In this document: positions 1 to 64,000 of the stretch, piece after piece
How the letters are laid out: each line of letters opens with the position of its first letter
How positions within the stretch are numbered: position 1 is the stretch's first letter
Assembly: GCF_026183675.1 (NCBI RefSeq)
Contig: NZ_JAPIVK010000006.1
Span: forward strand, 1 to 64,000
Direction: 5' to 3'
Origin: Microbulbifer halophilus
Lineage (GTDB): Bacteria; Pseudomonadota; Gammaproteobacteria; Pseudomonadales; Cellvibrionaceae
DNA length: 64,000 nucleotides
Notes under the pieces: generated by a model
Told to the model about the DNA's origin: nothing
The model's input: only the letters and a program-made list of their open reading frames with translations
The model's database searches: none
Made by a program: the position numbers and the translations under genes

Positions 1-1
1 A

Positions 2-1933
2 ATAGCCTTTATGCCGGACATCCACTTTCACGATGTATACGCGGAGTTCGAGGATGGTTCCTTTACCGGCATCGAGAACAGCATCTCAAAAAAAAGCGCC
101 ACCATCCGCACCATGGAGGCACAGCTCAACTCCACCCGACTGTTCAACGAAAACTATTTCGCCCTGCTGGCAGCCCTGGACGATGCGGCCTCGAAGGGGA
201 TCCGACTGGTGGCGCTACCGGGCGACTTCAGTGACGACGGCCAGCCAATACACCTGCGCGGCCTGCAAAAAATACTGAACCACTACAGCGACCGGTACGG
301 TATGGAATTTTTCGCCGCGCCGGGCAACCACGACCCGGTCCGGCCCTTCCCGGTGCCCGGTGGAAAATCCGATTTCCTCGGTGAGGGCGGCCACAACCAG
401 CGTATTTTCAGCAGGGGCGCCCGGGAGTGTAAGGGCTACGAAGGTCGCTGGACCAGAGTGGATACCGGCCGCGCCCTGCCCACCATCTGCACCGGGGAAA
501 TCAGGCACCTGGGCTACAGGGGTGTCATGGAGACGATGGCCGATTTCGGCTTTGCCCCACAGCCCGAATACCTCTACTGGGAGACGCCCTACTCCAGCTC
601 CGAAAACCTCACTCCGGGAAACTACGACTTCGAGCGCGCACAGGCAGAGGCCGGCTACCGGAAGCGGCAATATGAAATCTGCCGCCGGGGCAGCGGCGGA
701 GAATGGAAAAAACCGGATTACCGCAACTGCCACCGCGTCCCGGATGCCAGCTATCTGGTGGAACCGGTACCGGGGCTGTGGCTACTCTCGATCGATGCCA
801 ATGTGTATGTGCCGGATGAAACGGAGATCGGCTTCCGGGGCTCCGGCAATGCCGGTTACAACAGGCTCCTCACCCACAAACGCCACCTGCTGGACTGGAT
901 ACGGGATCTGGTGCGGAGAGCGGAAAGGGCGGACAAGCGGTTGATCGCCTTCAGCCATTTCCCCATGACCGGATTCTACGACGGTCAGTCGGACGCCATT
1001 GCGTCTCTGTTTGGCGACAATACCTTTCAGCTTAAAAGGCGGCCGCGGGAGCACGTCAGCCGGGTACTGGCGGAAACCGGCATACAGGTGCATGTGGGCG
1101 GCCACATGCATATCAACGATACCGGCATAGCCCGAGGCCGCAATGGTGGGACACTGTTCAATATCCAAGCCCCGTCCCTGGCCGCCTACCTGCCGGCCTA
1201 CAAGATCCTCACACTGCACAACCGCAAGCGGGTGGAAGTGGAGACGGTAACCCTGGACCGGGTACCGAGATTCGACGAACTCTTCGAGCACTACCGGCAG
1301 GAGTACGACACCCGGGCGCGCGCCGGGGAAGAGCCGCCCTGGAACCGGGAGATTCTGGAATCGGCGGACTACCGGACCTTTACCCGCTGGCATATCCGCG
1401 AGCTGAGTCGCCAGCGCTTCCTGCCCGGGGAGTGGCCGCAGGATCTCAAGGAGCTGCTGCTGGGGTTCAACGGCAAAGACCTGCTGCTGCTCACCCGGCT
1501 GCCGGAAGACACCTTTCCGTCGAGCCGTGTGGATATGCAAAAACTGAAAAAGTCCCGCCAATGGGCAGAGACGGAAAAACGCGTCGAACGACAGCTAAGC
1601 CGGAACGGAAAAATCTCCCTACGGGATTTAGGCGACTGGACCGGTTTCGATCTCGCCGTGGACTTCTACCGCCTGCGCAACGGCGGCGCACTGGCCCGAC
1701 GCGATATCGGCGACCGGCGACTGGCCCAGTACCACCTGCTGGCCGAGTCCGCACGGCACCGGGCGACCGACTCTCCCTCTTCGTCGGACAGCCCGCTGGC
1801 CGCCCTGTCCGGCGGCCGCTTCGCGGAACTGCTGGGCATACTGGAGGCATTCCGGAAAAGCGAACCCGACGATCACTTTATGCTGGAACTGGCGAAGGGC
1901 AAAATTCGCCGGCTCGATGCACCGGGGGAATAG
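2..1933 (+). CDS. Metallophosphoesterase (5' end outside window)
   Basis: A calcineurin-like metallophosphoesterase that would hydrolyse phosphomono- or diesters at a two-metal centre. The reading frame is open to the first base of the window. The D-x-H first metal motif (PDIHFHD) lies only a few codons in, so the real start and any signal peptide are upstream; the ATG at 11 falls inside the first core strand. Later motifs are present: GNHD (about residue 100), a SHFP box and the GGHMH box that ends the metal site. About 240 residues after the metal site match nothing I recognise. Substrate unknown. It converges on the next gene with only about 40 bases between them. Confidence 0.8.
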   Translation: MAFMPDIHFHDVYAEFEDGSFTGIENSISKKSATIRTMEAQLNSTRLFNENYFALLAALDDAASKGIRLVALPGDFSDDGQPIHLRGLQKILNHYSDRYGMEFFAAPGNHDPVRPFPVPGGKSDFLGEGGHNQRIFSRGARECKGYEGRWTRVDTGRALPTICTGEIRHLGYRGVMETMADFGFAPQPEYLYWETPYSSSENLTPGNYDFERAQAEAGYRKRQYEICRRGSGGEWKKPDYRNCHRVPDASYLVEPVPGLWLLSIDANVYVPDETEIGFRGSGNAGYNRLLTHKRHLLDWIRDLVRRAERADKRLIAFSHFPMTGFYDGQSDAIASLFGDNTFQLKRRPREHVSRVLAETGIQVHVGGHMHINDTGIARGRNGGTLFNIQAPSLAAYLPAYKILTLHNRKRVEVETVTLDRVPRFDELFEHYRQEYDTRARAGEEPPWNREILESADYRTFTRWHIRELSRQRFLPGEWPQDLKELLLGFNGKDLLLLTRLPEDTFPSSRVDMQKLKKSRQWAETEKRVERQLSRNGKISLRDLGDWTGFDLAVDFYRLRNGGALARRDIGDRRLAQYHLLAESARHRATDSPSSSDSPLAALSGGRFAELLGILEAFRKSEPDDHFMLELAKGKIRRLDAPGE

Positions 1934-1976
1934 CGGTTCCCAGCTTTCCCCTACCGATTGGGCCGCGCGCCACCGT

Positions 1977-3248
1977 TTACAGCAGTTCCGGGTCCACCGC
2001 CTCCGCCATGGCGCGGTAACCTGCGTCGCCCGGATGCAGGTGATCGCCGGAATCGTATTCGGCGCGGATATGGCGGGGGTTGTCCGGATCGCGCAGCGCG
2101 CGGTCAAAATCGATCACGGCATCAAACTCGCCGCTTTCGCGTATCCATCGGTTGATCTCCTGCCGCAGCGCCTCCTTCTCCTCGGTGTAATAATTCTGCA
2201 CCGGCGCGCCATCCAGCGCATTCTCGAAAGGTGTCAGCGTGGCACCCAGTATCCGCACATCGTGCAGGTGGGCCCGGGCGATCAACTGGCGGTAAATGCC
2301 GATCATCTGGCCGACTTCCGGCAGCGACTTTTTCGGCGCCAGGTCGGAGCCGGGCCAGCCGATATCGTTGATCCCCATCAATACGACGGCCGTGCTCACG
2401 CCGGGCTGGCCCAGCACATCCCGCTGGAAGCGCGCCAGGGCATTCTCCCCCATGAAACTGTCCAGCAGGCGCGCACCGGATATCCCCGCATTGACGACGG
2501 CGATATTCCGCCCCGCCAGGCGCTCGGCGAGAAAATCCGGCCAGCGGTGATTGGCGTCGGGCGTGGAGGCGTTGCCGTCGGTAATGGAATCGCCGAAAGC
2601 GACCACCGCACGCGTTTTCTTTTCAGCATCCACCAGGATACCGCTGAGAAATACGCGCGTATTGGTTGTGGAGGCGATTTCCATCTCACCGCTATCCACC
2701 TGGTTGCCATCGCCGATATAGGCGGTTTGCAATCCGTCCCAATGGAAGGTTTGCGGCGGCGTCGGTTGCGGCAGGTAGAGACTCACTGCCAACTGCTGCA
2801 GCGGCTTTACGGACAGCGCCACCGGGTCGCTCACCATGCTCGCGCCGGGTGGAATCACCGCTGCCTTTTCCCCGGAAAAGGTCAGCGCGCGCCCCGAGTC
2901 GGCGACAATTTCCGCTTCCCCGCCCGACAGGGCCAGGTGGGCGGCGCCGATCCGGAGCGGTTTGGAGCCGTAGCGGTTGGACAACACCACCCGCACCCGT
3001 TCACCGCCAGCACTGACCCGCGCCACTTGGCGCAGCGTCCGGTCTTCCAGGTTGCCGGGCGCATTGGTGGGCAGGGCGAAATCCCCCTCCCACAGCGGCT
3101 GCGGACTGGCACTCCAGGTGGCGACCCAGTTGTTATCCGACTCGGTGTTTGCGGCCGATGCGACCGAGAAGGCGCACAGGAAAATCAGCAAAGAGATGCC
3201 AGCGGCGCGAAACCTGTTTTCGCCCGCTACTGTAAAATTGAACTTCAT
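1977..3248 (-). CDS. Secreted SGNH/GDSL hydrolase (esterase)
   Basis: A 423-residue SGNH-type hydrolase, probably an exported carbohydrate or lipid esterase. An N-terminal hydrophobic stretch ending in VASAA (about residues 16-33) looks like a signal peptide. A beta-rich domain (about 40-205) precedes the catalytic domain. That domain shows the nucleophile block AFGDSITDG (Ser about 221), a GIND block and the C-terminal DHLHP block with Asp/His near 402 and 405. The layout is that of GDSL esterases carrying an N-terminal jelly-roll domain. The start ATG follows a weak AG-rich site. It is separated from the SDR gene behind it by a REP-like repeat. Substrate not inferable. Confidence 0.82.
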   Translation of the reverse strand: MKFNFTVAGENRFRAAGISLLIFLCAFSVASAANTESDNNWVATWSASPQPLWEGDFALPTNAPGNLEDRTLRQVARVSAGGERVRVVLSNRYGSKPLRIGAAHLALSGGEAEIVADSGRALTFSGEKAAVIPPGASMVSDPVALSVKPLQQLAVSLYLPQPTPPQTFHWDGLQTAYIGDGNQVDSGEMEIASTTNTRVFLSGILVDAEKKTRAVVAFGDSITDGNASTPDANHRWPDFLAERLAGRNIAVVNAGISGARLLDSFMGENALARFQRDVLGQPGVSTAVVLMGINDIGWPGSDLAPKKSLPEVGQMIGIYRQLIARAHLHDVRILGATLTPFENALDGAPVQNYYTEEKEALRQEINRWIRESGEFDAVIDFDRALRDPDNPRHIRAEYDSGDHLHPGDAGYRAMAEAVDPELL

Positions 3249-3330
3249 GGCAACTGCCCCCTCAGATCAAGAGATAATATTTCAGCAACTATTGAGAATT
3301 TTTCGCTGTCTTCCAAGGCATCTGGCGATG

Positions 3331-3396
3331 CAGGAGCCTGCTTACACGCGTATCCCTCCGGGCCCCGATCTTTTCGCCTGCAAGCAGGCCCCTACA
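3331..3396. repeat. REP/BIME-like inverted repeat, degenerate copy
   Basis: Inverted repeat of the family GTAGGAGCCTGCTTGCAGGC. The left arm is decayed (GGAGCCTGCTTACACGCG); the right arm, TTCGCCTGCAAGCAGG, is well preserved. Better copies lie at 34811 and 48363. It occupies the gap between the SGNH hydrolase start and the SDR stop. Confidence 0.75.
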
Positions 3397-3410
3397 AAAG
3401 TGCCATACCT

Positions 3411-4205
3411 TTAAGCGATGCTGTCCACCACACCGCCGTCCACCCGCAGCGCGGCGCCGGTGGTGGCCGAGGCCTGCGGGGAAGCGGTGTAGATCACCAT
3501 ATTGGCTACCTCTTCCACAGTTGCCGGGCGCTGGATGATGGAACTGGGGCGATTCTCTTTTACGAAAGCCACGCCGGTCTCCTCCATCGAACGCCCGGAT
3601 TCTTCCGCGTCCTCGCGCAGCATTTCTTCCACACCTTCGGACATTGTGGGCCCGGGCAATACCGAATTCACGGTCACGCCTGTACCGGTCACGCGCTTGG
3701 CCAGGCCGCGGGCGATGGAAAGATTGGCGGTCTTGGTAAAGCCGTAGTGGATCATGTCTGCGGGAATATTCAGCGCCGACTCCGACGACAGGAAAATCAC
3801 CCGGCCCCAGTTTTCCTCCAGCATGCCGGGCAGATAGGCGCGGGACAGGCGCACGCCAGAGAGCACGTTGATCTCGTAGAAGCGCGTCCACTCTTCATCC
3901 GGTATCTCGAAAAAGTCCTGCGGGCCGTAGATGCCCAGGTTGTTCACCAGGATATCCGCCACAGGCTCCGCTTCGACCATTTCCGCACAGCCTTCCGCAG
4001 TACCCAGGTCCGCAGCGACGCCGCGCACCTCTGCCTCCGGAAATGCGTTTTTCAATGCGGCAACGGCCTCATCCACGGACGCCTGTTTGCGTCCATTGAC
4101 CACGACCGCGGCGCCGCTCTCGGCCAATCCCCCGGCAATCGCGAAGCCAATACCCATGGTCGAACCGGACACCACGGCGGTTTTTCCGGACAGATCAATT
4201 TTCAT
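3411..4205 (-). CDS. SDR family oxidoreductase
   Basis: A 264-residue classical short-chain dehydrogenase/reductase using NAD(P)H. The N-terminal glycine motif reads SGSTMGIG, the NNLG block follows near the middle, and the catalytic Tyr-x-x-x-Lys is YGFTK. I place the start at 4205, because AAGGAG sits six bases upstream, rather than at the longer in-frame start at 4229. It is the second gene of a two-gene unit behind an MFS transporter (20-base gap), and both face a LysR regulator. Substrate unknown; co-expression with an efflux pump could mean handling of a toxic carbonyl compound (inference). Confidence 0.85.
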   Translation of the reverse strand: MKIDLSGKTAVVSGSTMGIGFAIAGGLAESGAAVVVNGRKQASVDEAVAALKNAFPEAEVRGVAADLGTAEGCAEMVEAEPVADILVNNLGIYGPQDFFEIPDEEWTRFYEINVLSGVRLSRAYLPGMLEENWGRVIFLSSESALNIPADMIHYGFTKTANLSIARGLAKRVTGTGVTVNSVLPGPTMSEGVEEMLREDAEESGRSMEETGVAFVKENRPSSIIQRPATVEEVANMVIYTASPQASATTGAALRVDGGVVDSIA

Positions 4206-4225
4206 AACCAACTCCTTTTCAATCG

Positions 4226-5449
4226 TCACCCGCAGGGGCGGGTGGCCTGGATTTGCAATTCGGATTTGTGTGCGGCCTTTTCAAGCCGACGGCTCCACAG
4301 TGCCGTGGCGACTGCAGCCAGTGGCACCAGCGCCGCCACCCAGGGCAGCGCTGCCAGTCCGGCACCGCTGTCGATCACTGCGCCGCCCAGCCAGGCGCCG
4401 ATGGCGTTGCCCAGGTTGAAGGCGGCAATGTTGAAGCTCGATGCCAGGCTCTGGCCGGCGCCCTCCACCTTGGAAAGCACCCACATCTGAAGTGGCGGCA
4501 CTGTGGCAAAAGCGGCAGCGCCGAGCAGGCCGACGAAAACCACCGCGAGAAACCGACTGTGCATCGCGAAGGTCATCAGCCCCAACACTGCCGCCAGCAA
4601 CAGCAGGCTGCCGAGCACGGCAGGCACCAGCCAGCGGTCCGCAAAGCGTCCGCCGAGCAGGTTGCCGGCTATCAGGCCGGCGCCGAACACCAACAGGATC
4701 GGCGACACCGCCGACTCGGCAAAGCCGCTGACCTCAGTGAGGATAGGTGCAATATAGGTGAACACCGCGAACATGCCGCCAAAACCCAGCACCGTGGTCA
4801 GCAGGCCGAGCAGTACCGGTGCGCGCGTCAGCGCGCGCAGGTCGGCACGCCAGTCGGGCGGTGCCGGTGCGGCCCCGTCCCGCGGCACAAACAGCGCGAT
4901 CACCGCCAGCGCCACCACGCCGATAAGCGCCACGGCCCAGAAGGTGGTGCGCCAGCCGTGGGCCTGGCCCAACCAGGTACCGAAGGGAACTCCGAGAATA
5001 TTGGCCACCGTGAGGCCGGTGAACATGATCGCGATGGCCGATGCGCGCCGGTCCGGCGCCACCAGGCCGGTGGCGACAACGGACCCCACACCGAAGAAGG
5101 TGCCGTGGGCAAAGGCCGTCACCACCCGCGCCAGCATCAGGGTCGCGTAATTGGGGGCCAGGGCGCAGATGACATTGCCGGCAATAAAAATGCCCATCAG
5201 CACCAACAGTGTGCGCTTGCGCGGCCAACTGGCAGTCAGTGCGGTCATTGCCGGTGCGCCCACCACAACGCCCAGGGCATAACCGGAAATCAACATGCCT
5301 GCCGCCGACACAGACACCGACAGGTCAGTACTCACCTGCAGCAGCAGCCCCATGATTACAAACTCGGTCACGCCGATACCGAAGGCGCCGGCGGCCAGGG
5401 CCAGCAGTGCCGGGGACAGGCGTTTGCCGACAGCTTCACTGCGATCCAT
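4226..5449 (-). CDS. MFS transporter, DHA1/AraJ-like efflux
   Basis: A 407-residue major facilitator protein with the usual pattern of about 12 hydrophobic segments. The N-terminal segment (GAFGIGVTEFVIMGLL) is typical of the AraJ/YdhP-type drug:H+ antiporter group, which exports sugars, amino acids or drugs. It is the first gene of the unit with the SDR gene and is transcribed divergently from the LysR gene at 5550, its likely regulator. The actual substrate cannot be read from sequence. Confidence 0.85.
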   Translation of the reverse strand: MDRSEAVGKRLSPALLALAAGAFGIGVTEFVIMGLLLQVSTDLSVSVSAAGMLISGYALGVVVGAPAMTALTASWPRKRTLLVLMGIFIAGNVICALAPNYATLMLARVVTAFAHGTFFGVGSVVATGLVAPDRRASAIAIMFTGLTVANILGVPFGTWLGQAHGWRTTFWAVALIGVVALAVIALFVPRDGAAPAPPDWRADLRALTRAPVLLGLLTTVLGFGGMFAVFTYIAPILTEVSGFAESAVSPILLVFGAGLIAGNLLGGRFADRWLVPAVLGSLLLLAAVLGLMTFAMHSRFLAVVFVGLLGAAAFATVPPLQMWVLSKVEGAGQSLASSFNIAAFNLGNAIGAWLGGAVIDSGAGLAALPWVAALVPLAAVATALWSRRLEKAAHKSELQIQATRPCG

Positions 5450-5549
5450 AGCGGTCTCTCCTCTCGTTGAACCGGCAGCTATTGTGGTGGCCGGCGCAGA
5501 CGCTGATAATTGGACCTACCGATAAAAGACTTTCAAAAACTGTTTGAAA

Positions 5550-6461
5550 ATGCCCAATCTCAGCGATCTGCAGCTTTTCCTGGAGGCGGCCCGCCTGGGC
5601 TCCCTGAGCGCCGCCGCACGGCAGCTCGAGCGCACCCCGGCGACAGCCAGTGCCAGCCTGAAACGGCTGGAGGAGGAACTGAATGTGCGCCTGGTGGAAC
5701 GCAACACGCGCAGCCTGCGGCTGACACCCGAGGGCCTGTTGTTCCGCGAGCGGGTAGCCCCGGCCCTAGCCCTCCTGGAGGACGCCCGGCACTCGGTGCA
5801 CTTCGACTGTGCCGATATCGGCGGCGAGATACGCCTGACCGCACCGGTGGATTTCGCCCGCCAGTGGCTGCGGCCGCTGATGGACGAGTTCCAGCGACAG
5901 CACCCGCAGGTACGCTTTTCCCTACTGGCCGGCGACACGGTGCGCGACCTGGTCTCCGAGCCCCTGGACCTGGCGCTGCGCTATGGCGAGCTACCGGACT
6001 CCGCCCTGGTGGCGCGGCGGCTGCTGGACAACCGCCGCCTGGTGGTGGGCACCCCGGAATATTTCGCAAAGCACGGGCGCCCCGGGCACCCGCACGACCT
6101 ACTGGCGCACAACTGCGTGATCTATATGAGCCGCGGCCGCGCCTTTCGCCGCTGGTCTTTCCAGCGCGGCCGCGAAACCCTGGTGGTGGAGGTGAACGGC
6201 GACCGCCTCTGCAACGACGGCGCCCTGGTGCGGGACTGGGTGCTCGACGGCGCTGGCCTGGCCTACAAGAGCGAGCTGGACGTACGCAAGGATATCCGGA
6301 CCGGCCGGCTGGAACCGGCCTTCAGGGGCTGGGCGGGCAGCCCGGCACCACTGAACGCCGTCTATCCAGGCGGCGGACCCAGGCCGGTGCGGGTGCGGCG
6401 GTTTGTGGAGTTCCTGCGCGAGCGGTTGGATAGGGTGCAGGCTGGAGGAAAAACAGGATGA
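5550..6461 (+). CDS. LysR family transcriptional regulator
   Basis: A 303-residue LysR protein. The N-terminal winged helix-turn-helix (LFLEAARLGSLSAAARQLERTP) is followed by a periplasmic-binding-like effector domain (about 90-295). It is divergent from the MFS/SDR unit across a 100-base gap, the normal arrangement for a LysR regulator and its target. The ATG at 5550 is preferred over the TTG two codons earlier. Its end overlaps the start of the next gene (ATGA overlap at 6458-6461), so the two are probably translationally coupled. Effector unknown. Confidence 0.88.
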   Translation: MPNLSDLQLFLEAARLGSLSAAARQLERTPATASASLKRLEEELNVRLVERNTRSLRLTPEGLLFRERVAPALALLEDARHSVHFDCADIGGEIRLTAPVDFARQWLRPLMDEFQRQHPQVRFSLLAGDTVRDLVSEPLDLALRYGELPDSALVARRLLDNRRLVVGTPEYFAKHGRPGHPHDLLAHNCVIYMSRGRAFRRWSFQRGRETLVVEVNGDRLCNDGALVRDWVLDGAGLAYKSELDVRKDIRTGRLEPAFRGWAGSPAPLNAVYPGGGPRPVRVRRFVEFLRERLDRVQAGGKTG

Positions 6462-6799
6462 AGCTCTGGCGCTGGGACAGAGGCCGGCAGAATTCCGGCT
6501 ACGAGAAAATGCTGCTCCTGGGCGCGAAATGGCCCATTCCGTTCGACCTCTACCTGTTGCGCTTCGGCGAGGGCAGCAGTATTCCACCGCACACCGACCG
6601 GGTTGAATCGGGCAGGCACCACCGCCTGAATATCGTACTCCGGCAAGCGCGAGCCGGCGGCGACTTCCTGTGCGACCAACCGATCTACGAGAGCTCGCGG
6701 ATAAAATATTTCCGCCCGGATAGGGCGGAGCATTCCGTCAGCAAAGTGAAATCGGGCACGAGATATGTTCTCAGCCTGGGTTGGGTGCGTCGCAGTTGA
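6458..6799 (+). CDS. Small 2OG-Fe(II) oxygenase-like protein
   Basis: A 113-residue protein that looks like a compact double-stranded beta-helix oxygenase. Possible iron ligands are the His and Asp of PPHTDRV and the His of the RAEHSV block. The arginine of GTRYVLSLGW sits where a 2-oxoglutarate-binding Arg would be. Such short family members are usually uncharacterised. It starts inside the stop region of the LysR gene (ATGA), suggesting coupling, and its end overlaps the convergent RibD-like gene by 29 bases. Function not known. Confidence 0.65.
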   Translation: MKLWRWDRGRQNSGYEKMLLLGAKWPIPFDLYLLRFGEGSSIPPHTDRVESGRHHRLNIVLRQARAGGDFLCDQPIYESSRIKYFRPDRAEHSVSKVKSGTRYVLSLGWVRRS

Positions 6800-7361
6800 T
6801 GCGACCGGAAACCCGATAATCCATTCGAACAACTCCGCTGGCAAAATTGTTGGCCCGCAACATTTCCAGCGAACCCGGCGCGGAATCCGCTGTTAGCAAT
6901 GGCTTGCCCGCACCGAGAAAAGTGGGGAATACAAAGAAGCGGAACTCGTCAATCAGGCGCTCCCGGGCGAGCGCTTGCACAACACTCGCGCTGCCGATCA
7001 CCATCAGGTCTCCGCCGGCACCGCGCTTGATCTCCCGCAGCCCCGATATCGGATCCGCCCCCAACAGTCGGGAATTATTCCACCGCGGCTTATCCGGGGA
7101 TCGGGAGACAAGCAGCTTCTGTATACGGTTCATCACCGGCTGCAGCGGCTCGTCCGCGGCCGCCGGCGTGGGCCAGTAGCCGGAAAGTTCGCGAAAGGTG
7201 GTGCCCCCCATCACCAACGCATCCAGTTCCGCATACTGGGCGGCGAGATCCCGCTCCATATCCTCTCCGAAAGCGGACACCACAAAATCCATCTCGCGCC
7301 CCGGCGGGCCCGCCATAAAGCCGTCGATAGACAGAAATTCAAAGGCAATCAGTTTCCCCAT
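6771..7361 (-). CDS. Dihydrofolate reductase family protein (RibD C-terminal-like)
   Basis: A 196-residue protein of the RibD C-terminal/DHFR-like fold, an NADPH-dependent reductase family of mostly unknown substrates (YyaP/YwjB type). Typical elements are the N-terminal SIDGFMAGP, the MGGTTFRE block and the FFVFPTFLGAGKPL block near residue 150. The start at 7361 has GGAGG seven bases upstream; the reading four codons longer lacks one. Single gene, convergent with the oxygenase-like gene. Confidence 0.83.
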   Translation of the reverse strand: MGKLIAFEFLSIDGFMAGPPGREMDFVVSAFGEDMERDLAAQYAELDALVMGGTTFRELSGYWPTPAAADEPLQPVMNRIQKLLVSRSPDKPRWNNSRLLGADPISGLREIKRGAGGDLMVIGSASVVQALARERLIDEFRFFVFPTFLGAGKPLLTADSAPGSLEMLRANNFASGVVRMDYRVSGRINCDAPNPG

Positions 7362-7437
7362 TCGATCCTCCACAACAATTGAGTGATATCAACCAGTCGA
7401 ACCGAGAGACGCCTTTTCTACAGTTCCCGGCACCTTC

Positions 7438-8334
7438 TTACCGCAGTTTTCTTTCCCGCTGCCGCAGGAAATCGATAAATACCCGCAGTTTGGCCGGCAA
7501 ATGCCGGCGCGACGGATAGTACAGATAGAAGCCCGGCGACGGCGGGCACCAACACTCCAGCAGCGATTGCAGGCGGCCGCTCTCCAGGTGCTCACACACC
7601 GTCTGCTCCAGCAGCAGGCCGATCCCCAGGCCGTCGAGCACTGCCCGCAGCATCAGGTCGTTGTCGTTGGTGGTTACCGGACCGTCCACGGCTATGTCGA
7701 AACGGTGCCCGCGCCGCTCGAACTCCCAGCGCTCCACAACACCGCTGCCGGTGTAGCGGTAGCGCACGCAGTCGTGCTGCAGCAGCTCCCGCGGGTGCCC
7801 CGGCGCGCCGCGGCGGGCCAGGTATTTGGGGTTCGCCACCAGCAGCCAGCGCAGCGGCCCGCTCACCGGTACCGCCACCATATCCTGCTCCAGCGCCTCG
7901 CCCAGGCGGATGCCGGCGTCGAAGCCGCGGGACACCAGGTCGGTCAGGGTGTCCTCCACCAGCAGCTCCAGATTTATCCGCGGATGGGCGCGGGCAAAGT
8001 CCCCCAGCAGCGGTTCCAGCAACTGCGGACCGGCGATGCGGGGCAGGGTCAGCCGCAGCGTGCCCGACGGGCTGCCGCCGTGCCGGTGCAGCTGTTCCAC
8101 CGCCTCGTCGATCTCCGCCAACGCCGGCGCAATGCGCTGTAGGAATTCCCGCCCGGCCTCGGTCAGCCCCACCCGGCGGGTGGTGCGGTGCAACAGGCGC
8201 GTTTCCAGCCGCGCCTCCAGCTGGCTGATCGACTGGCTGAGCGCCGAGGGGGAAACCTCCAGCTCCGCCGCTGCGCGGGTAAAGCTGGTGTGGCGGGCGA
8301 TACAGGCGAAGGCTTTCAGGGTGTCGTTCAGCAT
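7438..8334 (-). CDS. LysR family transcriptional regulator
   Basis: A 298-residue LysR protein with an N-terminal helix-turn-helix (FTRAAAELEVSPSALSQSI) and a substrate-binding-like C-terminal domain. It belongs to the CrgA/YafC-like group often placed next to SDR or reductase genes. It is divergent from an SDR/ABM pair. A dyad, ATTAAG-N5-CTTAAT, just outside its start codon is a good candidate for its own operator. Effector unknown. Confidence 0.88.
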   Translation of the reverse strand: MLNDTLKAFACIARHTSFTRAAAELEVSPSALSQSISQLEARLETRLLHRTTRRVGLTEAGREFLQRIAPALAEIDEAVEQLHRHGGSPSGTLRLTLPRIAGPQLLEPLLGDFARAHPRINLELLVEDTLTDLVSRGFDAGIRLGEALEQDMVAVPVSGPLRWLLVANPKYLARRGAPGHPRELLQHDCVRYRYTGSGVVERWEFERRGHRFDIAVDGPVTTNDNDLMLRAVLDGLGIGLLLEQTVCEHLESGRLQSLLECWCPPSPGFYLYYPSRRHLPAKLRVFIDFLRQRERKLR

Positions 8335-8343
8335 GGCCAGACT

Positions 8344-8360
8344 ATTAAGCAGCTCTTAAT
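8344..8360. promoter_or_regulatory. Perfect dyad, candidate LysR operator
   Basis: ATTAAG-CAGCT-CTTAAT is a perfect inverted repeat of the T-N11-A type used by LysR proteins. It lies 10 bases from the LysR start and about 100 bases before the SDR start, in a position to control both. Confidence 0.6.
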
Positions 8361-8459
8361 AACGAATAAAGATAATTGCTGTTTTTCCGCCCAATCACAA
8401 TCCCTAACCTTTGACTGCACCGGCGCCCGGGCGCGCCAAATCAAAGCAAGGAGCAGTCA

Positions 8460-9242
8460 ATGAACAACACAACACCCACTTCCCACAGCACCCTGCAGGG
8501 CCGCGTGGCCATAGTCACCGGCGCCAGTTCCGGTATCGGCCGCGCCAGCGCACTGGAGCTGGCCGCGCGCGGCGCCCGGGTGGTGGCGGCCGCGCGCCGC
8601 GAGCAGGAGCTGGAACAGCTGGTGGCCGAAATCCGCAACGGCGGCGGCGAGGCGCTGGCGGTGCGCACCGATATCACCCGCGAGAGCGATATCGAACAGC
8701 TGGTGGCGACAACGCTGGCCGAATACGGCGCCCTCGATATCCTGTTCAACAACGCCGGCACCGAAGGCACCTTCGCCCCGCTACTGGAGCAGACCGCGGA
8801 GACCTACGACCAGGTGTTCGAACCCAATGTGCGTGGCGCCTTCCTGGCGATGAAGCACGCGGGGAAAGTGATGCAGGAACGGGGCAGCGGCTCGATTATC
8901 AACAACGCCTCCATGGGCGGCGTGATCGGCTTCGAGAACGGCGCCCTCTATATCGCCAGCAAGCACGCGGTGCTGGGCATGACCAAGACCGCGTCCATCG
9001 AGTGGTTCCGGCGCGGCGTGCGCGTCAATGCCCTCTGCCCCGGCGTGATCGACACGGCCATGACCACCGACCGCATCTGGCCCTCGGCGGAAGCCATGCG
9101 GGAATTCGCCCGCGACAGCATCGCCGGTCGCGCCGGCAGTCCCGGGGAGATGGCTAATATAGTCGCCTTCCTCGCCTCCGACGACGCCTCGTTTATTTCC
9201 GGCCACGGCCTGCTGGCCGACGGCGGCTACAGTATTGCCTGA
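8460..9242 (+). CDS. SDR family oxidoreductase
   Basis: A 260-residue classical SDR. Visible are TGASSGIG (cofactor loop), NNAG, and the catalytic Tyr/Lys in YIASK preceded by NNAS. A C-terminal LADGGYSIA tail is typical of glucose-1-dehydrogenase-like SDRs. AAGGAG lies seven bases before the ATG. It is the first gene of a unit with the ABM-domain gene, 12 bases apart, and faces the LysR gene. The real substrate is unknown; such SDR/quinol-monooxygenase pairs often deal with electrophiles or quinones (inference). Confidence 0.88.
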   Translation: MNNTTPTSHSTLQGRVAIVTGASSGIGRASALELAARGARVVAAARREQELEQLVAEIRNGGGEALAVRTDITRESDIEQLVATTLAEYGALDILFNNAGTEGTFAPLLEQTAETYDQVFEPNVRGAFLAMKHAGKVMQERGSGSIINNASMGGVIGFENGALYIASKHAVLGMTKTASIEWFRRGVRVNALCPGVIDTAMTTDRIWPSAEAMREFARDSIAGRAGSPGEMANIVAFLASDDASFISGHGLLADGGYSIA

Positions 9243-9254
9243 AGGAGAAAAAAT

Positions 9255-9563
9255 ATGGAAAAAACACTGACTCTGGTGGCCTTTATCCGCGCCAAGCAAG
9301 GGCTGGAGGATGAACTCGGCCGGCGGCTGCAGGCGCTGATAGCACCGACCCGACAGGAGGCCGGCTGTATCAATTACGACCTGCACCGTTCGAACGACGA
9401 TCCGGCACTGTGGATGCTGCACGAGAACTGGCGCTCGCAGCGCGACCTGGATCAACACTTCGAGACGCCCTATCTGAAGGATTTCCTCGACCGGGCGGGG
9501 GAGCTGCTGGCGGAGGAGATGGATCTGCGTTTTTTCTCACCGGTGTCCGCACCGGCCTTGTGA
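9255..9563 (+). CDS. Antibiotic biosynthesis monooxygenase (ABM) domain protein
   Basis: A 102-residue single-domain ABM protein, similar to YgiN-type quinol monooxygenases. Such proteins form ferredoxin-like dimers and need no metal or prosthetic group. Family features are the EAGCINYDLHRS strand, the LHENWRSQRDLDQHF segment and the short C-terminal strand. GGAGA precedes the ATG. It follows the SDR gene by 12 bases. A small hairpin without a T-run (GGCGGCGGACA to TGTCCGTCGCC, about 9581-9608) lies after it. Confidence 0.8.
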   Translation: MEKTLTLVAFIRAKQGLEDELGRRLQALIAPTRQEAGCINYDLHRSNDDPALWMLHENWRSQRDLDQHFETPYLKDFLDRAGELLAEEMDLRFFSPVSAPAL

Positions 9564-9611
9564 TCAACCTTGTGCGGAACCGGCGGCGGACACGGAATGT
9601 CCGTCGCCCGA

Positions 9612-10064
9612 TCAAACCGGCAGATAGAAACGCTGTTTTTCCAGCGCCTTTGCCCCGAGGCGCCGGTAAAATTCAATGGCGCGACTGTTCCACGCGGGCG
9701 TCTGCCACTGCATTTCCGCCAGGCCCATCTGCCGCACGCGCTCGATGACCGCACTAATCAACTGGCCCCCGACTCCCCCACCGCGCCGGGCCTCGCGCAC
9801 ATAGAGGCAATCCAGGTGCAGATACTCCGAAGCGCTCCAGGTGCTGAATTCGCGGTAGGCCGCGGCATAGCCAAATAAGTCTTCCGATGTCACCGCCAAC
9901 CACAGCAACAGCCGCGGCTGCGCACCGAAGGCGGCGGCAGCCAGCCGCTCTTGGAACTGCGCGTCGGCGCAGAAAGACGCCGCCTCGAAGGCGGCGTGTT
10001 CGGCGAACAGCGGAATCAATGGAGGAATATCGGCCGGCGTCGCCGGCCTGATGGTCAAATCCAT
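9612..10064 (-). CDS. GNAT family N-acetyltransferase
   Basis: A 150-residue Gcn5-related acetyltransferase transferring acetyl from acetyl-CoA to an amine. The core motif V-x-x-x-x-R-x-x-G-x-G/A is seen as LYVREARRGGGVGGQLISAV near residues 85-105. The C-terminal NSRAIEFYRRLGA block is typical. It lies five bases behind the rhodanese gene and is probably co-transcribed with it. Acceptor unknown. Confidence 0.83.
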   Translation of the reverse strand: MDLTIRPATPADIPPLIPLFAEHAAFEAASFCADAQFQERLAAAAFGAQPRLLLWLAVTSEDLFGYAAAYREFSTWSASEYLHLDCLYVREARRGGGVGGQLISAVIERVRQMGLAEMQWQTPAWNSRAIEFYRRLGAKALEKQRFYLPV

Positions 10065-10069
10065 AGTTC

Positions 10070-10504
10070 CTATCCGCGCGCCAGGCCGAAGCCCTCGTCG
10101 ATCCAGCCGGTAACCCCGCCGATCATCTCCTTCACCGGACGCCCCAGCTGAGCCAGCTTCAGCGCCGCCTTGGTGGAGCCATTGCAGTGGGGTCCCGCGC
10201 AGTAAACAACAAACAGCGCGTCGTCGGGAAATTCCGCCAGGCGCGCCGGGGTGAGCTTACGCGTGGGGATATTGATGGCGCCCGGCAGGTGGCCGGCTGC
10301 AAACAGAGTCTGCATGCGCACATCCACCAGCACGAAGTCCTGCTGCTGGTGATTCATCGCACACCAGACATCGGCGCAGTCGGTTTCAAAGGACAACCTG
10401 GCCGCGAAGTGAGCCGCGGCCTCGGCGGCATTTGCGGCTGGGGTCTTGCTGACGGTGGTATTGGGTGAGGTGGTGCTGGGTGATTTGGCGGCGAGATCGG
10501 TCAC
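10070..10504 (-). CDS. Rhodanese-like domain protein
   Basis: A 144-residue single rhodanese domain (sulfurtransferase) after a low-complexity Ser/Thr/Ala-rich N-terminus of about 30 residues. The active-site cysteine loop reads CAGPHCNGS; the preceding VDVRMQTLFAAGHLPGAINIP is a standard rhodanese signature. The start codon is GTG with GGGGA upstream. Divergent from ftrA: FtrA-type regulators are commonly next to rhodanese genes, so regulation by FtrA is a reasonable inference. Confidence 0.84.
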   Translation of the reverse strand: MTDLAAKSPSTTSPNTTVSKTPAANAAEAAAHFAARLSFETDCADVWCAMNHQQQDFVLVDVRMQTLFAAGHLPGAINIPTRKLTPARLAEFPDDALFVVYCAGPHCNGSTKAALKLAQLGRPVKEMIGGVTGWIDEGFGLARG

Positions 10505-10623
10505 GGTTGGATTCCCCTATCGATTACTGTGCGCACATTGTCGGCATTCGACCCGCCACCGATAACTGGCAACTTTGCCAAGGTTCGTATATTTTCTGCC
10601 AAACTGCTTTTGGAGCCCTGCCC

Positions 10624-11577
10624 ATGCCCGGCAATCACTCTGTCGCCCTGCTGGCCTACGACGGCCTGTGCACCTTCGAATTCGGCCTGGCGGTGGAGGT
10701 GTTCGGCCTGCCGCGCCCGGAGATGCCCCAGTGGTACGAATTCCGCGTCTGCGCCGTGGAGCCGGGCCCCCTCAGGGCCACCGGTGGTATTCATGTGCTG
10801 GCCGATGGTGGCCTGGAGGATCTGAGGCACGCCGGCACAATCGTGGTGCCCGGCTGGAAGGGGGCCGATGTGCCGGTGCCGGGGGAACTGGGGCAGGCAC
10901 TGCGCGACGCACACGCGGCCGGTGCGCGGCTGGTCTCCATCTGCTCGGGCGTGTTTGTACTGGCGGCAACCGGTCTCCTGTCCGGGCGCCGCGCCATTAC
11001 CCACTGGCGCTACGCGCAGAAACTGGCCGCGGCCTATCCGGATATCCACGTGCAAGCCGACGTGCTCTATGTGGACGAAGGGGATCTGCTCACCTCCGCC
11101 GGCAGCGCCGCCGGCCTGGACCTGTGCCTGCATATAGTGCGCAGGGATTTCGGCGCGCGTATCGCCAACCGGGTGGCACGGCGGCTGGTGATACCTCCCC
11201 ACCGGGACGGCGGCCAGGCGCAGTTTGTGGAGGCGCCGCTACCGGAGAAACGCGCAGAGATATCCGCGCTCTTCGACTGGGTGCGCCACAACCTGCACCG
11301 GGAACTGAGTATCGATACTCTCGCGGAGCGCGCGAATATGAGCCAGCGCACCCTGATCCGCCGCTTCCACGAAACCGTCGGCTGCGCACCCAAGCAGTGG
11401 ATTCTGTGCGAGCGCATCAACCGGGCGCGCAATCTGCTGGAGGCCGGCAGCCAGTCCATTGAGCAGATAGCGGCAGAGTCCGGCTTCGGCTCCGCAGAGA
11501 ACCTGCGCCACCATTTTCGCCAGCAGTTGCACACCTCGCCCGCGGCCTACCGGCGCCGCTTCGCCGACCCCTGTTAA
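10624..11577 (+). CDS. ftrA: FtrA-like transcriptional regulator (DJ-1/PfpI + AraC)
   Basis: A 317-residue regulator: an N-terminal DJ-1/PfpI (GATase1-like) domain (about 1-185) with the ICSGVF nucleophile-elbow block, then two AraC helix-turn-helices (about 215-310: LSIDTLAERANMSQRTLIRRF and SIEQIAAESGFGSAENLRHHF). This layout defines the GlxA/FtrA family. The start at 10624 has GGAG eight bases upstream, so the longer reading from 10465 is not used. It is divergent from the rhodanese/GNAT unit, its probable target. Confidence 0.85.
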   Translation: MPGNHSVALLAYDGLCTFEFGLAVEVFGLPRPEMPQWYEFRVCAVEPGPLRATGGIHVLADGGLEDLRHAGTIVVPGWKGADVPVPGELGQALRDAHAAGARLVSICSGVFVLAATGLLSGRRAITHWRYAQKLAAAYPDIHVQADVLYVDEGDLLTSAGSAAGLDLCLHIVRRDFGARIANRVARRLVIPPHRDGGQAQFVEAPLPEKRAEISALFDWVRHNLHRELSIDTLAERANMSQRTLIRRFHETVGCAPKQWILCERINRARNLLEAGSQSIEQIAAESGFGSAENLRHHFRQQLHTSPAAYRRRFADPC

Positions 11578-12416
11578 TCCAGATAGGCGGGGAACTCCGG
11601 CAGCGCGGCGAAATCGTCCGGCGCATGCTGGATCACGAACCTGGCGCTGTGCTTTTCGATCAGCTTACTGATCCGCTCGAAAGAGGCGAGCGTCTCCGCA
11701 CGACTGGTGTTGATCGCGGGGATGCGCGCGTGGCGAAAGTTCTCGCGGGTGTGGTAGAGATCCCCGGAAAGGATCACTGTATCGGCGGCGGGCAACTGCA
11801 ACATCAACACCCGGTGCCCGGGGGTATGACCGGGCGCGCGGAGTATGCGCACACTGCCGTCGCCGAATACATCGAAATCCAGGTCGAGTTGTCGTAGCGC
11901 CGCCCCTTCCGGCACATCCAGCGCCGATGGATCGACGCCGAACGGCGTCGGCTCCCCCAGCGCCCAGTCCCTCCCCGCGCGGCTGAACAGGAAAGTTGAA
12001 TCCGTAAACAGCGGAGCGTTGCCGGTGTGATCCACATGCAAATGGGAAAAGGACACAAACTCGATATCCGCCGGCGCCAGCTCCAGCCGCTGCAACTGGT
12101 CGCGCAGGGTCACCGGCACCCGCCCGGTTATTCCCGGGGCCATTGCCACTGCGCCCTGCCCGGCCAGCCGGTCCCCGAGGCCGGTATCCCAGATCAGGTC
12201 TCCCTGCGGGTGGCGCACCAGAAAACAGGGCACCGCCATTTTCCCCGGCACACCGGCGTAGGCATCGGTGTCCTCGAACAGCGCCATGTCCTCCAGTTCG
12301 AGCGTGCCGCAATCCAGCGCGTAGAGCCGCAACCCCGCCTCGACCGCCGAAACCCACGGGGCGGTAAACGGGAAAAAGAGAGCGAAAAACCACGCGGCGA
12401 AAGTTGTCCTGGACAT
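11574..12416 (-). CDS. Exported metallo-beta-lactamase-fold hydrolase (AHL-lactonase-like)
   Basis: A 280-residue MBL-fold enzyme with an N-terminal signal peptide (hydrophobic residues about 5-25, cleavage near VSAVEA). The zinc motif HxHxDH is seen as SHLHVDH; later ligands are the His of APGHTPGH and the Asp of LSGDLYH. The overall pattern resembles the N-acyl homoserine lactonase group, but many members are general lactonases, so quorum quenching is only a possibility. The start at 12416 has AGGAGG upstream and is chosen over 12446. Divergent from the LysR gene at 12536; its end overlaps the ftrA stop by four bases. Confidence 0.82.
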   Translation of the reverse strand: MSRTTFAAWFFALFFPFTAPWVSAVEAGLRLYALDCGTLELEDMALFEDTDAYAGVPGKMAVPCFLVRHPQGDLIWDTGLGDRLAGQGAVAMAPGITGRVPVTLRDQLQRLELAPADIEFVSFSHLHVDHTGNAPLFTDSTFLFSRAGRDWALGEPTPFGVDPSALDVPEGAALRQLDLDFDVFGDGSVRILRAPGHTPGHRVLMLQLPAADTVILSGDLYHTRENFRHARIPAINTSRAETLASFERISKLIEKHSARFVIQHAPDDFAALPEFPAYLD

Positions 12417-12535
12417 CGGATCCTCCTGTTTCAGTCCTTCAATCAATCTGCGACCCGAGGATACCGTTGATCACATGGCGACAGTTGCGATAAGTTTTCC
12501 CACTACTGTTTCATTTTCTTCTACAAGGATGCGGC

Positions 12536-13441
12536 ATGGCGGACCCGTTGACTGGCGTTACCGTTTTTGTCGAAGCGGCTGAGGCCGGCGGTTTCTCCGC
12601 CGCGGCGGAGCGCTTGCACCTGTCCCGCTCCGCAGTGGGCAAGACCATTGCGCGGCTGGAGGAACGGCTGCGCACCCGCCTGTTTCACCGCACCACACGC
12701 AGCCAGTCCCTGACAACCGAGGGGCAGCTCTACTACGAGCACTGCAAGCGGGCGCTGGAACAGTTGCGCGCCGGTCGCGCCCTGCTGGAATCCGGACGAA
12801 AAACCCTGAGCGGGCGCCTGCGCGTGAGCGTGCCGGTGATTTTCGGGCGCCACTGCGTGGCTCCGCTGCTCACCGGACTGGCAGAGCGACATCCGGAACT
12901 GGAACTGGAGCTGTCCTTCAGCGACCGCAATGTGGAACTGATTGAAGGCGGGTTCGATCTCGCGGTGCGCAGCGGACGCCTGGAGGGGGAAGGCCTGGTG
13001 TGCCGCCAGATTGCCGGACACCGCATGTGCCTCTGCGCAGCGCCGGCTTATCTGCAGCGAAACGGTGCCCCCGGGACACCCGCGGAGATAACGGCGCACG
13101 ACGCCATTGTCTACACCAATGCCGGACGCCAGCGCAGCTGGCTGTTTCCGCGGGAAAATGGCAGGAACGAGGAGATCACCCCGGCCGCGCGGCTGCGCTT
13201 CGACGACCTGGAAGCCATTGCCGACGCCGCCTGTGCGGGTATGGGGCTGGCGTGGCTGCCCTACTGGCTGGTACGCGAACGCCTGCGCAGCGGGGCCTTG
13301 CAACAACTGCTCGCGGACGGCCCCGACTTTTCCTTCCCCATACACGCCATCTGGCCGCAGACACCGCAGTTGCCCTACCGTATCCGGGCGGCGATAGACA
13401 CGTTGGTGGAATCCCTGCCCTCCCTGACACAGCCGGGCTAG
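12536..13441 (+). CDS. LysR family transcriptional regulator
   Basis: A 301-residue LysR protein with N-terminal helix-turn-helix (FSAAAERLHLSRSAVGKTI) and an effector domain. Divergent from the MBL-fold hydrolase gene across 119 bases, so it probably controls it. The TAG stop codon is part of the CTAG target duplication of the small mobile element that follows, so the insertion happened right at the gene end. Confidence 0.87.
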   Translation: MADPLTGVTVFVEAAEAGGFSAAAERLHLSRSAVGKTIARLEERLRTRLFHRTTRSQSLTTEGQLYYEHCKRALEQLRAGRALLESGRKTLSGRLRVSVPVIFGRHCVAPLLTGLAERHPELELELSFSDRNVELIEGGFDLAVRSGRLEGEGLVCRQIAGHRMCLCAAPAYLQRNGAPGTPAEITAHDAIVYTNAGRQRSWLFPRENGRNEEITPAARLRFDDLEAIADAACAGMGLAWLPYWLVRERLRSGALQQLLADGPDFSFPIHAIWPQTPQLPYRIRAAIDTLVESLPSLTQPG

Positions 13442-13602
13442 TGGTCCATGCGGTAAATTCTGTAACACTATCTCTTCGCCACAGGCCCCAGTGCTGCGTT
13501 GAAAAAGCTTGAATTAGCGCTGCTAGTCCTGCGCTTTTTCGCCTTGCCCTGGAACCCGTGGCTGTGAGCTAGAGTCACCGAATTTACCGCATGAACCACT
13601 AG
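13438..13602. mobile_element. MITE-like element with CTAG target duplication
   Basis: A non-coding element of 157 bases (13442-13598) bounded by direct CTAG copies at 13438-13441 and 13599-13602. Its ends are near-perfect terminal inverted repeats (TGGTYCATGCGGTAAATTC at the left; the right end is its reverse complement, with a few differences beyond). There is no ORF inside. A four-base YTAR target such as CTAG is characteristic of the IS5 group, so a non-autonomous IS5-type derivative is the best guess (inference). A further pair, TTCGCCACAGG/CCTGTGGCGAA, straddles the right end. Confidence 0.72.
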
Positions 13603-13677
13603 CGGTTCCTGTGGCGAACTCTCTCATCCATAGTCCGGCCACAGTCCCCAGTGACCCAGTCGACAGGGCCACCGCGT

Positions 13678-14088
13678 TTATTCCGACTGCGACAGCGCGG
13701 CCTGATCCATCCACACGATCTCCCAGATATGCCCGTCCGGGTCCTGGAAGGAGCGACCGTACATGAAACCGTGATCCTCTGGCTCCCGGAAACCGGTGCC
13801 CCCGACGTCCAGGGCCTTATCCACAAGCCGGTCGACTTCCTCTTTACTATCGGCGGACAGGCAGACCAACACTTCGGTGCTGCTTTTGGCGTCGCTGATG
13901 GAGCCGGGGATAAAACCCTTGAACTTCTCACGGGTCAGCAACATCACAAAGATATCGTCGCTGACGACCATGCAGGTGGCGGTCTCGTCCGTAAATTGAG
14001 GATTGAAGCTGAACCCCAGTTGGGAAAAGAATTCGATGGACTTTCCGAGGTCGGCGACCGGGAGATTGACAAATATTTTCTTCGACAT
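13678..14088 (-). CDS. VOC family protein (glyoxalase-like)
   Basis: A 136-residue vicinal-oxygen-chelate protein with two beta-alpha-beta-beta-beta modules. It has the typical start MSKKIFVNLPVADLGKSIEFF and a C-terminal QDPDGHIWEI strand with a metal-ligand Glu. AGGA precedes the ATG. This group resembles PhnB/YdfO-like lactoylglutathione-lyase relatives whose substrate is generally not known. Single gene between the MITE and the GNAT gene. Confidence 0.85.
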   Translation of the reverse strand: MSKKIFVNLPVADLGKSIEFFSQLGFSFNPQFTDETATCMVVSDDIFVMLLTREKFKGFIPGSISDAKSSTEVLVCLSADSKEEVDRLVDKALDVGGTGFREPEDHGFMYGRSFQDPDGHIWEIVWMDQAALSQSE

Positions 14089-14177
14089 AGCGGTTCCTAA
14101 AGGGAAGAGGTTGATGATTCACACCAACTGGTCGACGGGCAGGCCGCCATATCGACAGCCAGTCCCATATTCTTTAC

Positions 14178-14750
14178 CTACGTCGACCTGATGCCAGGAT
14201 CCGTGGCATGGCGCTTCTGCCACTGCTCCCGGCCAATCTGCCATTCCACCTGTTGCCAGCCTTTGGCCGCCATCCACTCCGGCGCCGGTCGCACCACGGC
14301 TCTGGCACCGAACGATTCTGCCAGGCGGGCAATTCGCGCATTGGTACTGACGGTTCCACCATAGATTTCCCGCAACCCCAGCCCGGCAAAGCCAAATTCC
14401 GCCAACGCCACCATCACTTCAATGGCATAGCGGTAACGCCCCCAGTAATCCGGCGCCAGCTCGATACCCAATTCTGCCCTCGGCGAGGTCGTACTTTCCC
14501 GGCGCAGGCCACAACAACCAACCAGTGCCTGATCCGCGTCGCGCCGCACGACGGCCAGCTGGTAATTGCACCTCGGCACCTCGCCGGTCCAGAGGGAAAA
14601 CAACTCGAAAAGCTCCCTCGCATGGTCTGGGTGCGACTGCACCTCACCGTAAAATTCCGCCGAGCGCGGATCCGCGTGGTAGGCCTCGAACGCGGGCCAG
14701 TCCCGCGCATCGAAGTCGCGCAACAGGAACCTCCGGGTTGTGATTTCCAC
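14178..14750 (-). CDS. GNAT family N-acetyltransferase (RimJ/RimL type)
   Basis: A 190-residue acetyltransferase of the RimJ/RimL/acetyltransf_3 type, starting MEITTRRFLLRDF. It has the GIELAPDYWGRYRYAIEVMVALAEFGF acetyl-CoA region (about 92-120) and a C-terminal STNARIARLAESFGAR block. It may acetylate protein N-termini or small molecules. Lies just upstream of a DUF4440 remnant on the same strand. Confidence 0.84.
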   Translation of the reverse strand: MEITTRRFLLRDFDARDWPAFEAYHADPRSAEFYGEVQSHPDHARELFELFSLWTGEVPRCNYQLAVVRRDADQALVGCCGLRRESTTSPRAELGIELAPDYWGRYRYAIEVMVALAEFGFAGLGLREIYGGTVSTNARIARLAESFGARAVVRPAPEWMAAKGWQQVEWQIGREQWQKRHATDPGIRST

Positions 14751-14779
14751 ACTGCCTCCTTATATCCGATCAGCCCGAG

Positions 14780-14887
14780 TCAGGCGCCGGCGACCAGCAG
14801 GTTGGCGTCGCGCGCCAGCAGCCACTTGCCGGACTCCCTTCTGAAAACGGTCAAAGTATGCCCGCTTTCCTGGTTTAGGGGGAGCGG
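14780..14887 (-). pseudogene. C-terminal remnant of a DUF4440/SgcJ-type protein
   Basis: On the minus strand about 36 codons end in a proper TGA at 14780 and read as the C-terminal hairpin of a SnoaL-like DUF4440 (SgcJ/EcaC) protein: HTLTVFRRESGKWLLARDAN, then LLVAGA. Upstream of 14887 the frame runs through the terminator of the amine oxidase gene and then antisense to that gene, so no N-terminal part exists. I read it as a deletion remnant. The family assignment rests on pattern memory only. Confidence 0.55.
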
Positions 14888-14893
14888 TTTTGC

Positions 14894-14929
14894 AAAAAAA
14901 ACGCGCACCGTTTCCGGCGCGCGTTTTTT
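14894..14929. terminator. Bidirectional terminator after the amine oxidase gene
   Basis: A-run, ACGCGC stem, loop, GCGCGT stem, T-run; works on both strands and ends transcription of the amine oxidase gene 20 bases after its stop. Confidence 0.8.
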
Positions 14930-14948
14930 GACTATTGAACGCAGGCTA

Positions 14949-16613
14949 TCAGGCCTGGTGGATTTCCTTGGCGGCCCTCTCGCCGGTGCTGATGGCGCCG
15001 TCGATGTAGCCGAACATTTCCACTGCGGTGTGCTCGCCGCAGAAGTGGATATTGCCCTCCGGCAGGCCCTGGGCGCCCCACCACTCGGTGTAGTCGCCGA
15101 AGGTCTGGGTGGAGTAGGAACCCTTGGACCAGGGGTTGACCGCCCACTTGGACAACATCGCCTTACCGGTAAAGGCGGCCCGGGTGCCCGGGAACACATT
15201 GTCGGCGATGCCGAAGAAGTGTTCCAGGTCCGCACTGCCGGGCGCGGCAAACGGCTTGTCGCCGCCGATCTGCGTGCCGTAGTCGGCACCGAAGAAATCC
15301 ACCAGGATGCCGTCCTTCGAGCCGGTCACCGAGGTGCAGTCCCAGGTGTCCAGCAACTCCGGGCGGCCGGCATAGGTCACACCGTTCGGGGTGAACATCT
15401 TGCCGTTGACCATCATCGGCTCAGCCCAGGGGCGGGAGGCACAATGCACCGCCAGCTTGCCGTTGGTGCCGAACGCCATGCGCTCGATGGCCGTACGCTT
15501 CTGCGGGCGGAAGCCGTTGTAGATGCGCGGGTCGATATCCACATCGCGCAGCATGGAGAACGGCATCGCCAACACCAGGCGATCGCAGACATGCTGGGAG
15601 CCGTCGTCGAAGTGCAGTGTATAGGGGCCGTGGAAGGCTCCCTTGATGGCCACCAGTTTGCGGCCGGTTTCCACCGTGCCTTCCGGCAGCTCCTCGACCA
15701 TGCGCGTGGCCAGCTGGTCGTTGCCGCCGACGATGCGGAAGCGCTCGTCTGTGCCCGCCAGGGGCAGCGCCGTGTTGATGGGGTTCCAGGCCAGAATGTA
15801 AATCAGGTTCAGCGCCGTGGTCTGTTCCGGCTGGATACCGTATTCGGCGACGATATCCGCCTGGAACACCTGGCCCATATTGGAGTTGGCACCGATACCC
15901 ACGTGATCCAGCCAGGAATTCACATCGATGTAGTCCAGCTCCCGGTGCATGGCGTTGTGGCTGTCGTAGGTAGGTACCCAGGGCGCCTCCTGCTGGGCCC
16001 GCTTGAAGATCTTGTAGACATCGCGCCACTCCTCGTTCAGCTGGTGCTCGCTGTAGTGCTGGCCGTTCACCCAGTAGAGCTCGCTGCCGCCGGGCACCGC
16101 GTTGCCGTTCACGTCCTCGACATCCAGTCCCAACTGGTTGACCAGGTTGCGGGCATAGGAGTGTTCGGTGGACAGCAGCTCACCGCCGCGCTCCACCGGC
16201 TGGCCGAAAATACTGCGATTGGTGTTCACCCGACCACCCAGGCGGGTATTGCCCTCGAATACGGTACTGGCAATGCCGTACTGCTGCAGGCGGTGGGCAC
16301 AGCGCAGGCCACTGACACCGCCGCCGATGATGGCCACGCGCCCGGGGTTGCCGCCGCCCCTGGCGGCCTGCGCCGGGCTGGAAACGGTGCCGGCCGCGCC
16401 GGCGGCCCCCAGTGCCGCCGCCCCCAGGCCGAGCTGCTTGAGGAACTGGCGGCGACCTTCTTCAGACGCATACCGCCCTGTGTGGCGGGCGCCTTCGTTG
16501 ATGATATCGAGGCTTTCGTCGGCGGAAACGCCGGTTTTGTCGGAGAGCTCCTGCGCGGCGCGCATACGGCGCAACAGACTCCCGAGAGGCGAGAGGGATT
16601 TACGGCTTTTCAT
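14949..16613 (-). CDS. Flavin monoamine oxidase, Tat-exported
   Basis: A 554-residue FAD-dependent amine oxidase. An N-terminal region of about 50 residues precedes a twin-arginine signal (GRRQFLKQLG followed by an Ala/Gly-rich stretch, about residues 51-85). The FAD dinucleotide motif follows (VAIIGGGVSGLRCAHRL, then a strand ending in E and LGGRVNT). A C-terminal FAD block, IHFCGEHTAVEMFGYIDGA, is present. It would oxidise an amine or amino acid in the periplasm, releasing H2O2 and ammonia. The start at 16613 gives the shorter, better-supported reading (AGGA upstream). Substrate unknown. Confidence 0.83.
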   Translation of the reverse strand: MKSRKSLSPLGSLLRRMRAAQELSDKTGVSADESLDIINEGARHTGRYASEEGRRQFLKQLGLGAAALGAAGAAGTVSSPAQAARGGGNPGRVAIIGGGVSGLRCAHRLQQYGIASTVFEGNTRLGGRVNTNRSIFGQPVERGGELLSTEHSYARNLVNQLGLDVEDVNGNAVPGGSELYWVNGQHYSEHQLNEEWRDVYKIFKRAQQEAPWVPTYDSHNAMHRELDYIDVNSWLDHVGIGANSNMGQVFQADIVAEYGIQPEQTTALNLIYILAWNPINTALPLAGTDERFRIVGGNDQLATRMVEELPEGTVETGRKLVAIKGAFHGPYTLHFDDGSQHVCDRLVLAMPFSMLRDVDIDPRIYNGFRPQKRTAIERMAFGTNGKLAVHCASRPWAEPMMVNGKMFTPNGVTYAGRPELLDTWDCTSVTGSKDGILVDFFGADYGTQIGGDKPFAAPGSADLEHFFGIADNVFPGTRAAFTGKAMLSKWAVNPWSKGSYSTQTFGDYTEWWGAQGLPEGNIHFCGEHTAVEMFGYIDGAISTGERAAKEIHQA

Positions 16614-17181
16614 TATCGTTTTCCTGTGCCAGGTGAGTTTAAGCCCCCATACCGCGGGGCCGCGGTTGAAAATGCACAGGCTGTTTATCGCTGGCCAATT
16701 TTCAGACACTTTGTGTAAATCTCAAACAGCAATAACAGCCTAAATTATTATTTAAAATCGGAATAACATTTCTCATTGTACAGAAGCACATTAAAAGTTG
16801 AATGAAAATTCACTTTTTATCACTTCTGGAAGGAAACCCATCAGCACCTACTGGTGCAGAAGTCGCCGACGGCTCAGTAGCAGATTTTCCCGGCGTTGTA
16901 TTTTCGTTCGGCTCTATCGGGAAACGGCGTCATGCCCAATCGGTGTAATGGCGCCAAATTCACCACTCTAATATCCCTCTCACTTGCTGCGGTTGCGTCC
17001 GTGGCGGGCCCTTTCCGCGGTGAATACCGGGACACACCGGCAAGCTGCTCTGGGGAAAATCACTGCTCGTTGTCGCGTTGCCCAGACGTGCGGGAAGCTT
17101 CTGCCCCACGAAAGCGCGCGCATCGGGTACGGCTCGCAAATGGCCGCTGTCCGCGGTGGCCGATGCAAAGAGAGGTGCGCA
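16614..17181. other. Gene-free interval upstream of amine oxidase and L,D-transpeptidase
   Basis: About 570 bases. The first 200 are AT-rich and hold the likely amine oxidase promoter (around 16730-16820). Next comes a structured stretch with short hairpins (GCACCTACTGGTGC at 16844-16857; GCCGACGGC about 16865). The rest is GC-rich; the open frames there resemble no protein I know. I could not match it to a riboswitch class. Confidence 0.4.
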
Positions 17182-17787
17182 ATGCAAAAACATTCTTCAC
17201 TGCTGAAAAAGATGGCGGCGCTCACCGGTGCACTGGTGCTCGGCGGCGCCGTTCTTTCCAGCCCACCGGTCCAGGCCGTGGATTACGGTTACAAGTTTCT
17301 GCGAGAGGGCACGACCTACCAGGATCGTTTTCGGGGGCAGACCTCGTGGAACCCGGGTGTTGGCGGTACGCCCCGGATCACCATCGACCTGAGCGAACAG
17401 AGGGCCTACTTCTACAAGGGCGGTCGCCTCGCCGGCGTTTCGCCGGTGTCCACCGGCAAGGCCGGGCACCGCACCCCCACCGGCAACTTCCGTATATCGG
17501 AAAAGAAGGTGAACCACCGCTCCAACCTCTACGGCCACTATGTCAGCCGCCGGGGCTATGTGCTGCGCAGCAACGTGGATGTACGCCGCGACCGCCGCCC
17601 ACCCGGGGCAGTTTTCCGCGGTGCATCGATGGATTTCATGATGCGTATCAATGGAGCCATTACCATGCACGCCGGCCGTGTGCCCGGCTATCCAGCTTCC
17701 CACGGCTGCATTCGCCTGCCCTGGAACATGGCCAAGATCTTTTTCTCCAACGCTCGCGTGGGGACCAAGGTGTCGGTGGTACCCTGA
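17182..17787 (+). CDS. L,D-transpeptidase (YkuD domain)
   Basis: A 201-residue exported L,D-transpeptidase with a signal peptide (KKMAALTGALVLGGAVLSS, cleavage near VQAVD). The YkuD domain starts at RITIDLSEQRAYFYKGG and ends with the catalytic block ASHGCIRLP, with the partner His in MHAGRVPG about 15 residues before. It would form 3-3 cross-links in peptidoglycan or anchor a lipoprotein. No LysM domain. The start at 17182 has AGAGGT upstream; the longer frame from 16984 has no support. Monocistronic, followed by a shared terminator. Confidence 0.87.
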   Translation: MQKHSSLLKKMAALTGALVLGGAVLSSPPVQAVDYGYKFLREGTTYQDRFRGQTSWNPGVGGTPRITIDLSEQRAYFYKGGRLAGVSPVSTGKAGHRTPTGNFRISEKKVNHRSNLYGHYVSRRGYVLRSNVDVRRDRRPPGAVFRGASMDFMMRINGAITMHAGRVPGYPASHGCIRLPWNMAKIFFSNARVGTKVSVVP

Positions 17788-17829
17788 GCAGCGCCCCGGT
17801 TTCCGAAACTGAACCCCGAAACCAGAGTG

Positions 17830-17863
17830 AAAAAAAAGCCGAAGCAACCGCTTCGGCTTTTTT
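17830..17863. terminator. Bidirectional terminator between L,D-transpeptidase and symporter genes
   Basis: A7-GCCGAAGC-AACC-GCTTCGGC-T6: perfect 8-bp stem with A- and T-runs, serving both convergent genes. Confidence 0.92.
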
Positions 17864-17886
17864 GTTCAGGATAATTAAAAGGATAT

Positions 17887-19293
17887 TCAAGTCTTGGGCT
17901 TCTCCCCCGCACTCTCCTCCAGATCCCGCGCGGTAAAGTAATTGTGCGCGGCGCGATTGACCTGCTTTGCCAGCAGCAGTGTCGAGATCATGGTGGGTAC
18001 CGCCATCACCGCGTACATGCCGATGATGAGATTGTTCACCGCACTCAACGAGGCCACGGCGCCGATTACGATCAGCACGATATAGGCGGCGGTGTAGAAA
18101 TTCTGCCAGCGTGTACCGAACAGGAACACGAAACACTTCACGCCGTAGTACCAGAAGGTGACGATGGTGCTGAATGCCAGCGGCAGCACCATGATCAGCA
18201 GCATGATCGGCCCCCAACCGCCGAACACCTGCGAGAAGGCCTCCGTGGTCAGGGAAACACCGGCGATGCCCTCGTCTCCCTGCCAGGCGCCGGTAAGCAG
18301 TATCACCAGCGCCGTGCAGGTGCAGATAACCAGCGTATCGATGATGGGCCCGGTCATCGCCACCACGCCCTCCCGTATCGGCTCGCGGGTTTTGGCCGCG
18401 CCGTGCGCCAGGGATTCGGTGCCGATACCCGCCTCGTTGGAAAAGGCCCCGCGGCTGACACCGGTGGCGATCACCGCTCCCAGCGCACCGCCGGCGACGG
18501 CCCTACCGGTAAAAGCATCGGAAAAAATCAGCGCAAACGCTGCCGGCACCTGCTGCCAGAAGGAACCGATCACGACCAGCGTCAGCACCAGGTAAAACAC
18601 CACCATGGCCGGCACTATGCGCACCGCGAACTTGCCGATGCGCTGGATACGCCCGGCGATCACCACCAGCGCCGCCGTGGCCAGCACGCAGCCGACAATG
18701 AAATCAAACCACAGGGAATTGTCGGCACTGATCCAGCCAAAGGGCACGGCGAAGGATTCCCGCAGCAGCTGTACCGTCTGGTTGGACTGGAACACCGGCA
18801 GCAGGCCACAGAGACCGGCTACCGCAAACAGCAGTGCCAGCGGCATCCACTTTTTGCCCAGCCCCTCGCGGATCACGTACATGGGCCCGCCCTGCAGCTC
18901 GCCGGCGGAGTCACGCCCGCGGAACATCACCGCCAGCGAGGCGGTGTAAAACTTGGTGGCCACACCCACCAGCGCGGTGACCCACATCCACAGGATCGCG
19001 CCGGGCCCGCCGGTACTGATCGCGATCGCCACCCCGGAGATATTGCCGAGGCCGAGGGTGCCGGACAGCGCGGTGGACAGCGCCTGCCGGTGCGGCACCT
19101 GGCCCGGGTCGTCGGGGTTGTCGTATTTGCCGCGCAGCAGGTCGATACTGTGGCCCAGGTGGCGATAGGGGCGGCCGCGGGAGTAGATCAGCAGCGCCAG
19201 GCCGCCGCCCACCAGCAGCACCAGCAGCGGCGTGCCCCAGACAAAGGAAGCGAAAGCGGCGAGAGCGGAATCGATGGAGGAAATGAAAGGCAT
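17887..19293 (-). CDS. Alanine/glycine:cation symporter (AGCS family)
   Basis: A 468-residue inner-membrane protein with about 11 hydrophobic segments and classical AGCS signatures: LSTALSGTLGLGNISGVAIA near residues 75-95, GPGAILWMWVTALVGVATKF, and SNEAGIGTESLAHGAAKT. It would import alanine or glycine with Na+ (or H+). Complete for the family. Monocistronic, ending at the shared terminator. Confidence 0.92.
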   Translation of the reverse strand: MPFISSIDSALAAFASFVWGTPLLVLLVGGGLALLIYSRGRPYRHLGHSIDLLRGKYDNPDDPGQVPHRQALSTALSGTLGLGNISGVAIAISTGGPGAILWMWVTALVGVATKFYTASLAVMFRGRDSAGELQGGPMYVIREGLGKKWMPLALLFAVAGLCGLLPVFQSNQTVQLLRESFAVPFGWISADNSLWFDFIVGCVLATAALVVIAGRIQRIGKFAVRIVPAMVVFYLVLTLVVIGSFWQQVPAAFALIFSDAFTGRAVAGGALGAVIATGVSRGAFSNEAGIGTESLAHGAAKTREPIREGVVAMTGPIIDTLVICTCTALVILLTGAWQGDEGIAGVSLTTEAFSQVFGGWGPIMLLIMVLPLAFSTIVTFWYYGVKCFVFLFGTRWQNFYTAAYIVLIVIGAVASLSAVNNLIIGMYAVMAVPTMISTLLLAKQVNRAAHNYFTARDLEESAGEKPKT

Positions 19294-19507
19294 GGGCAGA
19301 GGGCGGCGTCCGGTTATTTGTTGTTTGCTGGATTAAGCGGACTATGCTCGCGCAACCGCCGCCAAATCTCAAATAAACGGTTTGCCTGAAGGGGAGCGGA
19401 GGCCCGCAGTAGGGGACTGCCTCGCAGGCAATCAGATCCGGCCATCCCCATCCATTATTGCCCGCAGCGAGGGCTCGTGCAGGGCCTTGGGAGGGGTCCG
19501 CCGAGGC

Positions 19508-20608
19508 TCAGCCCAGCTTTTCCGCCACCACACGGGTGCGCTGCTCGGTCCGGCGCTTTTCATCCGGCGGCGGTGCATCGGACTGGCGCCGCGCCAGGGT
19601 GAAATCCAGCAGTTGGTGGCGGCTCTCCAGCTCCTCCTCGTCGCGGCGCGCGCGGACCCGTTCCGCCAGCAGGTCCACCGCCGCGCGGGCCATTTCGATA
19701 ATCGGCTGGTGAATGGTGGTCAGCTCCGGCCAGATAGTGGTGGCCAGTGCCGTATCGTCGAAGCCGCACACGGTGAGATCCGTGGGCACATCCAGGCCGC
19801 GGCGGTGGGCAACGGCCACTGTGGCCGCCGCCATATCGTCGTTGCTGGCAAATACCGCCGTGGGGGGAGAGTCCAGCTCGAACAGTTTCTGCGCCGCATC
19901 CAGCCCCGAGCGGTAGGTGAACCGTCCCTCGGCAATCAACTCTTCGCCGTGGGACAGCCCCGCCTCGGCCAGCGCATCGCGGTAGCCGGCCAGGCGCCGG
20001 CCGCTGGCAACCTGGTTGTCGTCGCCGGTGATAAAGCCGATACGGCGGTGGCCGAGATCGATGATATGGCGGGTCATCTCGTAGGCGGCGCGGTAGTCGT
20101 CGATGCTGACCGAGGCGATATTCTCGCGCACACACTCGGACGCGATCGCCACCGCCGGTGTATCGCTGGAGTGCAGCAGGTTCAGCATGCGCGGCTGGTC
20201 CGACAGCGGCGGCGGGATCAGGATGCCCTCGACCCCGCCCGCCACCAGGCGCATGGCCACGGATTCCGCATCCTTCTCGCTATCGCACTTTTCCACCACC
20301 AGTTGGATGTTGTGGCGGCTGGCCTGCTCCAGCCCGCCCACCAGCAGCTCGCTCAGGTAGGCGGCGCTGGGGTTGCTGTAGAGCAGGCCGATAATGATCT
20401 GGTCGGCACTGGCGAGGCTGCGCGCTGCGCGGTTGGGAGTATAGCCGAGCACTTCGATCGCCCGATTGACCTCGGCGCGGGTCCTCTCCCGCACATTCCT
20501 TTCCCCGTTGATGACACGGGATACGGTCATCGGCGAAACACCCGCCTCGCGGGCGACGTCGCTGATGGTGGGCGCATTGCGCTGGCGGCGGCTCTGTCTC
20601 TGCTTCAC
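19508..20608 (-). CDS. LacI family regulator, XylR-like
   Basis: A 366-residue LacI-type repressor. The N-terminal helix-turn-helix reads TISDVAREAGVSPMTVSRVI with the following hinge (RAARSLASADQ). The rest is a periplasmic-binding-protein-like sugar sensor (about 65-330). Start is GTG at 20608; the frame continues upstream to 20788 but that part is not protein-like. It borders the xylan region. Palindromes near the xyl-box (TGGTAGCGCTACCA), the operator type reported for LacI-family XylR of xylan/xylose regulons in Xanthomonas and Caulobacter, lie upstream of it and of the receptor and GH genes. It is therefore the best candidate for their repressor (inference). Confidence 0.88.
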   Translation of the reverse strand: MKQRQSRRQRNAPTISDVAREAGVSPMTVSRVINGERNVRERTRAEVNRAIEVLGYTPNRAARSLASADQIIIGLLYSNPSAAYLSELLVGGLEQASRHNIQLVVEKCDSEKDAESVAMRLVAGGVEGILIPPPLSDQPRMLNLLHSSDTPAVAIASECVRENIASVSIDDYRAAYEMTRHIIDLGHRRIGFITGDDNQVASGRRLAGYRDALAEAGLSHGEELIAEGRFTYRSGLDAAQKLFELDSPPTAVFASNDDMAAATVAVAHRRGLDVPTDLTVCGFDDTALATTIWPELTTIHQPIIEMARAAVDLLAERVRARRDEEELESRHQLLDFTLARRQSDAPPPDEKRRTEQRTRVVAEKLG

Positions 20609-20701
20609 GTTACTCTCGCTCGGGCCCTGGATCCGGCATTGTATAACGGATTCACAGGCAACAATAAAGCGCCGCGGGCGGGGTGGTAGCTTAAAAAGTG
20701 T

Positions 20702-20729
20702 AAAAAAGCGGCTGCCCATCGACAGCCGC
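20702..20729 (-). terminator. Rho-independent terminator (minus strand)
   Basis: Read on the minus strand: GCGGCTG-8 nt-CAGCCGC followed by TTTTTT. It ends either the DUF6445 operon or the short unit starting at the xyl-box promoter just upstream. Confidence 0.8.
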
Positions 20730-20829
20730 CAAGGAGAGAGATCATCTGAGTCGCTCGGGTTGCCGCATCGGCAAATCCAACCAACCAAACATCAACGCTG
20801 CCATTGATGGCATCCAAAATGGTAGCGCT
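20702..20829 (-). ncRNA. Candidate small RNA or lacI leader, about 128 nt
   Basis: Between the minus-strand promoter/operator at 20820-20864 and the terminator at 20702-20729 there is no credible ORF; the only frame starts with TTG and has no ribosome site. The predicted RNA has a perfect hairpin (TTGCCG-CAT-CGGCAA on the plus strand, 20760-20774). A pyrimidine stretch follows (CTCTCTCCTT on the RNA sense, 20731-20740), complementary to Shine-Dalgarno-like sequence, and lies just before the terminator stem. lacI seems to have its own promoter further on (TTATTG...TATACA around 20640-20672). It may instead be a relic of a deleted gene. Tentative. Confidence 0.35.
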
Positions 20830-20864
20830 ACCAAAACTCTGCCCCGATCAGCGCTCATTGTCAA
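20820..20864 (-). promoter_or_regulatory. Promoter with perfect xyl-box operator
   Basis: On the minus strand: TTGACA (20859-20864), 17-base spacer, CAGAGT (20836-20841), then the perfect 14-bp palindrome TGGTAGCGCTACCA (20820-20833) covering the start point. The architecture matches the GH3 promoter at 31126. Confidence 0.72.
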
Positions 20865-20961
20865 TGGGTCTACACACCGCAAGGATGATTTAGGCACCAG
20901 TAAACGGTCACAGCCACTTCTGAGCCGGCTCCTGAAGCTCTAACTCCTCGGGGAAAAGTTG

Positions 20962-21657
20962 CTACTTCGCATCGATAAAGCTGTTAATGGACAGGCGACC
21001 GCTGCGGGGATCGGGGTCAGGGGCGAAATCCCTGTCGATGGAACCGGAGTGCAAAGAATTGCTCCGGTAGATCAGCATACGGTTGAAAACGCCCTCTTCC
21101 GCATGCACCCGCTCAAAAAAGGGCGTATCCCCATTGATATAGCCATCACCGGTGAACCCCGGATCCTCGGTCTCCTTCTGGAGCGTAGAGAAATATTCCA
21201 GTCGCCGGCCTTCATCCACCACCTCGTAACCGGTGGACCTGTGCCGGTAGAAGGCCGTACCGCCGTAGGGCTCGCGGAAAAGATAGTGGATAGAGGCCAA
21301 TCTATTGGACTGCACGGTGTCGATATGGGGTATTCGCTGCATCCATTCAAGCTGTTGTGCCGGTTTGGTCACCAGCGAATAATGACACATGGAAAATGAC
21401 AATCGCTTGCTGCCCAGTTGAAAATAGTCACCCAGCAGGCCACCCAACTGCTCCAACAGGAATTGCTTGTACTGCAACGGTGCCCTGGCGCGGATACCGG
21501 GATAAAAACGCCCGCCATGCGCAAAAGATTTGCTTGTGGCCCTCTCCACCAGTCGCTCGGGCTCGCCGATAAAGTTGTCTAAAACCAGCAAGGGGGCCTT
21601 CTCGGCGCCAATGGTAAGTTTGCGGACACTAATGTTCGGGTGTAAACGAAAACTCAT
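20962..21657 (-). CDS. DUF6445 family protein (possible 2OG-Fe(II) oxygenase fold)
   Basis: A 231-residue protein that I recognise as DUF6445, regularly found next to TonB receptor/halogenase/SapC genes. A His-x-Asp (HIDTV, 111/113), a later His (SLHSGS, 203) and an Arg (RLSIN, 221) follow the H-x-D...H...R order of Fe(II)/2-oxoglutarate oxygenases. A hydroxylase is thus a reasonable guess, but no member is known to me with a proven activity. Its ATG overlaps the TGA of the halogenase gene (TGATG), so the two are translationally coupled. Last gene of the SapC operon. Confidence 0.75.
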   Translation of the reverse strand: MSFRLHPNISVRKLTIGAEKAPLLVLDNFIGEPERLVERATSKSFAHGGRFYPGIRARAPLQYKQFLLEQLGGLLGDYFQLGSKRLSFSMCHYSLVTKPAQQLEWMQRIPHIDTVQSNRLASIHYLFREPYGGTAFYRHRSTGYEVVDEGRRLEYFSTLQKETEDPGFTGDGYINGDTPFFERVHAEEGVFNRMLIYRSNSLHSGSIDRDFAPDPDPRSGRLSINSFIDAK

Positions 21658-23165
21658 CAGAGTGATATCTCCCGATCGCTCGACCTACAATAGTGGTCGA
21701 TAAATTCCTGATGAGTCGGCAGGCCCGACACAATCCTATCCACATCCGACCTGAGCTTATCCTGCAGCTGGCGCATTTCCGCCTCGCTCATTAAGCAAGG
21801 CAGCGGATGATGGCCTTCGGGTTTCAATCCCTGACCGAGCATTACCTGCACCCACGAATCCACCCGGAATAGCTCGCCCCCATCCTGATAGGCATGGGCC
21901 CGCTCTCGAAAGAGGTTAATGCGATGGGCAAGAGACTCCGGGATCTGCATATTCTTACAGTATTTCCAGAACTCACTATCCCCACGCTCGGTCATGTGAT
22001 AGTGGAGGATGATGAAATCGCGTACCTTTTCCAGCTCGTCGCGGGTCTGCTGATTGTACTCATCCACCAGCGATGGGCAGATACCATCGATAGGAAACAA
22101 TTGCAGAAGCCGCGTAATGCCGGTGACAATCAAGTGAATACTGGTGGACTCCAAAGGCTCGACAAAGCCACTCGCCAACCCTAAAGCGATACAGTTCCGG
22201 TTCCAGACCCTACGCCGCCGGCCCGTCTGGTAACGGATCACCCGTGGTTCGGTAATCGCTTCACCTTCGATATTGGACAACAGCCGCTCAATCGCCTCCT
22301 CATCCGAGAGATGATGACTGCTATAAACGAGACCATTTCCCACCCGGCTCTGAAGCGGAATTTGCCACTGCCAGCCAGCGTCATGGGCAATGGCGCGGGT
22401 ATAAGGCAATGCGGGGCCTGTCGCCTGAGTTTGTAGCGGTACCGCTCTGTTGCATGGCAACCAGTGGGACCAGTCCTCAAAACCGGTATCCAGAGCCTGC
22501 TCAATCAATAAACCACGGAAGCCGGTACAGTCGATAAAAAGATCTCCGGCAACGGTGCTTCCATCTTCCAGCACCAACGATTCGATACAGCCACTCTCAC
22601 TGTCCTGTTTCACCTCACGGATCTTGCCTTCTACACGAGTGACTCCATGACGTTCGCTGATCGTTCTAAGAAACTTCGCGTACTTTCCCGCATCCAGGTG
22701 ATAAGCAAAATTTATCGGCGAGTTCGATGACGTGGCGAATTTCCCCGCCTCTGCGGCCTGGAGTTCCGGGCAGAAATCACCAATGTCAGAGTCAAATCCC
22801 ATCTCCCTGCCGCGCAACCAGAAGTGATGGAAATCACACATCCAGGCACTGGTACCCATCTTCCCAAAGGAGTGGATATAGCGGTCTCCCTTCTGTCCCC
22901 AGTTTTCAAACGCAATGCCCAGTTTCGCCGTGGCCTGGGTCGTGCGCATGAACTCCCGCTCGTCGATACCCAGCAGCTTGTGAAAAGTCCGAAGAGGCGG
23001 AATCGTCGCCTCGCCGACCCCCACCGTACCTATCTGTTCAGACTCGACCAGAGTTATATCCAGTAGCTCTCCCAACTTCTTAGACAGGGCTACAGCGGCA
23101 ATCCAACCAGCCGTACCACCTCCAGCGATCACAACCTTCGAGACTTTACTCTTGTTATCCTTCAT
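21657..23165 (-). CDS. Flavin-dependent halogenase family protein (tryptophan halogenase-like)
   Basis: A 502-residue member of the tryptophan 7-halogenase family. The FAD motif GGGTAGW is at the N-terminus and the halogenase signature WxWxIP is present (GWQWQIP, 264-270). Lys81 (TAKLGIAFENWG) and Glu339 (EPLESTS) match the Lys and Glu essential in PrnA/RebH. All catalytic residues are thus present, but there is no natural-product cluster nearby. The gene sits in an operon with SapC, a JmjC-like cupin and DUF6445 beside a TonB receptor. A role in modifying a receptor-associated or imported molecule is only inference. Gap to the cupin gene is four bases. Confidence 0.85.
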   Translation of the reverse strand: MKDNKSKVSKVVIAGGGTAGWIAAVALSKKLGELLDITLVESEQIGTVGVGEATIPPLRTFHKLLGIDEREFMRTTQATAKLGIAFENWGQKGDRYIHSFGKMGTSAWMCDFHHFWLRGREMGFDSDIGDFCPELQAAEAGKFATSSNSPINFAYHLDAGKYAKFLRTISERHGVTRVEGKIREVKQDSESGCIESLVLEDGSTVAGDLFIDCTGFRGLLIEQALDTGFEDWSHWLPCNRAVPLQTQATGPALPYTRAIAHDAGWQWQIPLQSRVGNGLVYSSHHLSDEEAIERLLSNIEGEAITEPRVIRYQTGRRRRVWNRNCIALGLASGFVEPLESTSIHLIVTGITRLLQLFPIDGICPSLVDEYNQQTRDELEKVRDFIILHYHMTERGDSEFWKYCKNMQIPESLAHRINLFRERAHAYQDGGELFRVDSWVQVMLGQGLKPEGHHPLPCLMSEAEMRQLQDKLRSDVDRIVSGLPTHQEFIDHYCRSSDREISL

Positions 23166-23169
23166 CTCA

Positions 23170-24201
23170 CTACCTGTTCAGTTTATGCAACAGCATCGCT
23201 CGCAACTGCCTTGCCATCGTATCGTCCACAGGGCCTAAGGCGCCCTGAACCTTCTCTGGCAGGTGTGTGCGCGGACGCTCACGATCCCCAAAAATGTAAT
23301 AATCGAAAATATGCTTCCACCCTTCCCGCTCATGATCCGGTCTGTCGCGCAGACTCAAAAGCGCATGATAAAGCGCGTTCATGGGTGTCCCCATATACAG
23401 TGGCGAAGTGTTCCACCAGTAATTGACCAGTACATTGAAGGGTGACAGGGCTTCTACCTGATGCCACCAGAGACTGGGATAGAAAACTGCATCCCCCGGC
23501 TCCAGGTCAGCCACCTGGGCTGCCGCCAACGCTTTGCGGAAACGCGGATACCGATCAAAATCCGGATCGGCAAAATCCACCATACTGACGGCCTGACCAC
23601 CGGGAGTCGGCTCCAGCGGCCCCGGGTAAAGGTTGTCGATCTGATCGGGAGGAAACAGGGTGAATCGGCGCCGCCCCACGACACAACAGGCGAGATTATT
23701 GGGGGCATCGTAATGCGCGGAAGCGATCGACCGATTGCCGACCCAGATACTGGTAAGTGGTGCTCCACTTTCAAACATGGCATCGTCGAACACCAGATCA
23801 TTATACTCGCGCAAGCCGGGCAGGCAGGCGTCGAGCGTAGTGGAACCTACGTAAATAGACGGCGGGTTAGCGCTTTCAAGATGCTCGCCGATCCGATCCA
23901 ACACCTTATCGAGGGGTAGACGTTGGCTTTCAAAGTTCAGCCCGCTCAAGTCATCCTTATAGAAGTACTTTCCTTTTATTTCCGCCGGGCCCAGATAGGC
24001 ACAGACGGTCTTTCCATTATGAAAAGACTTCAGATAGCCCATCGCCTTTTCCGCTGACTGCCGACCGGCGCGGACTAACTCCCAGTCCTTTGCTATCCCC
24101 TTCAAAACAACGGGCTCACACTCTTCCATCAGGCGTTGCCAGGGAATATTGTCAGGGTTTACACCCTCAATGGCTTTTGTTTTTTTTGTTATCTCCACCA
24201 T
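23170..24201 (-). CDS. Cupin-like (JmjC/cupin_8) oxygenase
   Basis: A 343-residue cupin_8/JmjC-like protein of the type that includes bacterial 2-oxoglutarate hydroxylases acting on proteins. Iron ligands look intact: His163-x-Asp165 (SAHYDAPNN) and His247 (WWHQVE). Lys/Arg residues around GRRRFTLFPP could bind 2-oxoglutarate. Second gene of the operon (18 bases after SapC, four before the halogenase). The target is unknown; peptidyl hydroxylation is a family-based possibility. Confidence 0.8.
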   Translation of the reverse strand: MVEITKKTKAIEGVNPDNIPWQRLMEECEPVVLKGIAKDWELVRAGRQSAEKAMGYLKSFHNGKTVCAYLGPAEIKGKYFYKDDLSGLNFESQRLPLDKVLDRIGEHLESANPPSIYVGSTTLDACLPGLREYNDLVFDDAMFESGAPLTSIWVGNRSIASAHYDAPNNLACCVVGRRRFTLFPPDQIDNLYPGPLEPTPGGQAVSMVDFADPDFDRYPRFRKALAAAQVADLEPGDAVFYPSLWWHQVEALSPFNVLVNYWWNTSPLYMGTPMNALYHALLSLRDRPDHEREGWKHIFDYYIFGDRERPRTHLPEKVQGALGPVDDTMARQLRAMLLHKLNR

Positions 24202-24219
24202 ACTTTCAGCGCCTCTCCA

Positions 24220-24960
24220 CTACCGCTCTGACGCAGCCAACAGCCGCCGCCGTTTCATATCGATCAAATTCTTGACATTGCCCAGTGACGCTATCAACAA
24301 AAAGGCCCCCTGCAGGAAACCCGCTCGATTCAGTTTTTCCAATGACTCTCCGTCCAGGTTGGCCAGCTTTTCCTCACTGATGGTATAAAGCCCCCGCAGG
24401 TCGTACTTCTCATCTGCATGCACCTCAACCTGAATGTTCACAGGCTCGATCAGACCGAACGAATCAAGAGCCTCGAACATGGTCCTGCCCACTTCCATGC
24501 CATCATTGATTCCCCCAAGTATTGTGGAGACACGCTCCAGATAGGGGCTATTTCCACCATGGGGCAGGAAAACCGGCTCCCCTTCTGTCTCACTGATTCT
24601 GGGGCTATCCATATCCACATGAATCACCGGCTCACGCTGGACTTCACCGTCCACGTCCCGCTGCTGAAAGCCGATCAGGAAAGGTCCGCGTGCCACAATT
24701 CCCGGGATATAGCTGGCATTCCAGTCACCGCCCTCCAGGAAGAGGTTTTCCTCCCGGGCAAAACCAAGCAGGGCGATGGACTGGTACTCTCCGGAATCCC
24801 CATCCTTACGCAGCAGGATCGGGTATTCCCGCTGAACATCGGCATACTCAGTGGGAAATACCGGTGTGCGATTGACGTTATCCCCGAACTCTTTCCCATA
24901 ACGGGTTATGACTCGCAAGTCCTTGTGCGTCACATTGTCCAGTAATACAGGTTTGCTCAT
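24220..24960 (-). CDS. SapC family protein
   Basis: A 246-residue SapC-like protein (named after a Campylobacter S-layer cluster protein), of unknown biochemical function. It begins MSKPVLLDNVTHKDLRV and carries the family blocks VFPTEYADVQREYPILLRK and ALLGFAREENLFL. No signal peptide. Chosen start is the ATG at 24960; the earlier TTG is less likely. First gene of the operon with cupin, halogenase and DUF6445. It follows TonB receptor 1 in the same direction, separated by a terminator and a short AT-rich promoter region (TATATA around 25012). Confidence 0.85.
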   Translation of the reverse strand: MSKPVLLDNVTHKDLRVITRYGKEFGDNVNRTPVFPTEYADVQREYPILLRKDGDSGEYQSIALLGFAREENLFLEGGDWNASYIPGIVARGPFLIGFQQRDVDGEVQREPVIHVDMDSPRISETEGEPVFLPHGGNSPYLERVSTILGGINDGMEVGRTMFEALDSFGLIEPVNIQVEVHADEKYDLRGLYTISEEKLANLDGESLEKLNRAGFLQGAFLLIASLGNVKNLIDMKRRRLLAASER

Positions 24961-25054
24961 TTCAAATACCAAAGAATAAAGTGAGGCGACCGGTACTCGG
25001 TAACGGCCTCCGCATATATAACTACTTCAGACGAAACTACATGAAAGCCTTGAT

Positions 25055-25082
25055 AAAAAAAAGGCCGCTGTAAACAGCGGCC
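25055..25082 (-). terminator. Terminator of TonB receptor 1
   Basis: On the minus strand: GGCCGCTG-TTTA-CAGCGGCC followed by eight T. Perfect 8-bp stem. Confidence 0.92.
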
Positions 25083-25206
25083 AAATCGATTCTAGCAACA
25101 AACGTTTATCCTGTATCGACAGTATCGATACAGCTGTCGAGAGAATTTAGTTTTGGGTTGCCGTCGCTTCGGAATCCATCCCGGAGCGACGGCTTCGCTC
25201 CACGAC

Positions 25207-28200
25207 TTAGAAGGTGTAGCGGGCGCCAAGTTGATAGCGCGCACCCAGCTCTTCCGCGAACCAGAGCTGCCTGGTATTGCGCGAGTAGTGGCGAACATCC
25301 TCTTCGGTCAGGTTGATCCCTTCGAAGAATACGTCAAGGTTTTCATTAACCTCATAACTGACATTCATATCCCACTGCGAATGGGCCTCCACAAAGCGCG
25401 CGTCGGTAGAACCTTCACTGATTGACATCAGGTAGTCATCGCGCCAGTTGTAAGCGAGACGCGCCTGAATACCGTGCTTATCGTAAATACCCACCACGTT
25501 AGCGGTGTCGCTCAGACCGGGAAGTGCGAACTGAATTTCACTCGGGTCTGCATTGACATCGTAGCCGACATCGCCACGTACCGTGGTGTAGTTGGTCTGG
25601 ACACCAAACCCGCTATCGCCGAAGAAATGCTGCACAGCGAACTCGAAGCCGTGAATTTGTGCACTCTTCTGGTTGGTGGGGAAGGTGGTTTCGAACACCA
25701 TCTCGGGATCGTCACTATTCGGCGCCAAATCCAGAGCATTGCCTTCAGCATCTTCCAGGCTGCCGATCTTCGCGGTGCAGTCCGGATTCGCCAAGCCGGC
25801 CAGGCTCGATGTCAAATCTCCACATTCAGCGGGGAAGGTCACACCATCCTGCCCCTGATACTGATTAACCACCATTGCAGAAAACAGAGTGGTATCGTCG
25901 AGAGGAACGCCATCAGCCTCAAGTGCCGCAATAGCATTTTCGGCACGCGGCCCGGCGGTCACATCGCGCATATCAAAGAAGGTGCGGTCCTCCTTTTCGT
26001 TGCCGATAAAATTGTCCACCCGCTTCTCATAGAAGCCAAGAGAAACATAGCTGGAGTCGTCGTAATACCACTCCATGGACAAGTCCAGGTTATCGGATTC
26101 GAAAGGTACCAGTTGCGGATTGGTCTCACTTGCCGTCGGGTTCGCATCATTCAGAGTTGAACCGTTGGTGCCCCAGCCGCTCGGAACAGCAGCGAGGTTC
26201 CCCAGGCCTGCACGGGCGATTGTCTTGCTGTAGGAGAAGCGCCCCTTCAGGTCTTCGCGCAGGTCGATAGAGAAATCAAAGCTGGGCAGCAGGTGGTCAT
26301 AGTCATTCTTGACTGTAAGCGATACCTTCTCATCGGTATCTTCCTGCAAGAAATCGTTATTGTCCTGCCACAGTAAGTAATCGGGCTTCAGGACCTCGGA
26401 GGTTGAAGTGGATTCCGTGCTCTCATAGCGAAGGCCGGTCAGGTAGCTCACCGGAAAACCGCCCAACTCACTGTCTACTGCCACCTGGAAGTAGACGCCT
26501 TGTACATCTTCCTCAACCTTATTGTTGGATGTCCAGTTATCCGTATGTTCACAGGCGGCCTCTCCATCACGCGGATAGTTTTCCACCGCCCAGTTACACA
26601 CCCCTATCGGATCGGAAGCCCGGAAACCCAGATTGGTAGCGTTGCCGGCGTAACCCAGATCATCAAATTGACCGGAGAGACTGAAAGGCTCCAGCAACTC
26701 GTCAAGGCCAGCAGCTCCGGCGTCGTTGATGCCCCAGTCACCGAGCGTCCACTGACGGTTCGATTGCCGTGACAGGAACTCAGTGCTCCGATCCTCTATG
26801 CCGAAGTCGAAGCGGCCGTTATCAAACTCATAGCTACCGTCCATCTTGACCTGGGAGATATCAGTCTCCTGGGAGGCATACCAGACCCGCGCTACCTGAC
26901 TGCCGAAATCACCGGCATCAAACTGCCCCGGAGTATTACCGCCCCCGGCCTTGCCGGAATCGTCGAACTCGAAATCGGCGCCCGGCACGTCTCCACGGAA
27001 ATTCCAGCTCTGCCCCGCACCAACTGGTGCGCCGAGGCTCATATCGATGGAACCGCTGTCGCCAGGCCCTGCAGGCAGACTCTCCATACTGGAATCGTGC
27101 GCATCCAGGGCCAGCGAGAAGGAATCATTCACTTCCCAATCCAGATTGAAGCCGACGGACTTCAGAGTGTCTTCCTGTTCGCGCCACTGCTGCTCGAAGC
27201 CCATGTCCTTATCGGTCAGATTGGTCTCGTGAACAGAGAGGGGCGTGGCCACAGTATTCTCGTCAAACACCACCTCGTCGATGCTGCTACCGTTACCCAT
27301 CCACAGGGTCTGCTCGCTGCGGAATTCGGTCAGCTGGTTTTCCGCATAGGTGTAATCCAGAGTACCGGTAATGTTATCCGACGGGCGGAACTGGAAAGTG
27401 GCCTGGGCGTTTGTACGCTCGCGCTCGCGATCGGACCATGTATAGCGGATATCGTTGGGCCGAACGTACAACTGACCGTCTTCCGGGGCGTTTGTTATTT
27501 CCGCGTCGTCGGTGAGGCTATACAGGTCATCCTGCCCCCAGCGACCGATATTCCAGTCGTTGACAGTGGCACCAGCCGAACCGGAGTCGCGCTCCTGGAT
27601 ACTGCCGGTAAGGGATACCCCCCACCGCTCGCTGTCGTCTGTCCAGCTGAAGATGCCGGAGACTTCCGGGGTATAGTCGTCGCCGTTGAGGTTGGTAGTG
27701 TCGTTTACCGCCTTGGCGCCGAGGCTGAGCTTAAAGCCCGGGTCTTCCAGGGGCCGGGTGGTGTTGATGTTCACGGTACCGCCCAACCCGCCGGAGGCGA
27801 TGGCGGCCTTGCCGGTCTTGTAAACCTCGACACCACTGACGCTTTCGGAAGCCAGGTTGGCAAAATCGAAAGCCCGGCTCTGGCCACCGCGAGTGACGCC
27901 GGCACCACTGCCACCGCCAAATGCAGAGCCGCCCGGCATGGTGCGGCCATTCAGGGTGACCATATTCATGTCGGAACCAAAGCCGCGAATGGTGATCTGA
28001 GAACCTTCACCATTCACCCGATCAATGGAAACCCCGGTAATCCGCTGCAGGGATTCGGCCAGGTTGGTGTCGGGGAATTTGCCGATATCCTCGGCGGAGA
28101 TGGCGTCGACGACACCGGAGGAGTCGCGTTTGATATCCATGGAGCGCTCGAGAGAGGCGCGGATACCGGTTACAGTGATTTCTTCCAGCGTGCCAGATGA

Positions 28201-28284
28201 TTCCTGGGCCCCCACCTGCTGTGCACAGGCCATGGTGGCCACGGCGGTAATGATTACATCCGACAGCTTCTTGCGTTGGAACAT
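25207..28284 (-). CDS. TonB-dependent receptor 1
   Basis: A 1025-residue outer-membrane receptor, large as in Caulobacter/Xanthomonas carbohydrate receptors. It has a signal peptide (MFQRKKLSDVIITAVATMAC..., cleavage near VGAQE), a TonB-box-like region (EEITVTGIRAS) and a plug domain (VVDAISAEDIGKFPDTNLAESLQRITGVS...ITIRGFG). The 22-strand barrel ends in an aromatic residue (GARYTF). The start at 28284 has GGGAGA upstream. A xyl-box-like operator precedes it, so it probably imports xylan oligosaccharides. No SusD partner is present. Confidence 0.93.
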   Translation of the reverse strand: MFQRKKLSDVIITAVATMACAQQVGAQESSGTLEEITVTGIRASLERSMDIKRDSSGVVDAISAEDIGKFPDTNLAESLQRITGVSIDRVNGEGSQITIRGFGSDMNMVTLNGRTMPGGSAFGGGSGAGVTRGGQSRAFDFANLASESVSGVEVYKTGKAAIASGGLGGTVNINTTRPLEDPGFKLSLGAKAVNDTTNLNGDDYTPEVSGIFSWTDDSERWGVSLTGSIQERDSGSAGATVNDWNIGRWGQDDLYSLTDDAEITNAPEDGQLYVRPNDIRYTWSDRERERTNAQATFQFRPSDNITGTLDYTYAENQLTEFRSEQTLWMGNGSSIDEVVFDENTVATPLSVHETNLTDKDMGFEQQWREQEDTLKSVGFNLDWEVNDSFSLALDAHDSSMESLPAGPGDSGSIDMSLGAPVGAGQSWNFRGDVPGADFEFDDSGKAGGGNTPGQFDAGDFGSQVARVWYASQETDISQVKMDGSYEFDNGRFDFGIEDRSTEFLSRQSNRQWTLGDWGINDAGAAGLDELLEPFSLSGQFDDLGYAGNATNLGFRASDPIGVCNWAVENYPRDGEAACEHTDNWTSNNKVEEDVQGVYFQVAVDSELGGFPVSYLTGLRYESTESTSTSEVLKPDYLLWQDNNDFLQEDTDEKVSLTVKNDYDHLLPSFDFSIDLREDLKGRFSYSKTIARAGLGNLAAVPSGWGTNGSTLNDANPTASETNPQLVPFESDNLDLSMEWYYDDSSYVSLGFYEKRVDNFIGNEKEDRTFFDMRDVTAGPRAENAIAALEADGVPLDDTTLFSAMVVNQYQGQDGVTFPAECGDLTSSLAGLANPDCTAKIGSLEDAEGNALDLAPNSDDPEMVFETTFPTNQKSAQIHGFEFAVQHFFGDSGFGVQTNYTTVRGDVGYDVNADPSEIQFALPGLSDTANVVGIYDKHGIQARLAYNWRDDYLMSISEGSTDARFVEAHSQWDMNVSYEVNENLDVFFEGINLTEEDVRHYSRNTRQLWFAEELGARYQLGARYTF

Positions 28285-28659
28285 AGGGTTCTCCCTTCTC
28301 GCGATTAGCCGCCCAGCCAATCCCGGCTGCACAACTCCGAGAAAACCGCGGCGGTTCTAGTTATGTTTATTGTTCGATCGTCTTTTAATTTTCGTGTTAG
28401 CGGAAATGGTACCGCTACCATCATTAGGATTACGCTTCCGCCCCCTCGAAGTCAAGGACTTTTCATTTCTCGAGCGGGATTGCGCCGTCTCGCGGCGGCC
28501 AGGATTCACACCGAGAACTTCTCGGCGGTAAGGAACCGGAAACATCCCGGCATCATCCTGCACCCACGGTCCGGATGGAATCGTCCAGATGGGCGCCGCG
28601 ACGCAAATCCTGACGTTCGACTTTGCACCGAACGCAAAGTCGGACCCGGCTGTACCCCG
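28285..28659. other. Interval between GH67 and TonB receptor 1
   Basis: About 375 bases. Next to the receptor lies its promoter region: TTGACT (minus strand, near 28453), TAATCC and the operator at 28407. Nearer GH67 a stem GACTTTGC/GCAAAGTC (about 28618-28640) without a T-run may mark the GH67 transcript end. No coding frame is convincing. Confidence 0.5.
28407..28420 (-). promoter_or_regulatory. xyl-box-like operator of TonB receptor 1
   Basis: TGGTACCGCTACCA, one symmetric pair off the perfect palindrome at 20820, located about 125 bases before the receptor start and just downstream of a TTGACT/TAATCC promoter on the minus strand. Confidence 0.75.
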
Positions 28660-30960
28660 TCAGTGCCCCGGCGCACGGGGGAAAGACTGCCCCCGGTAGT
28701 GTTCCAGGGCATACGCAGGCGGCCGCACACCCTCCGGCAGTTCGCGCCCGGATACCTTGCGGAAATAGGCAATACTGGCGTCCCGCCACCAGCGCGCCTC
28801 GCGCTCCTGGATGGCGAGGAAAGCCCCGGTCTGCACAAAGCGCTGCCGATCCACAAAGGGTTCCAGCTGCGCCCAGTCGGCGCGCATTTTCTCCACCTGC
28901 GCCACGCCGCGATCGTAGCGGTGGACCAGCTCCGCCCAGAGGTCGCGACCGGAAGGCATCGAATGGTCCCAGGGCAGGTGGTGGAACCAGAGCAGGTATT
29001 TCTCCGGCACCGCCGTGCGCGAGGCAAACCGCTCCGCCACCGGCGGCGCGTACTGGGCCGCCGCATTGCTGCCCTCGGCGGTGCGATCGAAGCCGATCCC
29101 GCCGGCGTCGGCGCGGTGGTAGTAGGCCGGGTTCCACTCGGGGCGCGCCAGCTCCGACACCCAGGGGCCCGGGCCGTAGTGGTGGCCGGTGGCCATCAGG
29201 TGCGCCAGGCCCAGCGGGGTCATGTAATCCACCACCGCCTCGCGTGAGGCCATCATCATGTCCGCCGCGCGCTGCACGAATGCGCTGTCGGGGCTGAAGG
29301 TCATCTTCAGCCAGTCCTCGGCCACGGCGCGGGCACTGTCTTGCGGATTCCAGGCCAGGCGACCGAAGACATACCAGTTGGCCTGGTTGAAGACGGAGCC
29401 GGACCAGTCGCGGTCGCGGCCGATATTGGCGACGCCGGCGATACCGGTGTGGCGGTAGTCGTGGAGGGAGCCGTCCACGACGCTGGCGACGGTGGCCTGT
29501 CCGGTGCAGGCGTCGGCCGCCCTCTCCCCCGGCCCCGGCCCCACTGACTCGCGTCGTCCCTGGCGCTCGCCCGCTGCGCGGGCGCCTTCGGCGCCCAAAT
29601 CGGCAGTCCTGCCGATTTGTCCCCGGGGGAGAGGGGAGTCAATGCGGCAGGTATCCGCCTCCAGCACCTCCTCGTAGAGCGGGCCTAGGTAGGCCAGGTG
29701 GGTGGCGAAGCCCAGGTATTCCTTGGTGATCTGGAATTCCATCATCAGCGGCGTTTTCGGCATGGCGCCGAACAGCGGGTGGAAGGGTTCCCGCGGCTGG
29801 AAGTCGATGGGACCGTTTTTCACCTGCAGGATCACATTGTCGGCGAACTGACCGTCCAGCGGCTTGAACTCGCTGTAGGCCTGTTTGGCGCGATCCTCGG
29901 GGTTGTCGTGGGCGTAGACGAAAGCGCGCCACATGACGACGCCGCCATGGGGCCCGAGCGCATCCGCGAGCATATTGGCGCCGTCGGCATGGCTGCGACC
30001 GTAGTCCTGCGGGCCCGGCTGGCCCTCGGAGTTGGCCTTGACCAGGAAGCCGCCAAAGTCCGGGATGGCGGCGTAGACTTCACTGGCCTTGTCTTTCCAC
30101 CAGCGCCGCACGGCCGGATCTTTCGGGTCCGCGGTACCGAGGCCGCCGATCTCCATCGGCGCACTGAAGCGCGCGGACAGGTAGACCCGCAGCCCGTAGG
30201 GCCGGAATACCTCCGCCAGCGCCGCGGCCTTGTCGATATAGCGCGGCGTGAGGATATCGGCATCGGCGTTCACATTGTTCAGCACCGTGCCGTTGATGCC
30301 GATGGAGGCATTGGCGCGGGCGTAGTCGGTGTAGCGCGGATGCCGGTAGTCCGGCAGGCGCCACCAGTCCCAGATGGACTGGCCGGCGTAGCCGCGCTCC
30401 ACGCTGCGGTCGAGGTTGTCCCAGTGGTTGAGCAGGCGCCGCTCCACCTGCGGCGAGGCGGCGATGGCGAGATCGTCGAGGGATCGGCGGGTCTGCATCC
30501 GCTGCAGGAAGCGGAAAGCGCCGTAGAGCACGCCGATATCATCGTTGGCGGCGATGACCGTGACGCGGTGACCGTCCACCTGCTCACTGCGGATCAGGTA
30601 GCCGCCCGCGGCCAGGCCCCCCAGCGGCAGCGCCAGCTTCCCGATCAGCGGCGAGGATTGCGGCGTGCCCAGTATCAGGGCGCCGTCGCCGGTAACCTTT
30701 TCGGCGGCGCCGATATCGATATCCAGCAGGCCGCCGATACCGCGGCGCAACTCGTCGGCGGCGGCGCGCAGCGTCGGCGATTGCCGTTGCGGCAACACCA
30801 GCTGCCGCGTGGACGCGGCATAGGTCTGCCGCCACTGCGGTTCCACCGCCTTGTAGCGCAGCCACAGGTCGTAGCCGTCCTCGGCCCGGCTGGACGGGGA
30901 CAGGGCGAGTGCAATCGAGAGCAGGAGTGCCGCGCGGCACATCGGGGCGAACCATCCCAT
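28660..30960 (-). CDS. Alpha-glucuronidase, GH67, with in-frame repeat insertion
   Basis: A 766-residue GH67 alpha-glucuronidase that removes (4-O-methyl)glucuronic acid from the non-reducing end of xylo-oligosaccharides. A signal peptide covers about residues 1-26 (cleavage SSRA/ED), so it is periplasmic. The catalytic residues known for the family are all identifiable: Glu312 (KANSEGQPGPQDYG), Asp386 (NGPIDFQ) and Glu414 (ITKEYLG), with the expected 74 and 28 residue spacings. GAGG lies before the ATG. About 47 residues at 438-484 (Arg/Gly-rich) come from a palindromic repeat; without them the length fits the family. It is divergent from GH3 and shares its control region. Confidence 0.92.
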   Translation of the reverse strand: MGWFAPMCRAALLLSIALALSPSSRAEDGYDLWLRYKAVEPQWRQTYAASTRQLVLPQRQSPTLRAAADELRRGIGGLLDIDIGAAEKVTGDGALILGTPQSSPLIGKLALPLGGLAAGGYLIRSEQVDGHRVTVIAANDDIGVLYGAFRFLQRMQTRRSLDDLAIAASPQVERRLLNHWDNLDRSVERGYAGQSIWDWWRLPDYRHPRYTDYARANASIGINGTVLNNVNADADILTPRYIDKAAALAEVFRPYGLRVYLSARFSAPMEIGGLGTADPKDPAVRRWWKDKASEVYAAIPDFGGFLVKANSEGQPGPQDYGRSHADGANMLADALGPHGGVVMWRAFVYAHDNPEDRAKQAYSEFKPLDGQFADNVILQVKNGPIDFQPREPFHPLFGAMPKTPLMMEFQITKEYLGFATHLAYLGPLYEEVLEADTCRIDSPLPRGQIGRTADLGAEGARAAGERQGRRESVGPGPGERAADACTGQATVASVVDGSLHDYRHTGIAGVANIGRDRDWSGSVFNQANWYVFGRLAWNPQDSARAVAEDWLKMTFSPDSAFVQRAADMMMASREAVVDYMTPLGLAHLMATGHHYGPGPWVSELARPEWNPAYYHRADAGGIGFDRTAEGSNAAAQYAPPVAERFASRTAVPEKYLLWFHHLPWDHSMPSGRDLWAELVHRYDRGVAQVEKMRADWAQLEPFVDRQRFVQTGAFLAIQEREARWWRDASIAYFRKVSGRELPEGVRPPAYALEHYRGQSFPRAPGH
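29511..29651. repeat. 141-bp palindromic repeat inserted inside the GH67 gene
   Basis: Direct GCAGG copies at 29506-29510 and 29647-29651 bracket 141 bases (47 codons, in frame). The insert contains CCCTCTCCCCCGG at one side and CCGGGGGAGAGGGG at the other, and internal palindromes (GCGCCTTCGGCGCC; AATCGGCAGTCCTGCCGATT). Similar pieces occur in the intergenic repeat at 50.5 kb. Removing it restores DTC-TGQATVASVVDG, which fits GH67 proteins. Confidence 0.8.
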
Positions 30961-30984
30961 CGCTGAATCCTCGTTATTTTTTAT

Positions 30985-31106
30985 CTCAAGTTTCGGAGTT
31001 CAAAATGCTTTTCGATGCCACTAGCCGAAACTAAACCCCGAAACTTGAGTTTTTATGTATTCTCGGGCACTCGGGTCCCGGAGCTCCCGGGAGCCGGAAC
31101 CCGAGT
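30985..31106. repeat. Two inverted repeats between GH67 and GH3
   Basis: CTCAAGTTTCGG (30985-30996) pairs perfectly with CCGAAACTTGAG (31038-31049), which is followed by TTTTT, so it may end read-through. A second 38-base imperfect palindrome runs 31069-31106 (ACTCGGGTCCCGG...CCGGAACCCGAGT). The motif CCGAAACTAAACCCCGAAAC also occurs at about 17806 with one change. Confidence 0.65.
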
Positions 31107-31125
31107 TCAGTACTCTGCACGGGCT

Positions 31126-31166
31126 TTGACAAAGCCGCCCGCTGATTTATGATGGTAGCGCTATCA
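31126..31166 (+). promoter_or_regulatory. Promoter and xyl-box operator of the GH3 operon
   Basis: TTGACA (31126-31131), 16-base spacer, TATGAT (31148-31153), then TGGTAGCGCTATCA (31153-31166) covering the start point: a textbook repressible sigma70 promoter. It lies between divergent GH67 and GH3, so the repressor could act on both. Confidence 0.85.
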
Positions 31167-31230
31167 CCAAGATAAAAAAAGTAAAAACAAAACTGACAGA
31201 ACAACAATAACGATGAGAGGAGACGGTACA

Positions 31231-33648
31231 GTGGCAAGCTCCCACCGGCCATCGCGACTGCTGATCGGTCTCGGCGCTGGCGCCTGCCTGGCGACGGCGG
31301 CCTATTTCATGCTCCCGGAATCCAGCGGACCCACCGCCTCCGGAGACACCCCGAATACAGCCACCCCCCTCTACCGCGACAGCTCGGCGCCGGTGGATGC
31401 GCGCGTGCGGGATCTGCTCTCGCGCATGACCCTGGAAGAGAAGATCGCCCAGATCACCACCATCTGGGCCGGAAAAACCGAAATCCAGGACGACAACCTC
31501 GATTTCGATCCCGCCCGCGCCCGCGATGCCCACCCCCAGGGTCCCGGTCATATCGCGCGGCCCTCGGATCGCCGCGGCGCCGAGCCGGGCGGTGAATCCC
31601 GCTGGCGCACGCTGCGCGATACGGTGCAATACATCAACGCGATACAGCGCTACGCGGTGGAGGAAACCCGCCTCGGCATCCCGGTGCTGTTCCACGAGGA
31701 GGCACTGCACGGCTACGCCAGCGCCGACGCCACCAGTTTCCCGCAGTCGATCGCGCTGGCCAGCAGTTGGGACACGGATCTGGTGCAGCGGGTGAACACC
31801 GTCATCGCCCGCGAAGTGCGCGCCCGCGGCGTGCCGCTGGTGCTGTCGCCGGTGGTGGATATCGCGCGGGACCCGCGCTGGGGCCGCATCGAGGAAACCT
31901 TCGGCGAGGATCCCTACCTGGTGGGAGAAATGGGCGTGGCCGCGGTGAAGGGACTGCAGGGCGACACCCTGCCACTGGCCGACGACCGCGTCTTCGCCAC
32001 CCTCAAGCACATGACCGGCCACGGCCAGCCGGAGAGCGGCACCAATGTGGGCATCGCCCCCTTCGGCGAGCGCACCCTGCGCGACTATTTCTTCCCGCCC
32101 TTCGAGCAGGTGGTCGAGCGCACCGAGTTGGGCGCGCTGATGGCCTCCTACAACGAGATCGACGGCGTGCCCAGCCATGTGAACAAGTGGATGCTGAACG
32201 ATGTCCTGCGCGACGAATGGGGTTTCGACGGCGCCGTGGTCAGCGACTACGACGCCATCGCGCAACTCCAGCGCCTGCACCACCTGATGCCGGACCTGGA
32301 ATCCGCCGCGGTGGCCGCACTGGATACCGGTGTCGATACCGACATGCCCGACGGCGAGAGTTACAGCCTGCTGGCCGACGCGGTGCGCACCGGCCGCGCG
32401 ACCGAACAACAGATCGACACCGCCGCCGGCCGCATGCTGGCACTGAAATTCAACGCCGGCCTGTTCGAAAACCCCTTCGGCGATGCCGACCTGGCCGAGA
32501 AGATCACCGGCGACAGCGACGCCCGCGCGCTGGCCCTGGAGGCCGCGCGCAAATCCATGGTGCTGCTGAAAAACGACGGCACCCTGCCCTTCGACGACCG
32601 CCAGCTGGACTCCCTCGCCGTCATCGGCCCCAACGCCGCGACGACACGGCTGGGCGGCTATTCCGGCGAGCCACAGCAGACAGTGAGCCCCCTGGCCGGA
32701 CTGCAGGCCCGCATCGGCAGCGAAGTGGAACTGCTGCACGCGGAGGGCGCGCGTATCACCAAAGACGACAACTGGTGGACCGACGAAGTGCAGCGCGCCG
32801 ATGCGGAGAAAAACCGCGAGCGTATCCGCGAGGCGGTGGCCACGGCGAAAAAAGCGGACGCGGTGGCGCTATTCATCGGCGACACGGCGCAGACCAGTCG
32901 CGAGGCCTGGGCCACCAATCACCTGGGCGACAGATCCAGCCTGGAACTGGTGGGCGAACAGGAAGAACTGGCGGAGGCGCTCTTCGCCCTGGACAAACCG
33001 GTGGTGGTGGTGCTGATCAACGGCCGCCCGCCGGCCCTGGAAAATATCGCCGCCGATGCCAACGCGCTGATCGAGGGCTGGTACTTGGGCCAGGAGGGCG
33101 GCACCGCCATTGCCGAGGCACTGTTCGGCGACACCAATCCCGGCGGCAAACTGCCGGTCACCTTTGCCCGCAATGTGGGGCAATTGCCGCTCTACTACAA
33201 CCGCAAGCCCAGCGCTCGGCGCGGCTACCTGTTCGACGACAAGTCGCCGCTGTTCCCGTTCGGCTTCGGTCTCAGTTACACCCGATTCGAAATCGGCGAG
33301 CCGCAGCTTTCCGCAGCGGATATTGCCGCCGGCGATCCGGTAGACGTCTCGGTCGAGGTCCAGAACACCGGCGAACGCGCCGGCGACGAAGTGGTGCAAC
33401 TCTATATCCGCGACAGGATCGCCTCGGTCACCCGACCGGTAAAACAGCTGCGCGGCTTCCAGCGCATCACCCTGCAACCGGGCGAAAGCCGCGCGGTGAA
33501 ATTCACCCTCGACGGCGAAGACCTGTCCCTGTGGAACCGTTCGATGGAGCGGGTCGTTGAGCCGGGCGAATTCGAGATTATGGTGGGCGCCAATTCCGCG
33601 GAACTGAAAACCGCACTGCTTACGGTAACCCCCCAATCCAGACAATAA
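31231..33648 (+). CDS. GH3 beta-xylosidase/beta-glucosidase
   Basis: An 805-residue GH3 enzyme that releases xylose or glucose from the non-reducing end of beta-oligosaccharides. An N-terminal hydrophobic segment (LLIGLGAGACLATAAYFM) exports or anchors it. The three usual domains are present: TIM barrel (nucleophile Asp in VVSDYDA, about residue 339), alpha/beta sandwich (acid/base region near GDTAQTSREAW) and a fibronectin III-like C-terminus (VEVQNTGERAGDEVVQLYI). I choose the GTG at 31231 because AGAGGAG lies eight bases before it; the ATG at 31213 has no such site. First gene of an operon with GH43, DUF4380 and manD. Confidence 0.9.
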   Translation: MASSHRPSRLLIGLGAGACLATAAYFMLPESSGPTASGDTPNTATPLYRDSSAPVDARVRDLLSRMTLEEKIAQITTIWAGKTEIQDDNLDFDPARARDAHPQGPGHIARPSDRRGAEPGGESRWRTLRDTVQYINAIQRYAVEETRLGIPVLFHEEALHGYASADATSFPQSIALASSWDTDLVQRVNTVIAREVRARGVPLVLSPVVDIARDPRWGRIEETFGEDPYLVGEMGVAAVKGLQGDTLPLADDRVFATLKHMTGHGQPESGTNVGIAPFGERTLRDYFFPPFEQVVERTELGALMASYNEIDGVPSHVNKWMLNDVLRDEWGFDGAVVSDYDAIAQLQRLHHLMPDLESAAVAALDTGVDTDMPDGESYSLLADAVRTGRATEQQIDTAAGRMLALKFNAGLFENPFGDADLAEKITGDSDARALALEAARKSMVLLKNDGTLPFDDRQLDSLAVIGPNAATTRLGGYSGEPQQTVSPLAGLQARIGSEVELLHAEGARITKDDNWWTDEVQRADAEKNRERIREAVATAKKADAVALFIGDTAQTSREAWATNHLGDRSSLELVGEQEELAEALFALDKPVVVVLINGRPPALENIAADANALIEGWYLGQEGGTAIAEALFGDTNPGGKLPVTFARNVGQLPLYYNRKPSARRGYLFDDKSPLFPFGFGLSYTRFEIGEPQLSAADIAAGDPVDVSVEVQNTGERAGDEVVQLYIRDRIASVTRPVKQLRGFQRITLQPGESRAVKFTLDGEDLSLWNRSMERVVEPGEFEIMVGANSAELKTALLTVTPQSRQ

Positions 33649-33668
33649 TCGACGGAGTAAAGACAGCA

Positions 33669-34778
33669 ATGAACAAAGTACAACTCTCCTCCCTGCTACT
33701 GGCCCTGGGCACGACCCTGTCCGCCTGCGCCGCCGACGAAAAATCCGGCGAAGTGGCCGATGTCGTCAAGAAGGAAGCGGAAAACCGCCGCATGGCCAAG
33801 GAGCGCGAATTCGCCTCCGATCCGCTGGTCAGCCATATCTACACCGCCGATCCATCGGCGCACGTATGGAACGACAGGCTCTTTATCTACCCATCCCACG
33901 ATATCGAAACGGATATCCCCATGGACGACAGCGGGGCCCACTTCGCCATGCGCGACTACCGCGTCCTGTCGATGGACAAGGTCGGCGGCGAGGTGGAAGA
34001 GCACGGCGTGGCCCTGGACGTGGAGGATGTGCCCTGGGCCAAGCGCCAGATGTGGGCACCGGACGCGGCGAAAAAGGGCGACAAATACTACCTGTATTTC
34101 CCGGCCAAGGATGAAAACGACATTTTCCGCATCGGCGTGGCCGTGAGCGATTCCCCCACCGGCCCCTTCGAGGCCCAGCCGGAACCCATTGCCGGCAGCT
34201 ACAGTATCGACCCGACCGTCTACCGGGATGATGACGGCGAATATTATTTCTACGTCGGCGGCATCTGGGGCGGCCAGCTGCAACGCTGGCAGACCGGTGA
34301 ATACGTGGCCGAGGATGCCTACCCGGCCGACGACGAGCCGGCCATCGCCCCCCTGGTCGCCAGATTGTCCGACGACATGCTCAGCTTCGCCGAGGAGCCG
34401 AAGGAGGTGGAACTGCTGGATCGGGACGGCACCCCGATCCGCGCCGGCGACAACGAAAAGCGCTTCTTCGAGGCCGCCTGGATTCACAAGTACGAGGATA
34501 CCTACTACTTCTCCTACTCCACCGGCGACACCCACAATATCGCCTACGCCACCGGCGACAGCCCCTACGGGCCCTTCACTTACCAGGGCGTGATCCTGGA
34601 GCCGGTACTGGGCTGGACCAACCACCACTCCATTGCCAAGTTCAACGACCAGTGGTATCTCTTCTACCACGACACCGAACTCTCCGGCGGCCAGACCCAT
34701 CTGCGCAATGTGAAGATGATGCCGCTGACGCACAATGAAGACGGCAGTATCCAGACCCTGAACGCCTTTGCGGATTGA
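33669..34778 (+). CDS. GH43 glycosidase, lipoprotein
   Basis: A 369-residue five-bladed beta-propeller of GH43 (probably beta-xylosidase or alpha-L-arabinofuranosidase). A lipobox LSAC with Cys20 predicts a lipid anchor. Catalytic candidates are the Asp in YTADPSAHVW, the pKa-modulating Asp in SIDPTVY and the acid Glu in FFEAAWIHKY; C-terminal NHHSIAKF is typical of the subgroup with xylan-active enzymes. Twenty bases behind GH3 and four bases before the DUF4380 gene, hence one operon. Exact specificity cannot be decided from sequence. Confidence 0.88.
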   Translation: MNKVQLSSLLLALGTTLSACAADEKSGEVADVVKKEAENRRMAKEREFASDPLVSHIYTADPSAHVWNDRLFIYPSHDIETDIPMDDSGAHFAMRDYRVLSMDKVGGEVEEHGVALDVEDVPWAKRQMWAPDAAKKGDKYYLYFPAKDENDIFRIGVAVSDSPTGPFEAQPEPIAGSYSIDPTVYRDDDGEYYFYVGGIWGGQLQRWQTGEYVAEDAYPADDEPAIAPLVARLSDDMLSFAEEPKEVELLDRDGTPIRAGDNEKRFFEAAWIHKYEDTYYFSYSTGDTHNIAYATGDSPYGPFTYQGVILEPVLGWTNHHSIAKFNDQWYLFYHDTELSGGQTHLRNVKMMPLTHNEDGSIQTLNAFAD

Positions 34779-34781
34779 ACC

Positions 34782-35879
34782 ATGAAGAAACAAAGAGACT
34801 TGTCGACTTCTGTAGGAGCCTGCTTGCAGGCGAAAAGTTTCGGGCTTCGCGTTAACCGCTTTGTTCGCCTGCAAGCAGGCTCCTACGGGTTGGCGCTGGC
34901 CGCACTGTTCGGTGCCGGCGCCGCCGCGGCTCAGCAAGTAGAAACCCACACACTGCAGAACGAGCACCTGAGCTACCGCTTCACACCGGAGATCGGCGGC
35001 CGCGGTCTCGGCTTTTCCGTGGCGGGGGGAGAAAACCTGCTGAAAGTGGGCGAGGCGGTGCGCGAGACGCCGGCGCCGGAAGTCTCGGCGGAATCCGGTT
35101 TCGTGCCCTATTTCGGCCATATCATCTGGCCCGGGCCCCAGGGCGACTGGTGGAAACACCAGTCCCTGAACGCCGAGCGCCGCGAGTCGGCCGCCGTCTG
35201 GCCGCCGGATCCGTTTACCGTACTGGCCGACAGCGAACTGGAAACACTCGGCGAGACCGAAGCGACCATGGTCTCCCCGGCGAGTCCGGTGACCGGCCTG
35301 CAGCTCACCAAGCGCTATCGCCTCGACGGCGAAACGCTGGTCCATCGGGTGGAGGCCGCCAACCGCCGCGACGAACCGGTGCAATGGGATATCTGGTTCA
35401 ACACCCGCGTCAGCCCGGAGGCGCGTCTCTACGTACCGGTGGAGGATTTCGATGGCGACCTGCGCCTGGAAAAATTCCCCGAAATGTCCGCCGAGGCACA
35501 GGTGGACCCGGACAAGAGCGAGCTCGGCCTGTTCGATTTCTCCCGCGGTAACCACGTCAAGGCCAAGGCCTATATCGAACCGGCCGCCGGCTGGATCGCC
35601 GCCTTCGACCGCGGCCAGCTTTTCCTGATCGAGTTCGACCAGCAACCGCGCGACTCCATCCACCCGGAACAGGGCCAGGTGGAAGTCTACCTGGAACAGG
35701 ACCCGGACAAGCCCGGCAGCGGCATCATGGAACTGGAAGTGCACGCGCCCTACCGGGCGCTGACTCCGGGGGAATCCATGGCCGCGGAGGAAAGGTGGCG
35801 GGCGCTCGCCTATACCGGTGAGGACAATGTCGAGGGCCATCTGCGGGCACTGGAAAAACTCGGCCTCGAGGGCCTCTGA
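34782..35879 (+). CDS. Exported DUF4380 protein with REP element in its signal peptide
   Basis: A 365-residue protein of the DUF4380 type, related in fold to aldose 1-epimerases (galactose mutarotase-like). It may bind or epimerise a sugar from the pathway, but the activity is unproven. The mature part begins near [17 protein letters not shown]. The signal peptide is odd: [10 protein letters not shown] is followed by 26 residues encoded by a complete REP pair and only then by the hydrophobic core [14 protein letters not shown]. Third gene of the GH3 operon, four bases after GH43. Confidence 0.7.
34811..34887. repeat. REP/BIME pair inside the DUF4380 signal-peptide region
   Basis: Inverted copies of GTAGGAGCCTGCTTGCAGGC and its complement flank about 30 bases, same family as 3331 and 48363. 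About 78 bases, i.e. 26 codons, so the reading frame is kept. Confidence 0.9.
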
Positions 35880-35950
35880 TTTTTCGCTGCAGTGCCTCTG
35901 CGCCCGGCTCCCCGCGCAGAGGCGACCGAATGTTTTACAGGAAAGACTCA

Positions 35951-37162
35951 ATGCCAAAAATCACCGCCGCCCGGGTCATCACCACCTGCCCCGGCCGCAA
36001 TTTCGTCACCCTGAAAATCGAGACCGACGCCGGCGTTTACGGTGTCGGCGACGCGACCCTGAACGGCCGCGAGCTGGCGGTAGCCAGCTACCTGGAAGAC
36101 CATGTGGTTCCCTGCCTGATCGGCCGCGACGCGCACCGCATCGAGGACACCTGGCAGTATCTCTACCGGGGCGCCTACTGGCGTCGCGGGCCGGTCACCA
36201 TGAGCGCCATCGCCGCCGTGGACATGGCGCTCTGGGATATCAAGGCCAAGGTGGCGGGCCTGCCGCTCTACCAGTTGCTCGGCGGCGCCTGTCGCCAAGG
36301 CTGCATGGTCTACGGCCACGCCAACGGCGAAACCATCGAGGAGACCCTGCAGGAAGCCGAGCGCTATATCGAACAGGGCTACCGCGCCGTGCGCCTGCAG
36401 TCGGGCGTACCCGGCCTGAAATCCACCTACGGCGTATCGAAGGACAAGGATTTCTACGAGCCCGCGGACGCGGACCTGCCCACGGAAAACCTCTGGTCAA
36501 CGGAAAAATACCTCAGGAGCGCACCGGAGCTTTTCGCCGCCGCGCGGGAGAGACTCGGCTGGGATGTCCACCTGCTGCACGACGCCCACCACCGCATGAC
36601 ACCCATCGAGGCGGCGCGGTTGGCAAAGGACCTGGAACCCTACCGCCTCTTCTGGCTGGAGGACGCCGTGCCGGCGGAAAACCAGGAAAGCTTCCGCCCG
36701 ATCCGCCAGCACAGCACCACCCCGCTGGCGGTGGGCGAAGTCTTCAACAGCATCTGGGACTGCAAGCAGCTGATAGAGGAACAGCTGATCGACTATATCC
36801 GCGCGACGGTACTGCACGCCGGCGGCATCACCCAGATGCGCCGCATCGCCAGCCTCGCCGACCTGTACCGGGTGCGCACCGGCTGCCACGGCGCCACCGA
36901 CCTGTCGCCGATCACCATGAGCGCGGCGCTGCATTTCGGCCTGTCGATCCCCAATTTCGGTATCCAGGAATATATGCGGCATACCGACGACACCAACACG
37001 GTCTTCCCCCACGGCTATCGCTTCAGCGACGGCTACCTGCGCCCGGGCGAACAGCCCGGGCTGGGTGTGGATATCGATGAAGACGCCGCGGAGCAATTTC
37101 CCTACCGGCGCGCCTACCTGCCGGTCAACCGGCTGCAGGACGGCAGCATGCACGACTGGTAA
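35951..37162 (+). CDS. manD: D-mannonate dehydratase (ManD, enolase superfamily)
   Basis: A 403-residue enolase-superfamily enzyme converting D-mannonate to 2-keto-3-deoxy-D-gluconate, a step of glucuronate breakdown. The length equals that of typical ManD proteins. Metal ligands and bases appear as the HDAHHRMTP block (Asp and His), Glu in [11 protein letters not shown] and Glu in AVGEVFNS; the YGHANG loop with its Tyr is also ManD-like. The start at 35951 follows AGGAAAG. It is the last gene of the GH3 operon, fitting metabolism of glucuronic acid freed by GH67 and GH115. Isomerase and fructuronate reductase genes are not in the window. Some ManD-like proteins act weakly or on other acids. 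Confidence 0.88.
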
Positions 37163-37202
37163 GGCGATATTTCCCCAATTGCCGCGAAGTCCGGTACCGG
37201 TA

Positions 37203-37274
37203 TGCACGGCGCACCCTACGAAGACCCGCGCGGATCGGGCTGGGACAAACCTGTAGGATGCGCCGTGCGCACCG
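37203..37274. repeat. REP-like inverted pair (GTGCGCCGTGCGCAC family)
   Basis: TGCACGGCGCACCCTACG (37203-37220) and TGTAGGATGCGCCGTGCGCA (37252-37271) are inverted copies of a short repeat also seen at 50409, 50680, 56293 and 61335. Lies between convergent manD and the second halogenase gene. Confidence 0.8.
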
Positions 37275-37362
37275 ACGGGCGCCGCTCATACACTGGCGGC
37301 AACAACAACCCCCATCATTGTTCCGAAAACTCAGCCGGCGCCTCTCAATCCAATACCGACAA

Positions 37363-38868
37363 TCACGACGCGGCACAGTGCCGGCGGATAAACTCGCTGT
37401 GCGCCGGCATCGCCGCCACGGAGCGATCGATCACACGCTTGATCTCCGCCATCCGCGCCGCCAGCTTGTCATCCGGCATCACATCCACCAGCGGGTGATA
37501 GGCCCTGGGCACAATGCCCTGCCCCACCATCACCTCCATCCAGCTCAGCTCGTTGAACAGCTCACCGTCGACGCGCACGACCCGCCCGTTCCTTTTGAAC
37601 TGCGCCATTTTCTGCACCAGTGTGTCGGGCAACGCCATGCTGCGGCAGTAGTTCCAGAATTCCGAGTCGTCCCGCTCGGTGGCGCTGTAGTGCAGGATCA
37701 GGAAATCGCGGATGCGATCCACCTCGAAATGGGTCTGGCGATTGTACTCGTCGATATCCTCCATATCGAAGTTGCGGTTCGGAAACAGCGTCAACAACCG
37801 CGCGATGGCGGACTGCACCAGGTGGATACTGGTGGACTCCAGCGGCTCCATAAAACCGCTGGCCAGGCCGATGGCGACGCAGTTCCTGTGCCAGAACTTT
37901 TCCCGCTTGCCGGTGGTGAACTTCAGCAGCTTCGGCTCCGCCAGCGGCGCGCCGTCGAGGTTGCTCAGCAGGATTTCGCGGGCCTCGTCGTCGCCCATGA
38001 AGCGGCTGCTGTACACATGGCCGTTGCCGATGCGGTGCTGCAGCGGAATGCGCCACTGCCAGCCCGCCGGCCGCGCAGTAGACCGAGTATAGGGAAGCGG
38101 TTCACCGGCGCTCTCGCAGGGCACCGCCCAGGCCCGATCGCAGGGCAGCCAGTGGCGCCAGTCCTCATAACCGACACCCAGCGTCTTCTCGATCAGTAGG
38201 CCTCGAAAACCAGTGCAATCGATAAACAGATCCGCCTCGATGGACTCGCCGCTTTCCAGCTCGACCGACTCGATAAAGCCGTCGTCCGGATTGAGATGGG
38301 TGTGGGCAATCTTGCCCTCGGTGCGCACCACGCCGCGCGCTTCGGCAAACTCTCGCAGATAGCGAGCGTAGAGGGCGGCGTCGAAGTGAAAGGCGTAGAC
38401 GATATTCGACAGCGGCGAATTGCCGGCATCCACGGAACGCATGAACCGCCCCTGCAACGCCGCCGACGCGGTCAGGGTGTAATCGCCGATCTCCCCGGCG
38501 CGGCCCGCCAGGTGTTCCTTGAGCCAGTAGTGGTAGAAGGGAATCGCCTCCATATCCTTGCCCACCTCGCCGAAGGCGTGGATATAGGAAGTGCCCACCC
38601 TGCCCCAGTCGACAAACTCGATACCCAGTTTGAAAGTACCGCGCGTGTGACGCAGGAACTCGTTCTCGTCCAATCCCAACAGGCGATTAAAGAGCTGGAT
38701 CTGTGGAATCGTCGCCTCGCCGACACCGACGGTGCCGATCTCCTCGGATTCCACCAGCTGGACCTGGCAGTGGCGGTTCCCGAGGATTTTCGCCAGCGCG
38801 GCGGCGGTCATCCAGCCGGCAGTACCGCCGCCGGCGATCAGGACTTTTCTTATATTCTTATCGGTCAT
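37363..38868 (-). CDS. Second flavin-dependent halogenase family protein
   Basis: A 501-residue paralogue of the gene at 21657. FAD motif GGGTAGW, Lys80 (TFKLGIEFVDWG), GWQWRIP signature and the EPLESTS block with the catalytic Glu are all present. It follows TonB receptor 2 in the same direction (stop of the receptor at 38974, a terminator between). Each receptor in this window is therefore followed by a halogenase-like gene. No SapC, cupin or DUF6445 accompanies this copy. Substrate unknown. Confidence 0.85.
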   Translation of the reverse strand: MTDKNIRKVLIAGGGTAGWMTAAALAKILGNRHCQVQLVESEEIGTVGVGEATIPQIQLFNRLLGLDENEFLRHTRGTFKLGIEFVDWGRVGTSYIHAFGEVGKDMEAIPFYHYWLKEHLAGRAGEIGDYTLTASAALQGRFMRSVDAGNSPLSNIVYAFHFDAALYARYLREFAEARGVVRTEGKIAHTHLNPDDGFIESVELESGESIEADLFIDCTGFRGLLIEKTLGVGYEDWRHWLPCDRAWAVPCESAGEPLPYTRSTARPAGWQWRIPLQHRIGNGHVYSSRFMGDDEAREILLSNLDGAPLAEPKLLKFTTGKREKFWHRNCVAIGLASGFMEPLESTSIHLVQSAIARLLTLFPNRNFDMEDIDEYNRQTHFEVDRIRDFLILHYSATERDDSEFWNYCRSMALPDTLVQKMAQFKRNGRVVRVDGELFNELSWMEVMVGQGIVPRAYHPLVDVMPDDKLAARMAEIKRVIDRSVAAMPAHSEFIRRHCAAS

Positions 38869-38911
38869 GGCAAGCCCCGACTGCGGATATTATTCACAGG
38901 CCATTAAACCC

Positions 38912-38939
38912 AAAAAAGCGCACTGCCGAAACAGTGCGC
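38912..38939 (-). terminator. Terminator of TonB receptor 2
   Basis: On the minus strand: GCGCACTG-6 nt-CAGTGCGC followed by six T, 35 bases after the receptor stop. Confidence 0.92.
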
Positions 38940-38973
38940 AACCGGAGAGATGACTACGTCGGTGTAGCCAGGA

Positions 38974-41900
38974 TCAGAACCTGGCCCGGGCGATCAGCGC
39001 GTAGCGGCGGTCCTGGATAAACCAGGAGCGCCCCGCTTCGGTACCCTCGTTGTCGAGCACCATCAGCGTCTCGGTCTGGGTATCCAGCAGGTTGGTGGCC
39101 TGCAGACCGATGGTCACCCCGTTGTCGAAGTTGTAAAACAGGGAGCCATCCATATAGCCCGCGTCGTCGTTGAATATCGGGTACTTGCTGATTTCGTCGC
39201 GGGTGGTCAGCAGGTACTTGGAGCGCCAGTTGTAGGCCAGGCGCGCCGACCAGGGGCCCTTCTCGTACAGGCCGACGAGATTGTAGGTGTGCTCCGAAAC
39301 CCCGCGCAGCGGCAGCTGGGTAATATCCGGCAGCGGAAAGCGCTCCTCCTCGTCTTCACCGGTGACCGGCGCCGCCAGTTGCGATTGCGCGGTGTTCTTG
39401 AGGCCGGAATCGATCCAGGTGTAGTTGAGCTGCAGACCCAGGCCATCGAAGGGTTCCGGCAGCATGTCGTAAAACTGCTGATAGGCCACTTCCACGCCCT
39501 GCATATAACCGTCGCCGCCGTTGACAGTGGACTCGAAATCCACCGTCTGCACCTGCCCGGTGACCGGGTTGGCGAAGTCCCGCGGGAAGGCGCCCTTGAT
39601 GAAGGTGTCGCTCAGGTCCTTGTAGAACAGCGAGGTGGTAAAGGAGCCCACATCGGCGAAATACCACTCCACCGAGGCGTCGTACTGGATCGACTCCATC
39701 GGCCACAGATAGGGGTTGCCGCCGGAGCCGGTCCAGTCCACCGCGGCGACGGATTTGATGTCGGTGCCCACATCGTCCTCACCGTCGCCGGAAGGCTCCG
39801 GCGCGTTGGGGGGCAGCTCGTCCGGGGAAAACCGGTCCACCCCCAACTGTCGCTGGCCCAGCACGGCCTGGTTCTTCACTTCCGACATATCCGGCAGTGC
39901 AATCGCCTTGGACACGGCGAAGCGCGTCAGCAGATCATCGCGCAGCTGCAGTTTCAGGTTGAAGCTGGGCAGCACCGTGCTGTACTCGCTCCAGCCCTCC
40001 TCCTCGGTAAAGGCGTCGTTGCCAAAGGCTTTTTCCCCGGCAGAGAGCCAGTTGTTGGGATCGCGCGCGTAGGCAATGGCCTCCTTCACGGTTTCGTAAC
40101 GCTCGTCGGCCACGGCCTGCTCACCCCACGCCCAAACGGCTTCGTAATCGTCGAGATCGACCGGCGCTCCCTCCGGATAGGGCAGGCCCACCAGGTCCGG
40201 ATACTGGATCGATCCCAGTGCCTCGCGCTCGAGCTCCACATAGCGCAGGCCCACATTGCCCTCGAAACGCAGCGCGGTGGAATCCGAGCCAAAATCCAGG
40301 CGCAGGTAGGCGGCGCGATTGGTTTCGGTGGTATCGTAGATTTCCGGTGCCTGGAAAATTCCCTCGGCCACGATATCCTCGCGCGACGGGTGGGGCTCCC
40401 AGGGCTCGCCCTCCGGCGAGATATAGATCTCCCGGTTTCCCTTGGCTACGCCCTTCACGAAATCCGCACTCGGGAACAGGAAGCCGCCATCCGGCACGCC
40501 GACCACGCCGCCGCGATGGAATTCATCGAAGTTCACATACTCGTAGGGCTGGTCCGCCACCTCCGGGTTGGTCAGGTACATGGGCGTGTTCCACTCGGCG
40601 CCGATGGCTCCCCAGTTGTAGGAGGTGCTGCGCACCGTCTGCTCCCGCTCGGCCATGCGCGCGCCGAATTTCGCCGCCCGCAACAGCCCCAGGGGCTCCT
40701 CCATGAAGTGGTAGGTGCCGTCGAAGCGCCCGGCGATGGATTCCCCTTCGGAGCGCTCGTAGTGATCCATGGCGGAGCGCCACCAGTAGTTTTCCGGATT
40801 CCTGAACCAGTTGGGGTTTTCACTGCCGTCGTAGGGCGCGCCCGGGTCTGTCAGCTCCAGGTTCGGCGTCTCGCCGCCGGCATCGTAGTCCTGCGCCATC
40901 CACTGGCCGAGAGAAACCTGAAGGTCGTCGTCCGCGGTCTCCGCCTGGATATACTGCAGGTCGAAGTTGTACTCCCAGTTGTCGTCGGGGGTCACCTTCA
41001 GGTTCACGGCGAAGTCGTCCACCACCGTGTGGGTATCCTTGTAGCGGGTATCGGTCTGGAACTTGGTACCGAACTGGCCGTCGTCCGGCGCATAGCCGCC
41101 GCGCCAGCCCGCTTCGGTGACCATGGCGCCCTTCTCGAATACACCGTCGTCGTCGAATGAAAACCGGGTACCATCCAGGGCGCCGACGTTGCGGTCTCCA
41201 TCATAGGAGTCCCCCTGGTACTTGACCGCATTCTCCGTCCACGACAGCCGCGCATCCGAACGCATAAACTGCGCCGTGGCCAGCAGGGTCTCGTCCGGAT
41301 CGGCCCACTGGAAAGCGGCGGCGTAACCCTTGCGGGTGCGGTCGTCGTGTTTCTTGAAGAAGTTGGAGGCGTTCGGCACCCAGACGGAATCGAAACCCTC
41401 CGCACCGGGCAGGCCGGCGGCGTCGTACTCGAGATAGGTATCCGACTGGATACCGTGGGAGGTCCCCAGCAATTCCGAGTGGGCTGCGTTCAACAGCAGT
41501 CCGAACTCCCCCACGCCAGTGGTCCAGCGGTCGCTGTAGAGCGCGGACAGTGTGGGTGTCCCGTCCTCGTCCAGGTCCCCCAGGGAGTAATCGCTGGAGA
41601 CCGAAAAGGTCTGTTCCGGGCTGTCGAAGGGTTTGCGGGTACGCAGGCTGACGGTGCCGCCGATACCGCCCTCGATCATGTCCGCGGATTGGTTCTTGTA
41701 GATATCCACACCGCCCATCAGTTCCGGAGGCACATCCTGGAAGGACAGGCCGCGGCCGGAGTTGGCGGTGAAGGAATCGCGCCCGTTGAATTCGGAGCGG
41801 GTGGCGGTCATGCCGCGGATGATGGCACCGGAGCCCTCCACGCCGAAGTGGTCCGGGTCGTCGGAACCGGCAAAGCGCTCGATGGAAACCCCGGGCATGC

Positions 41901-42162
41901 GCTGCATGGCTTCCAGCACACTGCGGTCCGGCAGCGAGCCCATATCCTCCGCGGAAATGGAATCGACGAAGGTGTCCGCATTGCGCTTGATGTCCTGGGC
42001 ATTCTGCAGGTTGTAGCGCACACCGCTGACCACCACTTCCTCCATGGCCGCCGGGCCTTGGGATTCCTCCTCCTCGCTGTCCTGGGCAAGAACCGGCTGG
42101 GTACCCATCGCCGTTGCGGCCAGAGTGATAATGACTTCGGAAAGTTTATTCTTCTTGAACAT
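38974..42162 (-). CDS. TonB-dependent receptor 2
   Basis: A 1062-residue outer-membrane receptor with signal peptide (MFKKNKLSEVIITLAATAMG..., cleavage near VLAQD), an acidic linker (DSEEEES), TonB-box-like EEVVVSGVR and plug (FVDSISAEDMGSLPDRSVLEAMQRMPGVS...AIIRGMT). The barrel ends in YALIARARF. The N-terminus resembles receptor 1, but the barrel differs. A xyl-box-like site lies about 115 bases upstream, so it is likely induced with the xylan genes and takes up a different oligosaccharide (inference). Confidence 0.93.
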   Translation of the reverse strand: MFKKNKLSEVIITLAATAMGTQPVLAQDSEEEESQGPAAMEEVVVSGVRYNLQNAQDIKRNADTFVDSISAEDMGSLPDRSVLEAMQRMPGVSIERFAGSDDPDHFGVEGSGAIIRGMTATRSEFNGRDSFTANSGRGLSFQDVPPELMGGVDIYKNQSADMIEGGIGGTVSLRTRKPFDSPEQTFSVSSDYSLGDLDEDGTPTLSALYSDRWTTGVGEFGLLLNAAHSELLGTSHGIQSDTYLEYDAAGLPGAEGFDSVWVPNASNFFKKHDDRTRKGYAAAFQWADPDETLLATAQFMRSDARLSWTENAVKYQGDSYDGDRNVGALDGTRFSFDDDGVFEKGAMVTEAGWRGGYAPDDGQFGTKFQTDTRYKDTHTVVDDFAVNLKVTPDDNWEYNFDLQYIQAETADDDLQVSLGQWMAQDYDAGGETPNLELTDPGAPYDGSENPNWFRNPENYWWRSAMDHYERSEGESIAGRFDGTYHFMEEPLGLLRAAKFGARMAEREQTVRSTSYNWGAIGAEWNTPMYLTNPEVADQPYEYVNFDEFHRGGVVGVPDGGFLFPSADFVKGVAKGNREIYISPEGEPWEPHPSREDIVAEGIFQAPEIYDTTETNRAAYLRLDFGSDSTALRFEGNVGLRYVELEREALGSIQYPDLVGLPYPEGAPVDLDDYEAVWAWGEQAVADERYETVKEAIAYARDPNNWLSAGEKAFGNDAFTEEEGWSEYSTVLPSFNLKLQLRDDLLTRFAVSKAIALPDMSEVKNQAVLGQRQLGVDRFSPDELPPNAPEPSGDGEDDVGTDIKSVAAVDWTGSGGNPYLWPMESIQYDASVEWYFADVGSFTTSLFYKDLSDTFIKGAFPRDFANPVTGQVQTVDFESTVNGGDGYMQGVEVAYQQFYDMLPEPFDGLGLQLNYTWIDSGLKNTAQSQLAAPVTGEDEEERFPLPDITQLPLRGVSEHTYNLVGLYEKGPWSARLAYNWRSKYLLTTRDEISKYPIFNDDAGYMDGSLFYNFDNGVTIGLQATNLLDTQTETLMVLDNEGTEAGRSWFIQDRRYALIARARF

Positions 42163-42276
42163 GGGTTTCTCCCATCTCGCTTTCTCCGCCGGTATGCCCC
42201 GCCCACCCGACTTGCGGGCCCGAAGAAGCTACAGCGGTTCGTTATTGTTATGCCTGCATCGGCTTATGCTATTTAT

Positions 42277-42290
42277 TGGTACCGCTAACA
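42277..42290 (-). promoter_or_regulatory. xyl-box-like operator of TonB receptor 2
   Basis: TGGTACCGCTAACA (reverse complement TGTTAGCGGTACCA), downstream of a minus-strand TTGACA, same position relative to the promoter as at receptor 1. Confidence 0.75.
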
Positions 42291-42367
42291 ATTTAAAGAA
42301 TCGAACACCTTGCCTCGCTCTGTCAAGCCCCTCCGTCCGATTCAAAATGGTACTTGACAGCCAATAT

Positions 42368-42400
42368 TGTAAACGTTTACACCTAATGTTAGCGTTAACG
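42368..42400 (+). promoter_or_regulatory. Tandem LacI-type operators of GH10
   Basis: Perfect palindrome TGTAAACGTTTACA (42368-42381, GalR-like) and TGTTAGCGTTAACG (42387-42400, xyl-box-like), starts 19 bp apart, just downstream of TTGACA at 42353. Confidence 0.8.
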
Positions 42401-42701
42401 TAAATGATCCCGATACCAATGCCCGGGATCACAAGCTGCAAGCCGGGCGCATTCAGCGCCACGACACGAAAAGAATAATTGGACTTGCGCGACACCAGCG
42501 ATGACACACTTGCCTTACCTTCACCAGTCAGTGTGCCCGCCCTCCGCGTCGACTCCTCGCAGGGTGGCTGCCGCGACCGAAGCTCCGTCCACACCGATGG
42601 AGCCCCGTGCCACCGTTCCAGAGGAACGGGCCACCCGTGCACTACAGGGTTATCCACAACAACAAAGCCCGGTACAACGGGCAAACGGGAAGGGTATGAC
42701 C

Positions 42702-45386
42702 ATGAAAAATCACCTGCTTAAAATCGCGATGTTGAGCCTTGCAGTGGCATCCGCCGGCTGCACCAACAAGGAGACCGAGGAACCGGACAACTCCGCGCCG
42801 CCGGACAACAACGCGGCACCCATCGCCGATGCCGGCAGCGACAGAACCGTCACCGCCGGCGAGTCCGTCACCCTGGCCGGCAGCGGCAGCGACGCCGACG
42901 GCACCGTTACCGATTACAACTGGAGCCAGGTCGCCGGCCCCTCGGTGGAACTCGGCGCGGGCGAGGGGGGAGCGGTCACCTTTATCGCACCGCAGACCGA
43001 AGAGGCGGCGACACTGGAACTCGAGCTGCGCGTGGGCGACGACGGCGGCGCCAGCAGCCCACCGGATACGGTGATCGTCACCGTATGGCCAGCGCTGGAT
43101 AAATTCCTCGGCACCGCCACCGAAAGCGACGACGACTACCTGAACCTGACCACTTACTTCGACCAGGTTACCCCCGGCAACGCCGGCAAGTGGGGCAGCG
43201 TCGAGGCCACCCGCGACCAGATGGACTGGGCGGCGCTCGATACCGCGCATAATTTTGCCGGGAACCACGAGCTGCGCTACAAACACCACACCCTGCTCTG
43301 GGGCCAGCAACAACCCGACTGGCTGGCGGACCTGAGCGCCGAAGAGCAACTGCAGGAAATCGACGAATGGATGGCCGCGGTGGCAGAGCGCTACCCGGAC
43401 CTGGACATGATCGATGTGGTCAACGAGCCGCTGCACGCGCCGCCGGCCTATATGGAAGCGCTGGGTGGTGAAGGCGACAGCGGCTGGGACTGGCTGATTA
43501 CCGCCTTCGAAATGGCCCGCGAGCACTTTCCGGATTCCACGCTGATCCTCAACGATTACAACATCCTGAACCTGGAAGAGAGCACTGAAGACTACCTGAT
43601 GCTGGTGGAGCTCCTGCAGGAGCTGGAGCTGATCGACGGTATCGGTGTACAGGCGCACTTCCTGGAGCAGATTTCCGCCGACACGGTGCAGAAGAACCTG
43701 GACCTGCTCGGCGGCGCCCGCCTGCCCATCTACGTATCCGAGCTGGATATCAATTACGCCGATGACGCGCGTCACGCCAACAAGCTGCGCGAACTCTTCA
43801 CCGTTTTCTGGGAGCACCCGGCGGTGGCCGGCGTCACCCACTGGGGTTACCGCGAGGGCGCCACGTGGCGTGAAAACGCCTGGCTGCTGAACAGCGACGA
43901 AACCGAGCGCCCGGGGCTGGAGTGGCTGCGCTGCTACGCCATCGACGGCAACGAGGATTGCACCGTGCCCGAGTATGTACCCGCCGGCTGGAGCGGCGAC
44001 GAATCCGGCCTCGTCCTGGAGGCGGAGCTGTTCGACGAAGGCGAAGGGCTGCTGGCCTCCGGCGAAATCATTTCCCACGTCGATGTCGGCGACTGGATCG
44101 TATTCAGGGGCGTGGAATTCCAGCAGGGCTGGGACGGCCTCAAGGTGAACTACGCCAAGGGCGAAGTCGAGGACGGGGGCGCAACCGGCAGCATCTCCGT
44201 GCGGTTCGACTGTGACGACGTCAACAGTTGCAGCGAAGTCGCCAGTGTTCCCCTGCCGCCCACCGGCGGCTGGAACAGTTTCGACACCGTCGATACCGAG
44301 TGGGAGCCCACAGAAGGGAAACACGACGTCTACCTGCGCTTTATGAGTGCGGCGAATGTGGGCAATATCGACTGGCTGCGCTTCGGCTCCACCGAGGTGA
44401 CGCGAATCAACCTGGTGGAAGATGGCGGCTTCGAGGGTGACACCATCGACTCCGGCTGGAGCGTCTGGTACACCGACGAAGGCGAACTCGCGCTGACCGA
44501 CACGGCCAATTCCGGCAGTCAGGGCCTGAGCCTTTCCGGCCGCACCGACGCCGGCGCCAACCGCGCCTCCTACGACCTGACCGGCAAAGTGGAAGCCGGC
44601 GAAACCTATCCGGTAAGCGCCTGGGTCTCCCACTCGGGCCCCGATGCGGCGCAAGTTACCCTGTCGTACAAAATGCGCTGCAACGACATTCCTGACGGGG
44701 ACTCCAGCTATAGCGGAATCGAAGACAACACAGCCGTTCCCGCGAACGAATGGACGCAGCTCTCCGGGGAGCTCACGGTCCCAGCGGATTGCGATGTGAT
44801 CAACGAGGTACGCATCTACTTCGAGAATACGCCGCTCGACGTGGAAACTCTCTACTACGACGATGTGGAAATTCTGGGCTGGGGCACCGCTGCACCCGAG
44901 CCGGGGAATGGTGACAACCTGGTGGAAGGCGACTTCGAAGCGGGAAAAGGCAACTGGACCGCCGGCAATGCCGAAGTCAGTGAACCCGGCACAATTGAGC
45001 CATCCAGTGAAGAGGCGTACAGCGGTGAACAAAGCCTGAAGGCCTCCGGCTTCTTCAGCAGCGGCGAAGATACCTGGGGCAGCTACGCCGCCCACGACCT
45101 GACCGACCTGCTGGAAGCCGGTACCACCTATGCCGTGAGTGCCCAGGTATTGCTCAGTCAGGACGACGTGGTCAGCATTACCCGCGAGCTCAATATCTGC
45201 GATGGCCTCGAGCAGTGGGTATCGGTGGTTGAGCAGGAACAGGTAACCGCCGGACAATGGACCCATCTCAGCGGCCAATTCGAGGTACCCGCGGGCTGCG
45301 AGTTCGAATCGGCGCAGATCTACTTCGAACACACCACGGGAGGTACCGATGTATATATTGACGAGATATCGGTAACCGCCCAGTAG
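42702..45386 (+). CDS. GH10 endo-xylanase lipoprotein with CBM modules
   Basis: An 894-residue multidomain surface enzyme. The lipobox ASAGC predicts lipidation. It has an Ig/PKD-like domain (about 40-120) and a GH10 barrel (about 125-420) with acid/base Glu in VVNEPLH and nucleophile Glu in YVSELDINY. A CBM6-like domain follows (about 440-570: EAELFD...GDWIVFRGVEF...NIDWLRFG), then two CBM4_9-like jelly rolls each starting NLVE (about 575-735 and 745-894). It would cut internal xylan bonds at the cell surface. Start at 42702 or the ATG two codons earlier (GAAGGG upstream); the long in-frame extension to 42501 is not protein-like. It is preceded by tandem operators and ends at a strong terminator. 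Confidence 0.9.
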   Translation: MKNHLLKIAMLSLAVASAGCTNKETEEPDNSAPPDNNAAPIADAGSDRTVTAGESVTLAGSGSDADGTVTDYNWSQVAGPSVELGAGEGGAVTFIAPQTEEAATLELELRVGDDGGASSPPDTVIVTVWPALDKFLGTATESDDDYLNLTTYFDQVTPGNAGKWGSVEATRDQMDWAALDTAHNFAGNHELRYKHHTLLWGQQQPDWLADLSAEEQLQEIDEWMAAVAERYPDLDMIDVVNEPLHAPPAYMEALGGEGDSGWDWLITAFEMAREHFPDSTLILNDYNILNLEESTEDYLMLVELLQELELIDGIGVQAHFLEQISADTVQKNLDLLGGARLPIYVSELDINYADDARHANKLRELFTVFWEHPAVAGVTHWGYREGATWRENAWLLNSDETERPGLEWLRCYAIDGNEDCTVPEYVPAGWSGDESGLVLEAELFDEGEGLLASGEIISHVDVGDWIVFRGVEFQQGWDGLKVNYAKGEVEDGGATGSISVRFDCDDVNSCSEVASVPLPPTGGWNSFDTVDTEWEPTEGKHDVYLRFMSAANVGNIDWLRFGSTEVTRINLVEDGGFEGDTIDSGWSVWYTDEGELALTDTANSGSQGLSLSGRTDAGANRASYDLTGKVEAGETYPVSAWVSHSGPDAAQVTLSYKMRCNDIPDGDSSYSGIEDNTAVPANEWTQLSGELTVPADCDVINEVRIYFENTPLDVETLYYDDVEILGWGTAAPEPGNGDNLVEGDFEAGKGNWTAGNAEVSEPGTIEPSSEEAYSGEQSLKASGFFSSGEDTWGSYAAHDLTDLLEAGTTYAVSAQVLLSQDDVVSITRELNICDGLEQWVSVVEQEQVTAGQWTHLSGQFEVPAGCEFESAQIYFEHTTGGTDVYIDEISVTAQ

Positions 45387-45415
45387 CGCGACCCCAAAAG
45401 GGCGTTCAAGAACAG

Positions 45416-45443
45416 CGGGAGCCCCGGCGGCTCCCGTTTTTTT
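45416..45443 (+). terminator. Terminator of GH10
   Basis: CGGGAGCC-5 nt-GGCTCCCG followed by seven T, 30 bases after the GH10 stop. Confidence 0.93.
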
Positions 45444-45476
45444 GGTATCAAAAAACCAAGAAGTAAACGACCGCTT

Positions 45477-48359
45477 ATGAAATCGAGCATTTTTTCCCTG
45501 CCCCGCCTGCTGATCACCCTCGCCACTCTGCTACTGGCCGGGCGCGCCGCGGCGCTCGGGGAACCCGCCTTTATCACCGACAGCCCCGGCGAAAACGCCG
45601 TGCGCATCGTCGAAGGCGAAAGCGCCGCCAGCCTCTACCGGGACACAAACGCCGACAGCGCCATCGCCATTGCCCTCGACAACCTGCAGCGGGATATCCG
45701 GCGGGTCACCGGCGAGAAACCCCGGCTGGTCACCGATGCGCAGAATCTCGGCAAGCAGGCGATTATCGTCGGCGAGATCGGTACCAGCCCGCTGATCGAC
45801 CGGCTGATCGCCCAGGGAAAAATCGATGCAAGCGAAATAAAAGGCCAGTGGGAGGGCTACCTGATCCGCGCCGTCAGCAATCCGCTCGACGGCGTCGAAC
45901 AGGCGCTGGTGGTGGCCGGCAACGACCGCCGCGGCACCGCCTACGGCCTCTACACCATCAGCGAGCAGATCGGCGTCTCACCCTGGTACTGGTGGGCCGA
46001 TGTGCCGGTGGAAAAATCCGAAAACCTGTTCGCAAAAGCCGACACCCGAATTACCGACAGACCGGCAGTGAAATACCGCGGCATCTTCCTCAACGACGAG
46101 GCGCCGGCGCTGACCGGCTGGGTGCAGGAAAAGTTCGGCGACTACAACCACGAATTCTATGAACACGTGTTCGAACTGCTGATGCGCCTCAAGGCCAACT
46201 ACCTGTGGCCGGCCATGTGGAACAACGCTTTCAACGACGACGACCCGCAGAATATGGTGCGCGCCCACGCATACGGCATCGTCATGGGCACCTCCCACCA
46301 CGAACCCATGATGCGCGCCGACAAGGAGTGGAACCGCCACGGCGAGGGCGACTGGGACTACGCCACCAACCCGCAAAACCTCTACGATTTCTGGCGCGAG
46401 GGGGCCGAACGCAACAGGCCCTACGGCAGTATCTATACCCTGGGTATGCGTGGCCAGGAAGACACGCCCATGAGCGAGGAGCAGAATATCGATCTGCTGG
46501 AAACCATCGTCGACGACCAGCGCGAAATACTGAAAGACGTCTTCGACGATCGCGACATCACCCAGGTGCCGCAGGTCTGGGCCCTGTACAAGGAAGTGCA
46601 GGGCTACTACGAAGACGGCATGCGCGTGCCCGACGACGTGACCCTGCTGTGGGCCGACGACAACTGGGGCAATATCCGCCGCCTGCCCACCCCGGATGAG
46701 CGCGACCGCAGCGGCGGCGCCGGGGTCTATTACCACTTCGACTATGTGGGCGGCCCGCGCTCCTATCGCTGGATGAATGTCACTCCCATCGCCAAGATCT
46801 GGGAACAGATGAACCTGGCCTACCGGTACGACGCGCGCCGCATCTGGATCGTCAACGTCGGGGACCTGAAGCCGCAGGAATTTCCCACGGAATTCTTCCT
46901 GCGCATGGCCTGGGATCCCGCCGACTGGCCCAAAGAGCGGCTGGAGGAGTTCGGGCAACTGTGGGCCGAGCGGGAATTCGGCCCCGAACACGCGGCAGAA
47001 ATCGAGAACCTGGTCACCGGCTACAGCCGCCACAACGGCCGCCGCAAACCGGAACTGATGGGCCCGGACACCTACAGCCAGCTTCACTACCGCGAGGCGG
47101 ACCGTATCAGCGCGGAGCTGATCGATATGACGGAAAAAGCGGAAGCCATTTACCGGGAACTGGACGATGACTACCGGGATGCGTTTTTCCAGCTGGTGCA
47201 GCACCCGGTCGAGGCGACCCGCACCGTCAGCGAACTCTACAACGCCACCGCCAAGAACCGTCTCTACGCACAACAGGGACGCGCGCAAGCCGACGACTAC
47301 GCACAGCGCGCCCGCGCACTGTTCGAAGCCGACGCAGCGCTGGCAGATCGGTATCACCGTATCAACGGCGGCAAGTGGAATCACTTTATGGACCAGACCC
47401 ATATCGGTTATACCCACTGGAACAATCCGCCGCGCAATACCATGCCGGTCACCTACGACTATCAACCGCACGACGCCGCCGATATGGGCGTCGCCGTCGA
47501 AGGCAGCGCGAAATTCTGGCCGGCGAGTGGCGACCTGGCACTGCCGCAGTTCAGCCCCTACGGCCCGCAAGACCACTACATCGACGTCTTCAACCGCGGC
47601 AACGCGCCCTTCGACTTTTCCGCCGCGCCCAGTGCCGACTGGATCCGGGTCAGCAAAACCGAGGGTGCGGTGGAAGTCGGCGAGCGCCTGCAGGTCTCCA
47701 TCGACTGGAAGACCGCACCGGTGGGCCGGAGCGAGGGAAGCATAAAGATCGAGGGCACCGGCTGGGGCGGCGCCAACATCGCCATCGACGCTTTCCAGCC
47801 CGACAGGAATACGCGTGAAAACATACACGGCTTTGTCGAGGCCGACGGCCATATCGCCATCGAGGCAGCCAACTTCAGCCGCAGCGGCAAGGCAGACAGC
47901 GGTACCGGCTGGGAGGAAATCGAACAGCACGGCCGCACGCAATCCTCCATCTCGGTCTTCCCGGTCGGCGATCGCCGCTACGAAAAAATCACCGACGCCC
48001 CTTGGGTGGAATACGATCTCTACCTGTTTAGCGAGGGCCCCATCCGCATCGAGGGAATCTTCGCCCCCAGCCTGGATTTCGCCCCGGACCGCGGCCTGCG
48101 CTACGCTGTGTCCATCGACGGCGGCGAGCCGCAGGTGATCGATATTCTGCAGGACGACTCCAAATCCGCCTGGGCCGAAGCCGTTCGCAACGGCGTGCGC
48201 CGCGCCGATAGCGAGCACACTATCGAAAAAGCCGGCCCGCACAAACTGCGCATCTACGCGCTGGATCCGGGGATAACGCTGCAGAAGCTGATCGTCGATA
48301 CCGGCGGCCTGCGCCAGAGTTACCTAGGCCCGCCGCAGAGTCGCCATATCGCACGGTAG
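45477..48359 (+). CDS. Alpha-glucuronidase, GH115
   Basis: A 960-residue GH115 enzyme that removes 4-O-methylglucuronic acid from internal as well as terminal xylose residues of glucuronoxylan. A signal peptide covers about residues 1-26. The family core is obvious: SEQIGVSPWYWWADVPV, KYRGIFLNDEAPALTGW, LKANYLWPAMWNNAFNDDD, WADDNWGNIRRLPT and the later TYSQLHYREADRI. A C-terminal beta domain (about 690-960) resembles the GH115-associated module. It complements GH67, which needs a terminal decoration. It lies behind the GH10 terminator in the same direction with no obvious operator of its own. Confidence 0.92.
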   Translation: MKSSIFSLPRLLITLATLLLAGRAAALGEPAFITDSPGENAVRIVEGESAASLYRDTNADSAIAIALDNLQRDIRRVTGEKPRLVTDAQNLGKQAIIVGEIGTSPLIDRLIAQGKIDASEIKGQWEGYLIRAVSNPLDGVEQALVVAGNDRRGTAYGLYTISEQIGVSPWYWWADVPVEKSENLFAKADTRITDRPAVKYRGIFLNDEAPALTGWVQEKFGDYNHEFYEHVFELLMRLKANYLWPAMWNNAFNDDDPQNMVRAHAYGIVMGTSHHEPMMRADKEWNRHGEGDWDYATNPQNLYDFWREGAERNRPYGSIYTLGMRGQEDTPMSEEQNIDLLETIVDDQREILKDVFDDRDITQVPQVWALYKEVQGYYEDGMRVPDDVTLLWADDNWGNIRRLPTPDERDRSGGAGVYYHFDYVGGPRSYRWMNVTPIAKIWEQMNLAYRYDARRIWIVNVGDLKPQEFPTEFFLRMAWDPADWPKERLEEFGQLWAEREFGPEHAAEIENLVTGYSRHNGRRKPELMGPDTYSQLHYREADRISAELIDMTEKAEAIYRELDDDYRDAFFQLVQHPVEATRTVSELYNATAKNRLYAQQGRAQADDYAQRARALFEADAALADRYHRINGGKWNHFMDQTHIGYTHWNNPPRNTMPVTYDYQPHDAADMGVAVEGSAKFWPASGDLALPQFSPYGPQDHYIDVFNRGNAPFDFSAAPSADWIRVSKTEGAVEVGERLQVSIDWKTAPVGRSEGSIKIEGTGWGGANIAIDAFQPDRNTRENIHGFVEADGHIAIEAANFSRSGKADSGTGWEEIEQHGRTQSSISVFPVGDRRYEKITDAPWVEYDLYLFSEGPIRIEGIFAPSLDFAPDRGLRYAVSIDGGEPQVIDILQDDSKSAWAEAVRNGVRRADSEHTIEKAGPHKLRIYALDPGITLQKLIVDTGGLRQSYLGPPQSRHIAR

Positions 48360-48362
48360 CCC

Positions 48363-48434
48363 CTGTAGGAGCCTGCTTGCAGGCGAACAGCCGAGGAGGC
48401 CGCACTCTCTTCGCCTGCAAGCAGGCTCCTACAG
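48363..48434. repeat. REP/BIME pair
   Basis: CTGTAGGAGCCTGCTTGCAG... and its inverted copy ...GCAGGCTCCTACAG, 22-base arms separated by about 25 bases; same family as at 3331 and 34811. Directly follows the GH115 stop. Confidence 0.9.
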
Positions 48435-48557
48435 CCCGGCATCAAACGCCAGGCCCTATATAAAATGCACCGCAATTCCTGTTCGGCTTTGTTCAAGCCC
48501 CGGTGATCATTGGGCCTTTAGTCTGTCGCTACACGGAACAACCGACGGACTCAAGCC

Positions 48558-50354
48558 ATGAAATCAACACCTGTATCCCAGCGGATTTTCCGCGACCATT
48601 TTTCAGTTTTGCGATCACTGTCGATCGCGGCACTGGCTGCAACCGTATTACCAGTTCACGCCGACAGCGCCGCCGACCTCTACAAGAACCACTGCAGCGG
48701 CTGCCACGGCAATGCACCGCCGGCTCTGGCGACAGAAGCGGCGGAAAAAATCATTCGCGACGGTCGCCCCGGCCGGGGCATGCCCGCCTTCGGTGCCAAC
48801 CTGGATAGCGGCGAAATCCGCTCCCTGGCCCGGTATCTCGGCGGCAGCGCCCAGCACGATCCCGTATCGGCAATGGACCTGAATCCGGAGCACTCCTACG
48901 GCTATCGGGTCCTGACTTCCGAAGCGGATCCGCAGTTGCGCTACCTGGGATTTTTCAATACTGGCGACAGCCTCTGCTACGACGATATCGACCTGGGCGG
49001 CGTCGCCAGCCTGGAACTGGATTACGCCAACGGCGGTACGGACCCCGGCCGCTTTTCACTGGTGGCCATAGACAACAGCGGCGCAATCGTTCACTTGGGC
49101 GAAAAGGAAACACCGGTGACCGGCGGCTGGGAAAAATTCGGTGAACTGGATATCGGCCTGGCGCGGCGTTTGGAAGGGCCGCACCAGCTCTGTTTTGCCG
49201 GTATCTACGGCAGCGGGGTCTTCAACCTGCGCAGTTTCACCCCCAGTGCCCGTCCGGCGCAGCACGGCGCCATTACCCGGCAGATTGCTTTCAACGCCGA
49301 CGGCCTGCTGGCACCGAGATACGCCAGTAAAACGATTCGTGCCGGCGGCCACAGGTTCAAGGCAGAGCGCATCGCCGGCGCCCCGGGGGAACTCTGGGCC
49401 ATGGATTTCCTGCCCGGCGGCGAGCTCATCGCCACGCAACTGGATGGCCAGTTGTGGCTGTTCAAAAACGGCGAGCGCCGCGGGCCCGTGCGCGGCATTC
49501 CCGAAGTGCACTACAGCGGCCAGGGCGGCCTGCTGGAAGTGACCGCGCACCCGGACTATGCGGAAAACGGCTGGCTCTACCTCACCTTTGCCGACTCAGG
49601 GGAAAACGGCAATATGACCCGGGTGGTACGCGGCCGCCTGCGCGGCCTGCAGTGGACGGAGCAGCAGGATATCTATCGCGCACCGGCGCGTTTCCACAGC
49701 GATACCACGCACCACTACGGCTCGCGCCTGCAGGTGCGCGACGGCTATGTATTTTTCAGCATCGGCGACCGCGGCAACCGCGACAGCGCCCAGGACACCG
49801 ACGATCCCCGCGGCAAGATCCACCGCCTCCGCGACGACGGCCGCATACCGGCGGACAACCCCTTTGAAAACAGCGTCTGGAGCTACGGCCACCGCAATCC
49901 CCAGGGACTGGCGCTGCAGCCGGCCGGCGGCGCCCTCTGGTCCGCCGAGCACGGCCCCCGCGGCGGCGACGAGATCAACCGACTGCACGGCGGCCGCAAC
50001 TACGGCTGGCCGCTGGCCACCCACGGAATCAACTACGATGGCAGCATCATTACCGAACACGCGGAGCGCGAGGGGATGGAGTCGCCGCTACACCACTGGA
50101 CGCCATCCATCGGCGTATCGGCGCTCGATTTCTACCGCGGCGACCGCTTTCCCGCCTGGCGCGACCAACTGCTGGTGGCCAGCCTCGCCACCCAGGAATT
50201 GCGCCTGCTGCAGATAGAGGACGGCAGAGTTACCGGCGACGAGATACTGCTGGATAACGCCAACCGTATCCGCGATGTGCGCAGCGGGCCGGACGGCTAC
50301 CCGTACCTGGTGATGGGCGACGGCATCTATCGGTTGGAGCCGGTGGAGGGATAA
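48558..50354 (+). CDS. Cytochrome c / CBM6-like / PQQ sugar dehydrogenase fusion
   Basis: A 598-residue exported redox enzyme. After the signal peptide (about 1-35) comes a small class I cytochrome c with heme motif CSGCH (46-50) and Met75 (GRGMPAFG) as axial ligand. A jelly-roll region similar to CBM6 follows (about 110-225: NTGDSLCYDDIDLGGVASLELDY...GPHQLCFAG). Last is a six-bladed propeller of the soluble aldose dehydrogenase (PQQ, YliI/GDH-B) type (about 265-595: GELWAMDFLPGGELIATQLDG, TTHHYGSRL, WSYGHRNPQGLALQP, LWSAEHGPRGGDE). It probably oxidises sugars bound near the surface and passes electrons to its own heme. Confidence 0.85.
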   Translation: MKSTPVSQRIFRDHFSVLRSLSIAALAATVLPVHADSAADLYKNHCSGCHGNAPPALATEAAEKIIRDGRPGRGMPAFGANLDSGEIRSLARYLGGSAQHDPVSAMDLNPEHSYGYRVLTSEADPQLRYLGFFNTGDSLCYDDIDLGGVASLELDYANGGTDPGRFSLVAIDNSGAIVHLGEKETPVTGGWEKFGELDIGLARRLEGPHQLCFAGIYGSGVFNLRSFTPSARPAQHGAITRQIAFNADGLLAPRYASKTIRAGGHRFKAERIAGAPGELWAMDFLPGGELIATQLDGQLWLFKNGERRGPVRGIPEVHYSGQGGLLEVTAHPDYAENGWLYLTFADSGENGNMTRVVRGRLRGLQWTEQQDIYRAPARFHSDTTHHYGSRLQVRDGYVFFSIGDRGNRDSAQDTDDPRGKIHRLRDDGRIPADNPFENSVWSYGHRNPQGLALQPAGGALWSAEHGPRGGDEINRLHGGRNYGWPLATHGINYDGSIITEHAEREGMESPLHHWTPSIGVSALDFYRGDRFPAWRDQLLVASLATQELRLLQIEDGRVTGDEILLDNANRIRDVRSGPDGYPYLVMGDGIYRLEPVEG

Positions 50355-50723
50355 TGTTGGACTTCACGGAGTTCAGTCCAACCTGCGCTTTTTTCTCCCG
50401 AAAGTCGGGTAGGGTGCGCCCTGCGCACCGGCCCGATCAATGCCAAAAAGAATATCCAGACCAGATGCGAAGGCCCTGCTGCCGGGAGCTGTTTGTGAAA
50501 CGATTAACTCGGGATATCCATGTCCCTCACCCTTCGGGCGCCTGCGGCGTTCAAATCGGCTGGTCCGGCCGCTCCATGTATTCACGGCGCCTTCGGCCCT
50601 ACCGATTTGTGCCGATGAGGCTGTTGAGCAAACAGCTACCGGCAGCAGGGCCGCCCCGGTATCTGCTTACGCGATCAATGGTGCGCACGGCGCACCCTAC
50701 ATAAATCTCCGCATCGGCCATTA
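50355..50723. repeat. Mosaic of intergenic repeats
   Basis: A 370-base gene-free stretch built of palindromes. TTGGACTTCACGGAGTTCAG begins the first (a sibling lies at 59551). GTAGGGTGCGCCCTGCGCAC (50409) and an inverted relative GTGCGCACGGCGCACCCTAC (50681-50700) bracket about 250 bases. Inside is a GCGCCTTCGGC/AATCGGC block like that inserted in GH67. The outer pair gives it the look of a small composite element. Confidence 0.7.
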
Positions 50724-52166
50724 TTAATTCGGCAGATCCCCGTAGACCTCGAACTCGTACAGCGAATACCCCCAGCGGGTCGCGCGCTCCCGCGCCAGCA
50801 GGCGCACATAGCGGGCGTCGACCGGATCCAGTTCAATCTCGTCCACACCGCCGTCGCCGTCCGGCTGGCGGTGCACCGTGGACCATTCGCGCTCATTGCC
50901 GGAAACCTGGATATCGTAGTCGCGGCCGTAGGCGCCCTCCCACAGCAGCTTCACCTTATCGATACGATAAGATTCACCCAGGTCCAGATAGATCCAGTTG
51001 TGATCCTCGTAATTGCTGGACCAGCGGGAACCCTCGTCGCCATCGCGCACAAAACCCGGGTCGGCGGTGTATTTGCGCACCTCGCTGGAAGAGCTGACCG
51101 CAGAAACACCGTGGTAGCGCGCCAGGTTGCCGCTGCCCGGCGGCCGCACGGAAACCTCGAAGGCGGTTTTGCCGACCAGGCCCCGCGGGCTCAGCACCTC
51201 CACGTTCAAGCTGGCCGAACCGTTGCCGCCATCGGCAAACGCCAGATCGACGCGACCGGCCTCGTCGACGACGGCCTGCACCAGCTGTGGATTGGAATTA
51301 CCGGCGATACGATAACGCAGCCCTTCACTGTCGCCGGCCAGGTGGCTGATCCGGTTCAGGTCGATATAGTCATCCACCTCCCCGGTACCCCGCGGAAAAA
51401 CCCCCTCCGCAACCTGCTCCACAATCGGGTAACCCAATAGCCAGCGAACACTGTTGCGCAGCAGGCGCCGGTAGCCGGGATTTTCAATCGCGCTGCGTTT
51501 ATGCCCCAGCGCCATCCCCATGGCGCGCCCCTCCTGCCACGGGCGCCACCAGAGCACCGGGTGATTTTCCGCGCGCGCGATCACCTCTATCTCGTCAGTG
51601 CCGGGCTGGACCACAAAGAGTTCGTCGTGAATGCGGAAGTTGGGCTGGCCCCGGGCCACCGGGTGTTGTTGCTGGTCGTTGTAGTCGTAGCCGTACCAGG
51701 CGTCGAAGGTAAACACTTCGTACTCGTGGGGGCCGTCGCCGCCGACAAGGTGGCCGCCGATCAGCTCCCGGTAGCGCGGCGCATTCAGGAAACTCGCCAG
51801 CCCCATGTCCAGCGCCAGGTAGGATTGCCCCCCGGCAATAAAATTGAAAAAGGCATCCAGTTGCTCCTGCGATGGTGTCAGGAACAGGGAGTTGTTGATG
51901 ATCAGCTCGTAGTCCGCCAGCGTGCGCTCGTTCAGCAACGACAGATCCTCGCTGACCTCCACCTCGGCAATACCCTCCAGCAGCCGCGCTATATCGCGGC
52001 TGAATAACTCCGGCTGCCAGTCGGGATAGCCGTGCTGCTGCCGGTTTTCACCGCTGCCGGTCAGCAGCAGTACCCGCGGCAGCTCCGCCGCCCGCGACGG
52101 CACCCAGTACAGCAGGGCAATCGCCAGCAGTAGTGCCACCAATCGATATTTCGTGTTGCCAGTCAC
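50724..52166 (-). CDS. Exported ThuA-like / F5/8 type C domain protein
   Basis: A 480-residue exported protein. A signal peptide (about 1-27) is followed by a ThuA-like (GATase1-fold, trehalose-utilisation) domain (about 30-250: RVLLLTGSGENRQQHGYPDW, ELIINNSLFLTP, HPVLWWRPWQEGRAMGMALGHKRSA). An Ig-like linker and a C-terminal discoidin/F5/8C (CBM32-like) domain follow (about 355-478: GDEGSRWSSNYEDHNWIYLDLG, ARYVRLLARERATRWGYSLYEFEVYG). ThuA-like proteins are thought to act in sugar oxidation or modification, but their chemistry is uncertain. Transcribed against the PQQ enzyme gene. Confidence 0.8.
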   Translation of the reverse strand: MTGNTKYRLVALLLAIALLYWVPSRAAELPRVLLLTGSGENRQQHGYPDWQPELFSRDIARLLEGIAEVEVSEDLSLLNERTLADYELIINNSLFLTPSQEQLDAFFNFIAGGQSYLALDMGLASFLNAPRYRELIGGHLVGGDGPHEYEVFTFDAWYGYDYNDQQQHPVARGQPNFRIHDELFVVQPGTDEIEVIARAENHPVLWWRPWQEGRAMGMALGHKRSAIENPGYRRLLRNSVRWLLGYPIVEQVAEGVFPRGTGEVDDYIDLNRISHLAGDSEGLRYRIAGNSNPQLVQAVVDEAGRVDLAFADGGNGSASLNVEVLSPRGLVGKTAFEVSVRPPGSGNLARYHGVSAVSSSSEVRKYTADPGFVRDGDEGSRWSSNYEDHNWIYLDLGESYRIDKVKLLWEGAYGRDYDIQVSGNEREWSTVHRQPDGDGGVDEIELDPVDARYVRLLARERATRWGYSLYEFEVYGDLPN

Positions 52167-52295
52167 TTTTCCTCTCCTCGATGATCCGTGAAACAGTTTC
52201 CGATCGCCAAAAACGGCCGGGCAATCGACGGGAGCGGAATCAATATCACGGCGAAAGAAAGCGGGGCTTGAAGAAAAGCGAAGGGATATCGGTGT

Positions 52296-53141
52296 TCAGC
52301 CCAGATTGCACAGATAGGCCCGGCTCTCCTCGCCGAGAAAGAATCCGGTCAGCGGTGTTTCCAGGCGGCGGTACGCGGACGGGCTGATACCGGCCAGGGT
52401 GCGAAAATCCCGCGAAAAGTGGGCCTGGTCGCTGTAGCCACAGCGGTGGGCCAGCTCGGTGAGGGGTACGGTGGAGCGGGTCAGGCCGTGCAGGCTTTTC
52501 TGGAAACGCACCATCTTCAGCAGTTGTACCGGTGTCAGGCCCACCCGCTGCCGGAACTGCTGCTGCAGATAGCGATCACTGACTCCCAGCGCCGCGCACA
52601 GCGATTCGATACGCGGCGGCTCCGCCGCGCAGAAAAGCGCGCGCACGGCCGCCTCCACCAGCCGGTAGCCGCGCCCCACCTCCCCGCGGCGCGCCAGTTG
52701 CTGTGACAGAAAGTTTTCCGCGATCGCCGCGAACCGCTCCAGTGTCGGCTTCGCGAAAACCGCATCCCGCAGCGCCAGCAGCGAATCGCCAAACAGCAGG
52801 CGCAGGTCGATGGACTGGTCGCGCAGGTCCCAGATGGACTCGCCGGTAAACCGGGAAAAGCTGTGGGGGAAAAACTTGATACCGTAATAGTGCTGGCTGC
52901 CACAGGTGCGCAGCTCGTAGGGTCGGCTCATCTGCCCCACCAGCTCCACGGCGGGATTGGCGTGAAAATCATCGACACCATCGCGGCGCAACACGCGCGT
53001 ATCGATATTGAACACGATCTCCTGGCAACCGTCGGGCAGGGTGCGGTCACTCAGCTCCAAGGGTTGCGGTGCGCTGATCATCCAGAAACAGTTGACGAAC
53101 GGCCGCAGCGCGCGCCCGGGCGACAATTCCCGATATTGCAT
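52296..53141 (-). CDS. AraC family transcriptional regulator
   Basis: A 281-residue regulator with an N-terminal cupin-like sensing domain of the DUF6597 type (MQYRELSPGRALRPFVNCFW) and a C-terminal AraC DNA-binding domain (about 175-268: IESLCAALGVSDRYLQQQF and PLTELAHRCGYSDQAHFSRDF). Divergent from GH9 across 510 bases; it may activate GH9, the ThuA-like gene or itself. Effector unknown. Confidence 0.87.
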   Translation of the reverse strand: MQYRELSPGRALRPFVNCFWMISAPQPLELSDRTLPDGCQEIVFNIDTRVLRRDGVDDFHANPAVELVGQMSRPYELRTCGSQHYYGIKFFPHSFSRFTGESIWDLRDQSIDLRLLFGDSLLALRDAVFAKPTLERFAAIAENFLSQQLARRGEVGRGYRLVEAAVRALFCAAEPPRIESLCAALGVSDRYLQQQFRQRVGLTPVQLLKMVRFQKSLHGLTRSTVPLTELAHRCGYSDQAHFSRDFRTLAGISPSAYRRLETPLTGFFLGEESRAYLCNLG

Positions 53142-53651
53142 TGACCAGCCTCCCTTGCGAATTCGCGATCACCCCGGGGCAGAATTCCCCAACCGCCGCT
53201 GCCGTCGAGTCTCCGGGCACTATTCCGGTCACGAAATGCCCGAAAATCGAGCAATTTTGTAAAGCCGCGAATCGGAATTGGTTATTAAACGATCTGTTTG
53301 AGCCGAGCCACCCGTCGAGTTGGCATCAATTGACGCCCAAGTGATTTGTAAACGTTTACACGCAGTGGTAGCGTTATCATTAATACCAGAGTGGGACCGG
53401 TCTCGGCGAGACCGGCCTCCCGGAAACGACAAAAATAATTCGGCATTTCGGCGATGAAGCACTCCGACCCTAATCCGGACTCCGCACCCGCTCTGTACCC
53501 CGACTCTCCACAGGGTGGTGGAAGCGCGGGGCCGGCAGCAATGCTGCTGCCGGCTTCCGCCCTCTTCCACACCGCCACTCACACAGGGGCGGCCGCGCCC
53601 GGCAGGCGCCGGGCCCGGAACAGGCCCCCGCAGTCTCCGACGGAAATAACC
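53142..53651. other. Control region and long 5' leader of GH9
   Basis: About 510 bases between AraC and GH9. TTGACG (53331-53336) precedes the tandem operators at 53347-53379. The remaining ~270 bases form a leader with a strong hairpin (GCCGGCAGCA-ATGC-TGCTGCCGGC, 53532-53555). An in-frame extension upstream of the GH9 start (from 53454) looks untranslated. The leader shares a CGACTC...CAGGGTGG stretch with the GH10 leader. Confidence 0.55.
53347..53379 (+). promoter_or_regulatory. Tandem LacI-type operators of GH9
   Basis: TGTAAACGTTTACA (53347-53360) and TGGTAGCGTTATCA (53366-53379), starts 19 bp apart as at GH10. Confidence 0.8.
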
Positions 53652-56222
53652 ATGCAATCCCGATTCACCGCTCACGGCGCGCGCACCCTGCTCGCCGCCC
53701 TGTTCGCCTGTGCCACCGCCCTGCCAGCGTCGGCCCAGAAACTGGCACTCAACCAGAGCGACTATTTCGAAAGTCGCGGCGCCGAGGTACTGGTCTTCAG
53801 CAACCCGACCGGCGGCACCTTCAACGATGCCAAGACCAGTGGCGTGGAACTCATCCACCACGGCGTGCGCACCGCCACCAACGGCGATGTGCGCCTGCAC
53901 CACACGCCGGAGCAGTGGGACCCGATGGCGGAAATGGTATCGCGGGATGTTCAGCGCGAGGGTCGGCGCATCGATGTCGAGATGCGCTACGACACGCTGG
54001 ACTTCTCCTACCATATCCGCGGCGAGGCCCGCGACGACGGCTTCGCCCTGAGCGTTGTGCTGGACGAGCCGCTGCCGGACCCACTGGCCGGCCGCGCTGG
54101 CCTGAACCTGGAATTCATCCCGGCGGAATACTTCGGCCGCGCCTTCCTGATGGACGAAGACAGCGGCCTGCTGCCCCGGGCCGCCGCCGGCGGCATGACC
54201 ATGCGGGACAACGGCGAGACACAGCCGCGCCCGCTGGCCAGCGGGCGCCAACTGGTACTGGCGCCGGAAGACGCCGGGCGCCGGGTGCGTATCCGCGCCA
54301 CAGAATCCACCGCCGACCTGATGCTGTTCGACGGCCGCGCCAAGGGGCAGAACGGCTGGTATGTGGTGCGCAGCCTGCTGCCGGCGGACGCCACCGGCGT
54401 GGTAGCAGAATGGCACCTGCAGATGAATACCCGGCCGGACTGGCTGCGCGAGCCGGTGATTACGCACTCGCAGGTGGGCTATCACCCGCGGCAACAGAAA
54501 CGCGCCCTGATCGAACTGGACAGGAACGATACCGCGCGGCCCGAGGCGCGGCTGCTGAAAATCACCGCCGACGGCAGCGGGGAAGAGCAGTTTGCCGCCG
54601 CGGTGCGCGATCGCGGCCGCTACCTGCGCTACGACTACGCCGAGTTCGATTTCAGCCGGGTCACCGAGCCCGGCCTCTACCGGATCGAGTACGGCGACCA
54701 GCGCAGCGCGCCCTTCCCGATCGGCGAGGATGTTCTCGCCTCCGTCTGGCAGCCGACCCTGGACGTCTTCTTCCCGGTGCAGATGGACCATATGCGCGTG
54801 CGCGAGGCCTACCGGGTCTGGCACGGCGCCTCCCACCTGGACGACGCCCTGCAGGCGCCGGTGAACTACGAACACTTCGACCTCTACGCCCAGGGCCCGC
54901 AGACGGATACGGAATTCGAGCCGCTGGAGCATATTCCCGGGCTGGATAGCGGCGGCTGGTACGACGCCGGCGACTACGACATCCGCACCCAGTCCCAGTA
55001 CGCCGCGGTGCGGCAACTGGTGCACGCCTTCGAGGAATTCGGCATCGCCCGGGACAACACCACCGTCAGCCAGGAAAAGCGCTACGCGGAAATTCACCTG
55101 CCGGACGGCAAACAGGACATACTGCAACAGATCGAGCACGGCACCCTGGCGCTGCTGGCCCAACACCGCGCCCTGGGCCACGCCATTCCCGGCATCGTCG
55201 CCGCGCACCTGTACCAGTACCCGCACCTGGGCGACGGCTCCACCAAAACCGACAACCTCGTTTACAAACCAGAGCTGGATCCCCTGGCTGACGAGCGCAC
55301 GGTGGGCGAACTGTTTGCCGCCGACACCAACGCGCCGCGCCCGCCGCGCCGCACCCTGAACCGGGACGGCGACCACAGCGGCGTCTTCGACGATCGCTGG
55401 GCCTTCACCAACCGCAGTACCGCCTTGAACTACGGCTCCGCCGCCGCCCTGGCCGCCGCCGGCCGCGCGCTGCGCGATTACAACGACGAACTGGCGGCGG
55501 AGAGCCTGCAGACCGCGCAGCGGGTCTGGCGCGACGAGCACAGCCGCGAGCCGGCCCTGTTCCGCCACGGCAACACCACCGGCGGCCGCCTGCCGGAGGA
55601 ACAACTGAAAGCCGCGGTAGAACTGCTGAAAAGTACCGGCGACCAGCAGTACGCCGACGGCGTGCGCCAACTGCTGCCCGAAGTGCGCGACAACTTCGCC
55701 TTCAATGTGCCCGCGCTGGTACAGGCCATGCCGTTGATGGGCGACGACTACCGGGCACAGATCCGCGAACTGGCCGCGGATTTCGCGGAAAACCAACGGC
55801 AGATGGACGGCGAAAACCCCTTCGGCGTACCGATTACCGAATTCGGCTGGGCCGGTAACGGAGCCGTGGTCTATGCGTCCATCGCCAACTACTACCTGCA
55901 CCGCGCCTTCCCGGAACTGGTGGATGACGAGCGCGTCTACCGCGGCCTCAACTACCTGTTCGGCACCCGTCCCGGCGGCAGCTACTCGTTCGTTTCCGGT
56001 GTCGGCGCCCGCTCGCAGACGGTGGCCTACGGCTCCAACCGCGCGGACTTTTCCTTTATCCCCGGCGGCGTGGTGCCGGGCGCGCTGATACTGCCGCCGG
56101 ACCTGCCCGAAAACCGCGACAACTGGCCGTTTTTCTGGGGCCAGAACGAATATGTGATTACCGTGGGCGCCAGCTACCTGTTCCTGGCCAACGCCGCACA
56201 ATCACTGCTGGAGTCGCAATGA
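53652..56222 (+). CDS. GH9 family glycoside hydrolase with N-terminal beta domains
   Basis: An 856-residue exported GH9 protein. A signal peptide (about 1-30) is followed by a beta-rich domain of about 240 residues I cannot name, a cellulase N-terminal Ig-like domain (about 275-365: ITHSQVGYHPRQQKRALIEL) and the (alpha/alpha)6 barrel (about 380-850). The catalytic-base region is GGWYDAGDYD; the acid Glu is expected in NEYVITVGASYLFL near the C-terminus. GH9 enzymes cut beta-1,4-glucans, and some are exo-acting on other chains, so xyloglucan, cellulose or oligosaccharides are possible substrates. Start at 53652 (GACGGA upstream). Confidence 0.85.
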   Translation: MQSRFTAHGARTLLAALFACATALPASAQKLALNQSDYFESRGAEVLVFSNPTGGTFNDAKTSGVELIHHGVRTATNGDVRLHHTPEQWDPMAEMVSRDVQREGRRIDVEMRYDTLDFSYHIRGEARDDGFALSVVLDEPLPDPLAGRAGLNLEFIPAEYFGRAFLMDEDSGLLPRAAAGGMTMRDNGETQPRPLASGRQLVLAPEDAGRRVRIRATESTADLMLFDGRAKGQNGWYVVRSLLPADATGVVAEWHLQMNTRPDWLREPVITHSQVGYHPRQQKRALIELDRNDTARPEARLLKITADGSGEEQFAAAVRDRGRYLRYDYAEFDFSRVTEPGLYRIEYGDQRSAPFPIGEDVLASVWQPTLDVFFPVQMDHMRVREAYRVWHGASHLDDALQAPVNYEHFDLYAQGPQTDTEFEPLEHIPGLDSGGWYDAGDYDIRTQSQYAAVRQLVHAFEEFGIARDNTTVSQEKRYAEIHLPDGKQDILQQIEHGTLALLAQHRALGHAIPGIVAAHLYQYPHLGDGSTKTDNLVYKPELDPLADERTVGELFAADTNAPRPPRRTLNRDGDHSGVFDDRWAFTNRSTALNYGSAAALAAAGRALRDYNDELAAESLQTAQRVWRDEHSREPALFRHGNTTGGRLPEEQLKAAVELLKSTGDQQYADGVRQLLPEVRDNFAFNVPALVQAMPLMGDDYRAQIRELAADFAENQRQMDGENPFGVPITEFGWAGNGAVVYASIANYYLHRAFPELVDDERVYRGLNYLFGTRPGGSYSFVSGVGARSQTVAYGSNRADFSFIPGGVVPGALILPPDLPENRDNWPFFWGQNEYVITVGASYLFLANAAQSLLESQ

Positions 56223-56292
56223 AAAACCAGAACCGCCGTCATTCCGGCGAAAGAGCGTCATGCCGGACCTGATCCGGTAGCGGCATCCAGAT

Positions 56293-56401
56293 GCAGGGTG
56301 CGCCGTGCGCACCACTGTATTTGGGTCGTGTGATAGAAGAACTCTCTTGATGTCCCCGCGTTGTACCATGCGGTAGTTCCCCTCCCCCTCGCGGGGGAGG
56401 G
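56293..56401. repeat. REP-like palindromes between GH9 and the esterase
   Basis: GCAGGGTGCGCCGTGCGCAC (56293-56312) belongs to the 37203/50409 family; CCCCTCCCCCTCGCGGGGGA (about 56380-56399) belongs to the CCCTCTCCC...GGGAGAGGG family. No gene in the 200-base gap. Confidence 0.75.
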
Positions 56402-56423
56402 CATTTTTTCCGGAGCATCTACC

Positions 56424-58379
56424 ATGAATCGCAACAAAAACCGCCGCTGGCTGCTGCCCGCCCTCGCCGCACTGCTGTCCGCGCCACTACAGGCCGAAGT
56501 CACACTGCCCAGACTGATTTCCGACGGCATGGTGCTGCAGCGGGATACAGAACTGAAAATCTGGGGCCGGGCCGATCCGGGCGAGTCGGTCTCGGTACAG
56601 TTCGATCGGGAGACCTACCGCACCGAGGCAGACGACGGCGGCAACTGGCAATTGACTCTGCCGGAGCAGCCCGCCGGCGGGCCGCACAGTATGCGCATCG
56701 AGGGCGACAACAGCATCGCCATCGACGATATCCTGATCGGCGATGTCTGGCTCGCCTCCGGCCAGTCGAATATGGAATACCCGCTGCGGCGCATACTGCC
56801 CCCCTATGGTCCCTCCATCGACCTGCACTACACCGATAGAATCCGCCAGTTCGCAGTACCGCAGCGCTACGATTTCAAAACGCCACAGGCGGACCTGGAC
56901 GGCGGCCGGTGGCAGCGCGCCAGCGAGCAAAACCTGCCGGCATTCAGCGCCGTGGGCTACTTCTTCGCCGAGCGGCTGCACGCGCAGCGGGGCGTACCCA
57001 TCGGCGTGATCAACGCCAGCCTGGGCGGTTCGCCGGCGGAGGCCTGGCTCAGCGAAGAGGCGCTGAAAAAATTCCCGCAACACTACAAGGAACTGCAACG
57101 CTTCAAGGACGACGCCCTGATCGAACACATCCAGCGGGAAGACAAGGCCCGCTCCGATCGGTGGCACAACCGGGTCGACAGCCGCGACGCCGGCCTGGAC
57201 GGCGGCGAGCCCGCCTGGGCCGCCGCGGAACTGGACACATCGGACTGGAAAACCCTCGAGGTCCCCGGCTACTGGGCCGATACCGAGGGCGAAATCGTCA
57301 ACGGCGCCGTGTGGCTGCGCAAAACCTTCACGCTGCCGGAACACCTGGATGGACAGGACGCGATGCTGGCGCTGGGCAGAATCGTCGACGCGGACACCAC
57401 CTATATCAACGGCGAGAAAGTCGGCAACACCACCTACCTCTATCCGCGCCGGCGCTACCCGGTGCCGGCGGAGCTGCTGGACACCGGCGAGAACACCATC
57501 GCCATCCGCGTCATCAACCAGCGGGGCCGCGGCGGCTTTGTCGCCGACAAACCCTACCGGCTGCGCTTCGGCCACAAATATATCGACCTGCGCGGCGACT
57601 GGCAGTACAGGATCGGCACCACCGCGGAACCGGCGCCGGACCAGACCTTCGTGCGCTGGAAACCCACCGGCCTCTATAACGGCATGATCCACCCGCTGCT
57701 CGACTACCCGATCAGGGGCGCCATCTGGTACCAGGGCGAATCCAACGTGGGCCGCGCAGAGGAGTACAGGCAACTCTTCCCCACACTGATCCGCGACTGG
57801 CGCAGCCGCTGGCAGCGCGATTTTCCGTTCCTGTTCGTGCAACTGACCAATTTCCTCGAAGCCAGGAATGCCCCCGGCGACAGCGACTGGGCGCGCCTGC
57901 GCGAGGCCCAGGCCAGCGCGCTGGCACTGCCCGACACCGCCATGGCCGTGGCCATCGACGTCGGCGAGTGGAACGATATCCACGCGCTCGACAAGAAAAC
58001 CGTCGGCGACAGGCTGGCCCTGGCCGCGCAGCAAAGGGTGTACGGCGAGGACATCGTCGGCAGCGGCCCGCGCTTCGAATCGATGAAAATCGACGGCGAC
58101 CGCGCCCTGCTCCGCTTTTCCGGTATCGGCGATGGGCTGGCAGCCCGCGGCGGCCCGTTGCGGGAGTTTGCACTGGCCGGCGAGGATCGACAATTCCACT
58201 GGGCCGAGGCCGAGATCGTCGGCGACCGCGTCATACTGCACAGCGACGCAGTGGACGACCCGGTGGCCGTGCGCTACGCCTGGGCGGATAACCCGGAGAA
58301 CGCCAATCTCTATAACAGCGCCGGTTTACCGGCCGCTCCCTTCCGCACCGATGACTGGCCGCGGGACGCGGAGCACTGA
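56424..58379 (+). CDS. SGNH acetylesterase with inserted domain (SASA/CE20-like)
   Basis: A 651-residue exported esterase of the sialate O-acetylesterase type. A signal peptide covers about residues 1-25. Catalytic Ser is in LASGQSNMEYP (about 115); the conserved IWYQGESNVGRA block and the C-terminal Asp/His (WNDIHALDK) complete an SGNH site. A GH2 sugar-binding-like jelly roll (about 250-400: PAWAAAELDTSDWKTLEVPGYW...GAVWLRKTF...ADTTYINGEKVG) interrupts the catalytic domain. This layout resembles CE20 acetylesterases from xyloglucan loci, so it may deacetylate xyloglucan or xylan oligosaccharides (inference). Start at 56424 with CGGAG upstream. Confidence 0.84.
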   Translation: MNRNKNRRWLLPALAALLSAPLQAEVTLPRLISDGMVLQRDTELKIWGRADPGESVSVQFDRETYRTEADDGGNWQLTLPEQPAGGPHSMRIEGDNSIAIDDILIGDVWLASGQSNMEYPLRRILPPYGPSIDLHYTDRIRQFAVPQRYDFKTPQADLDGGRWQRASEQNLPAFSAVGYFFAERLHAQRGVPIGVINASLGGSPAEAWLSEEALKKFPQHYKELQRFKDDALIEHIQREDKARSDRWHNRVDSRDAGLDGGEPAWAAAELDTSDWKTLEVPGYWADTEGEIVNGAVWLRKTFTLPEHLDGQDAMLALGRIVDADTTYINGEKVGNTTYLYPRRRYPVPAELLDTGENTIAIRVINQRGRGGFVADKPYRLRFGHKYIDLRGDWQYRIGTTAEPAPDQTFVRWKPTGLYNGMIHPLLDYPIRGAIWYQGESNVGRAEEYRQLFPTLIRDWRSRWQRDFPFLFVQLTNFLEARNAPGDSDWARLREAQASALALPDTAMAVAIDVGEWNDIHALDKKTVGDRLALAAQQRVYGEDIVGSGPRFESMKIDGDRALLRFSGIGDGLAARGGPLREFALAGEDRQFHWAEAEIVGDRVILHSDAVDDPVAVRYAWADNPENANLYNSAGLPAAPFRTDDWPRDAEH

Positions 58380-58381
58380 TG

Positions 58382-58422
58382 TTCTCCCCTCTCCCTAACC
58401 CTCTCCCGGGAGGAGAGGGAAC
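58382..58422. repeat. Palindromic repeat (CCCTCTCCC/GGGAGAGGG family)
   Basis: CCCCTCTCCCTAACCCTCTC then CCGGGAGGAGAGGGAAC; short direct plus inverted copies directly after the esterase stop. Relatives at 29511, 56380 and 59487. Confidence 0.7.
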
Positions 58423-58445
58423 TGCTTATTGATTGGAGGTAAAAA

Positions 58446-59423
58446 ATGCAGACACGCAGACTCGGCAAAACCGGCTATCGGGTCAGTGAGATCGGCCTGG
58501 GCTGCTGGCAGCTGGGTGGCGACTTCGGGCCACTCGAAGGCGAACGGGCCGGGGCCATTCTGCAGGCCGCGGCGGATAACGGTATCAATTTCTGGGATAC
58601 CGCCGATGTCTACGGCGGCGGCCTGAGCGAAGAGCGCATCGGCAACTTTGCACACAAACCGGAAAACCTGACAGTGGCCACCAAGCTGGGACGCTCGCCG
58701 GCCCTCTACCCGGACGGCTACAGCAAGGACGGCCTGCGCGAGAGCCTGCAGGCCTCTAGCGCGCGCCTGGGCGTGGAGACCATCGACCTGGCCCAGCTCC
58801 ACTGTGTTCCCGCCGAGGTGATGCGAGACGGAACGATTTTCACCTGGCTAGAGGACCTCAGGGCCGAGGGGCTGATCCGCCACTACGGCGCCAGCGTGGA
58901 AACCATCGACGAAGCGCGGCTGTGCCTGCAGCATGACGGGCTCGCCAGCCTGCAGATCATCTTCAACCTGTTCCGCCAGGACGCCGCCAGCGGACTGCTG
59001 GACGAGGCGCGGTATAAGGATGTCGGCGTTATCGTGCGCCTGCCGCTGGCCTCGGGCCTGCTCTCGGGGAAATTCACCGCCGACACCCGGTTCGATCCCT
59101 CCGATCACCGTCACTTCAACCGCGACGGCGAGGCCTTCAACGTGGGCGAGACCTTCGGCGGCATTCCGTTTGAAAAAGGCGTGGAACTGGTGGAGGGCTT
59201 GCGCGGCCTGCTGCCCACAGACGCGGAAATGGCGCAGTGGGCGCTGCGCTGGATTCTGGATCACGAGGCCGTCTCCACGGTTATCGCCGGCGCCTCGCGG
59301 CCGCAGCAGATCGAAAGCAATATCCGCGCAGCGGAGCTGCCGTCACTGTCACCGGAACAACACCGAGCACTGGCAGATTACTACCACCAACAGGTAAAAC
59401 CCAATATTCGCGGCGAGATCTAA
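58446..59423 (+). CDS. Aldo/keto reductase
   Basis: A 325-residue NAD(P)H-dependent aldo/keto reductase. The expected tetrad is visible: Asp and Tyr in WDTADVYGGG, Lys in VATKLGRS and His in AQLHCVP. The C-terminal cofactor block reads VSTVIAGASRPQQIESNI. GGAGGT lies six bases before the ATG. It sits between the esterase and GH43 on the same strand, so it may handle a released sugar (for example L-galactose, L-fucose or arabinose), but this is inference. Confidence 0.88.
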   Translation: MQTRRLGKTGYRVSEIGLGCWQLGGDFGPLEGERAGAILQAAADNGINFWDTADVYGGGLSEERIGNFAHKPENLTVATKLGRSPALYPDGYSKDGLRESLQASSARLGVETIDLAQLHCVPAEVMRDGTIFTWLEDLRAEGLIRHYGASVETIDEARLCLQHDGLASLQIIFNLFRQDAASGLLDEARYKDVGVIVRLPLASGLLSGKFTADTRFDPSDHRHFNRDGEAFNVGETFGGIPFEKGVELVEGLRGLLPTDAEMAQWALRWILDHEAVSTVIAGASRPQQIESNIRAAELPSLSPEQHRALADYYHQQVKPNIRGEI

Positions 59424-59483
59424 ACCGGGAAGAAAGTCTGGGGACTCGGAAAAAGTATCCACATTCCCCATAACCCGAAATCA

Positions 59484-59580
59484 TAGCTCCCCTCTCCCAC
59501 TGGGAGAGGGGGAAGGAACAGCCACCGAAGTGAAAAGCCAGGCCCCAAAATGCTGGACTTCGCTGCGCTCACTCCAATCT
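59484..59580. repeat. Two palindromic repeats before GH43
   Basis: CCCCTCTCCCACTGGGAGAG (59487-59506), then CTGGACTTCGCTGCGCTCAC (59552-59571), a sibling of the repeat at 50357. The latter creates the false N-terminal extension of the GH43 frame. Confidence 0.72.
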
Positions 59581-59609
59581 ACGGCAAAGACAACAATGAG
59601 AAAATAACA

Positions 59610-61310
59610 ATGTACAAAACCATCGCCACCGCCCTCGCCGCGGCACTATTGTTTTCCAACACTGCCGGCGCCGAACCGTCCCCCGGCTCCCACGCCACCT
59701 TCGACTGGTTCGAATACACAGGCCGCGACCCGGTCTTCGAAAAGCCCGTCGACAAAAACAGCTACCGCAATCCCATCCTGGCCGGCTACTACCCGGACCC
59801 GAGCGTGGTGCAGGTGGGCGGAGACTACTACCTGGTGAATTCCAGCTTTTCCTACTTCCCGGGCATCCCCATTTTTCACAGTCGCGACCTGGTCAACTGG
59901 ACCCAGGTCGGCAATGTAATCGACCGCCCCTCACAGCTGGATTTCAAGAACCTCGGTATTTCCCGCGGCGTCTTCGCGCCGGCGATCAGCCATAACGACG
60001 GTACTTTCTACCTGGTCAGCACCTGCGTCGACTGCGGCGGCAATTTTGTCGTCACCGCAGAGGATCCCGCCGGCCCCTGGTCCGATCCGGTATGGCTGCC
60101 GGAGATGGGCGGCATCGATCCGTCGCTGTTTTTCGACAACGACGGCCGCGCCTATATCGTCAACAACGACGCCCCGGCCGGCGAGCCACTCTACGACGGC
60201 CACCGGGCGCTGTGGGTACAGGAGTTCGATGCAGAAAAGCTCGAATTGATCGGCCCGCGCAAAATGGTCGTCAACGGCGGGGTGGATATCGAGGAAAAAC
60301 CGGTGTGGATCGAGGGGCCGCATTTATTCCGCCGCGACGGCCAACTCTACCTGATTGCCGCCGAGGGCGGCACTTCGGTCGAGCACTCACAGGTGGTTTT
60401 CAAGGGGGAATCGGTATTCGGTCCCTTCAAACCCTGGAACAGAAACCCCATCCTGACACAGCGCCACCTGGATCCGGCGCGCGACAACCCCATCACCTCC
60501 GTGGGCCACGCAGATTTTGTGCAGGACGGCGAGGGCAACTGGTGGGCGACTTTCCTCGGCGTGCGCCCCTACGAGGGCGACTTCTACAACACCGGCCGCG
60601 AAACCTTCCTGATGCCGGTGGAGTGGCGGGACGGCTGGCCGGTGATTACCGAAGGGAACGAAAAGGTGCCCTACAGCGGAAAGCGACCCGCACTGAAACC
60701 ACAGCCAGAGCCGCCGATGCCAACCACCGGCAACTTCACCCTGCGCGATGATTTCGACAGCGAAAAGCTGGCTGACTACTGGCTGTCTCCGCGCCAGCCG
60801 CAAGGCGAGCCCCGATACAGCCTGGACAGCAATCCCGGCTCACTGACCCTGCGCGCCCACGGCGACGGGCTGGGGGATCGCGCACGGCCATCGTTTATCG
60901 CCCGGCGCCAGCAACACCTACGCGCCTCCGCCTCCACGGCCATGCACTATCGGCCAGCGCAGCCAGGCGACCGCGCCGGCATGGCGGCCTTCCAGAACGA
61001 CGCACACTTCTACTTCTTCGGGCTGGAGAAAAACGGGGAAGGGAAAACACAACTGATTGTCGCCCGGCGCGCCGGCGCCGACCAGCCGGCGCGGGGAGAA
61101 GTCATTGCCTCCGCGCCGTTCGAGACAGAAGACAGAGAAGCTATAGAGTTGCGAATCGACGCCCGCGGCAATCGCTACGATTTCCGCTACCGCACCGGCG
61201 AGGGCTGGACACCGCTACTGCTGGATGCGGATGGCAAAGTACTCAGCACCCGCAGCGCCGGGGGATTCGTCGGCGCGGTGCTCGGGCTCCACATCTATCG
61301 GGAGAATTAA
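59610..61310 (+). CDS. GH43 beta-xylosidase/arabinofuranosidase with C-terminal lectin-like domain
   Basis: A 566-residue exported GH43 enzyme, probably a two-domain beta-xylosidase or arabinofuranosidase. A signal peptide covers about residues 1-21. The propeller starts at YRNPILAGYYPDPSVVQVG (base Asp), the second Asp lies in MGGIDPSLFFDNDGRAYI and the acid Glu in WIEGPHLFRRDG. From about 395 a concanavalin A-like C-terminal domain follows (FTLRDDFDSEKLADYWLSPRQP...FVGAVLGLHIYREN), typical of the GH43_12/XylB group. The start at 59610 begins a clean signal peptide; the frame to 59550 is repeat sequence. Confidence 0.9.
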   Translation: MYKTIATALAAALLFSNTAGAEPSPGSHATFDWFEYTGRDPVFEKPVDKNSYRNPILAGYYPDPSVVQVGGDYYLVNSSFSYFPGIPIFHSRDLVNWTQVGNVIDRPSQLDFKNLGISRGVFAPAISHNDGTFYLVSTCVDCGGNFVVTAEDPAGPWSDPVWLPEMGGIDPSLFFDNDGRAYIVNNDAPAGEPLYDGHRALWVQEFDAEKLELIGPRKMVVNGGVDIEEKPVWIEGPHLFRRDGQLYLIAAEGGTSVEHSQVVFKGESVFGPFKPWNRNPILTQRHLDPARDNPITSVGHADFVQDGEGNWWATFLGVRPYEGDFYNTGRETFLMPVEWRDGWPVITEGNEKVPYSGKRPALKPQPEPPMPTTGNFTLRDDFDSEKLADYWLSPRQPQGEPRYSLDSNPGSLTLRAHGDGLGDRARPSFIARRQQHLRASASTAMHYRPAQPGDRAGMAAFQNDAHFYFFGLEKNGEGKTQLIVARRAGADQPARGEVIASAPFETEDREAIELRIDARGNRYDFRYRTGEGWTPLLLDADGKVLSTRSAGGFVGAVLGLHIYREN

Positions 61311-61334
61311 ACCTTCCCGCGCCGCAAAAACCTC

Positions 61335-61350
61335 GCAGGGTGCGCCCTAC
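61335..61350. repeat. Partial REP-like repeat
   Basis: GCAGGGTGCGCCCTAC, one arm of the family at 37203/50409/56293, between GH43 and the convergent GntR gene. Confidence 0.6.
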
Positions 61351-61392
61351 TCCGCTTCTGCCGCAGACCGGATGCCGCGCAGCGGAATCGGG

Positions 61393-62130
61393 TCAGGCCG
61401 TGGCCGCATTCACCTCGATCTCGCGCCGGTCCAGCTCACCTTCTATCAGCGCCAGCGCCTCCGCCTGCATCGCCGCGGAGGCCGCGCGCGCGGCCAGGAT
61501 CTCGCCCCGATCGATGGCATCGAACAGCTTCTTGTGGTTCGCGTAGCTGGCGGTCTCCACCCCCTTGATGCGGTTGGTAAAACGGATACTCACCCGCAGC
61601 GCCGTCTCGATAAAACTGCTGAGCTGGATATAAAAGGGGTTGTTGGTGGCGTTGAGAATATTGATATGGAACGCGATATCCGCTTCTACCGGATCGCGCA
61701 GGCCTTCCTCTGCCTCTTTCATCTGCTGTAGCGCCACACCGATCGCGGCGATTTTCACCCGGTCCCGATCCGTTGCCGCCAGTGCAGCCGCCTCCTTTTC
61801 GATCGCCATGCGCAACTGCAGGAATTCCCGCAGCATTTCCAGAGACGGACTGGCATTCAGGATCCAGCCCAGTACATCCGGGTCAAACAGGTTCCACTGC
61901 GCCCGCTGCTGCACACGGATCCCCTGGCGCGGGCGCGAGGTGATCAGCCCCTTCGCCGTCAACATCTTGATTGCCTCCCGGGTAGCGCTGCGACTGATGC
62001 CGTGTTCGTCACACAGGCTCGCCTCCGAAGGCAGTCCATCCCCCGGCTGGTAGCGGCCGCTGGCGATGGCAGCGCCCAGAACATGTACCAGCTGCTGGGT
62101 CAGGTTACGTCCACTCTGCTGTCTGTCCAC
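61393..62130 (-). CDS. GntR/FadR family transcriptional regulator
   Basis: A 245-residue GntR protein: N-terminal winged helix (LPSEASLCDEHGISRSATREAIKML) and a C-terminal all-helical FCD domain (about 85-230) with metal-binding His residues (DIAFHINILNAT). FadR-type members such as UxuR and ExuR respond to uronates, which would suit a locus with two alpha-glucuronidases and ManD, but the effector is not provable here. Divergent from GH95. The dyad at 62176-62189 upstream is a candidate operator. Confidence 0.88.
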   Translation of the reverse strand: MDRQQSGRNLTQQLVHVLGAAIASGRYQPGDGLPSEASLCDEHGISRSATREAIKMLTAKGLITSRPRQGIRVQQRAQWNLFDPDVLGWILNASPSLEMLREFLQLRMAIEKEAAALAATDRDRVKIAAIGVALQQMKEAEEGLRDPVEADIAFHINILNATNNPFYIQLSSFIETALRVSIRFTNRIKGVETASYANHKKLFDAIDRGEILAARAASAAMQAEALALIEGELDRREIEVNAATA

Positions 62131-62175
62131 AATTCAATCCCCTTCCATCGGCAAGCAAATAATATGACAAATAAA

Positions 62176-62189
62176 TTGGCATCCGCCAA
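62176..62189. promoter_or_regulatory. Candidate GntR operator
   Basis: TTGGC-ATCC-GCCAA, a 5-bp dyad about 45 bases before the GntR start; spacing suits a FadR-type dimer. Confidence 0.45.
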
Positions 62190-62325
62190 GCGTCGCGCCC
62201 GATTATGCCACTCTTCGGCAAACATTTATGCCTTTATATAAGCACTCACTCGGGCATTCTGGCGATCAATGGCAAGCCTCGTTGCGAGAGGCGCCACTCA
62301 ATTAGCATATAATTGATATAAATAT

Positions 62326-62358
62326 TGTAAACGTTTACACGCGATGATACCTTGATCG
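62326..62358 (+). promoter_or_regulatory. Tandem operators of GH95
   Basis: TGTAAACGTTTACA (62326-62339) follows TATAAT (62308-62313). At the same 19-bp offset as at GH10 and GH9 stands TGATACCTTGATCG (62345-62358), a weak match to the xyl-box-like half of the pair. Confidence 0.65.
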
Positions 62359-62422
62359 CAGATACGCTGGATAGCTGCCCCTGTAGGGGGGTGGCCACAA
62401 GAATAACGAGCGTGACACAGCG

Positions 62423-64000
62423 ATGACCCGAACCGACAACCGAGCGGCCCTGTGCGCCGCGCCGCGCCACAACCTCGCCCGCCTGCTGCTATGGGCCGCA
62501 GTCTGCGCGCCCGCCATTGCCGTGGCGGAAACGCCGCTGACGCTCCACTTCGACAAACCGGCGCAGGACTGGGAAAAAGAGAGCCTGCCGATCGGCAACG
62601 GCGCCATGGGCGCCGCCGTGCAGGGCGGCATCGCCGTCGATCATTTGCAGTTCAACGAAAAGACCCTGTGGACCGGCGGCCCCGGATCGCAACAGGGTTA
62701 CGATTTCGGCCTGCCGGAAAAACCCCGGACCCGCGCCCTCGCGCAAGTGCAGGAGACCCTGCGCGAAGAGGGCCGGCTGGCGCCGGAACAGGTGGCCGAA
62801 ACACTCGGCCGCGAGATCACCGGCTACGGCAACTACCAGAGCTTCGGCACCCTGCAACTGGAGTTTCCCCGACTGGAACAGGTTTCCGGCTACCGCCGCG
62901 AACTCGATCTCGCCGACGCCACCGCACAAGTCAGCTATTCCGCCGACGGCATCCGCTACACCCGCGAATACCTGGCCAGCTACCCCGACGGCGTGATCGC
63001 CGTGCACCTCGATGCGGATAAAGAAGGCAGCATCACCTTCTCCGCCAAACTGGAGATCCCCGACAACCGCAGCGCCGATATCGCGGTTCGGGACGGACGC
63101 ATCGCGGTCCGCGGCGCCCTCAAAGACAACGGACTCCAATACGAAACCCAACTACAGATTGTCACCGACGGCGGCCGCATCACCGCCGGTAAAAACGGCG
63201 GGCTCCGCATAACCGGCGCCGACAGCGCCAGCCTACTGCTGGCAGCCGGCACCGATTACGCGGCGGACTACCCCGAATATCGCGGCCGGAATCCCCACAA
63301 GGCGGTGCAGGCGCGCCTGGATAGCGCCACCGAAAAAGGCTATGCAGCCCTGCGCGCAGACCATACCGCCGACTACCAATCCCTTTTCAATCGTGTTGAC
63401 CTGAACCTTGGGCGCGCCGAGCTCGGGGCCCCCCGCCGCCAGCTCCGCAACGGGCCGCAGGCCCGCCGAAAAAATCCCCCCATCGACCAGTGGCTGGAAA
63501 ATTACGGCACCGGCAACCAAACCGCCGACCGCGCCCTGGAAGCCCTCTACTTCCAGTTTGGCCGCTACCTCCTGATTGCCAGTTCCCGCGCCGGCTCCCT
63601 GCCCGCCAACCTGCAGGGCGTCTGGAACAACTCCGCCACGCCGCCGTGGAACGCCGACTACCACGCCAATATCAATCTGCAGATGAACTACTGGCCGGCG
63701 GAAGTCACCAACCTGTCGGAAACCACCGCGCCGCTGTTCGACTTCGTCGAGAGCCTGCAGCAACCCGGCTCGGTGGCCGCGCAGAGACTCCTCGGCAGCC
63801 GCGGCTGGACCCTGTTCCTGAACACCAACATCTGGGGCTTCTCCGGCGTCATCGACTGGCCCACCGCCTTCTGGCAGCCGGAGGCCGGCGCCTGGCTGGC
63901 GGACCATTTCTACCAGCACTACCGCTTCAACAACGACGAACAGTTCCTGCGCGAACGGGCCTACCCGGTCATGAAAGGCGCCGCACAACTGTGGCTGGAC
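62423..64000 (+). CDS. GH95 family glycosidase (3' end outside window)
   Basis: The first 526 codons of a GH95 enzyme (alpha-L-fucosidase or alpha-L-galactosidase), open to the window end. A signal peptide covers about residues 1-35 (cleavage near AVAET). The GH95 N-terminal beta domain is clear (ESLPIGNGAMGAAVQGG, LQFNEKTLWTGG, GYGNYQSFGTLQLEF). The barrel holds the paired Asn of HANINLQMNYWPAE (Asn416 and Asn418), close to the numbering of the characterised enzyme. The general acid and the C-terminal Asp are near or beyond the window end. It would remove terminal L-fucose or L-galactose from xyloglucan or complex arabinoxylan. Confidence 0.88.
   Translation, partial: MTRTDNRAALCAAPRHNLARLLLWAAVCAPAIAVAETPLTLHFDKPAQDWEKESLPIGNGAMGAAVQGGIAVDHLQFNEKTLWTGGPGSQQGYDFGLPEKPRTRALAQVQETLREEGRLAPEQVAETLGREITGYGNYQSFGTLQLEFPRLEQVSGYRRELDLADATAQVSYSADGIRYTREYLASYPDGVIAVHLDADKEGSITFSAKLEIPDNRSADIAVRDGRIAVRGALKDNGLQYETQLQIVTDGGRITAGKNGGLRITGADSASLLLAAGTDYAADYPEYRGRNPHKAVQARLDSATEKGYAALRADHTADYQSLFNRVDLNLGRAELGAPRRQLRNGPQARRKNPPIDQWLENYGTGNQTADRALEALYFQFGRYLLIASSRAGSLPANLQGVWNNSATPPWNADYHANINLQMNYWPAEVTNLSETTAPLFDFVESLQQPGSVAAQRLLGSRGWTLFLNTNIWGFSGVIDWPTAFWQPEAGAWLADHFYQHYRFNNDEQFLRERAYPVMKGAAQLWLD

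Follow-up and report, generated by a model that had tools for sequence, protein, structure and literature searches.

Many proteobacterial genes annotated as 'tryptophan halogenase' have no known substrate, and several of these enzymes have solved structures. In Microbulbifer halophilus, one such gene is located in a cassette of four genes next to a TonB-dependent receptor, and this locus raises the question of what the encoded enzymes act on. The locus lies in a stretch of 64,000 nucleotides, referred to below as the window, and its features were compared with those of other genomes.

Organization of the locus

All four cassette genes are on the minus strand. They encode a SapC family protein (24220–24960, or to 24972 with an upstream TTG start; Pfam PF07277, 1.8e-67), a Cupin_8, JmjC-like 2OG-Fe(II) oxygenase-like protein (23170–24201; PF13621, 1.9e-74), a flavin-dependent halogenase (21657–23165; Trp_halogenase PF04820, 1.5e-194), and a DUF6445 protein, a putative Fe(II)/2OG oxygenase with an H-x-D...H...R pattern (20962–21657; PF20043, 9.4e-76). 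The initial annotation had described four tightly packed genes, and the ORF coordinates and Pfam assignments agree: 18 bases separate the SapC and Cupin_8 genes, 4 bases separate the Cupin_8 and halogenase genes, and the halogenase and DUF6445 genes overlap by one base in TGATG. The receptor gene lies upstream on the same strand (25207–28284, in an ORF that extends to 28332). Its product has a signal peptide, passes the TIGR01782 profile (2.9e-205; 684 bits against a curated cut-off of 310), and gave an AlphaFold2 model with a mean pLDDT of 88.9. The ATG of MFQRKKLSD was taken as the receptor start, and residues W328, H396, W517 and W639 are numbered from there. The gap of 246 bases between the receptor and SapC genes contains a terminator-like hairpin with a T run (25063–25082, minus strand; z -2.91), so that expression of the cassette would need read-through or a promoter of its own; terminator-like sites are not in excess in the region (7, compared with 7.5 in shuffles).

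A LacI-family regulator is encoded nearby (ORF 19508–20788, minus strand, with the true start inside; PF00356, 6e-19; PF13377, 3.5e-35). An operator motif scan gave a perfect match, TGGTAGCGCTACCA, upstream of the LacI gene (20820–20833), and a LacI-type operator-like site with one mismatch, TGGTACCGCTACCA, at 28407–28420, with the receptor start 123 bases downstream. Other operator-like sites, likewise without an assigned strand, were located between the divergent GH67 and GH3 genes (31153–31166, one mismatch) and upstream of a second receptor gene (42277–42290, two mismatches). In total, 14 sites with three or fewer mismatches were present in the window, compared with 2.3 expected. The second receptor, also of the TIGR01782 type (38974–42162, minus strand; 629.5 bits), forms a pair at 37363–42162 in the same xylan locus with a second flavin halogenase (37363–38868, minus strand; 663 bits) that has no SapC or cupin gene beside it.

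The xylan setting that had been proposed for the cassette is borne out by the Pfam assignments of the window proteins, with GH67 (28660–30960, minus strand), GH3, GH43, GH10 and GH115 genes around it. These families, the LacI regulator, the operator-like sites and the TIGR01782 receptors are shared with xylan-type TonB receptor loci, in which, to our knowledge, no tailoring cassette has been described. The openly accessible literature, with subscription papers mostly beyond the search, yielded no description of the cassette, and none was found that joins a halogenase, TonB, and xylan or a glycoside hydrolase.

In this setting, the cassette could alter an imported ligand or an accompanying aromatic, such as a small indole, a phenolic or a feruloyl group, once it has entered the cytoplasm, for catabolism or detoxification. 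Cytoplasmic enzymes do adjoin an importer here, the operator-like site is common to the catabolic genes, and the related BrvH is active on indole (PMC5945002). However, halogenation of a nutrient would be wasteful, and a soluble product would not need repeated copies behind many receptors. In the flanks of relatives, the cassette is also found near GH3, GH16, GH94, GH9 and GH1 besides GH67, and one plasmid cassette adjoins a type VI secretion locus; the 20 kb examined there, for which the gene table is incomplete, include no annotated glycoside hydrolase. Because one cassette type occurs in loci of the beta-glucan type as well as the xylan type, the common substrate is unlikely to be an aromatic glycan ligand, and the earlier suggestion of an aromatic linked to sugars of the plant cell wall is disfavored. 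We regard modification of the ligand after uptake as unlikely.

The cassette proteins

The window gene encodes what its sequence identifies as an intact flavin-dependent halogenase, with halogenation as the predicted activity. The protein covers positions 1-453 of the 458 in the PF04820 profile, and its translation contains the motifs GGGTAGW (GxGxxG) and WQWQIP (WxWxIP), the latter found in similar form in 155/213 homologues outside the triad clade described below. Lys81 and Glu339, which had been reported as intact, are present and are invariant in the five halogenases of the same genome that were aligned; the sixth, a diverged copy outside this alignment, lacks both. Among 226 halogenase homologues, 212 retain both catalytic residues. 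The other 14 consist of 13 members of receptor-H-x-H triads, all of which (13/13) are halogenase-like proteins without the Lys and/or the Glu, plus a single short sequence that is gapped at the Lys.

The nearest solved relatives by sequence are the orphan indole brominases Xcc4156 (6y1w; 615 bits, 6.4e-184) and BrvH (6frl; 468 bits), together with 9luq (569 bits), and the tryptophan 5-, 6- and 7-halogenases score at most 304 bits. A free-tryptophan halogenase of the RebH, PrnA or PyrH type was rejected on these scores. According to PMC7336383 and PMC5945002, Xcc4156 and BrvH are inactive on free Trp, have open active sites and have been proposed to act on peptides, and their natural substrate is unknown. 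The word 'TonB' does not occur in the main text of either article, nor 'SapC' in that of PMC5945002. PDB entry 2pyx, named 'Tryptophan halogenase', is almost identical, where the two align, to h, the second halogenase encoded in a Shewanella sp. SG41-4 cassette with the order receptor-h-SapC-cupin-H-DUF6445; this 2pyx-like h belongs to a clade separate from that of the window halogenase.

The two Fe(II)/2-oxoglutarate ligand patterns that had been noted also hold up among homologues. In the cupin, H163, D165 and H247 are conserved at 1.00 over 76 aligned sequences, and its nearest solved relatives are the protein hydroxylases FIH (1.5e-20) and JMJD5, which match only about residues 150-268. 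FIH and JMJD5 share the H-x-D...H pattern with the window cupin, which, unlike them, is bacterial and part of a receptor cassette. By its ligands and homology, the cupin fits a JmjC/FIH-type 2OG-Fe(II) oxygenase, with protein hydroxylation as a putative activity. In DUF6445, H111, D113, H203 and R221 are invariant (22/22 sequences); sequence and profile searches gave no credible PDB relative, and its assignment as an Fe(II)/2OG oxygenase from the residue pattern is putative. The SapC structure was predicted with a pLDDT of 97.5, and a Foldseek search of this model against the PDB gave no credible match. No signal segment was seen in the cassette proteins, including SapC.

An alternative is that the cassette serves folding or quality control, with SapC as a receptor-specific export chaperone and with flavin and iron enzymes that sense or buffer oxygen or have lost halogenation. 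The lack of a credible PDB fold match for SapC would fit this, as would the occurrence of SapC without halogenases; it was seen apart from a receptor or halogenase among the plasmid loci examined (six of the 30 matches listed). The loss of catalytic residues throughout the triad members makes a non-catalytic role possible for some of these proteins. Nevertheless, the retention of both residues in most halogenases and of the cupin ligands over all aligned sequences, together with the bromination carried out in vitro by relatives (PMC5945002 and PMC7336383), argues against it, and we consider this alternative quite unlikely.

The usual role of halogenases is in secondary metabolism, and the enzymes could instead make a small halogenated peptide or metabolite (a signal, a siderophore-like compound or a competition factor) that is imported by the receptor. 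The peptide halogenases MibH, SrpI and MppI are likewise flavin enzymes acting on a gene-encoded polypeptide (reviewed in PMC12615548), and an AMP-binding enzyme is encoded by 2/74 flanking ORFs of relatives. However, the RiPP halogenases act on a short precursor peptide, whereas the neighbor of the window cassette is a receptor of 1000 residues with no peptide gene seen. MibH itself (5uao, PMC7336383) matches the window halogenase at 7.3e-60, compared with 6.4e-184 for 6y1w, in a comparison by score only. A RiPP halogenation cluster was rejected by gap length, since spacings of 18, 4 and -1 bases between the cassette genes leave no room for a fitting precursor gene and the 246 bases ahead of SapC contain the hairpin; no leader motif is evident in the signal peptides of the receptors. 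The statement that this is not a natural-product cluster stands as well: NRPS, PKS and carrier domains are absent from the 20 window proteins searched with Pfam and from the 25 of 61 flank families listed for relatives, and a natural-product halogenase cluster was rejected accordingly. As up to 23 copies occur in one genome, and 91/102 receptor-to-cassette gaps are shorter than 250 bases, a small-molecule product appears very improbable.

Linkage to TIGR01782 receptors

The link between the cassette and TonB receptors, which had been set beforehand as a test, holds far beyond the window. Alpha-, beta- and gammaproteobacteria all provide further instances of the order receptor-(second halogenase)-SapC-cupin-halogenase-(DUF6445). 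The four families comprise 14 genes in the M. halophilus genome, every one of them at a TIGR01782 receptor, and the chance of such proximity for one gene is about 2%. Each of the six halogenases lies downstream of a receptor and in the same orientation, at a distance of no more than 9 kb (5.2 kb in one case). A set of 80 named loci contains 83 high-scoring halogenases, of which 66 follow such a receptor, 12 lie close to the edge of a contig or locus, and 5 follow none; these loci rank as the best 80 of 582 when scored for similarity to five halogenases with a linked receptor, so the sample favors linkage. In 40 loci of family relatives, the top among the halogenase matches listed with M. halophilus and two other genomes left out, the corresponding numbers for 61 halogenases are 51, 2 and 8. 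In both sets combined, 130 halogenases have sufficient flanking sequence, and 13 of these are not preceded by a receptor.

Whole genomes gave a similar picture. Strong halogenases were found in 49 of 52 family genomes with TIGR01782 receptors and in none of nine without (61 genomes; Fisher 1.3e-8), receptor counts being lower bounds because about 12 candidates were scored per genome. Among 229 genomes of the class, M. halophilus included, a halogenase was present in 5/5 with the receptor type and in 1/224 without (1.2e-9), and in this single exception (G199) it lies behind another TIGR01782 receptor. A single genome can have as many as 23 PF04820 matches, with sets of enzymes recurring at one receptor after another.

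The receptor as a candidate substrate

Receptors were sorted into 115 linked to a cassette, 6 ambiguous and 52 without a cassette gene. The equal-column test and the residue check of L122, L129 and L197 used a sorting of 113, 6 and 54, a difference that does not affect W639 and W328. Unlinked receptors were drawn from the matches listed as those with no listed halogenase nearby, and 11 of 48 new receptors turned out to be linked.

The receptor and halogenase co-diverge beyond the share of SapC and cupin. Of the six pairwise distance correlations, theirs was the highest (r 0.76; partial 0.53, followed by SapC-cupin at 0.37), although SapC and cupin lie between them in the usual gene order. When every protein contributed the same number of columns, partial correlations were 0.40 for receptor-halogenase, 0.24 for receptor-SapC and 0.18 for receptor-cupin, with SapC-cupin (0.37) and halogenase-SapC (0.33) near the first value and with the species tree ignored in these statistics.

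In the alignment, cassette-linked receptors have distinctive conserved Trp and His residues. W639 is present in 72/74 receptors with SapC/cupin and a halogenase, in 1/8 with SapC/cupin but no high-scoring halogenase, and in 4/52 without a cassette gene; W517 is found in 19/52 of the latter. W328, H396, W517 and W639 are all absent from six receptors of three genomes (two genera) that have no strong halogenase. One of five newly fetched receptors of the cassette-linked type (G203) has Q at 639. Linked classes such as L122, L129 and L197 lack W517 and W639, so none of the sites is universal. Because the receptors with SapC/cupin and a halogenase form one clade, residues that track the cassette may reflect plain ancestry. 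Trp occupies only 2 of the 18 clade-defining positions, and overall receptor Trp content is alike (1.43% vs 1.48%, p 0.82). Four receptors of this clade without an adjacent cassette still have the Trp residues, and may possibly be served by trans-acting enzymes. W328, W517, W639 and H396 are therefore candidate sites that track the cassette, with phylogeny as a confounder.

The strict pairing makes the receptor itself the likeliest substrate. To the reading that cytoplasmic cassette enzymes modify the cognate receptor before export we give close to, though not quite, an even chance; we infer the substrate, the sites, the timing and the role of SapC. SapC, the cupin, the halogenase and, where present, DUF6445 would form a tailoring cassette dedicated to the receptor encoded just upstream, made in the cytoplasm and acting on the polypeptide prior to Sec export. 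SapC would hold or present the unfolded receptor to the enzymes. The halogenase would brominate or chlorinate at least one receptor Trp, with W328, W517 and W639, which are probably located where barrel strands end at the cell surface, as the best candidates. The cupin and DUF6445 would hydroxylate other side chains, for which H396 or a conserved Asn are guesses, and the modified residues might tune glycan binding or shield surface loops. We know of no precedent for a large outer-membrane protein being modified in the cytoplasm ahead of its export. A wider version, held with considerable reserve, is that halogenation and hydroxylation of outer-membrane transporters are widespread, with each linked receptor having its own enzymes, SapC acting as a substrate presenter with a new fold, and presentation in the receptor-H-x-H triads being left to halogenase paralogues that are catalytically dead.

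The strict pairing with one receptor family makes the missing-substrate question directly testable, since Trp peptides of the receptor would be shifted in mass by +34 (Cl) or +78 (Br). If the proposal is true, a substrate would be found for enzymes of the BrvH, Xcc4156 and 2pyx kind, and the cassettes would supply halogenating enzymes whose native substrates are proteins. It would also mean that a large bacterial protein is halogenated in a programmed way outside secondary metabolism, and it would define a new modification of cell-surface proteins that bears on polysaccharide uptake.

Cassette genes within the xylan locus

The initial annotation placed four tightly packed genes within a xylan regulon, and the open reading frames of the window bear this out. 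SapC (24220-24960), the cupin (23170-24201), the halogenase (21657-23165) and DUF6445 (20962-21657) lie on the minus strand with gaps of 18, 4 and -1 bases, and were assigned unambiguously to PF07277, PF13621 (Cupin_8), PF04820 (Trp_halogenase) and PF20043, respectively. Both catalytic residues claimed for the halogenase, K81 and E339, are present, and the locus contains GH67, GH3, GH43, GH10 and GH115. The adjoining gene (25207-28284, minus strand) encodes a TIGR01782 TonB receptor by profile match. The LacI gene is preceded by a perfect copy of a LacI-type palindrome. Copies with a single mismatch lie ahead of the receptor and in the GH67-GH3 interval, and copies with two lie ahead of a second receptor (38974-42162, minus strand) and at 207 and 53366. 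In the window, 14 matches with at most three mismatches, several of them within genes, were found against 2.3 expected, and none of 100 shuffles reached 14. A terminator-like hairpin, of a kind no commoner in this region than in shuffles, separates the receptor from SapC; transcription of the cassette would therefore need either read-through or a separate promoter. Another protein of the xylan locus (48558-50354, plus strand) combines a glucose/sorbosone dehydrogenase domain with a CBB3-type cytochrome c domain, and its CBM6 match is under the cut-off.

Linkage of the cassette to TIGR01782 receptors

The linkage of the cassette to TonB receptors, also proposed initially, is real and strong, both in this genome and at the loci of relatives. 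All 14 genes of the four families in the genome (six PF04820, three SapC, three DUF6445 and two Cupin_8) are located at a TIGR01782 receptor; most of the 23 such receptors above cut-off have no cassette-family gene behind them. The six halogenases all lie downstream of the receptor, on its strand and within 9 kb (one at 5.2 kb), a placement with a chance of approximately 2% for a single gene. At one locus (L046; contig C44:66072-70488) the receptor is followed by DUF6445 and SapC, without halogenase or cupin. In the second full cassette, DUF6445 (C66:133524-133916; L044:8513-8971) is short, with a 152 aa frame covering profile positions 94-224 only, and looks truncated.

The order receptor-(h)-SapC-cupin-H-(DUF6445), where H is the window-type halogenase and h a second halogenase, recurs around 80 named halogenase loci, with alpha-, beta- and gammaproteobacteria among them. 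The commonest strings behind 102 linked receptors (S, SapC; C, cupin; D, DUF6445) were hSCH (29), SCH (14), SCHD (9), H (9) and HhH (8), and the gap from receptor to first cassette gene was below 250 bases in 91/102. A receptor was located upstream on the same strand for 66 of the 83 high-scoring halogenases at the named loci (12 had too little sequence, five had none) and upstream for 51/61 at 40 family-relative loci (two and eight, respectively), leaving 13 unlinked among the 130 with enough flank; these shares lean high because the named loci were picked by similarity to receptor-linked halogenases.

Among 61 family genomes, this one included, PF04820 (E below 1e-100) was present in 49 of the 52 with a TIGR01782 receptor (E<=1e-100) and in none of the nine without (Fisher 1.3e-8), and among 229 class-wide genomes the five with a window-type receptor (this one included; five different family labels) were all among the six with a window-type halogenase (E<=1e-80; 1.2e-9), p-values that overstate independence because the genomes are related. 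Weak PF04820 matches occur in five of the nine receptor-less genomes (best 3.9e-14), and a family genome has up to 23 PF04820 matches. In the sixth class-wide genome (G199), the halogenase lies directly behind another TIGR01782 receptor. The small genome G063 (approximately 1.5 Mb) has a halogenase and a receptor of the window type (L260/L281, L282), which suggests that retaining both is of benefit when a genome shrinks.

Cassette proteins and alternative substrates

The solved halogenases nearest to the window halogenase are Xcc4156, 9luq and BrvH. In PMC7336383 and PMC5945002, Xcc4156 and BrvH are described as halogenating indoles and not free Trp, with open sites, and peptide substrates are proposed for both. 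The second halogenase, h, which many cassettes contain, forms a clade of its own, and PDB 2pyx is nearly identical in alignment to the h of a Shewanella cassette. The catalytic Lys and Glu are both kept in 212/226 halogenases. Of the remaining 14, one is a short sequence that is gapped where Lys would align, and 13 form a clade that lacks Lys, Glu or both and follows the leading halogenase in receptor-H-x(-H) arrays, x being its members. A WxWxIP-like motif was found in 0/13 of this clade versus 155/213 of the others. All 13 genes stay full length (L045:10060-11913, in this genome C55:46416-47783, and 12 more); they are pseudo-halogenases that may act as presenters.

The cupin has FIH and JMJD5 as its nearest solved relatives. 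None of the four cassette proteins has a hydrophobic N-terminal segment comparable to that of the receptor, and they are therefore taken as cytoplasmic. Modification of an imported ligand, or of its aromatic, in the cytoplasm is one possible role, and an unlikely one. An aromatic on plant cell-wall sugars had been suggested as substrate, and the varied context of the loci makes such a ligand-borne aromatic unlikely as the common one. Among the families listed (25 of 61) for 74 large ORFs that flank 38 of the 80 loci, Pfam gave GH3 (9), GH16 (4), GH67 (3), GH94 (2), GH1 (2) and GH9 (2), together with MFS transporters, unrelated families and an AMP-binding enzyme (2/74). Four of six annotated plasmid loci have receptor, halogenase and SapC, and the settings of these four range from GH16/GH3/GH43 to type VI secretion.

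The other two plasmid loci (L255, Pseudomonas canadensis; L256, Mitsuaria sp. 7) carry SapC, one of them beside DUF6447, and have neither receptor nor halogenase in the part analysed, and the role of SapC is thus wider than receptor cassettes. Its predicted structure (pLDDT 97.5) gave no credible Foldseek match in the PDB. A folding or quality-control cassette, with SapC as export chaperone and the enzymes as oxygen sensors or non-halogenating proteins, is a less probable reading than ligand modification. Least probable is that the enzymes build a small halogenated peptide or metabolite taken up by the receptor. The system is reminiscent of RiPP tailoring, with a whole transporter that would stand in for the precursor peptide, but the peptide gene is missing and the cassette does not qualify as a member of that class. 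No description of a receptor-linked halogenase cassette was found in searches of open-access literature.

Receptor-linked halogenases were also observed at several Colwellia loci (L140, L158, L195, L197, L207). According to PMC11337851, rebH/prnA-annotated transcripts, partly assigned to Colwellia sp. MT41, increased in deep-sea samples amended with dispersant; these transcripts could be of the receptor-linked kind.

Receptor divergence and candidate residues

Distance matrices were correlated, without a species tree, across 64 loci that contain all four of receptor, SapC, cupin and halogenase. The correlation was highest for receptor-halogenase (r 0.76), followed by halogenase-SapC (0.69), receptor-SapC (0.67), SapC-cupin (0.65), receptor-cupin (0.60) and halogenase-cupin (0.57), with permutation maxima of 0.11 to 0.18. 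After controlling for the other two proteins, the partial correlations were 0.53 for receptor-halogenase, 0.37 for SapC-cupin, 0.31 for halogenase-SapC, 0.20 for both receptor-SapC and receptor-cupin, and 0.08 for halogenase-cupin. Because long proteins give less noisy distances, the partials were rerun on 200 random columns per protein, which gave 0.40 (sd 0.06) for receptor-halogenase, 0.37 for SapC-cupin, 0.33 for halogenase-SapC, 0.24 for receptor-SapC and 0.18 for receptor-cupin. The lead of receptor-halogenase over SapC-cupin falls to nothing in this test; of the three cassette proteins, it is still the halogenase that pairs most closely with the receptor, despite SapC and the cupin usually lying between them.

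Candidate modification sites are W328, W517, W639 and H396, counted from the receptor's ATG. In that order, they were present in 73, 72, 72 and 65 of 74 receptors with SapC/cupin and halogenase; in 6, 26, 6 and 5 of 33 with halogenase only; in 6, 2, 1 and 2 of eight with SapC/cupin and no high-scoring halogenase; in 8, 19, 4 and 4 of 52 without a cassette gene; and in 1, 3, 1 and 1 of six set apart for a distant cassette. Outside the clade of SapC/cupin and halogenase receptors, W639 was found in 0/87 (0.0 when rounded). Later-fetched receptors of the window type that cover the site had W639 in 4/5 and Q in 1/5. None of the six receptors in three family genomes (two genera) without a strong halogenase has any of the four residues. 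The G063 receptor, a fragment at a contig end, has all of them. In the AlphaFold receptor model (mean pLDDT 88.9), W328 and W639 are each the last residue of a long strand, on the side away from the short turns, and a long loop begins at W517, places from which we infer that all three would be at the cell surface.

Several observations count against the Trp-site reading. Only two of the 18 positions that define the clade are Trp, overall Trp content shows no difference, four unlinked receptors of the clade still carry the marker residues, and other linked receptor classes conserve different Trp columns. In summary, every set of enzymes seems to be tied to its own receptor, and the most economical explanation, which we hold tentatively, is that the cassette enzymes have the receptor as their substrate.
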